A stretch of 30,389 nt of DNA from a virus. The translations under genes were made by a program, and so were the position numbers. This document shows positions 1 through 30,389 of this stretch, in pieces (position 1 is the stretch's first letter; every line of letters begins with the position of its first letter). Location of the stretch: the IMG/VR virus record IMGVR_UViG_3300031825_000261, positions 1-30,389 of that record. One strand, given 5' to 3'. The notes under the pieces were generated by a model. It worked only from the letters and a program-made list of their open reading frames with translations. It ran no database searches and had not been told where the DNA came from.

Positions 1-3000
1 GCCGATGCGGCGCTGGAAGTCGCCTCGGTCATGGAACCGATGCCCAGCCAGCCGCCGACCTTGCTGACGATGTTGCCGATGGATAGAGCGCTGCCGAGCT
101 TGCTCAGAATCCCGGTCTGGCCCCCACCGCCGTCGAAAAGGCTGCCCCAGATCCCCCTGTTGGCTGCTGCTTCCTCCGCCGAAACAACGCCCAGCGCTGA
201 GCCTAGTTGCATGATGATCGGACGCGTCAAGGCCATATGGGCCAGCTCCGCCAGCATCTGCTCGAAGGCGCGCTTCAGGCCGGAGGAAAACGAGTCGAAG
301 CCGTGGCCGATGTTGAGCCAGGCATCGCTGAACGCCTGGTCCACGCGGTCCAGTTGGCGCTCGGTGAACTGGGCCCACTGGCTCGTTTCGTTCCGCGCCT
401 GCTGCATGGCGCGCTGGATGGCGGCGACCTCTTCCGGCGTCTTGGCCTGGGCCATCAGCTCGTTGAGGTGCTCAATTCGGCGGTTCAGCTTCTCCTGGGA
501 GGTCGCCGTCGAGTCGATCAGGCCGGCGATCTCCTGATGAGCCTCCAGCCCTTTCCGCGCCTCCTCCTGCACCAGGGCTTGCCGCTGGAGCTCTGCGGTC
601 TCTTTCTGCAGGGCGTCGGCATCCTTGCCGGCCAGTGCCGCCAGGACGCTCTTCTCGATGTTATAGGCGCTCTGGGCCGCCGTTCCCTCGGTCACGGAGC
701 GGGAGTTGGCGACCAGCACCTCGGTCTGCGCCTGCAGGTCTCCCGTCTGCTGGCGGGTATCGGCAATGAGCTTGCCGAGGTCGCGGCGGTCGATGGCGTT
801 CTGCTGTTCCCTGATCGCCCGGGTGACGGCATCGCGCGCCCCGACGCCGGTCTTGAGCAGCTCCTGCTCGACCTTCTCCTGAAGGCTCAGCTCGCGAACA
901 TTATCCGCGCCGCCGAGGTAGGCATCGGCCATGAGATTGGCGGATCGGGTCGCGTTTTCCGCTTCGGCCAGGTAATCCTTGAGCGCCTTCGCCGCGTTCT
1001 TGGCCTCGCTGGTGGCGCCCTCGCTGGCCTTCTTCTGGGACTCGTTGGCCTTCTTCTGCGCCTCGGTGGCCCTGGCGGCCTCCAAAATCTTGACCTTGTC
1101 CGCCTCGGTGGCGTCGGCGTGCTCCCGAATCCAACGCTCCGCCTCCTTTACCGCATCGCCGTTGTCCTGCAGCTTGGCCAGCTGGGTTTCCAGGGATTTC
1201 AGGTAGAGCTTGCCGGACTCGCTCAGCCCAGCATTGGCCTCGGTATTGCTGCGGGTTTGATCCTCCAGCACTTTCAGCCCGCCGGCAGCTTTCAGCGCAC
1301 CTTCGCGCTCCCGCTCCATCTCGGCAGCCAGCCGCTCGACCAAGACCCTGAATTCGTTGCCTGGCGGCAGGCCGGCGACCAGCGCTTGGGCGAAGTCATT
1401 GATTCCCGCGCCGCCATTTTCGGCCGCCTGCCGGAACTCCTTCAGCGGGGCCAGCCAGGCCTCGACGGGTAACCCTTTGACATTGCCCATCTTGTAGAAA
1501 GCCGCCTCGACCTCGCCCGCCATGCTCCGAATGGACCGGTTCGACTGGTTGAGCTGCGACTGAAGGTCGGTGGCCAACTGATTGCGCTGGGCCGCCCCCA
1601 GTTCCTTCCACTTGGCGATCAGCTGGTCGAGCGGCCCGGACAGGTCGACCGTGGCCTTTTTCACTTCCTGCGAGGCATCGCGGAGCATGAAATAGCTGGT
1701 CGCGGCGCCGACGGCCAAGGCCGCGAGCCCAGCCGGCCCACCGAGCAAGCTCAGCAGCCCGCTGCCGGCCCGGGATACCAGACTGGAAGCAGCGGCATAC
1801 TCGGCCTTGGCCTTGGTGGCAGCCGCAGTAGCGGCGACATCGGCGGCCATGGCCGAGCGGGCGGTACTCGACGCGGCCGTAGCTTGAAGCGAGGCGGTGG
1901 CCACCTGTTTTTTCGCTGCCGCCAGCTCCAGCTCTACGCCCGCCAGTGCGGCGGCATAGCGGGCCTCCTCCGCCGTGCCTTTGGCAAGCGCCGCCTGGAA
2001 GGCCAGGTTGGCCGCATTGGCCTCCAGCACACGCGCCTTGCCCACTGCCTCGGCCTGGGCGGCGGTCGCATTCTGATAGGCCGTTACCGAGTCCTTCAGC
2101 TTCGCGGCGGCCGAGACGGTGGATGCCTGGGCCTCTTCCGCCTTCGCTGCGGCCAGCGTCCGGCTGGCGGCCGCCTCGCTGATCATGGCGCGGGTATTCT
2201 GGATGGCAGCCGCGCCCACTTTGCTGGTGAGCAGCACGGCCGCTGCGGCCGCCGAGCCCGCGGCCAGGGCGCCGACATCGAACGACTCGGCCAGCGTGGT
2301 CATCAGCGGTGCCAGGTGGGCCGCAACCTGTGTGCCGGCCCCCTGGAACGACCGCTGCAGATCGTCGACGGCATCCTTGAACGCATTGAGGTTCTTGACG
2401 TCCAGCTCGGACAGGACCAGGCCGGCCTGCTCCGCCTGATCGCCGATTTCCTGGAAGCGTTTCCCGCCGTTGGCCAGCAAGGGCAGCAGCGCCGTGGCTT
2501 CGTCCGCCATGGCCTCCATGTAGGTCGTCATCTGCTGCTGGTTCACGCCAGCCTTCTGCAGGCTGTCGTAATACAGCTGGAGCGCCTGCGGCCCGGACAG
2601 CTGGCGGAACGACTCGATCGTCACGCCCACGGCCGGGGCGATCTGGTCGAAAAACTGCTTCATCTCGCCGCCGCCGCTGCTGGAGAACTGGCCGATGCGG
2701 TCGTTGACGTCCTTCAGGATGTCGGCCAGCTTTTCCTGATCCACGCCGACCGTCTTGGCGCCGGCCGCCATGCGCTGGAACTCGGTCGTCGAGGCGTTGG
2801 CAATGGACGACAGGCTGGCGATTTCCCGGGCTGTCTCAGCGGTATGCATGACCAGGCCGCTCAAGCCCGCCGCGACGCCGGCGGTACCGGCACCGATGCT
2901 GGAGAACGAAATCCCGGCCACTTCCCCCAGGCGGTCGAAGGCCGAATCCACCTTGCTCAGGCTGGAGTCGATCTTGCCAGCCGTCTTTTCGACCGCCCGC

Positions 3001-3083
3001 TCGCCACGGTTCAACTCCTGGATCATCTGGGCCGCCGTGGCCTCGATGCGGATCAGCATCCCCTGAACGTCTTGGTCGGCCAT
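1..3083 (-). CDS. Tail tape measure protein (C-terminus beyond the left edge)
   Basis: A continuous minus-strand reading frame of more than 1,020 codons starts at ATG 3083 (MADQDVQGML) behind a GGAG Shine-Dalgarno and runs off the left edge. It is rich in Ala, Gln, Lys and Glu, with long helical and coiled-coil stretches and hydrophobic segments in the middle (around residues 245-275 and 455-480), as is typical of siphophage tape measure proteins, which set tail length and leave the tail during DNA injection. The visible C-terminal part contains an FDSFSSGLKRAFEQMLAE stretch of the type seen near the end of lambda-H-like tape measures. Its place directly downstream of the tail tube and chaperone genes fits. 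The start is separated from the upstream gene by two terminator-like hairpins. The remaining tail-tip genes should lie to the left of the window. Confidence 0.9.
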   Translation of the reverse strand, partial: MADQDVQGMLIRIEATAAQMIQELNRGERAVEKTAGKIDSSLSKVDSAFDRLGEVAGISFSSIGAGTAGVAAGLSGLVMHTAETAREIASLSSIANASTTEFQRMAAGAKTVGVDQEKLADILKDVNDRIGQFSSSGGGEMKQFFDQIAPAVGVTIESFRQLSGPQALQLYYDSLQKAGVNQQQMTTYMEAMADEATALLPLLANGGKRFQEIGDQAEQAGLVLSELDVKNLNAFKDAVDDLQRSFQGAGTQVAAHLAPLMTTLAESFDVGALAAGSAAAAAVLLTSKVGAAAIQNTRAMISEAAASRTLAAAKAEEAQASTVSAAAKLKDSVTAYQNATAAQAEAVGKARVLEANAANLAFQAALAKGTAEEARYAAALAGVELELAAAKKQVATASLQATAASSTARSAMAADVAATAAATKAKAEYAAASSLVSRAGSGLLSLLGGPAGLAALAVGAATSYFMLRDASQEVKKATVDLSGPLDQLIAKWKELGAAQRNQLATDLQSQLNQSNRSIRSMAGEVEAAFYKMGNVKGLPVEAWLAPLKEFRQAAENGGAGINDFAQALVAGLPPGNEFRVLVERLAAEMEREREGALKAAGGLKVLEDQTRSNTEANAGLSESGKLYLKSLETQLAKLQDNGDAVKEAERWIREHADATEADKVKILEAARATEAQKKANESQKKASEGATSEAKNAAKALKDYLAEAENATRSANLMADAYLGGADNVRELSLQEKVEQELLKTGVGARDAVTRAIREQQNAIDRRDLGKLIADTRQQTGDLQAQTEVLVANSRSVTEGTAAQSAYNIEKSVLAALAGKDADALQKETAELQRQALVQEEARKGLEAHQEIAGLIDSTATSQEKLNRRIEHLNELMAQAKTPEEVAAIQRAMQQARNETSQWAQFTERQLDRVDQAFSDAWLNIGHGFDSFSSGLKRAFEQMLAELAHMALTRPIIMQLGSALGVVSAEEAAANRGIWGSLFDGGGGQTGILSKLGSALSIGNIVSKVGGWLGIGSMTEATSSAAS

Positions 3084-3100
3084 GCTTTTCTCCGGGCAAT

Positions 3101-3122
3101 AAAAAACCCGCCGAAGCGGGTT
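3101..3122 (-). terminator. Rho-independent terminator, UUCG loop
   Basis: Read on the minus strand, AACCCGC - TTCG - GCGGGTT is a 7-bp stem with a UUCG tetraloop followed by a run of T. It lies just upstream of the tape measure start, so it ends transcription of the small gene at 3168-3539 or attenuates the late operon. Confidence 0.8.
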
Positions 3123-3131
3123 GTTTGAATG

Positions 3132-3154
3132 AAAAAGCCCGCACTAGGCGGGCT
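3132..3154 (-). terminator. Second tandem terminator
   Basis: On the minus strand AGCCCGC and GCGGGCT form a 7-bp stem around a 5-nt loop, followed by TTTTT. It sits right after the stop codon of the gene at 3168-3539 and in tandem with the UUCG terminator. Confidence 0.75.
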
Positions 3155-3167
3155 CTTGAGTTGATTT

Positions 3168-3539
3168 TTAATTCAATGGCTTTTCCGGCTTGTCACACAA
3201 TATGGAAGGCAGGAACGGTAGCGAATCTTCTGGGTTTGCAATTCTATATTCCCCGTCATGAGCTACATAGAACTTGCGGAATCCGACATAGCCCCCATAG
3301 CTATTCTTGGCGTTCACCTCGCCGCATACCATATCGTCACCCATGCCACGACTGGTCGCGTACATGTCACGGAACTGTGCGCTTGATGGGTCTTTCAGGT
3401 CACGGGAAACAATGCTCTTTGCACGCTCAATCTGAGCGGAGTCAGCCTTGACCCGATACCACGGTGGGCCATCGTAAGCATGAGCATTGAAGGAGGTGAC
3501 AGCCACAATAGCTGCGTACAACAGAACAACTTGACGCAT
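3168..3539 (-). CDS. Small exported protein of unknown function, probable moron
   Basis: A 123-aa protein. ATG 3539 is chosen because it has a strong GGGAGGG ribosome site 6 nt upstream and begins a clear signal peptide: MRQ, a hydrophobic core VVLLYAAIVAVTSF, then NAHA as likely signal peptidase I site (after residue 21). A longer upstream extension of the frame is rejected. The mature part has KDPSSAQFRD and VCGEVNAKNSYGGYVGFRKF, a pattern I associate with small periplasmic or lipoprotein-like proteins of Pseudomonas and its phages; I cannot name a function. It sits between the tail chaperones and the tape measure, where siphophages normally have nothing, and is followed by two tandem terminators. 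This arrangement is typical of a lysogeny-expressed moron gene that changes the host surface. Confidence 0.75.
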   Translation of the reverse strand: MRQVVLLYAAIVAVTSFNAHAYDGPPWYRVKADSAQIERAKSIVSRDLKDPSSAQFRDMYATSRGMGDDMVCGEVNAKNSYGGYVGFRKFYVAHDGEYRIANPEDSLPFLPSILCDKPEKPLN

Positions 3540-3628
3540 TGGTATCCCTCCCGACTTAAAGCTGGAATCGTACCAAAACGCCAGCACCGAAACCCAGCAC
3601 ATGGCTGGGCTTGGTTGTAGCCAGGCGC

Positions 3629-3877
3629 CTACTCCTCCTTCCCTCTCCCCGTCAGCACCGCCCGCAGCTTGGCCGCTACATTGTTCGCCTTGGGCTTCTC
3701 CGGCTCGGCCGTTCCCCCGCCGAACGGGTGGGTCATCCGGGTCCATTCGACCCGGGCATCCATGGCGAGCAGCAGCTCGGGGATCGGCGTGCGCCAGGCC
3801 ACTTCGGGCGTCCAGCCCAGCCAGCCGGTGGCCACGCCGAACAGGTAGTCGACGTAGCTGCCGTCCGCTACGGCGCT
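3629..3877 (-). CDS. Tail assembly chaperone, T-type extension read by -1 frameshift
   Basis: This frame lies -1 relative to the upstream chaperone gene and overlaps its end. Near the end of the first gene the sequence reads GCG AAA GCG CCG TAG; slipping back one base on AAA-G continues as AGC GCC GTA GCG and opens into about 83 codons (SAVADGSYVDYLFGVATGW...). The only start of its own would be a GTG at 3835 without a good ribosome site, so translation as a fusion is more likely, as for lambda gpG-gpT. The extension holds DYLFGVATGWLGWTPEVAW and a basic C-terminus. Such fusions bridge the tail tube protein and tape measure during assembly. The frameshift is inferred from the overlap and AAAG; no perfect XXXYYYZ heptamer is present. 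Confidence 0.6.
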   Translation of the reverse strand, partial: SAVADGSYVDYLFGVATGWLGWTPEVAWRTPIPELLLAMDARVEWTRMTHPFGGGTAEPEKPKANNVAAKLRAVLTGRGKEE

Positions 3878-4218
3878 TTCGCGGCCGCCGCCTCGGCGTT
3901 TCCCTCGGCTTTGGCCTCGCCGGCACGCGGGTTCATCAGGTACTTCAGGTACGGCACCACCTGCCTATAGGCGCTGACCACGCCCTCCTGGAAGACCTGT
4001 TCCGGCACGCTCTCGGCATCCGTTCCTATGAGGCCGGCGCCGGCGGCGATGACCTGGGCGATGGCGTCGACGGACATGGCATCGCAGGCCCGGGCGGCCT
4101 GGAGCAAGCCGCTATGGCGCGCCTCGATGGCGCGGACGGCGCCCAGGGTCGGTTTCAGTTCGTAGGTGTTGCCGTCCACGGTGACGGTGAAGGTGCCTTT
4201 CAGGGTTTTGCTGGGCAT
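3868..4218 (-). CDS. Tail assembly chaperone, G-type
   Basis: A 116-aa protein beginning MPSKTLKGTFTVTVDG and containing YELKPTLGAVRAIEARHSGL, the pattern of the GTA/TIM-barrel-like tail chaperone family in which the N-terminus resembles a minimal phage or gene-transfer-agent tail protein. It lies between the tail tube gene and the tape measure, the fixed position of the G/T chaperones. The Ala-rich C-terminus ends AAAAKAP just after a probable -1 slip site at about 3876-3880. Only a few percent of ribosomes would be expected to slip, as in related phages; the ratio cannot be seen from sequence. GAGG about 10 nt upstream serves the ATG. Confidence 0.8.
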   Translation of the reverse strand: MPSKTLKGTFTVTVDGNTYELKPTLGAVRAIEARHSGLLQAARACDAMSVDAIAQVIAAGAGLIGTDAESVPEQVFQEGVVSAYRQVVPYLKYLMNPRAGEAKAEGNAEAAAAKAP

Positions 4219-4262
4219 GGGTCGGTTTCCTCAGGTATGGGCGAGGCCGTAGCCCCGCGGGA

Positions 4263-4763
4263 TCAGGCGGCAGCGGCCGGCAGCAGTTCGAAGACGTCGG
4301 AGTTGATGCCGATGGTGATGTTGCGGGTGACGACGGCACCGGCGCCGCCGGTGGCGACGGTGTTTTTCATGACCTTGCCGCGGAAGTAGAAGGTGGTCGG
4401 GTTGATGACCGGGGTCGCGCTGGGATCGCCGTCGTTGAGGGTGATCTTAATGTTGTAGTCACCCTTGGAGCGGTCCTGGTGGGCGGTCTTGATGGCCTGC
4501 TGGCCGGCATCGCCGTTGTCCAGACCGACCGCTAGGGTGATGTCGCCGGCATCGGCGGTGCCCTTGTATTTGCGCACGCGCCCATCGGCCAGGGCCTGGA
4601 AGGTGACGCTGTTGAAGGTGTCGCCGAACTCGCCGATGTCGGAGATTTCGCCGACCTCGATGTAGGTGTCGGCGGCATAGGCCGCCTGGGTATCGGCGCC
4701 GGTTTTGGTACCGATGCTGAACCGGCAACCGGCCCCGGTGTTCAGGTTGTCTTGAGTGGGCAT
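4263..4763 (-). CDS. Major tail tube protein
   Basis: A 166-aa protein, MPTQDNLNTGAGCRFSIGTK, with a GGAGG ribosome site 7 nt upstream. It contains the features of siphophage tail tube proteins: IEVGEISDIGEFGDTFNSVTF near residue 40, a beta-rich middle with GDITLAVGLDNGDAGQQA, and YFRGKVMKNT near the C-terminus. Many copies stack as hexameric rings to make the tail tube through which DNA passes. The neighbours agree: the tail terminator (DUF3168) lies upstream and the chaperones and tape measure lie downstream. Length is normal for the short tail tube class without an added Ig-like domain. Confidence 0.88.
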   Translation of the reverse strand: MPTQDNLNTGAGCRFSIGTKTGADTQAAYAADTYIEVGEISDIGEFGDTFNSVTFQALADGRVRKYKGTADAGDITLAVGLDNGDAGQQAIKTAHQDRSKGDYNIKITLNDGDPSATPVINPTTFYFRGKVMKNTVATGGAGAVVTRNITIGINSDVFELLPAAAA

Positions 4764-4821
4764 GGGTAGTCCTCCATAAGCTCATGGGTGATCGCCGCCG
4801 CGCGGCGGCAGTAGGGATGAA

Positions 4822-5208
4822 TCAGTGGGTAGTGATGACGCGCACGGTGACGGAACCCATATAGGTCACGCCGTCCGGCTCGCGGTGGGTGCTCGTGCGC
4901 TCGATCCGGACCGAGACCGCCCGGCCGACGTTCAGCGGCAGGGGCCGCTCGTCCAGGGCGGCGACGATCTCGCCGAGCAGGCGCTTGACCTCGGCCTGGC
5001 CGGGGTAACGGCTCCAGACCGACAGGTAGAGAAACCGGGTCTCTCGTTTCCGCCCGCTCATGGGGCTGTCGTTCGTGACGGCCTCACTGTCGAGGGTGAC
5101 GTAGGGATAGGGCGTATCTGCCGGAACGGCGTCGTATACCGGACAGCTCAGCTCGGCGGTCAGGCGCTGATAGAGGGCCTGCTGCAGGGCCAGGGACGGA
5201 TCGCTCAT
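4822..5208 (-). CDS. Tail terminator / DUF3168 protein
   Basis: A 128-aa protein (MSDPSLALQQALYQRLTAEL) with the DUF3168 signature: a helical N-terminus, then PADTPYPYVTLDSE, then LYLSVWSRYPGQAEVKRLLGEIVAALD, and a C-terminal beta strand region. The family caps the tail tube and joins tail to head (lambda gpU-like). The ATG overlaps the stop of the upstream gene as ATGA and has GGAGG 6 nt upstream, so the two are translationally coupled. The position between the HK97-gp10 family gene and the tail tube gene is the standard one. Confidence 0.85.
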   Translation of the reverse strand: MSDPSLALQQALYQRLTAELSCPVYDAVPADTPYPYVTLDSEAVTNDSPMSGRKRETRFLYLSVWSRYPGQAEVKRLLGEIVAALDERPLPLNVGRAVSVRIERTSTHREPDGVTYMGSVTVRVITTH

Positions 5209-5699
5209 GGGCCACCTCCGGCGGCGCGGGCCAGGGTGCTGGCGATGGCCTGGCGGATCAGCGCCACCATCTCGTCGCGGTTCAGGTCATAGGCCGGGCG
5301 CACGAACGGATGCGCCGGCCGGGCCGGGATGTCCGGGTACTTGCCGAACCAGTGCTCGCCGTCGCTCTTGTTGCTGTCGCGCCGGTTGCGATTGCCGGCG
5401 CGCTTCTCGCCGGACACGCCCTTGGTGCCGTACTCGATGAAGCGCAGGTAGTAGAACTTCCGGTTGGCCTTCTTGCCGCGCAGGCCGATCTGGGCGTCCA
5501 GCCCGGACTTGGCGACGAAGGCCGTCAGGGCTGCGGCGCCGGCGCCGGTGTCTTTCGGCGCCAGGCGCTGCATGTCGGCGAGGATCTTGTCGGCCCCCTC
5601 CTGCATAGCCGGCCTGAGTTCGTTGTCCAGGGTCTTGTGGATATTGCGCAGGGTGCGGCGGAGTTTGAAGTCACCGAGGATGCGGGATCGTCGGGCCAT
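5205..5699 (-). CDS. HK97 gp10-like tail-completion protein
   Basis: A 164-aa protein starting at ATG 5699 (MARRSRILGDFKLRR). It shows the HK97-gp10 family pattern: an N-terminal helix, RLAPKDTGAGAAALTAF where the small 'P.DTG' turn is conserved, YYLRFIEYGTKGVSG, and ARPAHPFVRPAYDLNRDEMV near the C-terminus. The 'FIEYGT' and 'PAHPFVRPA' motifs are diagnostic of this family, which includes neck and minor tail proteins needed for tail joining. A longer upstream extension of the frame was discarded because GGGAAGG lies 7 nt before ATG 5699 and the gene at 5702-5929 ends there. Confidence 0.87.
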   Translation of the reverse strand: MARRSRILGDFKLRRTLRNIHKTLDNELRPAMQEGADKILADMQRLAPKDTGAGAAALTAFVAKSGLDAQIGLRGKKANRKFYYLRFIEYGTKGVSGEKRAGNRNRRDSNKSDGEHWFGKYPDIPARPAHPFVRPAYDLNRDEMVALIRQAIASTLARAAGGGP

Positions 5700-5701
5700 G
5701 G

Positions 5702-5929
5702 TCAGACCTTCCCTTCGATCCGAAGCAGGCAGCCATCGACCTGGAACGTTACGGTGACTTCCGGCAGCTTTCCCGGCTTCTGGACCAGCTTCACACGCGA
5801 CTGGCAACCCAGCGCCTGTCCGGATACAGCGTCATGCAGACAGACATGGCCGATGCCGCTGGGATCGGGGCGCAGGATCAGCGGCCGCTCGGATAACAGC
5901 CGCTGCAGTTCGGATTTCGTCGGGTTCAT
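5702..5929 (-). CDS. Small hypothetical protein in the neck gene cluster
   Basis: A 75-aa protein with a good start: ATG 5929 behind GAGG at 7 nt spacing. Its stop lies 2 nt from the next start, so it belongs to the late operon. It begins MNPTKSELQRLLSERPLIL and has a beta-rich C-terminal half with two Cys pairs (residues 30-45 and near 67). I do not recognise a family. Small proteins at this site in lambda-like phages are often of unknown function and nonessential. Confidence 0.65.
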   Translation of the reverse strand: MNPTKSELQRLLSERPLILRPDPSGIGHVCLHDAVSGQALGCQSRVKLVQKPGKLPEVTVTFQVDGCLLRIEGKV

Positions 5930-5938
5930 GTCATCACC

Positions 5939-6259
5939 TCAAGGATGCGGAACGCTGGAGCACAGCAGCCGGAGCAGCGTGCGTTCGTTGTCGGGCAGTA
6001 CCGCCTCGATGGCGTAGGTCATGCCGCCGTGCACCAGGCGCATGCCCGCCCGGATGTCGGCGGCCAGGCGCACGCGGATCTCGGCGGTCACGGTGGCCTC
6101 CAGCTGCTGGGCCACGGTGGCAACGCGACCGGTCGGGATAGCGATCTCGGCCCAGAGCGAACGCAGCTCGATCCAGGTCGCAGGCCCGCCGCCCATGCCA
6201 TCGGTGCCGTTCTGTTTTTGCTGCAGGGTGCAGCGGTGGCGAAGTCGGCCAGCCTGCAT
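5939..6259 (-). CDS. Head-tail adaptor (head closure) protein
   Basis: A 106-aa protein beginning MQAGRLRHRCTLQQ and continuing IELRSLWAEIAIPTGRVATVAQQLEATVTAEIRVR, with RAGMRLVHGGMTYAIEAVLPDNERTLLRLLC at the end. This is the SPP1 gp16 / head closure family: 'AGRLRHR', an inner 'WAEI', 'IRVR' and 'Y.I..V..D.....L.L.C' are its recurring elements. It forms a ring below the connector that closes the filled capsid and receives the tail. It lies directly after the gp6-like connector gene. Confidence 0.87.
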   Translation of the reverse strand: MQAGRLRHRCTLQQKQNGTDGMGGGPATWIELRSLWAEIAIPTGRVATVAQQLEATVTAEIRVRLAADIRAGMRLVHGGMTYAIEAVLPDNERTLLRLLCSSVPHP

Positions 6260-6260
6260 G

Positions 6261-6812
6261 TCAGAACCTCGGCGGGACGGTGATTTCGGCCAGCAGCGAA
6301 TCCATAAAGGATGCCGGGAGCTCCGTGAGGATGGTCCCGGCGATCATAGATTCCCTGAACTCGTGAGCACTGGCCGCCTGAGCCAGCAGCCAGGAGCGCA
6401 CGCCCGGGTAGGCTTCCAGATCGGCGCCGGCCCGGTAGCGGATGCGCAGTACGCCCCCCGGACGGCCGTCCGGAAAGTGCAGGAAGCTCTCCCGCCCGAG
6501 GCGCTGCAGGTAGGTCACGACCTCCAGCGGGATCGTCGTACCGTCCGGCAGCACCGAGGCGATCGACAGCACCGCGCTGGCCTGGCCGACATCCAGGGCA
6601 TGGCCGGAGCGGTAGGTTTCCGGCCAGTCCTCCTCGTATTCGGCCTCGCGGATCGCCGCGCCGGTGCGGGCCTCGGCCTGGGCGGTGACGCCCGGGATGA
6701 TGATCTGCTCGATCAGGGTCTGCTGCAGGTCAGCTGGTTCCAGCCGGCACTGGTCGGCCACCTGGTCCAGCGTCAGCACCGGCGCCCCGGTGTAGGCGAT
6801 GCGCCTGGCCAT
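6261..6812 (-). CDS. Head-tail connector, HK97 gp6-like
   Basis: A 183-aa protein that starts MARRIAYTGAPVLTLDQVADQCRL. The N-terminal half is helical with AEARTGAAIREAEYEEDW, followed by YPGVRSWLLAQAASAHEFRES, which fits the phage_gp6-like connector family (DNA packaging/neck protein). These proteins form a ring beneath the portal. It lies between the small capsid-adjacent gene and the head closure gene. The ribosome site is weak, so expression may depend on coupling with the gene before it, which ends 2 nt upstream. Confidence 0.82.
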   Translation of the reverse strand: MARRIAYTGAPVLTLDQVADQCRLEPADLQQTLIEQIIIPGVTAQAEARTGAAIREAEYEEDWPETYRSGHALDVGQASAVLSIASVLPDGTTIPLEVVTYLQRLGRESFLHFPDGRPGGVLRIRYRAGADLEAYPGVRSWLLAQAASAHEFRESMIAGTILTELPASFMDSLLAEITVPPRF

Positions 6813-6814
6813 GC

Positions 6815-7057
6815 TCAGGGCTTCTCGTCTTCAGCAGCACTGTCGGCGGGCGCCTCGGCTGCCGTCGGCGCTACCGGAGCAGCGGCCTTGGTAGCCTGCG
6901 TCGGTTTCGCCTGGGTGGATTTCGCGTCGACCGTGACCAGCACCGCGGTTTCGGAGTCGATCAGCGCTTTGACCTGTTCGGCGCTGAAGCCGGCGGTCTC
7001 GCCGGCGCTGTAGCCGCGCCAGGATTTGAGGAATTTGATAGGGATCAGCTTGCTCAT
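6815..7057 (-). CDS. Small capsid-adjacent protein, unknown function
   Basis: An 80-aa protein with MSKLIPIKFLKSWRGYSAGETAGFSAEQVKALIDSE in the N-terminal half, a short domain often found just after the major capsid gene, and a low-complexity Ala/Pro/Thr/Lys tail ending in acidic residues (AAEDEKP). The function of the family is not known to me; a minor head or decoration role is possible. It has GAGG upstream and follows the capsid gene after a 7-bp stem hairpin (GCCCCGC/GCGGGGC at about 7085-7105) with no T-run. Confidence 0.7.
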   Translation of the reverse strand: MSKLIPIKFLKSWRGYSAGETAGFSAEQVKALIDSETAVLVTVDAKSTQAKPTQATKAAAPVAPTAAEAPADSAAEDEKP

Positions 7058-7112
7058 GGGGGAATCCTCGATTCAGGAAGGGAGAGCCCCGCACTCAGGC
7101 GGGGCGTGGGGA

Positions 7113-8426
7113 TCACATGCCAGCGCCCCAGGTGATGCCGGTACCGACGGCGACGGACTCGACATGGCGCGGGCCGAAGTCGTGCTTGGCGATCACGCGG
7201 ACCAGCGTCTGGTCACGCTGGAAGGCACTGACCCAGTTGCCCTCCCCGTCCTTGTAGGAGGCCTCCTGACTGAAGCTGATGACCAGTTGCTGCTCCTCAC
7301 CGATGTAGCAGTCGGCGAAGTTGACGAAGTAGATCTCCGACTCGTTGGCATTGGCGCCCAGGTTGGTCGGGATCTGGGTGGTAAGGGCGTAGGGGTAGCC
7401 CTTGAGCTTGCCCTGATCGATCTCCGGGTAGGCCTTGTTACCGTTGCCGTCGCGCAGCGACTGCAGCCAGCGGATGGTTCGTGGCGCCATGAGCCAGCCG
7501 CAGGCCGCCAGGTCGACGTTGGCCGTCTCGAGGCGCAGCATCAGCCCGCCGAGGAACAGGTCGAGGTCGGCCAGGGTAGTGCTGGCCGGCTGCGCCACGA
7601 CGTTGCTGGCCGGCGCCCAGTAGCGCAGGCCCTTGGGCAGGACACCAGAGCCGTCGGCCCGGATGAAGTGCAGGTCCTCGGAAAGCCCCATACTGACGGT
7701 CAGATCGTTAGCTACCTGCTGATCGATCAGCGGGTTGACGCCGGAGAACGCCAACAGATCGTTGGAGATCGGCACGATGGCAGATGCCTTCTTAGCCGAT
7801 AGCTTGAGGTCGTCGAAGGTCATTCCGGTCGTCGGGATATCGGTCTCGGTACCGATGTAGCCGACACTGGTATTTCCGGTGATACGCGATAGGGTCATAT
7901 TGCCGTTGTTCAGCGGCAGTCTAACGGCGCCCATGCGACGGATCACCGACTTCGGCCGCAGGGCCTCGATGACTTCGGTGGCGAAGTTTTCCGGGACTAG
8001 TACGCCGCCGGCGCCCGGGGTCACGGTGGAAAGGGCCATGGCGATATCGGTCGGGTACCCCCCTTGGGACGCCATTTGCGCGGCTTGCAACTGGTTGCCC
8101 TGAGCTGCGGCCAGCAGACGCACCATCTGGGCCATCGAGGCGCCGGCGATCGGCTTCGGCGCATAGGGGCCTTCGACACGGCCAGCTGGCGGGCCAGTGA
8201 TGCCCCGGGCGCTTTCGGCGACCGGTACGGCGGCGGCCGCCGCGGTGCGCTCGGCGATCTCGGCACGGCTGATCTTGTCGGTCAGGGCGTTGATCTGGGA
8301 TTCCAGCGCGGTGAACTGGGCGAGCTGCTCGGCCGACAGCGTCTCGCCGCCCGCCTCGAGCTTGGCCAGGGCCTGCAGCTCGTCGTTGAGCTTGGCGCGT
8401 TCGCTACGCAGTTGAAGTACAGACAT
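7113..8426 (-). CDS. Major capsid protein, HK97 fold
   Basis: A 437-aa protein from ATG 8426, which has AGGAGG 4 nt upstream; an upstream extension crosses a terminator and is rejected. The first ~100 residues are a coiled-coil delta domain (MSVLQLRSERAKLNDELQAL...), normally cut off during head maturation. From about residue 150 the HK97 capsid fold is clear: GGVLVPENFATEVIEALRPKSVIRRMGA, the E-loop region with YIGTETDIPTTGMTFDDLKLSAKKASAIVPISNDLL, and the C-terminal QTLVRVIAKHDFGPRHVESVAV. The S49 protease upstream would remove the delta domain. Confidence 0.95.
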   Translation of the reverse strand: MSVLQLRSERAKLNDELQALAKLEAGGETLSAEQLAQFTALESQINALTDKISRAEIAERTAAAAAVPVAESARGITGPPAGRVEGPYAPKPIAGASMAQMVRLLAAAQGNQLQAAQMASQGGYPTDIAMALSTVTPGAGGVLVPENFATEVIEALRPKSVIRRMGAVRLPLNNGNMTLSRITGNTSVGYIGTETDIPTTGMTFDDLKLSAKKASAIVPISNDLLAFSGVNPLIDQQVANDLTVSMGLSEDLHFIRADGSGVLPKGLRYWAPASNVVAQPASTTLADLDLFLGGLMLRLETANVDLAACGWLMAPRTIRWLQSLRDGNGNKAYPEIDQGKLKGYPYALTTQIPTNLGANANESEIYFVNFADCYIGEEQQLVISFSQEASYKDGEGNWVSAFQRDQTLVRVIAKHDFGPRHVESVAVGTGITWGAGM

Positions 8427-8442
8427 GGTGCCTCCTGGGCAT

Positions 8443-8464
8443 AAAAAAACCCGCACAGGGCGGG
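8443..8464 (-). terminator. Terminator-like hairpin upstream of the capsid gene
   Basis: On the minus strand CCCGC - CCTGT - GCGGG is a 5-bp stem followed by TTTTTTT. It lies in the 61-nt gap between protease and capsid genes. Placed inside the late operon it can only attenuate, or must be overridden by antitermination. The layout resembles the hairpins at 3101-3122 and 14134-14156. Confidence 0.6.
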
Positions 8465-8487
8465 CGGGTGAACTGCCGCGAACGCGG

Positions 8488-9432
8488 TCAGAGTCGGGAC
8501 TGGATGTTCATGGCCGCGGCGCGCACGCTGACGCGCCCGGATTGGCGGTTGGCGCGGCTCATGGAGACCGCACGGGAGAGGCTGTCCACCGCATCCTGCG
8601 GGCTCTGCAGGCGGTCGGCCAACCCCGCGGCGATGCCGGCCTGGCCTCGGTAGAGTGCGGCCTGGGTGGCGATCACCTGCTCGACCGACAGGCCGCGGTA
8701 GTCGGCCACGGCATTAACGAACAGCTGGTAGTTCTCCTGCACCAGGGCCTGCAGCACCTGCAGCGACTGGTCGCTGAGCGGCTCGTGCGGGTTGAGGTCG
8801 TTTTTGTGGTCGCCGGCGAACACGGTGGTGACCTTCACCCCCATGTTGGCTTCCATCTGGGAGCGGTCCATGTGGCTGGCGATGACGCCGATGGAGCCGA
8901 CGCCGCTGGTCTGGCTGACTACCAGTTCGCTGCAGGCGCTGCCGATCAGATAGCCGCCGCTGTAGGCCATGTAGTTGACGATGCCGGTGATCGGCTTCTG
9001 CTGGCTCATGGCGCGGATATCGGCGGCCAGCTCGAAGGCGCCGACGGCCGCGCCGCCGGGGCTGTCGATGTCCAGCACGATGTGCTCGACCAGCGGATCG
9101 GCGACGGCGGCCCGGAGCTGCTGCCGAAGGTCCTCGTAACTGGTCATGGTTTCGCAGGCGTTGATATGGCTGCCTCGGCTGACCAGCACACCATGCACGG
9201 GTACCACCTCGATCCCGGTCTGGGCGACGGCATTGCGCCGTTGGCTGTCAGCGACCGCCAGGCGCTCGGTATAGTCGTCGTCCTCCATTAGCCGGGCGGC
9301 GCCCGCCCCGATGTTGACGATATTCAGGTTCATCGCCCGGTTGGCCCAACGGACGCCCAGGTCGAGCATGTCGGGCGCGACCAGCAGCGGCTGGTTGAAC
9401 AGCAGGCTGGACGCTCGCAGGTATTGTCTCAT
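8488..9432 (-). CDS. S49 (SppA/ClpP-like) head maturation protease
   Basis: A 314-aa serine protease of peptidase family S49. The catalytic Ser is Ser158 in NYMAYSGGYLIGSACSE and the general base Lys is Lys210 in FAGDHKNDLNP, the Ser-Lys dyad of the family. IVLDIDSPGGAAVGAFELA (about residues 118-136) forms the oxyanion-hole region. The C-terminus ends in a region that may act as scaffold. In HK97-type phages this enzyme cuts the N-terminal delta domain of the capsid protein inside the prohead; its place between portal and capsid genes is normal. The ATG overlaps the portal stop by 4 nt. Confidence 0.92.
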   Translation of the reverse strand: MRQYLRASSLLFNQPLLVAPDMLDLGVRWANRAMNLNIVNIGAGAARLMEDDDYTERLAVADSQRRNAVAQTGIEVVPVHGVLVSRGSHINACETMTSYEDLRQQLRAAVADPLVEHIVLDIDSPGGAAVGAFELAADIRAMSQQKPITGIVNYMAYSGGYLIGSACSELVVSQTSGVGSIGVIASHMDRSQMEANMGVKVTTVFAGDHKNDLNPHEPLSDQSLQVLQALVQENYQLFVNAVADYRGLSVEQVIATQAALYRGQAGIAAGLADRLQSPQDAVDSLSRAVSMSRANRQSGRVSVRAAAMNIQSRL

Positions 9433-10700
9433 TGCGACAAGATCCTCTCGATTTCACGCTGCTGCAGCTCAAGCTGCGCCCGCGTATTGGGGTTGGTCAG
9501 ATCGGGGGCACCCTTGCCGGCATCGATCATGTTCAGCGGCTGCAGGTAGATGTCGCCGCCCGGTACCGGCGGCATGTTCTCCAGCCGGCGGATGTCGTTG
9601 ACGCTCAGCCAGCCCCACTGGCGGCCGATGGCGTAGGCCTCGTAGCGGCTCTTCTGGTCGCCGCGCAGCAGGCCGGACAGGTTGAACTCGATGAAGTAGT
9701 CGCGGCGGTCCTGCGGCAGCAGAAAATCGCGCATCATCGATTGCTCATGGCGCTTGAGCCAGGGCAGCAGGCCGAACACCACGAACTGGATCAGCAATTG
9801 CTCGGTGGTGTTGTAGTTGGCCTGGTCCAGGTCGTTGACCATAGGCAGCGGGATCTTGTAGATCCGCGCCACGTCGGCGCCGCTGAGCTTGAGGATGTTG
9901 ACGATGTCGGCATCCACGTTGCTCATGGAGATGGGCTTAAAGGTCATGCCCTCCTGCAGCATCGCCACCTTCTTGGCGTTGTCCATGCCGCTGTACTTGC
10001 TGCCCCACTGGTCGAGGATGCGGTCGATCGTGACCTGGTCCTTGATCGGCGCCGCCTCGCGCGGGCGCTCGATCACGCCGGAAACGGTCGCGCCGTTGGC
10101 GAACGACTTGCCGGTGTACTGCCGCACCGCCTGGGCCAGGCCGACCGCTTCGGCATGCAGCTCGATGGGAGACAGGCCGGCATAATGGTTGGCGGTATGC
10201 CAGCGGACGTGGTGCACCATGCGCATGGGCAGGCGCTCGGCAGCGCTGCTGACCTGGTAGTACGGCAGCAGGTCGGGCCCTTTGTAGACCTGCACCTTGT
10301 CGTTGAGCAGTGGCCAAAGGGCGATGACATTGCCGTCGGCACGCCGCTCGATGAGGCTGTAGGCGTTGCCGCGCAGCCCCAGCGCCATCTGACCACACTC
10401 GCGCAGCTCATAGGGCGTCTGGAAACCGTTGGGCTGGTAGCGCAGCACGTCGTACAGCGGATGGTTGATGGCCGCTTCGCGCTGGCCTTTGTCCTGGCGG
10501 CGGTAAAGCTCCAGCGGCAGCTGGGCGACACTCTCGGCCAGCAGGGTGACGCAGTTCTGCAGGATCGGCAGGCCCAGGGCGGTTTCCGGAGTGACCCGCA
10601 CGCCGGCGCTATTGCGGCCGCTGCCGATCAGGCCGCGCCAGAAGCCGGTGGTGCCGGCGCTCACGTTACCCTGCCCGCCGAGTAGGCTGGAGAAGAACAT
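9429..10700 (-). CDS. Portal protein, HK97 family
   Basis: About 423 aa from ATG 10700, chosen because AGGAGG lies 6 nt upstream (a TTG two codons earlier is less likely). It carries the HK97 portal pattern: a start of VTPETALGLPILQNCVTLLAESVAQLPLELYRR, HPLYDVLRYQPNGFQTPYELRE, GLRGNAYSLIERR, GLSPIELHAEAVGLA, IYKIPLPMVNDLDQANYNTTEQL, and RRLENMPPVPGGDIY near the C-terminus. Twelve copies form the DNA gate at one capsid vertex and dock the terminase. It lies after the large terminase and a small membrane protein gene. Confidence 0.95.
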   Translation of the reverse strand: MFFSSLLGGQGNVSAGTTGFWRGLIGSGRNSAGVRVTPETALGLPILQNCVTLLAESVAQLPLELYRRQDKGQREAAINHPLYDVLRYQPNGFQTPYELRECGQMALGLRGNAYSLIERRADGNVIALWPLLNDKVQVYKGPDLLPYYQVSSAAERLPMRMVHHVRWHTANHYAGLSPIELHAEAVGLAQAVRQYTGKSFANGATVSGVIERPREAAPIKDQVTIDRILDQWGSKYSGMDNAKKVAMLQEGMTFKPISMSNVDADIVNILKLSGADVARIYKIPLPMVNDLDQANYNTTEQLLIQFVVFGLLPWLKRHEQSMMRDFLLPQDRRDYFIEFNLSGLLRGDQKSRYEAYAIGRQWGWLSVNDIRRLENMPPVPGGDIYLQPLNMIDAGKGAPDLTNPNTRAQLELQQREIERILSQ

Positions 10701-10702
10701 GG

Positions 10703-10882
10703 TCAACCTCCTGCGCGCTGGGCGAGCTGGGAGGCCGCTTGGTCGGCCAGGCGCGCCCAGGCGAGCAGGCCGGCGCCGGCGACGATGTAGGCGGCCGGGA
10801 CGTTAAGCTGGGCCACACCGGCGACCAGCAGGCCGAAGCCGGCGAGGCCGGTCAGCCAGGACAGCAGTTGCAGGGTCTTCAT
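10703..10882 (-). CDS. 59-aa predicted membrane protein between terminase and portal
   Basis: This short gene fills the gap between terL and portal exactly. Its ATG overlaps the terL stop as ATGA and its stop precedes the portal ATG by 2 nt, with the portal ribosome site inside its last codons. The protein starts MKTLQLLSWLTGLAGFGLLV and has two hydrophobic stretches (about residues 5-27 and 30-43), so two membrane segments or a hairpin are likely, with a polar C-terminal helix. I do not recognise a family. Tight coupling on both sides argues that it is real. Confidence 0.7.
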   Translation of the reverse strand: MKTLQLLSWLTGLAGFGLLVAGVAQLNVPAAYIVAGAGLLAWARLADQAASQLAQRAGG

Positions 10883-12696
10883 ATGCCCACGCCTTCGTCG
10901 TAAATGGAGGTACCGCCGTCACCGAGCCCACCGACGCTGATGCCGGTGGCCATGATGGCGGCGACGATGCCGTCGATGCGGCCGATGGCCTTGGCCTTGT
11001 CGACCTTGCGGTTGCCCGCCGGGTCGGAAGCGGTGATCGCGTTGCCGGCGCACCAGGTGAGCACCGGGTTGCCGTCATGGCGCAGGGTTTCGATTTCCGG
11101 GGTCTCGCTGGCCACCAGTTGGTAGTCGTCCGGGCCAAGATCGAGGGTTTCGTGCTCCGCCGGCTGGCCCAGCAGGCGCCGCTCGAACTCGTCGACGGCC
11201 GGCCCCATGTCCTTGAAGCCCTGGCCGAAGCCGACCATCTCCGGCAGGGAGATGCCGTGCTCGCTCATTAGCTCGCGCAGGTCCTCGATCCGCCAGCGGT
11301 CGTAGGCGATCTGCCGCACGTCGAAGTGATCGCAGATGGTCTGCAGCCGGCGCAGGACATGCAGCTTGCTGATCGCCCGGCCCGGGGTGGTCTCCAGATG
11401 CCGCTCCTTGATCCAGACGGCATAAGGCACCTTGTCCCGGCGCTCGCGCTCCTCAAGCTGGTGATCGGGAATCCAGAAGTACGGCAGCAGTCGCCAGTAC
11501 GGGTCGGCGGCCGTCGGGTAGAACAGCAGCACGAAGGCCGTCAGGTCGGTGGTACTGGAGAGGTCGAGCCCGGCCACCGCCGGGCGGTTGCGCAGTACCC
11601 GCATGGGTACGCGCTCGTCGGCGGCGCTCCAGATGTCCCAACTGATCCAGGGGTTGTCCGCCTGGGTCCACTGGCAGAAGTTGAGGCGGCGAATCACCGC
11701 CTCTTTCGCCGGCAGGCCGCGGGCCTCCGCCACCTGTTCGCGCAGGTACTTGCGGCCGGGGATGCCGTCGCTCTTGCCTTCGGGAATCCAGTCCAGCGAG
11801 GGGTTGGCCTTCGCCCAGCACGCCTCGTCGGTGAACGGGTCGTCGCCTTCGTCCAGGGAGCAGATGAAGGCGAACAGGGTGTCGTTGTCCTCAAGGCCTG
11901 CGCACACGCGCTTGCCGAGGTCGTGGTACTGGCCGGCGACGCTGTTCTTGTCGGAGCCGCTGTTGGTGATCATCACGATCAGCGCACGCCGGCGGTTCTT
12001 GGTGCCGGCGCGCATCATGTTCACCACGGTGGCGGTCTTGTGCTCGTGCACCTCGTCGAGCAGGCCGATGTGCGGGCGCGGGCCGGACTGGCCTTCGTCC
12101 GAGCTGATCGGCCGGAAGAAGCTGTTGGTGTTCGGGTAGAATAGGTTCCAGACTTTATCGTCTCGTCCCGACTGCAACAGCCGGGTACTCAGCGCCGGGG
12201 ACATGTCGACCATCGACACCGCATCGCGGAACAGGATCATGGCCTGGTCTTTTTTGGTCGCCGCGGCGTACACCTCGGCACGCTGTTCGCCATCGGCGAC
12301 CAGTCCGTACAGGCCGATGCCGGCGACCAGCGGCGACTTGCCGGAGCCCTTGCCGGTTTCGATGTAGGCGGTGCGGAAGCGCCGGTAGCCGTCGTCGGTG
12401 TACCAGCCAAACAGGCTGCCGACGACGAAGGCCTGCCAGGGCGCGAGGAGAAACGGCTCGCCCTCGTAGTCGCCGCCGTTGAGGCAGAGCACGTCCTCGA
12501 AGAAGCCGATGGCGCGGTCGGCGGCGGCCTGATCCCAGACCAGACCGCGCAGGGCGCCGGTCTCCCGGTCGCGTAGGTGGCGGCGGCAGGCGTTGCGCAC
12601 ATCGGGCCCGGCGACGAGCTCGCCGGCCAGTGCGGCCTGGGCGAAGGCGGTGACGCGGTCAGGAGAAGTATCGATCTGCGGCGTCTCTTGGGACAT
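10879..12696 (-). CDS. terL: Terminase large subunit
   Basis: A 605-aa packaging motor of the Terminase_1 (HK97/P27-associated) class. The N-terminal ATPase has the Walker A variant ETGKGSGKS (residues 113-121) and Walker B HIGLLDEVHEH (Asp214-Glu215), followed by the coupling motif IVMITNSGS. The C-terminal RNase H-like nuclease starts at AGLDLSSTTDLTAFVLL, where the Asp residues bind metal, with a further candidate at AYDRWRIEDL. It cuts concatemeric DNA and pumps it through the portal. It overlaps the small terminase gene by 38 nt. Length is normal. Confidence 0.95.
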   Translation of the reverse strand: MSQETPQIDTSPDRVTAFAQAALAGELVAGPDVRNACRRHLRDRETGALRGLVWDQAAADRAIGFFEDVLCLNGGDYEGEPFLLAPWQAFVVGSLFGWYTDDGYRRFRTAYIETGKGSGKSPLVAGIGLYGLVADGEQRAEVYAAATKKDQAMILFRDAVSMVDMSPALSTRLLQSGRDDKVWNLFYPNTNSFFRPISSDEGQSGPRPHIGLLDEVHEHKTATVVNMMRAGTKNRRRALIVMITNSGSDKNSVAGQYHDLGKRVCAGLEDNDTLFAFICSLDEGDDPFTDEACWAKANPSLDWIPEGKSDGIPGRKYLREQVAEARGLPAKEAVIRRLNFCQWTQADNPWISWDIWSAADERVPMRVLRNRPAVAGLDLSSTTDLTAFVLLFYPTAADPYWRLLPYFWIPDHQLEERERRDKVPYAVWIKERHLETTPGRAISKLHVLRRLQTICDHFDVRQIAYDRWRIEDLRELMSEHGISLPEMVGFGQGFKDMGPAVDEFERRLLGQPAEHETLDLGPDDYQLVASETPEIETLRHDGNPVLTWCAGNAITASDPAGNRKVDKAKAIGRIDGIVAAIMATGISVGGLGDGGTSIYDEGVGI

Positions 12697-13195
12697 TGGG
12701 GATCAACTCTCCTTGCGGCGGGGTGCTCATCGCCTTCATCGCCCGGCGAGCTACTGGTGAGAAGCCAAATAGTGCTCCAGCCTGGTTGAGATCCTTTGCT
12801 GCAGCCCTAGCCATAGTGCGCAGCGGACTCTCCTGCCGAGTCCCGTTCGGAAAGGTCTGTAACTCGCCGCCGAGACCATCCGGGGAGGCATGGTTCAGCC
12901 TGGCAATCTCCTCTTCCAACTTCAGCCAGCGCGCATACGCCATGCAGTAGGTTGCCAGGGAGGCACCATCGTTCTCGCTGATCCATCCCAGGGCCAGCAG
13001 CGCCTCAACAGCTCGATCCCACTCCTCAGATGCGACTCCTTTGAGCGCAGCAGGCTTCGGCGGTGCTTTAACTGGAATACAGGGTTCGCGTATCTGCTCA
13101 TACAATTCAGCCATGTTCAGCTTGCTCGGGTTGCCGCGCAGGACATGCACGGCAGCCGGCAGTCTTGAGCGGCCCGAGTTTCCATTACCAGCCAT
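12659..13195 (-). CDS. terS: Terminase small subunit, P27 family
   Basis: A 178-aa protein. MAGNGNSGRSRLPAAVHVLRGNPSKLN at the N-terminus is the typical P27 family opening ('..K..GNPGK'), followed by EEWDRAVEALLALGWISENDGASLATYCMAYARWLKLEEEI and SPVARRAMKAM near the C-terminus, the conserved 'FGFSP.AR' region. It recognises phage DNA and recruits the large subunit. It follows the HNH gene after a 110-nt gap that may carry the packaging site. Confidence 0.92.
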   Translation of the reverse strand: MAGNGNSGRSRLPAAVHVLRGNPSKLNMAELYEQIREPCIPVKAPPKPAALKGVASEEWDRAVEALLALGWISENDGASLATYCMAYARWLKLEEEIARLNHASPDGLGGELQTFPNGTRQESPLRTMARAAAKDLNQAGALFGFSPVARRAMKAMSTPPQGELIPNVPRDAADRYFS

Positions 13196-13340
13196 CTAAA
13201 CCTCCTGTGTCTGGTAAAACTTCGTCACTCCCCCCATAGCCCATTTTTCCCGGCGTTGCGAACAGAGGGGACAGGGCGGTCTCAGTAGCGGGAGGGCCGA
13301 AGTTTTTAACCCCCCCTGGGGGTGTTCCAGTGGTGGCGCG
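13196..13340. other. Candidate cos/packaging region
   Basis: The 110-nt gap between HNH and terS plus the end of the HNH gene. It holds the G/C-block CCCCCCTGGGGG near 13311-13322 and a purine-rich stretch around 13262-13296. In HK97-like phages with an HNH gene beside a P27 terS, cos is usually close by. I cannot identify the nicking site from sequence alone. Confidence 0.25.
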
Positions 13341-13698
13341 GATCGAGCGGGCGACCATCGGCGGCGCAGCCGGCCAGCCGGCCCGACTTCTCCAGTCGCT
13401 GCTTGGTCGAGTCGTGGCACGGCTTGCAGAGGGACTGCCAGTTGCTCCGGTCCCAGAACAGCCGCCAGGCATCGGCTATCCGCTGGGGATCGCCGCTCGC
13501 CTTCGCCTCCCCGAGCCGGGGCGCCACCTTATGGTCGACCACGAACGGCTGGAGCGGACCGGCCTTGATGCCGCACATCACACACTCGGGATGGCGCCGC
13601 AGATGATCCTCGCGCGCCAACCGCCAGCGATGGCCGTAGCCACGGTAGGCAGCAGAACCACGCCGATCACCGCGGCCAGACTCACATCCCCGTCTCAT
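13306..13698 (-). CDS. HNH endonuclease next to terminase
   Basis: A 130-aa HNH nuclease. CVMCGIKAG (Cys39/Cys42) and LCKPCHDSTKQR (Cys91/Cys94) form the zinc knuckle. The catalytic ββα motif is VVDHKVAPRLGEAK (Asp55-His56), NWQSLCKPCHD (Asn86) and His95. HNH proteins beside terminase, as HK97 gp74, stimulate cos cutting by the terminase and are needed for head morphogenesis; they are not homing enzymes. It starts at ATG 13698, overlapping the end of the holin gene. Confidence 0.88.
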   Translation of the reverse strand: MRRGCESGRGDRRGSAAYRGYGHRWRLAREDHLRRHPECVMCGIKAGPLQPFVVDHKVAPRLGEAKASGDPQRIADAWRLFWDRSNWQSLCKPCHDSTKQRLEKSGRLAGCAADGRPLDPRHHWNTPRGG

Positions 13699-14065
13699 CC
13701 CGGAACTCCTTGACCATCTCCGGCAGCGGTACCGACCGGCGCGCCTCGCTCCAGTTGAACCAGGCCCGCACGATCACCCAGGCCGGCAACCCGCAGGCGA
13801 AGATGATTCCTCCGACGGCCACCATGCCGATGTCGTCCAGTACCCAGCTGGTCAGATCGAACCAGCGCACCACCCCGGCACCGCCGCAGATGCTGGAGAC
13901 GATCGTGCAGATCATCGCCACGATGAACTCGCGCGTCGTGCGCGGGGTCGTCATCGCCATCACGACGAACGCCACCACGGCGGAACCGATAGCGGCGAGG
14001 ACGCCGAGCTTGTACAAGGCGATACCGCCAGCAGCGGTCGAGGCGGGTTCAGTCATTGTCTGCAT
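13682..14065 (-). CDS. Three-TM holin candidate
   Basis: A 127-aa membrane protein from ATG 14065 (MQTMTEP) behind GAGAGGG, with a second start three codons on (ATG 14056). Three hydrophobic segments are visible at about residues 15-38 (LYKLGVLAAIGSAVVAFVVMAM), 47-67 and 79-100, with a charged C-terminus, which is the shape of class I holins. A short dual start is also known from lambda S holin/antiholin. It is the first gene of the late block. No endolysin or spanin gene is visible beside it, so the call rests on topology and position. It could also be an uncharacterised inner membrane protein. Confidence 0.6.
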   Translation of the reverse strand: MQTMTEPASTAAGGIALYKLGVLAAIGSAVVAFVVMAMTTPRTTREFIVAMICTIVSSICGGAGVVRWFDLTSWVLDDIGMVAVGGIIFACGLPAWVIVRAWFNWSEARRSVPLPEMVKEFRDETGM

Positions 14066-14133
14066 GCTCGATAGCCCTCTCGGGCGAATAGCCGGCCCGC
14101 GCCCCATCATCGCCGGGGGCAGGACCGCAGGAA

Positions 14134-14156
14134 TAAAAAGGCCCGCACGCGGCGGG
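14134..14156 (-). terminator. Terminator-like hairpin before the late block
   Basis: On the minus strand CCCGC - CGCGT - GCGGG, 5-bp stem, is followed by CC and TTTTT. It lies 70 nt upstream of the holin start. If real, late transcription starting further upstream must read through it, as in Q-type antitermination. Confidence 0.5.
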
Positions 14157-14220
14157 TAACGGCTCCACTTCGAAAGCGGCGGAGAATCAGCCAAGCCAAT
14201 CGCTCAGCCTCCAGAAAGGG

Positions 14221-14244
14221 CAACGCCCGCAAGAGCGGGCGTTG
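14221..14244. other. Strong 10-bp stem-loop
   Basis: CAACGCCCGC - AAGA - GCGGGCGTTG is a perfect 10-bp stem with a 4-nt loop. There is no T-run on the plus side; on the minus side the sequence CCCTTTCT follows. It is part of the 383-nt gene-free stretch 14066-14448 between the regulator and the late block. Confidence 0.6.
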
Positions 14245-14389
14245 GGGTGACCGGCAGGGGACCCGGTCGGCCTGACACAGCAGGAACAGGCTCGGTTCGG
14301 CTACGCTCTGCAGATGCAGAACTAACCAGATAGCGACTTTGTACCCCCGAAGTGCCATGCCGAAAAGGGGCCATTTTCGACACTCTCCA

Positions 14390-14427
14390 ATCCTGCGCTA
14401 ATCCTCCCCTTATCCTGTCTCTATCCT
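14390..14427 (-). repeat. Four AGGAT repeats with an exact 11-bp period
   Basis: ATCCT (AGGAT on the minus strand) starts at 14390, 14401, 14412 and 14423, four direct copies at exactly 11-bp spacing, so all face one side of the helix. They lie directly after the stop of the putative late regulator and about 330 nt before the holin. A nearby stem CGAAAA/TTTTCG (14361-14379) follows in the transcript direction. A protein binding array for late gene control is the likely reading. Confidence 0.55.
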
Positions 14428-14448
14428 AGAAACCGCCACGACGAACGG

Positions 14449-14916
14449 TCACGCCGCCCGCTGCTGCTTCCGCAGGACCAGCTCGGCCTGGACCAGCTCA
14501 TGCAGCCGATGCACCCGATTCTGATAGGTCCTGGCACTGCCGATCTTCAACCGCCGGCACTGCTGCTCCACCGTCGGCATCGGCTCGGTCAGGTAGCGCA
14601 CCCGGGCCAGCTTCACCAACTGGGTGTTCAGGCAGAACGGCGGCGTGGTGGAGTGCCCCACCTTACGCCAGGCCGTGGCCAGCTTCTCGTCCTCCGCCAT
14701 CCCGCGGCGCTTGATCGCCGCCAGGGCGGCGTCCACCTCCTCCGCCGCCATGTCACTGCCGCCGCCCAGGCCGACTGTTCCACGCCGCCCGGTCTGGATG
14801 ATCAGCCCGCCATGCTCCATAGCGGCTGCCAGAGGGGAGCGGTACCCGCCCGTATGCAGACCACCGCGCACGCACTCCGCCCAGTGCTGCAGCAAACTCT
14901 CCATCGCCTCGATCAT
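14449..14916 (-). CDS. Candidate late-gene regulator (Q/RinA-like position)
   Basis: About 155 aa from ATG 14916 (MIEAMESLLQHWAE) behind GGGGGTGG; a GTG nine codons upstream is possible. The N-terminal half is helical with GGLHTGGYRSPLAAAMEHG. The C-terminal part LARVRYLTEPMPTVEQQCRRLKIGSARTYQNRVHRLHELVQAELV looks like a helix-turn-helix of sigma-region-4 type, as found in late transcription regulators of siphophages. It is the last gene of the lytic early operon and directly precedes the late block, which is where antiterminator Q or RinA/ArpU-like activators sit. The family was not identified with certainty. Confidence 0.6.
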   Translation of the reverse strand: MIEAMESLLQHWAECVRGGLHTGGYRSPLAAAMEHGGLIIQTGRRGTVGLGGGSDMAAEEVDAALAAIKRRGMAEDEKLATAWRKVGHSTTPPFCLNTQLVKLARVRYLTEPMPTVEQQCRRLKIGSARTYQNRVHRLHELVQAELVLRKQQRAA

Positions 14917-14935
14917 TTCCACCCCCAAACCGCAA

Positions 14936-15225
14936 CCCGACACAAAAACCCGCTACCCGACACAAACCCAACACACCTAGAAGCCTTTAAATTCAATGCA
15001 TTGCTTAATGCTTCGTTGGGTGTGTTGGGTGTGTTGGGTTTTTCAGTGCTCGCGTAGGAATATTTAAAACTCCTGCCTATCTGCTGAAAATCAAACCTAT
15101 GCACGCGTGCGCGCACGTAAACCCAACACACCCGACACAACTCCATAAAACCAGCGCCAAACAAGGGCTCCAGCTGTGTGAGGTTGCCAAAACCAACCCG
15201 ACACGAACCCAACACACCCAACACA
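14936..15225. repeat. Iteron-like cluster, ten copies of CCCRACACA, possible origin
   Basis: The 322-nt gene-free stretch 14917-15238 contains ten copies of the 9-mer CCC[A/G]ACAC[A/G]. Plus-strand starts: 14936, 14956, 14967, 15122, 15131, 15197, 15208, 15217. Two inverted copies (TGTGTTGGG) are at 15021 and 15030. Several are in tandem at a 9-bp period. Between the groups are AT-rich stretches (about 14980-15014 and 15058-15072). The block lies directly downstream of the primase and helicase genes, which fits an iteron-type replication origin, or an array for an operon regulator. Confidence 0.6.
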
Positions 15226-15238
15226 CATTCGGCCGTTC

Positions 15239-16948
15239 TCATGCTGCACGCACCTTAACGTGGTCCCAATCGTCCACGTTCCAGCCCGCCAACCGAGCCT
15301 TGGCACGCCACTCTCCCACCATCTGGCCGAGCTTCGCCGCCTGCAGTGATGGGGGCCGGGAAGCCGCAGGATCGCTCGGGAAGAAGAACGCACCGAAGCG
15401 CCGACAGTTGCCATCGGTCCAGGGAATCGCGCGGGTCTTCTCCACCTCGGCGGACAGGAACAGCGAGAACTTCGTATGGCTCAGGCTGTGCTCTTTGTTG
15501 TGATGGCACCACTCCAGGAACAGCGCATACAGATCGCTCGACAGGCAGGCCCCCCACATATCGGAACCAAGCTCACCGATACGCCATAGGGTCAGGAAGG
15601 TCTGCCAACTGGCCCGGCTCAGCGCCACCAACCGCTCCCGCGCCTCCGTCTTCGGCGGCCGCGTTCGCTGATTGAAGTCTCCCAGGTCGACGGACAGCAG
15701 CCAGGCGTAGAACGCCTCCAGCCCGCCGTTATTGAGCTCCGCCTCGATAGCCTTCTGCCGTGCCTCGGGCAGTGTCTCCAGCGGCCACACCACCAGCAGG
15801 CGCCGGTCGTTCTCGCTGATCGGCCACGGCAGAATCTCGTTGGAGAGGAATACCGCATTCATGTGGTTGGCCTCTTCCCAACCATTGATGAACTTCGACT
15901 CCATGCGCACCGTCTTCCCGGTGATCAGATGCTTGATCTTGCCCACCTGGTTGTACCGCTGGTCGCGGCTGACCACCTCCTCGAACACCGCCCACAGCTT
16001 GCGGCTCTGCCAGGCATTGAAGTTGCTCTCCAGCTGCGTCTGGCCGACGGTCGCCGCGTACTGCCCGTAAATCCCGCCCATCACATCCGAGAACAGCCAG
16101 CTCTTGCCCGATCCCTCCATGATCGAGTGCATCAGCACCGCGGTATCCATTTTGGCGCCCAGGTGCTGCAGCGGGTACGCCAGCCAGCGCGTCAGCCACA
16201 GCGTGGCCTCGGGGTCCTCGTTGCACAGGAACGGCAGTAGCCAGCGCAGGTTCGCGCACTTCCCATCGTCCCGCTTCGGCTCCAGAGGCAATCCCTCGAA
16301 CGTGTTGATGTACAGGCTCGGGTCCTTGGTCTGGGTCGGATCGAACACGATGTGATCCACGTCGACCACCTTGCGTTCCGGACTGTTCAGCCACAGCGAA
16401 TAGGCATCCCCCAGGGCCATCTTCACTGCGCCCTCGGCGATCCGCCGCTTCTTTTGCATGTCCCAGACATCCTTGGTGCCATCGATATACACATACCGCT
16501 CGAGCGGCTGCATCGACAGCGCCCCACCCTTCTTCGCTGCCATGCGCCGGGCCTGCTCCACCCCGCGCACCCAATCCGAGGAAACGGTCCGCTTGCCGGT
16601 GTTGTCATACCAGCCCTTCGCCAGCGCCTTGCCCACCAGCAACTCGAACGCCGACTTCTTCATCACCGCATTGCGGTCGTTATCCCAGACATGGGTAGTC
16701 CCCTCGACCAGCGCAAAGCGCCGCTGTACTTCCGTACTGGTCATTCCCTCCCCCTGCCCCCCGGTATCGGAGGAGCTGACAGCCGCGGCGGGCTCAGCCT
16801 CAGATGGGGCATGGGGAAGATCAGCCTCGGCCCACTCCTGCAAGTCATCCAGCGCACACTCGGCCGGCGCCTGCTGCTGAGCAGCCGTCAGCTGCTCCCT
16901 GACGGCCTCGATGCCCCAAGCCGTATGCAGATCATTCCAGTCAGCCAT
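15239..16948 (-). CDS. SF3-type replicative helicase (DUF5906/P4-primase C-terminal family)
   Basis: A 569-aa protein. Residues 1-70 are a variable acidic linker. From about 245 a superfamily 3 helicase is visible: Walker A SIMEGSGKSWLF (Gly-Lys282-Ser), Walker B LWAVFEEVVS, and the C motif NAVFLSNEILPWPISENDRRLLVVWP, where the Asn and Arg finger lie. This matches the helicase half of phage/plasmid primases of P4 alpha type. It unwinds DNA at the origin. The primase half is encoded by the gene upstream, whose stop overlaps this start as TAATG, so the two form a split P4-like primase-helicase. Confidence 0.88.
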   Translation of the reverse strand: MADWNDLHTAWGIEAVREQLTAAQQQAPAECALDDLQEWAEADLPHAPSEAEPAAAVSSSDTGGQGEGMTSTEVQRRFALVEGTTHVWDNDRNAVMKKSAFELLVGKALAKGWYDNTGKRTVSSDWVRGVEQARRMAAKKGGALSMQPLERYVYIDGTKDVWDMQKKRRIAEGAVKMALGDAYSLWLNSPERKVVDVDHIVFDPTQTKDPSLYINTFEGLPLEPKRDDGKCANLRWLLPFLCNEDPEATLWLTRWLAYPLQHLGAKMDTAVLMHSIMEGSGKSWLFSDVMGGIYGQYAATVGQTQLESNFNAWQSRKLWAVFEEVVSRDQRYNQVGKIKHLITGKTVRMESKFINGWEEANHMNAVFLSNEILPWPISENDRRLLVVWPLETLPEARQKAIEAELNNGGLEAFYAWLLSVDLGDFNQRTRPPKTEARERLVALSRASWQTFLTLWRIGELGSDMWGACLSSDLYALFLEWCHHNKEHSLSHTKFSLFLSAEVEKTRAIPWTDGNCRRFGAFFFPSDPAASRPPSLQAAKLGQMVGEWRAKARLAGWNVDDWDHVKVRAA

Positions 16949-17988
16949 TACGCTGCCTCCCCTGGCATCACCGGGAAGGCCACCACGGCACCCACCTCGC
17001 GGGCGGCCGCCTCGGCCTTCGTCCGGCCCGGGTTCTCCGTCACGGTCGGGTCATCATCGCCGCAGATGAGCAACCGGCGCTCCGGATACCAGCCCCGCAA
17101 CGCCCTGGCCACCGCCAGCAGATTGCCCGCATCGATCGCCACCGCTACCGGGCAGCCCAACGCCATGTGCACGCTGGCCGCCGTGGCATACCCCTCAGCA
17201 ATCGCCAACACCCGGTCGGGGGCGGCCATGTCGCCGAGAAGATGGAAACAGCCCGACTTGCGGCCGTACTTGGGAAACAGCTTGGTGCCCTGCTCGTTGA
17301 TCGCCTGCAGGCTCCACAGCCGGCCCTCGCTGTCGCACAGCGGCACCGCGATGCTGCCGCGCTTGAACATCAGGAAGGAGATCGAATCCGGTCGCGGCTT
17401 GGGTAGGCTGTTGAAGAAGCTACGCGTCTCGCTACCCACCCACACATCGCAGCGCTGCCGTGCATCATCGATGCTCAGCAGCACGGTGTAATGGAAGAAC
17501 CCGATGCCGAACGCCCCGACCTGCTTGCGCTCCAGATACGGGCTCTCGCCAGTCGGCTTGCAATGCTTGTCCCAGATCATCTGGCAGGCGCCGGATACGG
17601 CCTCGCGCATCACCGCCAAGCGAGCCTCGTCCGCCTCGATCTCGGCCTGCCGCGCCTTACGTCGGGCCTCCTGCTCGGCAGCGAAGCGACGCTTGTCCTC
17701 GGCGCTCATCTCGGTCCGTTCCGGCTTCCAGCCGTTATCCAGGGCCATCTTGATCACGGTCCCCATCCCGGTACCGGTCTTGCGGAACGAGCGCCACACG
17801 GTCCTGGCATCATCCGGGTTATAACCAGCACCCGACTGGCTCCAGGTATCCCAGACATCGAAGCCGTCTGCGCCGAATTCGGCCTTGATCCCCATGCCGA
17901 CCTGCAGCCAGATCTCACGGCTGTCAGCAGGAATGTAGGCCAGCAGGCCCGGTAGATCGTGCACAGCGAGAGGAAGATGATCAGCCAC
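16948..17988 (-). CDS. Phage primase, PriCT-2 and Toprim domains
   Basis: A 346-aa protein starting at GTG 17988 behind GGGAG. Residues about 10-80 match a PriCT-2 type helical domain (REIWLQVGMGIKAEFGADGFDVWDTWSQSG). A Lys/Arg/Glu-rich helix follows at 95-125. From about 170 to 340 lies a Toprim catalytic region: VLAIAEGYATAASVHMALG holds the conserved Glu, and LLICGDDDPTVTENPGRTKAEAAA holds the metal-binding DxD. It makes RNA primers for phage replication and works with the helicase encoded next. Confidence 0.88.
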   Translation of the reverse strand: MADHLPLAVHDLPGLLAYIPADSREIWLQVGMGIKAEFGADGFDVWDTWSQSGAGYNPDDARTVWRSFRKTGTGMGTVIKMALDNGWKPERTEMSAEDKRRFAAEQEARRKARQAEIEADEARLAVMREAVSGACQMIWDKHCKPTGESPYLERKQVGAFGIGFFHYTVLLSIDDARQRCDVWVGSETRSFFNSLPKPRPDSISFLMFKRGSIAVPLCDSEGRLWSLQAINEQGTKLFPKYGRKSGCFHLLGDMAAPDRVLAIAEGYATAASVHMALGCPVAVAIDAGNLLAVARALRGWYPERRLLICGDDDPTVTENPGRTKAEAAAREVGAVVAFPVMPGEAA

Positions 17989-18184
17989 GACGCATCTCCC
18001 GCAACTCCTGACAATCCACGCAGGTCACGCAACCCTGCACCCGTGCCCGGCGCGCCGCCGGGATCTCCTCGCCGCAGTCCTCGCAGAACTGCAGACTGAT
18101 CGTCGACGCCGCCGGCCGCTTGGCCAGGGCCAACTGGAGCAGGTAATCGGCGTGATCGTTCGCCTGGTCAACGACATCAGCCAT
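17981..18184 (-). CDS. TraR/DksA family zinc-finger protein
   Basis: A 67-aa protein with the zinc finger CEDC (Cys34, Cys37) and CVDC (Cys55, Cys58) spaced C-x2-C-x17-C-x2-C, exactly the TraR/DksA arrangement, in CEDCGEEIPAARRARV. The short N-terminal helix ends before the finger, like TraR rather than full-length DksA. TraR binds the RNA polymerase secondary channel and imitates DksA with ppGpp, so the phage may shift host transcription early in infection. GGAGG lies 7 nt before the ATG, which overlaps the end of the CII-like gene. Confidence 0.9.
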   Translation of the reverse strand: MADVVDQANDHADYLLQLALAKRPAASTISLQFCEDCGEEIPAARRARVQGCVTCVDCQELREMRRG

Positions 18185-18680
18185 GGCTCACCTCCTCGCC
18201 CTGCACATACGCTTCCATCGCCAGCTCAGCCCCGGCCACGATTCCGAGGATCTTCCCGATCACCCGATGCGCGTGATGGCGGAGCAGATCGACCTCGTGC
18301 CGTTCCCAGCGGGAGTCGGCGGCGCCCTGGTGCAGGCTGCCGACGAACTCTCCCTCGGCTTGCAACAATTTTCCCAGCTCCTGCAGCGCATCCGGAGCGG
18401 CCGGTACCGGCGTCGGAATGAAGGCCACCGCGCCGGCCGGACGGACCAGGGCCGCCAGTAGGCGCGGGTCGCGCGTCAGCCGAACGACCTCTTCCAGCTC
18501 TTCCGGCGTCGGGTAGCGCGAGGCGTTGTCGATGTGGAGTTTCTTCTGCAGGGCGTCGTACTCGAGCCCCATGTTGTAGGCGAGGCCCTTGAGCCCCCTG
18601 GAGTAGTCCTGGCCGGCGCGATACAGCGCCTCCCGGACCGTGAGAACCGGACCAGCGTCCGGCAATAGATCACGTGCCAT
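18177..18680 (-). CDS. CII-like regulatory protein (CP76 family)
   Basis: A 167-aa protein with VREALYRAGQDYSRGLKGLAYNMGLEYDALQKKLHIDNASRYPTPEELEEVVRLTRDPRLLAALV, which fits the phage regulatory protein CII (CP76) pattern: a helix-turn-helix around 'LA..MG.....L..KL' and 'EE...L..D..LL.AL'. The C-terminal part is helical. It is the first gene after cro and its stem-loop leader and precedes the replication genes, the place of lambda cII. It probably chooses between lysis and lysogeny; its binding site was not located. Confidence 0.8.
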   Translation of the reverse strand: MARDLLPDAGPVLTVREALYRAGQDYSRGLKGLAYNMGLEYDALQKKLHIDNASRYPTPEELEEVVRLTRDPRLLAALVRPAGAVAFIPTPVPAAPDALQELGKLLQAEGEFVGSLHQGAADSRWERHEVDLLRHHAHRVIGKILGIVAGAELAMEAYVQGEEVSHG

Positions 18681-18781
18681 AACCGAAAATTTCCCTGATT
18701 CGGCGTAGCCATAGAGCGGGCGGCTGCCCTACCCTATGCCTGCGCCGTTGTTACCGACTGCTGTGTCTCGCAGCGGCGCTC

Positions 18782-18814
18782 GTCGCCGGAGCTTGTGGTG
18801 AGTGAACCGGCGAC
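18782..18814 (-). promoter_or_regulatory. Stem-loop 1 displaying CACTCACCA
   Basis: Arms GTCGCCGG (18782-18789) and CCGGCGAC (18807-18814) form a perfect 8-bp stem. The 17-nt loop read on the minus (transcript) strand is TTCACTCACCACAAGCT. It is the last of three such stem-loops between cro and the CII-like gene. Confidence 0.75.
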
Positions 18815-18821
18815 ACCCCCG

Positions 18822-18863
18822 CCGGGATCAGGAGGTACTTGTGGTGAGTGATCCTGATCCCGG
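18822..18863 (-). promoter_or_regulatory. Stem-loop 2 displaying CACTCACCA
   Basis: Arms CCGGGATCAGGA (18822-18833) and TCCTGATCCCGG (18852-18863) form a perfect 12-bp stem with an 18-nt loop that reads TCACTCACCACAAGTACC on the minus strand. Fourteen loop bases match stem-loop 1 while the stems are unrelated. Confidence 0.78.
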
Positions 18864-18872
18864 CCCCTATTC

Positions 18873-18903
18873 CAGAGCCATCTGGTGAGTGGTGATGGCT
18901 CTG
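18873..18903 (-). promoter_or_regulatory. Stem-loop 3 displaying CACTCACCA
   Basis: Arms CAGAGCCATC (18873-18882) and GATGGCTCTG (18894-18903) form a perfect 10-bp stem with an 11-nt loop reading ACCACTCACCA on the minus strand. It begins directly after the cro stop codon. Confidence 0.75.
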
Positions 18904-19107
18904 TTATGCAGCCTTTTTCTTCGCACCAATCGGGCGAATTTCAAATGCCTCGAATGATCCATCGGGCAGCGGCCGGACACGGATATCACGGCCCGACTTC
19001 ATCATCTGGGAGACAGCGCTCTGAGAGACGCCGAATAGATCAGCTAACTCAGGCTGAGTCCTTCCCTTAGCAAACTCGGCAAGCTTCTTGCCAAAGACCT
19101 CGTCCAT
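18904..19107 (-). CDS. Cro-like repressor
   Basis: A 67-aa DNA-binding protein, MDEVFGKKLAEFAKGRTQPELADLFGVSQSAVSQMMKSGRDIRVRPLPDGSFEAFEIRP. The helix-turn-helix is QPELADLFGVSQSAVSQMM and the C-terminal strand with basic tail KKKAA resembles lambda Cro. It is the first gene of the leftward early operon and divergent from the repressor, as in lambda. ATG 19107 is used; GTG one codon upstream is equally well placed behind GAGG. Confidence 0.85.
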   Translation of the reverse strand: MDEVFGKKLAEFAKGRTQPELADLFGVSQSAVSQMMKSGRDIRVRPLPDGSFEAFEIRPIGAKKKAA

Positions 19108-19138
19108 CACTCATATCCTCGATGGGTCAACGCCAAGA

Positions 19139-19167
19139 ATATTAGTGTTACTTCTAAAAATACGCAA
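19139..19167 (-). promoter_or_regulatory. Promoter for cro and the lytic early operon (PR-like)
   Basis: On the minus strand TTGCGT (19167-19162), a 17-bp spacer and TAATAT (19144-19139). The operator-like site ATTAGTGTTACT (19141-19152) covers the -10 and the spacer, so repressor binding there would block it. Confidence 0.7.
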
Positions 19168-19185
19168 GCAGATATTAGTGGCACT
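19141..19185. promoter_or_regulatory. Two operator-like sites between cI and cro
   Basis: ATTAGTGTTACT at 19141-19152 and ATTAGTGGCACT at 19174-19185, 33 bp apart. The core AGTnnnACT is dyad-symmetric. Two more close matches, ATAAGTGATACT, lie at the second early promoter, so these are likely CI/Cro operators, equivalent to OR and OL of lambda. Confidence 0.65.
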
Positions 19186-19187
19186 GT

Positions 19188-19216
19188 TTGAAAGAAATAA
19201 GCGGCCCTTATAGATT
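19188..19216 (+). promoter_or_regulatory. Repressor promoter giving a near-leaderless mRNA
   Basis: TTGAAA (19188-19193), 17-bp spacer, TAGATT (19211-19216); an alternative pair is TGTTTG (19186-19191) with TATAGA (19209-19214). Either places the transcript start at about 19221-19224, at the ATG of the repressor, which has no Shine-Dalgarno. Lambda cI from PRM is also leaderless. Confidence 0.6.
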
Positions 19217-19223
19217 GCGCACC

Positions 19224-20033
19224 ATGAGCACAGAACCCGATTACGTCGCCGAAGAAGCCGCCAAGTTGATGGCAATCTACCGTCAGAGAAAGAAGGTAGA
19301 TCGCAGCTTGACCCAGGAAAAAATCGCAGACGCTTGCGAATGGTCTGGTCAGAGCACCGTCAGCCAATACCTAAACGGCAAGATCCCCCTGAATCTTCCG
19401 GCACTGATGAAATTTGCGACCATCCTCGACTTTAGTCTTGAGGAGGTTAGCCCGCGCCTGGCTGCAATCGTTGACACAAAAGAGAAACGAGACGGTAACC
19501 TAACACTCAGAGAAGGGAGCCAAGGCCACTACGCCCTTGAACCCAAGGCGGAAACATCTCTGGACCTTACCCCATGCGAGGTATGGGATGACGAGACCCC
19601 ACTCGGCGATGACGAGGTAGAGCTGCCCTTCTTCAAAGAAGTAGAACTATCCGCCGGTAAGGGATCAGAAGTAATGCTCGAAACCCATGGAAGAAAGCTC
19701 CGATTCGGTAAGCGGACGCTCCAGAAGAAAGGCATTGCACCTGACTCAGCAGCCTGCGCGACGGTTTACGGCAACAGCATGGAGCCAGTCCTTCCGAGCG
19801 GTAGCACGGTTGGCGTGGATAAATCATCCACCCAAGTGCAGGACGGCCAAATGTATGCCATCGAGCATGACGGGCAACTCCGGGTAAAAATCCTGTATCG
19901 CCTGCCTGGCGGTGGGCTACGTCTTCGCAGCTACAACATCGATGAGCATCCAGATGAGCGATATGATGCCGAGTACGTCAAAGACAAGATCCGAGTCATA
20001 GGTAGAGTTTTCTGGTACTCCGTGCTTCTTTGA
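19224..20033 (+). CDS. CI/PrtR-type repressor with S24 self-cleaving domain
   Basis: A 269-aa prophage repressor. The N-terminal helix-turn-helix is SLTQEKIADACEWSGQSTVSQYLNGKIPLN (about 28-57). The C-terminal LexA-like S24 domain has the catalytic Ser185 in VYGNSMEPVLPSGS and Lys222 in LRVKILY. The probable cleavage bond is Ala144-Gly145 in ELSAGKGS, upstream of the domain as expected, so SOS/RecA induction is likely. It keeps both early operons silent through the AGTnnnACT sites and probably controls its own promoter. ATG 19224 has no ribosome site and seems leaderless; an upstream ATG at 19188 lies inside the promoter and is rejected. Confidence 0.92.
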   Translation: MSTEPDYVAEEAAKLMAIYRQRKKVDRSLTQEKIADACEWSGQSTVSQYLNGKIPLNLPALMKFATILDFSLEEVSPRLAAIVDTKEKRDGNLTLREGSQGHYALEPKAETSLDLTPCEVWDDETPLGDDEVELPFFKEVELSAGKGSEVMLETHGRKLRFGKRTLQKKGIAPDSAACATVYGNSMEPVLPSGSTVGVDKSSTQVQDGQMYAIEHDGQLRVKILYRLPGGGLRLRSYNIDEHPDERYDAEYVKDKIRVIGRVFWYSVLL

Positions 20034-20053
20034 GCACCACCTATACCCAAACC

Positions 20054-20077
20054 AAGGCCGCCCACGCGGCCTTTTTT
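20054..20077 (+). terminator. Terminator of the repressor gene
   Basis: AAGGCCGC - CCAC - GCGGCCTT is an 8-bp stem with a 4-nt loop that runs into TTTTTT. It separates repressor transcription from the downstream early operon. Confidence 0.9.
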
Positions 20078-20106
20078 ATGCCCTTCATTAGGAACGAACT
20101 TATTTT

Positions 20107-20143
20107 ATAAGTGATACTGTTGACTTATAAGATAAGTGATACT
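20107..20143. promoter_or_regulatory. Two operator-like sites at the second early promoter
   Basis: ATAAGTGATACT occurs twice, at 20107-20118 and 20132-20143, 25 bp apart. One lies upstream of the -35 box and one covers the spacer and the start of the -10. They match the AGTnnnACT core of the sites near cro. Confidence 0.65.
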
Positions 20144-20148
20144 AATTT
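20120..20148 (+). promoter_or_regulatory. Promoter of the rightward early operon (PL-like)
   Basis: TTGACT (20120-20125), 17-bp spacer, TAATTT (20143-20148). It is the only strong promoter seen before the block from 20182 to 27157, so the retroelement is likely transcribed from it on induction, unless an internal promoter exists. Confidence 0.72.
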
Positions 20149-20153
20149 TATGA

Positions 20154-20179
20154 CCGTACCCACTCACCACAGGGAACGG
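20154..20179 (+). promoter_or_regulatory. Imperfect stem-loop displaying ACTCACCACA over the first ribosome site
   Basis: CCGT (20154-20157) pairs with ACGG (20176-20179), then after an A-A mismatch CCC (20159-20161) pairs with GGG (20172-20174); the loop is ACTCACCACA. The right arm includes the AGGGA ribosome site of the gene at 20182, so the fold would hide it. Confidence 0.55.
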
Positions 20180-20181
20180 CC

Positions 20182-20370
20182 ATGCAACAGACACAGCAAT
20201 CTCCCCGCTGCCCGGTGTACCTGCACCCGGCCTGCGCCTCCAGCCCCAACACCATCCGCAGCATCCAGGCCCGCACTGGCCTGCTGGTAATCACCGGCAA
20301 AAGCCGCAAGGCACCGACGCTCGCCCGCCCCACCGATGACTTCGGCCCCTGGGGAGGCGATGCAGCATGA
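20182..20370 (+). CDS. Small hypothetical early protein
   Basis: A 62-aa protein, MQQTQQSPRCPVYLHPACASS..., the first gene of the rightward early operon. The middle part TIRSIQARTGLLVITGKSRKAPTL is a short sequence seen in small phage proteins of Pseudomonas; I know no function for it. It has AGGGA 7-8 nt upstream, inside the CACTCACCA stem-loop, and its stop overlaps the next start as ATGA. The Cys/His content is too low for a clear zinc site. Confidence 0.65.
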   Translation: MQQTQQSPRCPVYLHPACASSPNTIRSIQARTGLLVITGKSRKAPTLARPTDDFGPWGGDAA

Positions 20371-20945
20371 GCCGCAAGATCCTCATCGGCCTCGCCGGCC
20401 CCGCCCGTAGTGGCAAGAGCACCGCCGCCACCTACATCGAACAGCAGTTCGGCTTCGCTCAGTACGCATTCGCCCAGCCGCTGAAGGAAGCCCTGCGCGG
20501 TATGCTGAACCTCAGCGACCGCGAGCTGGAGGGCGATCTGAAGGAGGAGGCGCTGACCGACATCGGCCTCAGCCCCCGCCAGCTGATGCAGACCTTGGGC
20601 ACGGAATGGGGCCGCCAGCACGGCGGGCGCGACTTCTGGCTGCGCGTGGCGGAACGCCGTCTGGCGCACATCGAGGACGCTCTCCCCCATGCCTTCAACG
20701 GCTACGTCATCAGTGACGTGCGTTTCGAGAATGAGGCCGCCTGGGTGCGCGCCCGCGGCGGAGTAATCCTGCACATCCACCGCCCGGACGCGCCCCAGGT
20801 CGCCAGCCACAGCAGCGAGCACGGCATCGCCATCCACGGCGGCGACATCGAGATCAGCAACGACGCGGACATCGAGACGCTCCACGCCGTGCTGCGCGCC
20901 ATCATCGGCGGAATCATCTGCCGCCAGCTGCGCAAGGCCGCTTGA
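20367..20945 (+). CDS. Deoxynucleoside monophosphate kinase
   Basis: A 192-aa P-loop kinase. Walker A GPARSGKST spans residues 11-19. FAQPLKEALRGMLNLSDRELEGDLKE and SPRQLMQTLGTEWGRQ follow, which are family features of phage dNMP kinases related to T4 gp1, and YVISDVRFENEAAWVRARGGVILHI is the Walker B/LID-following part. It would phosphorylate dNMPs to dNDPs to supply phage replication. The start overlaps the stop of the preceding gene (ATGA). Confidence 0.88.
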   Translation: MSRKILIGLAGPARSGKSTAATYIEQQFGFAQYAFAQPLKEALRGMLNLSDRELEGDLKEEALTDIGLSPRQLMQTLGTEWGRQHGGRDFWLRVAERRLAHIEDALPHAFNGYVISDVRFENEAAWVRARGGVILHIHRPDAPQVASHSSEHGIAIHGGDIEISNDADIETLHAVLRAIIGGIICRQLRKAA

Positions 20946-20955
20946 GGTCGTCGCC

Positions 20956-21270
20956 ATGAACCGCAACCTCGACGCCACCGCCGCCGTACTCGGCCTGGGC
21001 CCACGCAAGCTGCGCGCCCGTCTGCGCGAGCTGGGGATTCTCAACTCCGCCGGCGATCTGGCCTGCGCTCACCGCGACCGCGGCTACCTGTTCGTGCAGA
21101 ACCGCAGCCGTTGGAACCAAAGCATCCGCAGTTGGAGCCACTACGGCGTGGTCATGGTTACCGAGCGCGGCATCGGCTGGCTGGCCCAGCAGCTCGGCAT
21201 CCCGGTCCACTCCCAGGGCGCACGCCCTGCCGAGGGGTGCGGGGAGCAATCCAGCGAGGCCTGCGCATGA
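20956..21270 (+). CDS. KilAC-like (phage antirepressor C-domain) small protein
   Basis: A 104-aa protein with VLGLGPRKLRARLRELGILNSAGDLACAHRDRGYLFVQNRSRWNQSIRSWSHYGVVMVTERGIGWLAQQLG, the pattern of the KilAC domain of phage antirepressors: an HTH with 'L...LRE.G.L', a wing, and 'V...G..WL...L'. Antirepressors normally carry this domain behind an N-terminal DNA-binding or Bro domain, which is missing here, so it acts alone or is a diverged regulator. The C-terminal tail is unordered. It overlaps the next gene by 4 nt. Confidence 0.72.
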   Translation: MNRNLDATAAVLGLGPRKLRARLRELGILNSAGDLACAHRDRGYLFVQNRSRWNQSIRSWSHYGVVMVTERGIGWLAQQLGIPVHSQGARPAEGCGEQSSEACA

Positions 21271-21539
21271 GCACGACCTACCAGCAGTTGCTGCGCCGCT
21301 ACGACAGGCCCTGCCTGCCGCTGGCGGATGTGATGGCCGAGTACCTACCGCACATCCAGAGCGTCGATCACCTGATGGCGCTGATCCGCTCCAGGGAAAT
21401 CAGCCTGCGCTACACCCGCCTGCACTCCAGCCGCAAAGCGCCGCCAGTCGTCTACCTGTACGACCTGGCCGCCTGGCTCGATGCACAGGCACCGAACAAC
21501 CAACCACTCACCACACCCGCTGCCAACCAGGCGGCATAA
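21267..21539 (+). CDS. PrtN-like protein 1
   Basis: A 90-aa protein, MSTTYQQLLRRYDRPCLPLADVMAEYLPHIQSVDHLMALIRSREISLRYTRLHSSRKAPPVVYLYDLAAWLDAQ. It has the pyocin activator PrtN layout: a strand/turn opening, 'PL..V..EY', 'I..GEI.L......S.K.P..V...DLA.WLD'. It is clearly a paralogue of the second PrtN-like gene at 26873 but much diverged. The start ATG overlaps the KilAC stop (ATGA). A copy of CACTCACCACA lies in its last codons (21505-21515). Its target promoter is unknown. Confidence 0.7.
   Translation: MSTTYQQLLRRYDRPCLPLADVMAEYLPHIQSVDHLMALIRSREISLRYTRLHSSRKAPPVVYLYDLAAWLDAQAPNNQPLTTPAANQAA
21505..21515 (+). promoter_or_regulatory. CACTCACCACA copy inside the end of the PrtN-like gene
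   Basis: An 11-nt match in sense orientation, 46 nt before the ATG at 21561. No strong flanking stem was seen, so this may be a linear copy. Confidence 0.35.
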
Positions 21540-21560
21540 CCCAAACGGGAGACACAGCAG

Positions 21561-21908
21561 ATGAAACCCACCGATACCAACGAGTTCCTCAACTCGCTCA
21601 ACGCCGGCGTATTCGCCCAGCAACTGGGCCGGGCGCTGTCCGACGTCGCCGCCGGAGTCGTCGACTACAGCAAGAAGGGCAAGGTGATCATCACCCTGGA
21701 GCTGAGCCAAATCGGCGAGAGCAACCAGGTGAAGATCAACCACAAGCTCAACTACACCGTGCCCACCAAGCGCGGCAGCAAGAGCGAGGACACCGCCCTC
21801 GACACGCCCATGTACGTCACCGCCAACGGCCTGGAGCTGTTCCAGACCGATCCGACCGCCCAGCTGTTCAACCGCGAACAAGCGCCGGTCGTGCCGCAGT
21901 CCGTTTAA
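21561..21908 (+). CDS. Hypothetical protein preceding DUF2303
   Basis: A 115-aa protein (MKPTDTNEFLNSLNAGVFAQQLGRALSDVAAGVVDYSKKGKVIITLELSQIG...). A helical N-terminus is followed by GKVIITLELSQI and VKINHKLNYTVPTKRG, a beta-sheet half, and a tail TAQLFNREQ. The same gene commonly sits before a DUF2303 gene in Pseudomonas prophages; no function is known to me. Its ribosome region GGGAGACACAGC is identical over 12 nt to that before the gene at 22833. Confidence 0.72.
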   Translation: MKPTDTNEFLNSLNAGVFAQQLGRALSDVAAGVVDYSKKGKVIITLELSQIGESNQVKINHKLNYTVPTKRGSKSEDTALDTPMYVTANGLELFQTDPTAQLFNREQAPVVPQSV

Positions 21909-21920
21909 CCCCTGAAAAAT

Positions 21921-21931
21921 CACTCACCACA
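21921..21931 (+). promoter_or_regulatory. CACTCACCACA copy before the DUF2303 gene
   Basis: The motif is followed at once by AGGAA, the ribosome site of the gene at 21945. Only weak pairing (CTGA/TCAG) flanks it, so a stable stem is not supported here. Confidence 0.45.
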
Positions 21932-21944
21932 AGGAACCATCAGC

Positions 21945-22766
21945 ATGTCGCTGACCCAAGAAGCCATCCAGCTCATCATCGATAACGCCGCTCTGGCCCA
22001 TAGCAAGATGCCTGAGACCAACACGCCGGTCGCCGTTCTGCCTTCGAGCGTGAAGCTGGCCAACATGGAGCACTACCAGGCCGGACGCTCCCGCTTTCGC
22101 GGCGAGCTGGACACCCACAGCCTGGCCGACTTCACCAAATACGTGGAGCGTCACACCACCGAGCAGCAAACCGCCGGCGGGTTCATCGATCAGGACGCCA
22201 TGTCCGCGACTGTGATCTTCAACCTGGGCAACGTGGCAACTCCAGGCCATGCCGACGACAAGGCCACTCTCACCCTCAAACCCACCGCTGCCTATACCGC
22301 CCTGCAGAAGGTTATCGGGAAAGGCCTCAGCCAGCAGGCGCTGGCCGAATGGCTGGAGGACTGGGCACCGAACGTCCAGGCGTTTGCTGGCGACCAGCCA
22401 CTGAACATCGCCCTGGCCATCGCCGGCATCCGCAAGATGACCATCAAGTCCAGCAGCCAGCGCGACAGTACCGTCGGCGATTTCAGCGCCTCCCGCAGCG
22501 CCATGGACGAGATCGAGGCCCGCAGCCAGGAAACCCTGCCGACCCAGTTCCAATTCACCACCGTGCCGTTCGAAGGCCTGCAGTCCGCCACCATCGACCT
22601 GCGCCTTTCCGTACTGACTGGCTCCGATACCCCGGTGCTCAAGCTGCGCTGGGTCGGCGAAGAGGCCCAGCGCGAAGAGTTCGCCCGCCAGTTCAAGAGC
22701 GTGCTCGAGGCTGAGGTCGGCGGGCTTGTGCCGCTGACCATCGGCACCTTCAACCCCGGCAACTAA
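21945..22766 (+). CDS. DUF2303 family protein (YfdQ-like)
   Basis: A 273-aa protein with the DUF2303 layout: an N-terminal helix (MSLTQEAIQLIIDNAALA), VAVLPSSVKLANMEHYQAGRSRFRGELDTHSLADFTKYVERH, FIDQDAMSATVIFNLGN, ALAEWLEDWAP and a C-terminal beta-rich half (LPTQFQFTTVPFEGL...LKLRWVG). The gene is common in the lambda-gam/bet position of Pseudomonas and Escherichia prophages (YfdQ); its function is unknown to me but the place suggests a role in early DNA metabolism or host takeover. AAGGAA forms the ribosome site. Confidence 0.85.
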   Translation: MSLTQEAIQLIIDNAALAHSKMPETNTPVAVLPSSVKLANMEHYQAGRSRFRGELDTHSLADFTKYVERHTTEQQTAGGFIDQDAMSATVIFNLGNVATPGHADDKATLTLKPTAAYTALQKVIGKGLSQQALAEWLEDWAPNVQAFAGDQPLNIALAIAGIRKMTIKSSSQRDSTVGDFSASRSAMDEIEARSQETLPTQFQFTTVPFEGLQSATIDLRLSVLTGSDTPVLKLRWVGEEAQREEFARQFKSVLEAEVGGLVPLTIGTFNPGN

Positions 22767-22777
22767 CCGCCACCACT

Positions 22778-22818
22778 AGCCCGCCGCCGTCACTCACCAC
22801 AGCACCCGGCGGCGGGCT
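22778..22818 (+). promoter_or_regulatory. Stem-loop 4 displaying CACTCACCA
   Basis: Arms AGCCCGCCGCCG (22778-22789) and CGGCGGCGGGCT (22807-22818) form a perfect 12-bp stem; the 17-nt loop is TCACTCACCACAGCACC. The loop matches those on the opposite operon while the stem does not. It lies in the 66-nt gap before the gene at 22833. Confidence 0.78.
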
Positions 22819-22832
22819 CAGGGAGACACAGC

Positions 22833-23315
22833 ATGAACACCTACATCATCGTCGGGGCCATGGTCCTGATCGGAAGCCTTGCATACGCGGTTCTGTTGCA
22901 GAAACTCTCCAGCGCCAAGGATCGCTCCTACGCCATCGGCTACTCGGCCGGCGCCGAGAGCCAGCAGGGCACGATCACCGCCCTGCAACGCCAGATCGAC
23001 AACCAGACCGTCGACCTCCTCAAGCTGCGAGCCGCCCGTGAGCGCGAACGTAACGAAGCCCGCCAGGCACTGGAACAGGCCGTCCACGACGCCGACCAGC
23101 GCCTCGCCGACGCCGAACGCCGCGCTCTGAGCGCCGAGGACGCCACCACCCTGCGCGCCTTCGCCGCTCAGTTGGAGGTGGCTGCCACCACCTGCAATAA
23201 CGTCGGCGCCACGGTTGCCGCCGACAACATGAAGCGCGGCGCCGCCATCGCTCGCGACCTGGCAGACCGAATCATCCCCACCACCGAATCCGTACAGCTG
23301 GAGGCTGCAGCATGA
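22833..23315 (+). CDS. Membrane-anchored coiled-coil protein of unknown function
   Basis: A 160-aa protein with one N-terminal membrane segment (residues 3-22, TYIIVGAMVLIGSLAYAVLL) and no clear cleavage site, then a long Arg/Glu/Ala-rich coiled coil (about 45-105, including LRAARERERNEARQALEQAV). This shape recalls an inner membrane spanin, but it is far from the holin and on the opposite strand, so I do not call it one. The end overlaps the first DGR target gene as ATGA, so both are translated together. The start is behind GGGAG. Confidence 0.7.
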   Translation: MNTYIIVGAMVLIGSLAYAVLLQKLSSAKDRSYAIGYSAGAESQQGTITALQRQIDNQTVDLLKLRAARERERNEARQALEQAVHDADQRLADAERRALSAEDATTLRAFAAQLEVAATTCNNVGATVAADNMKRGAAIARDLADRIIPTTESVQLEAAA

Positions 23316-23920
23316 ACAACGCCACTATCACCGCATCGCTTCCCGCCATCGGCACCCCGTTTGAGGGCGGCTTCTTCGCCGGCCTGTTTTACCTGAACGG
23401 CGATACCTACGCCCTGATCGTCTCCCCACGCGCCCAAGGCGAACTCGAGGAGGCCGCGTGGGGCCCGCGTGGGTTGGATATCTCTGCACGCAGCTATAAC
23501 GACGGGATGGCCAATACCCAGGCCATGGCCGATGCCGGAAGCGATCTGGCTCGCTGGATGCTCGCTCTGGAGATCAGCGGATTCACCGACTGGTACCTGC
23601 CCAGCCGAGACGAGCTGGAGATCCTCTACCGCAACCTCAAGCCCACCACAGCCAGCAATTACACCTGGCGCGCCGGCGATAACCCCAGCAGCGTGCCGCC
23701 CGGCTATCCGTATACCGAGGAAGTGCCTGCACAGACTGCAGCCGCTGCATTCCAAGACGGCGCCGGCGAGGCCCTCTCGCCCGAGTGGTACTGGAGCAGC
23801 ACGCAGTACAGCCCGACCAACGCGTGGATTCAGGACTTCGCCGATGGCGACCAGCACGACGTCCACAAGGGCGGCGAGTACCGCGCGCGGGCCGTCCGCA
23901 GATTCAAGGTTACCCCTTAA
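23312..23920 (+). CDS. DGR target protein 1 (C-type-lectin-like, DUF1566)
   Basis: A 202-aa variable protein without signal peptide. It has the DUF1566/Lcl C-terminal layout: an N-terminal strand pair FEGGFFAGLFYLNGDTYALIV, GMANTQAMAD, the hallmark GFTDWYLPSRDELEIL, and the final WYWSSTQYS.TNAWIQ...RARAVRRFKV which is the C-type lectin fold exposing the variable face. Residues about 164-196 are encoded by VR1. Compared with the template, Asn/Asp codons read Thr, Asp, Ala, His, Asp, Val, Gly, Gly, Tyr. DGR-diversified lectins bind ligands; which particle or surface carries this one is unknown. It is coupled by ATGA to the gene before it and followed by a GCA-loop hairpin. Confidence 0.92.
   Translation: MNNATITASLPAIGTPFEGGFFAGLFYLNGDTYALIVSPRAQGELEEAAWGPRGLDISARSYNDGMANTQAMADAGSDLARWMLALEISGFTDWYLPSRDELEILYRNLKPTTASNYTWRAGDNPSSVPPGYPYTEEVPAQTAAAAFQDGAGEALSPEWYWSSTQYSPTNAWIQDFADGDQHDVHKGGEYRARAVRRFKVTP
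23802..23901 (+). repeat. Variable repeat VR1 of the DGR
   Basis: 100 bp aligned without gaps to the template repeat at 25195-25294. There are 10 differences, at 23817, 23834, 23841, 23855, 23858, 23862, 23871, 23873, 23874 and 23879; each corresponds to an A in the template. All C, G and T positions are identical. The last 21 bp, GC-rich, are unchanged and would be the site where homing starts. Confidence 0.96.
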
Positions 23921-23939
23921 TCCTTTCACCTATTTCATG

Positions 23940-23958
23940 CCCCGCGCGCAGCGCGGGG
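23940..23958 (+). other. DNA/RNA hairpin after VR1 (homing hairpin candidate)
   Basis: CCCCGCGC - GCA - GCGCGGGG, an 8-bp perfect stem, 38 nt after VR1. No T-run follows, so it is not a normal terminator. A similar hairpin follows VR2 at nearly the same distance and none follows the template. Target-site hairpins of 7-10 bp are needed for efficient homing in the Bordetella phage DGR. Confidence 0.72.
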
Positions 23959-23984
23959 ACGCTCCAAATTTTGAGGGCTTGAAC

Positions 23985-24614
23985 ATGCAACACATCACCT
24001 TGGATATCGGCAGCACCTCGCTAAAAACCACCAATGCGGCCTTGGCCCGTCAGGTACTGGAGCAGGAAGCCGGTCTGGCCTGCACGGTAGAGCTGACCTC
24101 CGGCGAGCTGGTCGCCCGAAACTCGATTTGTCCGCCGGCGATTGGCCAGTTCTGGCCGGAGCAAGGCGGCATCTATGCCGGCCTGATGCGCGGCGAGAAC
24201 GGCGGCCCGGATTACCACCTGATCGTCGCAGCAGACCTGGCCGGCAGCATCGAGGACATCGTCTGGGGCTCGGCCAGTCAGGAAGAGTCCGGCGCCACCA
24301 GTTCACTCGATGGCCTGGCCAATACCCGGGCCCTGCTCGACTCCCCCCATGACCATCCCGCGGCGCAGTGGGCAGCCGGGCTGCAGATCGACGGCTATCA
24401 CGACTTCTATCTGCCGGCCCGCCGGGAGCTACGGCTGTGCTGGATCAATGTGCCCGAGCTGTTCGAGGACGCCTGGTACTGGAGCAGTACGCAGTACAGC
24501 CCGAGCAGCGCGTGGATTCAGGGCTTCGACGATGGCGACCAGTACTACGGCCACAAGGGCATCGAGTACCGCGCGCGGGCCGTCCGCAGAGTGCTCACCA
24601 CTTCAGCCCTTTAA
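23985..24614 (+). CDS. DGR target protein 2 (C-type-lectin-like, DUF1566)
   Basis: A 209-aa paralogue of target 1; ATG 23985 has GAGGG 7 nt upstream. The N-terminal 45 residues (MQHITLDIGSTSLKTTNAALARQVLEQEAGLACTVEL) are not in target 1. Then GQFWPEQGGIYAGLMRGENGGPDYHLIVAADLAG, GLANTRALL, the DUF1566 hallmark GYHDFYLPARRELRL, and the final AWYWSSTQYSPSSAWIQ. Residues about 169-202 come from VR2; template Asn/Asp codons read Ser, Ser, Gly, Tyr, Tyr, Gly, Gly, Ile, Tyr. No export signal is visible. Having two targets served by one template doubles the number of variants that can be displayed. Confidence 0.92.
   Translation: MQHITLDIGSTSLKTTNAALARQVLEQEAGLACTVELTSGELVARNSICPPAIGQFWPEQGGIYAGLMRGENGGPDYHLIVAADLAGSIEDIVWGSASQEESGATSSLDGLANTRALLDSPHDHPAAQWAAGLQIDGYHDFYLPARRELRLCWINVPELFEDAWYWSSTQYSPSSAWIQGFDDGDQYYGHKGIEYRARAVRRVLTTSAL
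24490..24589 (+). repeat. Variable repeat VR2 of the DGR
   Basis: 100 bp, gap-free against the template. There are 10 differences at 24505, 24508, 24522, 24523, 24543, 24546, 24550, 24559, 24562 and 24567, again all at template adenines. Eight of the ten template sites are shared with VR1, with different bases at several. Confidence 0.96.
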
Positions 24615-24624
24615 CCCTTTGGGG

Positions 24625-24643
24625 GCGCGGGCGCAGCCCGCGC
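24625..24643 (+). other. DNA/RNA hairpin after VR2 (homing hairpin candidate)
   Basis: GCGCGGGC - GCA - GCCCGCGC, an 8-bp perfect stem 35 nt after VR2. It has the same loop and length as the hairpin after VR1, with a different stem. There is no T-run. Confidence 0.72.
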
Positions 24644-24659
24644 TTCGCGAGTTTCCAGC

Positions 24660-25022
24660 ATGGCCATAGCCCAACACCTGCCGATCTACAAGCTGGCCAG
24701 CGATCTCGCCAGCCTGGCGGCCGATCTCACAAAGAACATGCCGCGGGACTTCAAGCGGACGCTCGGTGAGAAGGTGCTGGTGGAGTGCATCGATGTCTGC
24801 GTCCTGATCTTCCGCGCTAACGTCGCGACGGGAAACGACCGGGTACCGCACATCCAGCAGATCCTGGAGCGCATCCAGATCATCGAGCTGATGCTGCGGC
24901 TTTGCGTAGACAAGCGCCTCATCAGCACCAGCCAGTTCGCCAGATCAATCGAGATCACCGACTCGATAGGCAAGCAGGCCACTGGGTGGAAAAAGTATGC
25001 AGCCGCAACGCCTGCTGCCTGA
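24660..25022 (+). CDS. avd: Accessory variability determinant, Avd family
   Basis: A 120-aa predicted four-helix-bundle protein. MAIAQHLPIYKLASDLASLAADLTKNMPRDFKRTLGEKVLVECIDVCVLIFRAN and later IQIIELMLRLCVDKRLISTSQFARSIEITDSIGKQATGWKK match the Avd/four helix bundle family ('LPKDFR.TLGE', a central basic face, and a last helix ending 'GW.K'). In the Bordetella DGR Avd forms a pentameric barrel that binds the reverse transcriptase and the template RNA. It lies between target 2 and the template repeat, the usual DGR order. The ribosome site is weak. Confidence 0.88.
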   Translation: MAIAQHLPIYKLASDLASLAADLTKNMPRDFKRTLGEKVLVECIDVCVLIFRANVATGNDRVPHIQQILERIQIIELMLRLCVDKRLISTSQFARSIEITDSIGKQATGWKKYAAATPAA

Positions 25023-25194
25023 GCGTCACGGCGCCCAGGCCAGTGCGACTTTGAATCTGGTCGTGCCGCTGGCCTACCCGGCCACCGCCATGCGAACCAG
25101 GGGAACCATCCGGCGTCGGCCGGACAGGCCCCGCGCAATTTCACCACTGATCGGCCCAGGCCTTCGGTGGTGCGATGTGAATAGCACGACTTAG

Positions 25195-25294
25195 CGCAGT
25201 ACAGCCCGAACAACGCGTGGATTCAGAACTTCGACGATGGCGACCAGAACAACGACCACAAGGACAACGAGAACCGCGCGCGGGCCGTCCGCAG
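25195..25294 (+). repeat. Template repeat TR of the DGR
   Basis: 100 bp, in the frame of the targets it would code Asn at AAC codons (template positions 15-17, 18-20, 33-35, 54-56, 57-59, 72-74, 78-80) and Asp at GAC codons; 30 of its bases are A. Twelve template positions are seen changed in one or both variable repeats: 16, 19, 33, 34, 40, 54, 57, 61, 70, 72, 73 and 78. The unchanged GC-rich end (positions 80-100) contains a single A. It lies in a 172-nt gap after avd and overlaps the first codons of the longest RT frame. Confidence 0.96.
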
Positions 25295-26412
25295 CTTCAA
25301 CCGGCTCTTCCCATGCTGGACTTTCTTTCGAGGCTCTCGTGCAGGCGTACCTGGACTGCCGGCGCAACAAGCGCAGCAGCACCTCCGCCTTGGCATTCGA
25401 GCTGAACCTGGAGCAAAACCTCATGCAACTGCATACCGAGCTGAACAGCGGAACCTACCAGCCCGGCACCTCCATCTGTTTCGTGGTGACCCACCCGAAA
25501 CCCCGCGAGGTATGGGCCGCAGAATTCCGCGACCGCATCGTTCACCACATGCTCTATAACCACGTCGGCGCCCGCATCGAGCGTACCTTCATCGCCGACA
25601 GCTGTGCTTGCATCCCGGGCCGCGGCACGCTCTACGCCGCACAGCGCCTGGATGGCAAGATCCGCAGCATCACGCAGAACTGGAGCCAGCCTGCGCATTA
25701 TCTCAAGTGCGACTTGGCCAACTTCTTCGTCAGCATCGACAAGCGCGTGCTGGCCGAACAGCTCAAGGTCCGTATCCCAGAGCCGAACTGGCAGCAACTG
25801 GCCCGGCAGATCCTGCTGCACGATCCGCGCGAGAACTACCAGCTTCGCAGCGCACAGCGGCTGTTCAATCGGGTTCCGCAGCACAAGCGCCTGGCCAGTC
25901 AGCCGGCCCACCTCGGCCTTCCGATCGGCAACCTATCGTCGCAGTTCTTCGCCAACGTCTACCTCGATGCCCTCGACCAGTTCGTGAAACACCAGCTGCG
26001 CGTCCGGCATTACATCCGCTACGTGGACGACTTCATCCTGCTGCACGAGTCACCCCAGCAGCTCAACGCCTGGCGCGAACAGATCGAGTCCTTTCTGGCC
26101 GAGCGCTTGCACGTGCGCCTCAATCCCAGCAAGACCATCCTGCAGCCGGTCAGTCGCGGCGTCGACTTCGTCGGCCAGGTCATCAAGCCCTGGCGCCGCA
26201 TCACCCGTCGCCGCACCGTCGACAACGCCCTGCGCCGGGTTGCCACCGCGCCTGCAGACCAGCTGCGGGAAACCGCCAACAGCTACTTCGGCCAGCTTCG
26301 CCAGGCCACCCACAGCCAGAACGACCGCCGGAAACTCGCGAAAGCCCTGCTGCTACGCGGCAAGGCCGTCAATGCCGAGCTGAGCAAGACCTATAAAGGA
26401 GTGCGGGTATGA
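25237..26412 (+). CDS. DGR reverse transcriptase
   Basis: Up to 391 aa; the RT catalytic Asps are Asp159 (HYLKCDLANFFVSID) and the YVDD box (residues 262-265, RYVDDFILLH). The motif IGNLSSQFFANVYLD (230-244) has the [IVL]GxxxSQ form that marks DGR RTs, where most RTs have QGxxxSP. There is no maturase or RNase H domain. It copies the template RNA and misincorporates at A. Start choice is open: ATG 25237 lies in TR and lacks a good ribosome site; GTG 25339 has GAGG 5 nt upstream but cuts the conserved LSFEALVQAY helix. The stop overlaps the next gene as ATGA. Confidence 0.96.
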   Translation: MATRTTTTRTTRTARGPSAASTGSSHAGLSFEALVQAYLDCRRNKRSSTSALAFELNLEQNLMQLHTELNSGTYQPGTSICFVVTHPKPREVWAAEFRDRIVHHMLYNHVGARIERTFIADSCACIPGRGTLYAAQRLDGKIRSITQNWSQPAHYLKCDLANFFVSIDKRVLAEQLKVRIPEPNWQQLARQILLHDPRENYQLRSAQRLFNRVPQHKRLASQPAHLGLPIGNLSSQFFANVYLDALDQFVKHQLRVRHYIRYVDDFILLHESPQQLNAWREQIESFLAERLHVRLNPSKTILQPVSRGVDFVGQVIKPWRRITRRRTVDNALRRVATAPADQLRETANSYFGQLRQATHSQNDRRKLAKALLLRGKAVNAELSKTYKGVRV

Positions 26413-26873
26413 GCAAGCGCAAACCGAACAACCTACTCGCTCGCCATGAGCGCGCTATGCGGGCAGCGCTACGCAGCCACCACGTCGCCGTTGTCCATAT
26501 CGAACCAGCAGGAAGACAAGGGCTGATCGACTGGAAAAAGGCCGCCAGTATCCCGCCGGGTCGCGATATCGCCGACGCCGTCTGCGATATCGCCCACCAC
26601 TGGGTCATCTACCTCGGTGCGTTCTGTATCGCCCAGGACGGCAGTCGCTACATCAAAGCGGAAGAGGTCGCGCCGCTGGGTATCTACCGCTCCGACTCAC
26701 TAGCCGACGTGATCGAGGAGTACAGCCGTGCTCTGCTCAATACCTGCAATCCAGCGCACGTCGTCGGCTACGGCTGGATAGCCAACCCCGGCGGAGCATC
26801 GCTCGATGAGGAGCAGGCCGCTCGCGTATTCGAGGCAGTCGGCGCTTGGAAGCAGAACAAGGAGGCAGCGTGA
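26409..26873 (+). CDS. Hypothetical protein coupled to the RT gene
   Basis: A 154-aa protein starting inside the RT stop (ATGA), so it is translated with it. It begins with a basic stretch MSKRKPNNLLARHERAMRAALRSHHVAVVHIEP, then IDWKKAASIPPGRDIADAVCDIAHHWVIYLGAFCIAQDG, SDSLADVIEEYSRALLNTC and a helical end VFEAVGAWKQNKEA. I do not recognise a family. Its place as the only gene tied to the RT makes a role in the DGR possible, but its end overlaps PrtN by 1 nt (TGATG), so it may just be an operon gene. It contains no RT or nuclease motif. Confidence 0.72.
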   Translation: MSKRKPNNLLARHERAMRAALRSHHVAVVHIEPAGRQGLIDWKKAASIPPGRDIADAVCDIAHHWVIYLGAFCIAQDGSRYIKAEEVAPLGIYRSDSLADVIEEYSRALLNTCNPAHVVGYGWIANPGGASLDEEQAARVFEAVGAWKQNKEAA

Positions 26874-27157
26874 TGAATACCACTTTCCTGCTGATGGCTC
26901 AGTACAACGGCCAGGTGATCATCCCGCTTGATCGAGTATGCGAGGACTACTTCAGGCATCTGACGCCAGAGAAGTTCTTGAGGAAGGTGATGGGTGGCGA
27001 GATAGATCTGCCCATCGTCAGGATGGAGGTCAGCCAGAAGGCTGCCCGTGGTGTTTACCTGACAGACTTGGCTCGTTACCTCGACGCGCAGCATCAGAAG
27101 GCTACCATCGAGAACGACAAACTGCATGGCAGATCCCCAATGCGCAAGGCGAGCTGA
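26873..27157 (+). CDS. PrtN-like protein 2 (pyocin activator family)
   Basis: A 94-aa protein from ATG 26873 with GGAGG 7 nt upstream; nine upstream codons in frame are excluded. MNTTFLLMAQYNGQVIIPLDRVCEDYFRHLTPEKFLRKVMGGEIDLPIVRMEVSQKAARGVYLTDLARYLDAQ is closely related to PrtN, the activator of pyocin genes in Pseudomonas aeruginosa, which works under the PrtR repressor. Here it is the last gene of the early operon with the DGR, and a CI/PrtR-like repressor sits upstream. A late or lysis promoter is a natural target. The last 20 residues are polar. Confidence 0.9.
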   Translation: MNTTFLLMAQYNGQVIIPLDRVCEDYFRHLTPEKFLRKVMGGEIDLPIVRMEVSQKAARGVYLTDLARYLDAQHQKATIENDKLHGRSPMRKAS

Positions 27158-27163
27158 AACAGA

Positions 27164-27188
27164 AAGGGGCCATCAGGCCCCTTCACTT
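27164..27188 (+). terminator. Shared terminator between PrtN operon and integrase
   Basis: AAGGGGCC - ATCA - GGCCCCTT is an 8-bp stem with a 4-nt loop, followed by CACTTTTT on the plus strand; on the minus strand it is followed by TCTG. It ends the rightward operon; the integrase stop codon overlaps it. Confidence 0.8.
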
Positions 27189-28310
27189 TTTCCGGGCGCC
27201 CAAATCAACCGGCGCAGCGATAATCTTCTCTAGCCACTCCCAGTCTCGATACTGATCTCCCCGCCCATGCAGGTGCGTATAGCGGCGCAGCGAGTTCCAG
27301 TTGCGGTGACCAGACACACTGGACACCCGCGGGATATCCCAATCCATCTCGAACAGTCGGCTTACACCCTCATGGCGCAGGTCGTGGAAATGCAGATCCT
27401 CGATCCCCAGGAACTGACAGGCTCTGGTCCACGAGGCAGAAATGGATTCGCCATTGTAGGGAAATATCACCGGGAAGCTCCGCGGCATACTTTTCAGGAT
27501 GGCCCAGGCCTCATCTGGTAGGTGACACCAGACATTGTTCCCGAGCTTCTGCCCGGGATTCTTCATATCGCGTACCAGCACCGCCTGCCGGCGTTCGTCC
27601 AGGTCATCCCAGCGAATACGCGTAATCTCTTCCTGCCGCCTGGTAGAGAACAGGGCGAAGCCGATGACCTTCGGCATGTTGATCGAACTCGGCCGACGCT
27701 GCTGCATCTCAAAGAAGTGCTCGAGCAGACGGTCCAGCTCCTCCTTGGTTGGGCGCCGGTCGCGCTCGTTGCTACGAGAAACCATGCCCATCCGGCGCAG
27801 AACCTTGCGCGCGTCCCCTATAGCATGCGGGTCGACCTCGTATCCCCAAGCCGGCTTTGCTACGGCGAGCACAGCACCGAGGTGAGCCAGGTCGTTACCG
27901 ATTGTCTGAGGCTTAACGCCGCCGCCGACTGGCTCCAGCCGCCAACGCGCGTAGTCGGAGAGTATCTGGCTGGTGATGTCCTGGTCTACGACTTCGCCCA
28001 GCCACGTCTCACCGATAGCCTTAAGGGTAGCGCGCTTGGTCTTCCCGAGCGGCTTCATCCTTTCGTACTCGTCGAGATAGCGCTCGATCATCTGCTTGAC
28101 CGTCACGCCTTTACGATTGGCTCGATCGAGAGCACCTGGCTCGGCCAGTTCGGTTTCCCGTCGCTTGATCCAGGCCTGGGCAGCCTGCTTGCGGTCGAAA
28201 GTCTGGCTTTCTTGATAGACTCGCACACCATCGCGCATGACCCTGATCTGCGCCGTATAACCGGTGGTGCCGTCCTTGCGGCGCCGCGATGTGATCGTGC
28301 CCATTTCCAT
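27183..28310 (-). CDS. int: Tyrosine integrase, dusA-type
   Basis: A 375-aa tyrosine recombinase. The N-terminus (about 1-55) is an arm-binding part GTITSRRRKDGTTGYTAQIRVMRDG with strand-rich folding, then a SAM-like core-binding domain (about 65-165), then the catalytic domain with Arg225 (FSTRRQEEI), His309-x-x-Arg312 (HFHDLRHEG), His335 (SGHRNWNSL) and the nucleophile Tyr344 (RRYTHL). All are present, so it is probably active. It lies beside dusA and points to the phage interior, as expected of dusA-associated integrases. Two start codons, ATG 28310 and ATG 28304, lack a good ribosome site. Confidence 0.95.
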   Translation of the reverse strand: MEMGTITSRRRKDGTTGYTAQIRVMRDGVRVYQESQTFDRKQAAQAWIKRRETELAEPGALDRANRKGVTVKQMIERYLDEYERMKPLGKTKRATLKAIGETWLGEVVDQDITSQILSDYARWRLEPVGGGVKPQTIGNDLAHLGAVLAVAKPAWGYEVDPHAIGDARKVLRRMGMVSRSNERDRRPTKEELDRLLEHFFEMQQRRPSSINMPKVIGFALFSTRRQEEITRIRWDDLDERRQAVLVRDMKNPGQKLGNNVWCHLPDEAWAILKSMPRSFPVIFPYNGESISASWTRACQFLGIEDLHFHDLRHEGVSRLFEMDWDIPRVSSVSGHRNWNSLRRYTHLHGRGDQYRDWEWLEKIIAAPVDLGARKK

Positions 28311-28349
28311 TTGCTACATGACGTTTTGGGGTTGCTACATTGTAGCAAC
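28311..28349. repeat. TTGCTACA repeats upstream of the integrase
   Basis: TTGCTACA at 28311-28318 and again at 28332-28339, and inverted (TGTAGCAA) at 28341-28348; the last two form a 9-bp-arm palindrome GTTGCTACATTGTAGCAAC at 28331-28349. They lie at the integrase start, so they may be arm-type sites or an operator for integrase autoregulation. Confidence 0.6.
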
Positions 28350-28406
28350 GACACCAAAAAAACAAGCTGAAACGGGCTAAAACGGCACAAAACCAGACAC
28401 CTCAGA

Positions 28407-29417
28407 ATGCCACAGAATCAAGCCTCAACCCCAGTAACCACGCGGCCTGAGCCGTCCCGCCGCTTCTGCGTTGCGCCGATGATGGATTGGACCGACCGAC
28501 ACTGCCGATTCTTCTTGCGCCAGCTATCGAAGCACACCCTGCTCTATACGGAGATGATCACCACTGGCGCCTTGCTTCATGGCGATGCCCAGCGCTTCCT
28601 TCGTCACGACGAGACCGAGCATCCGCTGGCCCTGCAGCTGGGCGGCAGCAACCCGGGTGAACTGGCGGCCTGCGCACGACTGGTCGAGAGTGCGGGTTAC
28701 GACGAGATCAACCTGAACGTGGGCTGCCCCAGCGACCGGGTACAGAACAACATGATAGGCGCCTGTCTGATGGGCCATCCGACCCTGGTGGCCGATTGCG
28801 TGAAAGCCATGCGAGATGCGGTGTCCATTCCGGTGACCGTCAAACACCGTATCGGCATCGATGGGCGCGACTCCTATGCCGAGCTCTGTGATTTCGTCGG
28901 ACAGGTCAGCGAAGCCGGCTGCCGGAGCCTTATCGTGCATGCACGCATCGCCATTCTGACGGGGCTCTCTCCGAAGGCGAACCGCGAGATCCCGCCCCTG
29001 CGCTACGACATCGCACAACAGCTGAAGCGCGACTTTCCCGATCTGGAAATCATACTCAACGGCGGAATCAAGACTCTCGAGGAATGCCGCGAGCACCTGT
29101 TGACCTTCAACGGCGTGATGCTCGGGCGCGAGGCCTATCACAACCCCTACCTGCTTGCCCGAGTCGATCAGGAGCTGTTCGGCAGCCCAACCCCGGTGGC
29201 CAGCCGACACGACGCATTGGAGCCGCTGCGCCCCTACATCGAGCACCATCTGGCCGAAGGCGGCGCCCTGCACCATATCACCCGCCATGTACTGGGCTTG
29301 AGCCAAGGCTTTCCGGGGGCCAGGCGCTTCCGTCAGCTGTTGTCGGTGGACATACATAAGGCCGCGAACCCGCTAGCGCTGTTTGATCAAGCGCTGGATC
29401 TACTCGAAGGACGCTGA
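28407..29417 (+). CDS. dusA: tRNA-dihydrouridine(20/20a) synthase DusA
   Basis: A 336-aa TIM-barrel FMN enzyme that reduces U20/U20a in the tRNA D loop. [21 protein letters not shown] is the N-terminal FMN-binding strand. The catalytic Cys is Cys107 in [30 protein letters not shown] and [15 protein letters not shown] complete the barrel, and the helical tRNA-binding domain follows. The first residues ([16 protein letters not shown]) and the upstream region probably come from the prophage end, so the phage may supply a new start and promoter. The gene remains intact. It is followed by tal, as in Pseudomonas. Confidence 0.95.
28455..28505. other. Probable attachment site in the 5' end of dusA
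   Basis: Phages with this integrase type recombine at the start of dusA around the codons for [12 protein letters not shown] (28470-28505). The second copy, expected at the far prophage end, is outside the window, so the core cannot be defined here. Confidence 0.4.
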
Positions 29418-29563
29418 TCGCTGCCGACAGAGGATGGAACCACTTCTGGGCATCGGACATCAAAGTCTCGCTTTGCCTGCCAATGCAGATACCTGCCATA
29501 CCCCCGTTGAGCGCTACCCTTCCCTCAGGTAAGGTCAGGAAATCGCAAAAAGGACACCGCCCC

Positions 29564-30389
29564 ATGACATCCAAGCTGGAGCAACTCAAGCAATTCACCA
29601 CCGTGGTCGCCGACACTGGCGACCTGGATGCCATCGCCCGCCTCAAACCAGTCGACGCCACCACCAATCCGTCGCTACTGCTCAAGGCAGCCGCTCTCCC
29701 CCGCTATGCTGGACTGCTGGATCGAGCCGTCACGGGCTGCGCGAGCGACCTGGGATTGGCCTGCGATCGCTTCGCCGTCGCGGTCGGCCAGGAGATTCTC
29801 CAGGTGATTCCCGGGCGAATCTCGACAGAGGTGGATGCACGCCTGTCGTTCGATACCCAGGCAACCATTCAGCGCGCCGAACGCCTGATCGATCTCTACG
29901 CCAAGGCAGGCATCGGTCCGGAACGCGTACTGATCAAGATAGCCGCCACCTGGGAAGGCATTCGAGCTGCCGAACAGCTGGAGAAAAGCGGAGTCCGCAC
30001 CAACCTAACCCTGCTGTTCTCCTTCGCACAGGCTGCTGCCTGCGCCGATGCCGGAGCCTTCCTGATCTCCCCCTTCGTCGGGCGTATCTACGACTGGCAC
30101 AAGAAGGCGGAGGGTCGAGACTTCAACGGAGCCGAAGATCCCGGTGTGCAGTCGGTGACACGGATATACAACTACTACAAAGCCAACGGCTACGATACGG
30201 TAGTGATGGGTGCGAGCTTCCGCAACATAGGCCAGATCGAGCAATTGGCCGGCTGTGACCGCCTGACCATCAGCCCCGAGCTGTTGCAACAACTCTCTGA
30301 AGACCAGGGCTCCCTAGAGCGAAAACTGGCACCAGGCGGAGCCGGAGAAGCATGTCAGCAACTGGACGAGAAAGCGTTCCGCTGGTCGC
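29564..30389 (+). CDS. tal: Transaldolase (C-terminus beyond the right edge)
   Basis: The first 275 codons of transaldolase, [20 protein letters not shown]. The pattern [13 protein letters not shown] binds substrate, and the Schiff-base lysine is Lys125 in [50 protein letters not shown] follows. It moves a C3 unit between sugar phosphates in the pentose phosphate pathway, in the cytoplasm. AGGA lies 9 nt before the ATG. This is a host gene and marks the chromosomal side; the pair dusA-tal is also found together in P. aeruginosa. The gap 29418-29563 shows no gene. Confidence 0.95.

Follow-up and report, generated by a model that had tools for sequence, protein, structure and literature searches.

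A Pseudomonas prophage family that appears to encode an RNA with hairpin loops complementary to lytic-gene ribosome-binding sites of the same phage

The c4 RNA of phages P1 and P7 carries loops complementary to stretches around the ribosome-binding site (RBS) of a lytic gene, and its sequence differences lead to heteroimmunity (PMC12197685). The same text describes the sar RNA of phage P22 as acting by antisense on a single early lytic gene, ant, in support of lysogeny. In coliphage 186 the promoters pR and pE are convergent and pE feeds cI (PMC7708051). Cluster K mycobacteriophages carry short repeats, SAS and ESAS, where some of their genes start, in certain cases together with inverted repeats; their function was given as unknown (PMC3203893), and the question has been open since 2011.

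The window analyzed here is the whole 30,389-nucleotide stretch of IMG/VR virus record IMGVR_UViG_3300031825_000261. Its minus strand encodes a 186-type CII-like activator (18177..18680; phrog_101; Pfam Phage_CP76, E = 3.7e-15), in the Pfam family of coliphage 186 CII, and a Cro-like repressor (18904..19110; PF09048, E = 3.2e-9). The plus strand encodes a CI-like repressor with HTH and Peptidase_S24 domains (19224..20033, ATG start read from the sequence) and an early operon that begins with a 62-residue member of phrog_13491 (20182..20370; AlphaFold model of p13491 with a mean pLDDT of 65.5). This gene, the YfdP-like gene (phrog_204, 21561..21908), the DUF2303 (YfdQ-like) gene (21945..22766), and a hypothetical gene (phrog_34956, 22833..23315) are referred to as target units 1 to 4. 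Sequence comparisons suggest that phages of this Pseudomonas family produce an RNA with hairpin loops that are complementary in sequence to RBSs of their own lytic genes.

The motif CACTCACCA (element B) was found in seven exact copies, at 18796, 18842, and 18883 on the minus strand and at 20161, 21505, 21921, and 22791 on the plus strand, precisely where the original prediction had placed them. The arithmetic expectation for an exact 9-mer is about 0.2 copies per 30 kb on both strands; with one mismatch allowed, the count is non-discriminating (8 found versus 6.2 expected). Four of the seven copies sit in perfect stems. On the plus strand these are the hairpins at 18782..18814 (8 bp, 17-nt loop, anti-B sequence TGTGGTGAGTGAA), 18821..18864 (13 bp, 18-nt loop, anti-B sequence CTTGTGGTGAGTGA), and 18873..18903 (10 bp, 11-nt loop, anti-B sequence TGGTGAGTGGT), together with one at 22778..22818 (12 bp, 17-nt loop) that displays target B upstream of the 22833 gene. 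The four perfect stems had been predicted, with 12 bp in place of 13 for the second; loops of 17–18 nt had been given for all of them, which is correct for three hairpins and not for the 11-nt loop. The 20161 copy lies, as proposed, in an imperfect hairpin that covers a ribosome site, and a related leader stem was recognized by reading in most relatives. One 9-mer is common to all three minus-strand loops, and in 60 dinucleotide shuffles of the region no 9-mer occurred in more than one hairpin loop. The three cro-cII copies run in the opposite orientation to the other four, and on either side the motif points away from the immunity region. A second repeat, GACACAGCA (element A), is found at 20190, 21551, and 22825 with its complement at 18759, the same layout as for element B.

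The gap between the cro-like gene and cII also contains a plus-strand promoter signature that points toward cI, as does 186 pE. It consists of a -35-like TAGCCA (18706..18711) and a -10-like TACCCT (18730..18735) with an 18-bp spacer, and an inverted repeat, CCGAA-n11-TTCGG (18683..18703), lies just upstream of the -35 as a candidate activator site. Of 128 distinct gaps, 115 carry the pattern TAGCCA-N17/18-TAYNNT on the plus strand and none carries it on the minus strand, with a mean of 0.25 in shuffles. The loci are related, and neither these counts nor the loop concordance given below represent independent events. The spacer is always 17 (71 gaps) or 18 (44 gaps), the remaining 13 gaps carry near-variants at the same place when read by eye, and the anti-A sequence TGCTGTG follows within 70 nt of the signature in 113 of the 128. 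Most relatives have a class-specific inverted repeat at the same position. Its class tracks the CII type for class 3 (17/18) but not clearly for classes 1 and 2, and beside cII of seven CII variants no inverted repeat was recognized.

A transcript from this candidate promoter, with a predicted start near 18742, would carry a leader of four hairpins (18742..18903, plus strand; MFE of -88.3 versus -75.4 kcal/mol for the other strand). The first hairpin (18742..18779) presents the anti-A loop CTGCTGTGTCTC at 18758-18769, which is the complement of the sequence GAGACACAGCAG that precedes the 21561 gene, and the other three present the anti-B loops. Against an antisense role, the predicted fold leaves the anti-loops only partly open (0.44 and 0.57 unpaired). 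Given the inversion of the cro-cII copies, an RNA read from the other strand of the gap would have loops that are antisense to the plus operon. All copies had been expected to act in the sense orientation, but the minus-strand copies lie just 3' of an opposite-strand promoter signature and are therefore better read as antisense.

The sites in the plus operon are found at translation starts. For the first gene, target B overlaps the RBS (20160..20171, CCACTCACCACA) and target A lies within the first codons (20189..20198, AGACACAGCA). Upstream of the 21561 gene, target B is located 58 nt away at the 3' end of a prtN-like gene (21503..21515) and target A at the RBS (21549..21560, 12-nt complementarity). 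The RBS of the DUF2303 gene contains target B (21919..21933, ATCACTCACCACAAG, 15-nt complementarity), and that of the 22833 gene contains target A (22823..22833, GAGACACAGCA). The A elements of the gap mostly lack a start codon, yet they are complementary to the RBS-AUG regions of the targets.

Relatives were scored for Watson–Crick matches of at least 10 nt between the plus-strand gap RNA and their own start regions. Such matches were found for p13491 in 125/131 loci, for yfdP in 62/95, for yfdQ in 86/104, and for the region after yfdQ in 95/102. The values for control starts were 0/131 (p5689), 6/128 (prtN), 2/126 (traR), and 2/131 (cII). In seven phages, gap complementarity of at least 10 nt was determined for 21 of 31 uncoupled starts and for 0 of 62 coupled starts. 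Across the whole window, 22 shared words of at least 10 nt were counted versus a shuffle mean of 12 and a maximum of 25; the number is not above shuffles, and thus the enrichment in complementarity is positional.

These positions bear on two other explanations. Constant loops could be DNA-level or replication elements (operators, primase or initiation sites) that lie by chance in palindromes, and the outward orientation from the immunity region fits fork-related signals. The tight tie to uncoupled starts and to position relative to the start codon makes this extremely improbable, as does a primase with 909/912 residues identical across a loop change. The original prediction had likened the copies to nut sites, and processive antitermination at nut-like sites of the two early operons would explain why copies occupy the cro-cII interval and precede the first gene on the opposite side, where lambda has nutR and nutL. 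However, more copies occur at internal RBSs of the plus operon, at independent translation starts and tied to translational coupling, and the sites are not confined to promoter-proximal spots before terminators. The stems have no constant sequence, loop sizes range from 7 to 19 nt, and terminator-like sites in the window (11 versus 9.7 expected) are not above shuffles. Among the early proteins examined, none was an N-like protein matching the loop specificity. We regard the antitermination explanation as highly improbable.

The antisense reading was also compared with folding statistics. In the stems of B-loop hairpins, G-U versus A-C counts were 42 versus 32; for A-loop hairpins they were 14 versus 28, against the antisense (plus-strand) reading, and the two sets together choose no strand. 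Internal mismatches would be G-U in 6 cases and A-C in 5. The plus-strand MFE was lower in 49/54 and 32/33 cases, and after shuffle correction the plus strand was favored for type B (30/33) and not for type A (30/54). Strong intrinsic terminators were found on the plus strand in only 9-15 of 127, which also speaks against the antisense reading, and on the minus strand in 5. Consensus folding of the gaps was limited by a group A alignment too mixed for use.

The motif and its hairpins recur in more than 100 distinct related Pseudomonas phage loci with genome-specific loop variants, including CTCACCA, CTTACCA, CTCTCAC, CTCTGAC, and CTCTAC. Of the 124 loci that were typed, 121 have the same loop in leader and gap (shuffled mean 43); in one locus, L074, leader and gap loops would mismatch. 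Relatives were found with identical stems and changed loops. The original prediction took a constant loop on unrelated stems as a selected RNA feature, which agrees with loops that are constant within a genome at conserved positions; it had also counted loop divergence among relatives against itself, and loops do diverge, yet they change at all sites of a genome together.

A phage RNA-binding translational regulator (RegA-like or coat-protein-like) that recognizes sense-orientation loops could account for sites at RBSs, one of them at the first gene of the plus operon, for loops that differ between phages as a specific protein–RNA pair would, and for C/A-rich sense loops that are easily single-stranded. 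The gap copies would then act on cII or as a reservoir. We consider this explanation unlikely. Among the early proteins examined in the fetched stretches, none tracks the loop variant, and p13491, traR, prtN, cII, p5689, and the primase can each be the same or nearly the same across a loop change. Between L003 and L005, which differ in loop, traR is 100% and cII 99% identical; prtN is 100% identical in L003/L007 and in L098/L099, and p5689 is nearly identical across a loop change. In addition, the gap copies have no start codon nearby and follow a promoter signature on the opposite strand, and two unrelated elements, A and B, show the same inverted layout.

Three specific candidates were rejected. 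p13491 was first favored as an N-like or specificity factor from the L003/L005 pair (78% identity), but identical p13491 proteins occur with CTCACCA and with CTTACCA loops, and CTCTGAC occurs with two different p13491 types. DUF2303/YfdQ was discarded as a trans factor because, among the loci collected with it, those with yfdP-yfdQ without the neighboring genes (e.g., L061-L073) show no recognizable sites around yfdQ, and Turba, Meadow, and Lodos carry sites without yfdQ. For a separate phage-encoded complementary RNA, TGGTAAG in PG1 was found only opposite the CTTACCA copies in the early-operon sense.

We consider it likely that the leader of an establishment transcript silences several lytic genes through loop–RBS pairing. 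The conserved promoter beside cII would transcribe the gap strand opposite to the cro-cII transcript and is probably activated by CII, as is 186 pE. The predicted RNA would extend from the gap through antisense-cro toward cI, and its loops, complementary to elements B (CUNACC-type) and A, could pair with the copies placed at independent RBSs of the lytic operon and block translation there. The sequences themselves establish the two elements and where they lie, their inversion and their concordance across each genome, the promoter signature, and the complementarity; from these we infer transcription, CII dependence, pairing in vivo, and the direction of the effect. If pairing blocks translation, the transcript that starts CI synthesis would also silence the lytic operon; with regulator and targets linked by base pairing alone, all sites of a genome would have to change in concert, and every phage would thereby acquire a loop code of its own. 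This points to a possible additional layer of phage immunity, based on RNA, besides CI.

If so, an RNA from the establishment promoter would silence those units of the early lytic operon that are translated independently, and a one-base loop code would decide who silences whom, as an RNA heteroimmunity separate from CI/operator immunity. Some phages would then be immune to each other in ways invisible to CI typing, and the concerted changes in loop code provide natural matched and mismatched pairs for the measurement of RNA–RNA specificity. No description of such a system was found in searches of open-licence PMC papers. Neither C4, the Rfam family of c4 RNA, nor another Rfam family gave a relevant match in the gaps, at a permissive threshold for the window stretch and the L001 and L004 gaps, or any match at the gathering threshold on L002, L004, L007, and L059.

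The gap promoter signature resembles 186 pE in being convergent with the early lytic promoter and in its position next to a cII gene whose product belongs to that Pfam family, and differs in that no antisense role of the pE leader was found in the excerpt of PMC7708051. In the scanned stretch of mycobacteriophage Adephagia, only one SAS is on the reverse strand, and it lies in a hairpin loop in a non-coding gap. The SAS repeat has a 13-bp consensus, GGGATAGGAGCCC, at start codons and includes the Shine-Dalgarno sequence, in contrast to the unrelated elements GACACAGCA and CACTCACCA of the window, and no between-phage loop code was seen for SAS in the material covered. We only tentatively propose that a multi-target antisense immunity RNA with a one-base loop code exists here and that the same design underlies the start-associated sequences of cluster K1, for which this reading offers a direct test. 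P22 sar and c4 were described for single targets (ant for sar, in the text cited above), whereas in many Pseudomonas prophages one leader RNA, coupled to the CII switch, appears to serve an entire operon. As in c4, the regulator sequences of the gap are in predicted, partly open loops and are complementary to the RBS regions of their targets; unlike c4, the predicted Pseudomonas RNA would address several independent starts; it maps between cII and cro, where it follows a promoter signature of the CII type, and it is directed toward cI.

The immunity region of the window, a virus record of 30,389 bases, is divergent, with cI on the plus strand and cro, a CII-like gene (family Phage_CP76), a DksA/TraR-like gene, and a PriCT-2/Toprim primase gene on the minus strand; the early operon on the plus strand starts at 20182. 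The original prediction of seven copies of CACTCACCA (element B) and of their hairpins was upheld with small corrections; as a chance control, 60 dinucleotide shuffles of the region gave no 9-mer common to two hairpin loops. Copies within the gap between cII and cro occupy the minus strand and all remaining copies the plus strand, which makes the two sets inverted repeats. The plus strand of the gap contains loops of the UGGUGAG type, complementary to the remaining copies. A second element, GACACAGCA (element A), follows the same pattern, being found at start codons of the plus-strand operon and inverted within the gap hairpins. The first gene of this operon, p13491 (20182-20370), is conserved at both ends and variable in between; the A element is within the N-terminal codons, and the Shine-Dalgarno sequence of the next gene is within the C-terminal codons. 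The window also harbors a diversity-generating retroelement (23312-26412) with an Lcl_C-type target gene, a bAvd-like gene (24660-25022), an RT-15 RNA (RF03018, 25006-25196), and a reverse transcriptase (25237-26412).

The same layout was found in the phage records PG1 (loop CACTTACCA), pAN (CACTCACCA), KT1 and SC_9 (CTCTCACC), Meadow, Turba, and Lodos (CTCTCAC), and LPPA56 (CTCTAC). The locus set of 224 sequences, window included, contained IMG/VR loci retrieved via DUF2303 (80), p13491 (11), and p5689 (80 rows, partly overlapping the earlier loci), and 49 loci from bacterial genomes, nearly all Pseudomonas or Stutzerimonas. Among the relatives, sites are conserved in the p13491 leader, upstream and downstream of yfdQ, and in the cII-cro gap (1-5 copies). 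No sites were seen around yfdQ in loci that have DUF2303 and a YfdP-like gene without the remaining early operon (L061-L073, L075-L077, and L079-L088).

The loops change in concert. Leader and gap were both typable in 124 of 131 distinct loci, and the loop types agreed in 121 of these (shuffled mean 43, maximum 59); the site after yfdQ agreed with the gap in 88 of 93 (shuffled mean 29). In some cases a single loop base is swapped within an otherwise equal stem, as in GCCGGCGCGGGA-CTCTGACC-TCCCGCGCCGGC versus the same stem with CTCTCACC. Of the three exceptions, two combine a leader T with a gap C, which for an antisense RNA would be a G-U pair; the third, locus L074, combines a leader C with a gap T, which for such an RNA would not be one.

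A protein specificity factor was sought by comparing LPPA56 with Meadow, which differ in loop type. The primase (909/912), TraR (80/80), CII (165/166), PrtN-like (77/78), and p5689 (91/94) proteins are near-identical, and only cI, cro, and p13491 (54/69) are divergent among the shared early genes; additional identities are 94/101 for orf2, 108/122 for hyp9232, and 115/178 for the HD gene. The HD protein is 100% identical in two loci with different loops (L005 and L093). An identical p13491 protein occurs with CTCACCA and CTTACCA, the CTCTGAC loop is found with two p13491 types, and cI diverges widely among phages of one loop type. Hence, among the genes within the fetched stretches, the loop specificity is carried by none of the early proteins examined.

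A promoter signature, TAGCCA and TAYNNT separated by exactly 17 or 18 bases, was found on the plus strand in 115 of 128 distinct gaps (shuffles average 0.25) and on the minus strand in none of the 128. A word complementary to element A follows within 70 nt in 113 of the 128. A narrower scan of the first 136 nt detected the signature in 85 of 100 gaps; L096, L098, L099, and L145-L147 were missed because it is deeper inside. These loci have longer gaps, in which the signature is central and is flanked on both sides by A and B hairpins.

Other strand tests were of little help or ran against the plus-strand reading. G-U versus A-C stem pairs did not point to the plus strand, the A-loop hairpins running in the opposite direction (14 versus 28), and target-gap mismatch types were even (6 versus 5). 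Of the 87 distinct gaps that fit two layouts, 49/54 and 32/33 had the better folding energy on the plus strand; after shuffle correction, a clear preference for this strand remained only for gaps of the long type (30/33), as the short type gave 30/54. The anti-loops are only partly open in the predicted fold. Good intrinsic terminators are rare (9 to 15 of 127 on the plus strand, 5 on the minus strand), and the RNA is therefore predicted to continue through antisense-cro into cI in most phages. The gap of locus L172 has a textbook plus-strand terminator approximately 185 nt from the cII start, which would end the gap RNA there as a stand-alone small RNA.

In five phages, complementarity to the gap of at least 11 nt was found only at the starts of p13491, yfdP, yfdQ, and the gene(s) after yfdQ, not all of which reach 11 nt in each phage; in Turba, which is without yfdQ, the starts are those of the corresponding genes. 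The remaining starts among the best 12 per phage have at most 10 nt, the 10 being yfdP of LPPA56. The values for the window are 15 (yfdQ), 12 (yfdP), 11 (p13491), and 11 nt (the gene at 22833). Across the 131 distinct loci, at least 10 nt was found for p13491 (125/131), yfdP (62/95), yfdQ (86/104), and the region after yfdQ (95/102), compared with the control starts of p5689 (0/131), prtN (6/128), traR (2/126), and cII (2/131). In seven phages, a site is present at 21 of 31 uncoupled starts (first gene, or separated from the preceding gene by 15 nt or more) versus 0 of 62 closely coupled ones (Fisher 1e-13, the phages being related), with five uncoupled starts of 9 nt scored as misses and with the starts of the window listed up to 23920. 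Both cutoffs (10 nt and 15 nt) and the gap lengths were chosen by hand.

The elements, their positions, the concordance, the promoter signature, and the complementarity are present in the sequences; from these we infer transcription, CII dependence, pairing, and repression. During infection, the cro-cII operon would yield CII, which would turn on the gap promoter. The gap transcript would supply CI, and several loops in its leader would pair with ribosome binding site elements of the lytic operon, thereby shutting each lytic translation unit. Most target loops have a CUNA core that may correspond to the U-turn motif of antisense systems, with which the CTCTAC type is inconsistent.

Cluster K mycobacteriophages have start-associated sequences (SAS), described in an excerpt of PMC3203893 as being of unknown function. 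In Adephagia (L224; 34.6 of 59.6 kb scanned) there are 16 on the plus strand and 1 on the minus strand, and the latter (33683-33695) forms the loop of a long hairpin within a noncoding gap of 432 nt. LilPharaoh and Niklas (L225 and L233) have the same loop on different stems, which brings the total to 3 of 10 phages; the fetched stretches of the other seven yielded no copy of it. SAS are present at 13 of 21 uncoupled versus 3 of 40 coupled starts. The parallel to the Pseudomonas loops is a lead rather than a result.

A search of open-licence literature listed no account of this Pseudomonas prophage system. The gap promoter signature is at the same place as pE of coliphage 186, which we take to lie between the cro-like gene and cII. 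The 186 promoters pR and pE are convergent, and transcription of cI starts at pL and pE (PMC7708051, in part). Unlike the putative gap RNA, the prophage antisense RNA STnc6030 of BTP1, which confers superinfection exclusion, is opposite late genes (PMC7067206, excerpt). By an Rfam test, the putative RNA of the window falls outside the c4 family; nearest in action is the c4 RNA of P1 and P7, with loops against a ribosome binding site and heteroimmunity (PMC12197685, partial text).

Follow-up and report, generated by a model that had tools for sequence, protein, structure and literature searches.

The 30,389-bp window analysed here, which is the whole of an IMG/VR record, very probably carries a complete avd-type diversity-generating retroelement (DGR) in a Pseudomonadaceae prophage, in which one template repeat (TR) diversifies two C-type-lectin-like paralogues. 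As a preliminary description of the sequence had proposed, all parts of the DGR are present on the + strand in the order target 1, target 2, avd, TR, reverse transcriptase (RT), and every coordinate held on checking (Table 1). The record itself is a partial prophage, with its left end cut within the tape-measure gene. The dusA-tal stretch at the other end has 71-81% DNA identity to Pseudomonadaceae genomes; judging from this flank, in which identity stays at or below about 81%, the host of the prophage is a member of that family. The dusA gene is already known as an integration site of prophages (PMC4482086). The start of target 1 overlaps the stop codon of the gene upstream (ATGA). That gene was rejected as a constant, defining companion of the targets: the phage records had no match to it and only some relatives have it.

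Table 1. Features of the DGR cassette and of the surrounding prophage, in window coordinates.
Feature	Position	Strand	Remarks
Tape measure (cut), major tail protein, capsid, protease, portal, terminase	3-12696	-	
Primase genes	15239-17988	-	
CI-like repressor	19188	+	begins the + strand run
dNMP kinase, then DUF2303		+	between the repressor and the DGR
Membrane/coiled-coil gene	22833-23315		upstream of target 1
Target 1	23312..23920	+	202-aa C-type-lectin-like (DUF1566/Lcl_C) protein
VR1	23802..23901	+	ungapped to TR over 100 bp, 10 differences, all at A
Hairpin 3' of VR1	23940..23958	+	CCCCGCGC-GCA-GCGCGGGG, probable homing element
Target 2	23985..24614 (from ATG)	+	209-aa paralogue of target 1
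VR2	24490..24589	+	ungapped to TR over 100 bp, 10 differences, all at A
Hairpin 3' of VR2	24625..24643	+	GCGCGGGC-GCA-GCCCGCGC
avd (accessory variability determinant)	24660..25022	+	Pfam bAvd, PHROG
RT-15 structured RNA	25006..25196	+	from the avd end to the TR start; Rfam RF03018
TR (template repeat)	25195..25294	+	30 A per 100
DGR reverse transcriptase, conserved core	25312..26412	+	start codon ATG 25237 or GTG 25339
phrog_5434 gene, then PrtN/excisionase-like gene		+	after the DGR
Integrase	27183-28310	-	after the + strand run
Host dusA and transaldolase			beyond the integrase

The relation between TR and the two VRs is as first reported: all 20 differences fall at template A, none falls at the other 70 positions of either VR, and the hypergeometric probability that all 10 differences in a VR would lie at A is 1.7e-6 for each. 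The codons hit are AAC and GAC, and the encoded residue changes. At the 3' end, where the IMH sequence of a VR would differ from that of TR, the final 20 bp of the repeat are common to TR and both VRs; just past it VR1 shows one C-to-A difference from TR. A search of both strands of the record found no further TR/VR copy and no third VR, the next best match having 30 non-A mismatches, and TR is the sole template-like copy. VR1 and VR2 are each followed, after about 32-40 nt, by a hairpin with an 8-bp GC stem, and no such hairpin was found 3' of TR. In the close clade 27/30 VRs versus 1/14 TRs are followed within 60 nt by a hairpin of 7 bp or more, with a loop that is mostly GCA or GTA (3 nt). 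A hairpin 3' of the VR is required for homing in BPP-1, and the published loop consensus of phage DGRs is GRNA, 4 nt (PMC3240598).

The YVDD active site and the IGNLSSQ box of the RT are both intact, as had been noted. The protein matches phrog_1423 (E 7e-120), and its closest solved chain is 8ub7 (E 1.2e-41), which we take to be the BPP-1 DGR RT. The RT frame runs open through TR, and its in-frame ATG, GTG or TTG codons near the N-terminus, before residue 27, are ATG 25237 (inside TR) and GTG 25339; either may be the start codon, and the choice is uncertain. A TR that overlaps the RT frame characterizes group 3 of the DiGReF survey (PMC3521204). Assignment of the RT as a retron, DRT or group II enzyme was rejected, all NCBIfam matches being far under cut-off, as was a defence RT, since the PADLOC matches reflect general RT similarity and the best of them is a generic RT model. 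The avd product narrowly passes Pfam bAvd (40.2 bits versus a cut-off of 40.0) and matches the PHROG family 'Avd protein of DGR' (E 1.1e-29); the NCBIfam Avd model scores 41 bits, under its cut-off of 80. The RNA has a full-length covariance-model match to Rfam RF03018 (174.8 bits versus a gathering threshold of 82, E = 1.4e-43). RT-15 is a DGR-associated RNA.

Both targets had been described as C-type-lectin-like DUF1566 proteins with the VR at the C-terminus, which the Lcl_C matches and structure models bear out. Target 1 scores 45.6 bits against Pfam Lcl_C (cut-off 34.9) and matches phrog_4245 (E 4e-35), and its model (pLDDT 95) is predicted to be hardly more than one lectin-like domain, with no separate attachment domain. 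Target 2 matches phrog_4245 (E 2.9e-34) and scores 33.0 bits with Lcl_C, slightly below the cut-off of 34.9; the PDB fold nearest to its model (pLDDT 90) is the C-terminal domain of Legionella Lcl. The claim that the paralogues have different N-terminal parts needs correction: target 2 does have an N-terminal unit of some 50 residues that target 1 lacks, but the two proteins are homologous over about 198 aa with 39% identity. Target 1 has an internal insertion relative to target 2.

By analogy with BPP-1, the RT, together with Avd, would copy RNA from the RT-15/TR region into cDNA, random bases would be placed opposite template A, and the cDNA would replace VR1 or VR2 beside their 3' hairpins; one template would vary the ligand-binding faces of two paralogous lectin-like proteins. 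It is from that system that we infer how the cDNA arises and homes and what the hairpins do. Points against this explanation are the 3-nt GCA loops versus the published 4-nt GRNA, the ambiguous RT start and the A-leaning of the pooled counts given below.

The IMG/VR database was searched with the exact A-masked TR pattern and gave no match, so that IMG/VR yielded nothing nearly identical to this prophage. Near-identical cassettes do exist among its relatives. Within groups of cassettes 96-99% identical, 47-84% of A sites vary per VR, while the variable share of non-A VR sites is 0-4% and TR, with about 100 sites, has 0-1 that vary; this alignment within groups is without the bias of the VR search described below. 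In the group of Pseudomonas phage LPPA56 (n=7 cassettes, 96-99% identical) the A sites that vary number 23/29 in VR1 and 21/29 in VR2, compared with 3/142 non-A VR sites, 0/100 TR sites and 1-12% of sites in the rest of the cassette. Seven of seven VR1 and seven of seven VR2 sequences are distinct, and two more near-identical groups show the same pattern. No VR1 or VR2 was shared between any of the prophages compared. Such A-confined variation in near-identical relatives indicates that both targets have been rewritten repeatedly and recently in the lineage. Of the refuting conditions set in the preliminary description, neither non-A substitutions as common as those at A nor VRs identical in all isolates were seen in this comparison.

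Across 119 pooled TR/VR pairs, A differences outnumber non-A differences 1531 to 34, counts that are partly A-biased since the VRs were sought with a penalty on non-A mismatches. Between genomes 14.7% of non-A TR sites differ, and VR1 and VR2 track their own TR with correlations above 0.99 that share the bias of that search. Since both VRs follow their own TR at diverged non-A sites, one template serves both targets, as had been claimed, and on these alignments the two paralogues with one template are a case of concerted evolution. At least two VRs were found in 61/73 related loci (partly redundant), and both the pairing and the distance between its members are conserved. In some relatives the two target types come in swapped order, and some have third targets, in part several kb off; one (L074) has its second target 3.9 kb upstream of the RT. 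The same cassette layout occurs in dozens of prophages. A related RT (E <= 1e-60) was present in 27/399 sampled Pseudomonadaceae genomes, with 26 of them at 69-81% identity.

The system resembles the BPP-1 DGR (mtd-avd-TR-brt) in the order target-avd-TR-RT, in A-specific TR/VR differences, in its homologous RT (8ub7) and in the GC hairpin 3' of the VR (PMC3240598). It differs in having two targets instead of one, in targets that are small DUF1566-type proteins of the early region whereas that of BPP-1 is a tail-fibre gene, and in the 3-nt GCA loop in place of 4-nt GRNA. LPPA56 (OR188718), together with P. aeruginosa-type prophages nearly identical to it (L081-L085, L109, L116), carries the same cassette, with an RT 73-75% identical to that of the window and VRs near -1516 and -830 relative to the RT; the complete LPPA56 genome contains TR and two VRs and no others. 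Its flanking genes are different, and its RT is annotated merely as a hypothetical protein. Burkholderia phage Magia (NC_070954), for which a potential DGR and two candidates for its target have been published (PMC7883833), likewise has Avd, TR, RT (64%) and more than one lectin-fold target in the early region, but it has three VRs, one of them about 7 kb off near the repressor, and its targets are shorter with other N-termini. The Pseudomonas fluorescens WH6 DGR, likened here by description and not by sequence, has one template and two VRs in the same host genus; this two-VR element was already listed in 2012 (DiGReF, PMC3521204). Several VRs occur in 28.6% of a set of 948 DGRs, and the same paper depicts an element that has two VRs and two DUF1566 targets (PMC6642488); PMC10743442 and PMC11792537 discuss two-target phages. 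Earlier work thus already covers DGRs with several targets, DUF1566 proteins as targets and a Pseudomonas DGR with two VRs, and the present element is one more of a known kind.

That TR and the VRs are ordinary duplicates which drifted apart through point mutation or recombination, without retrohoming, would agree with the paralogy of the two targets. The confinement of all differences to A at the probability given above, and the DGR-type RT, Avd and RNA that lie adjacent, speak strongly against it, and it is refuted by the relatives, which vary at A alone while TR stays fixed; we give it next to no credence. A DGR intact in sequence yet inactive in this prophage, with VRs that are fossils of past homing, is unlikely. 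Relic states do occur in the family: phage Aurca01, a close relative of Cruim01, is without avd, TR and RT and keeps three target genes, and the related RT in one sampled genome is interrupted by a stop. In the window, however, RT, Avd, TR, RNA and hairpins are all intact, and the two VRs show 0 non-A changes over their 140 non-A positions. A complete DGR that diversifies both targets remains the preferred reading, and, judging from the lineage, the DGR of this prophage would itself be active.

What the targets do is a separate matter, on which two readings are about as likely as each other. They may be virion (tail) receptor-binding proteins that switch host range as in BPP-1, their early location being incidental, a reading to which we give slightly less than an even chance. 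This is the standard role for phage DGR targets (PMC8144416), some of the viral proteins closest to target 1 in structure are tail-fibre and virion proteins of the same fold, and neither a signal peptide nor a membrane segment can be made out by eye in the targets, which is what a virion part would lead one to expect. Against this, the targets lie on the + strand in the early region, with the repressor on one side and the integrase on the other, while the tail and head genes of the window are on the opposite strand. Six complete phage genomes (LPPA56, Magia, vB_Sb_QDWS, Cruim01, Aurca01 and Haboob) also have their target-family and TR matches apart from the tail genes, in the stretch between the repressor, the recombination genes and the integrase, and in neither the window nor these genomes were the targets encoded in the tail module. 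The LPPA56 annotation consists of nearly all hypothetical proteins, and its tail module was deduced from gene sizes and strand; for vB_Sb_QDWS about 10 kb of annotation was covered, and the place given to its third VR (44985) is a deduction. Phages that lack this RT likewise have their target 1 homologues in the repressor region, and a target 1 with no separate attachment domain, as modelled, also fits a tail role poorly.

Alternatively, the targets could be non-virion proteins that act early in infection or in the lysogen (e.g. in counter-defence, exclusion or host-factor binding), the DGR diversifying an intracellular or lysogen function; we hold this as tentatively as the tail role. The repressor-integrase placement in all complete genomes examined agrees with it, as do the RT-less homologues: orf68 of Pseudomonas phage D3 (33.5% identity over 79% of target 1) adjoins cI, and the U7 homologue lies near the repressor. 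The D3 genome has no match to the window RT, so orf68 would not be diversified by such a DGR. Homologues in jumbo phages lie in clusters of small unknown genes. The targets of Aurca01 differ from the Cruim01 TR at A in 44/44 cases, and their retention after loss of the mutator suggests that the proteins are useful without it. In the other direction, no PADLOC model of known defence systems matched the targets or their neighbours, and a homologue in PMBT3 is near lysis genes. The usual tail-fibre reading is therefore unproven for this clade, given the early-region targets, the RT-less homologues found there and the use of the proteins without a mutator. We found no paper on a virion versus non-virion role of early-region DGR targets, within incomplete literature coverage.

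The lineage is a useful one, since many near-identical prophages show two paralogues rewritten side by side from an unchanging template, and isolated phages (LPPA56, Cruim01, Haboob and Magia) carry relatives in which activity and target function are testable. It is possible, though we would not yet bet on it, that a widespread DGR clade of gamma- and betaproteobacterial temperate phages diversifies at least two small non-virion lectin-like proteins from the early/immunity region, for an intracellular or lysogen function such as counter-defence or exclusion instead of receptor tropism. If the targets prove to be non-virion proteins, the assumption that phage DGRs serve host-range change would need revision for a large clade.

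The reverse transcriptase (RT) frame of the window is open across the template repeat (TR; stretch of interest 25237-25345), the layout of group 3 in the DiGReF survey (PMC3521204). An in-frame ATG lies within the TR, as in many relatives. Judging from this reading frame, the template repeat itself may encode the N-terminus of the RT.

C-GNA-G triloops are DNA hairpins of unusual stability. The hairpins that follow the variable repeats (VRs), at 23940-23958 and 24625-24643 in the window and in its relatives, mostly have a C-G pair closing a 3-nt GCA or GTA loop, whereas published phage diversity-generating retroelements (DGRs) carry 4-nt GRNA loops.

Upstream of target 1 and overlapping its start is a gene (22833-23315) with a counterpart in some relatives only; its product looks like a protein with an N-terminal membrane segment and a coiled coil. 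Since the dusA and transaldolase pair of the flank shares at most about 81% identity with the sampled Pseudomonadaceae, the host species lies outside that sample.

Features located in the window and in compared records
Feature	Record	Coordinates	Remarks
PrtN/excisionase-like protein	window	26873-27157	adjoins integrase; matches Pfam PyocinActivator (PrtN) and PHROG excisionase family
Host flank	window	28407-30389	prophage at host dusA, transaldolase beside dusA
Other target	relative L074	about 5700-6220	3.9 kb upstream of RT, not beside avd
VRs	phage Aurca01 (L135)	3229-3334, 11766-11869, 12454-12551	

Second or third targets were observed several kb away from the RT in eight relatives (L074, L011, L006, L107, L013, L028, L020, and L105). 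Homologues of target 1 were also found in phages D3 (orf68, L129), U7 (L131), and PMBT3 (L130) and in the jumbo phage Ettore (L132), all four without a match to the window's RT; they are sited mostly in repressor/early regions or among genes of unknown function.

Pseudomonas phage Aurca01 retains three target genes and is without avd, TR, and RT, only a short relic of the RT being left. When its VRs were compared with the TR of Cruim01 (L134, near 9471-9600), a phage with a related DGR, all differences (44/44) were at A. Either Aurca01 lost its DGR very recently, or a DGR co-resident in the host acts on these VRs in trans; the host on record for Aurca01 and Cruim01 alike is CC1557.
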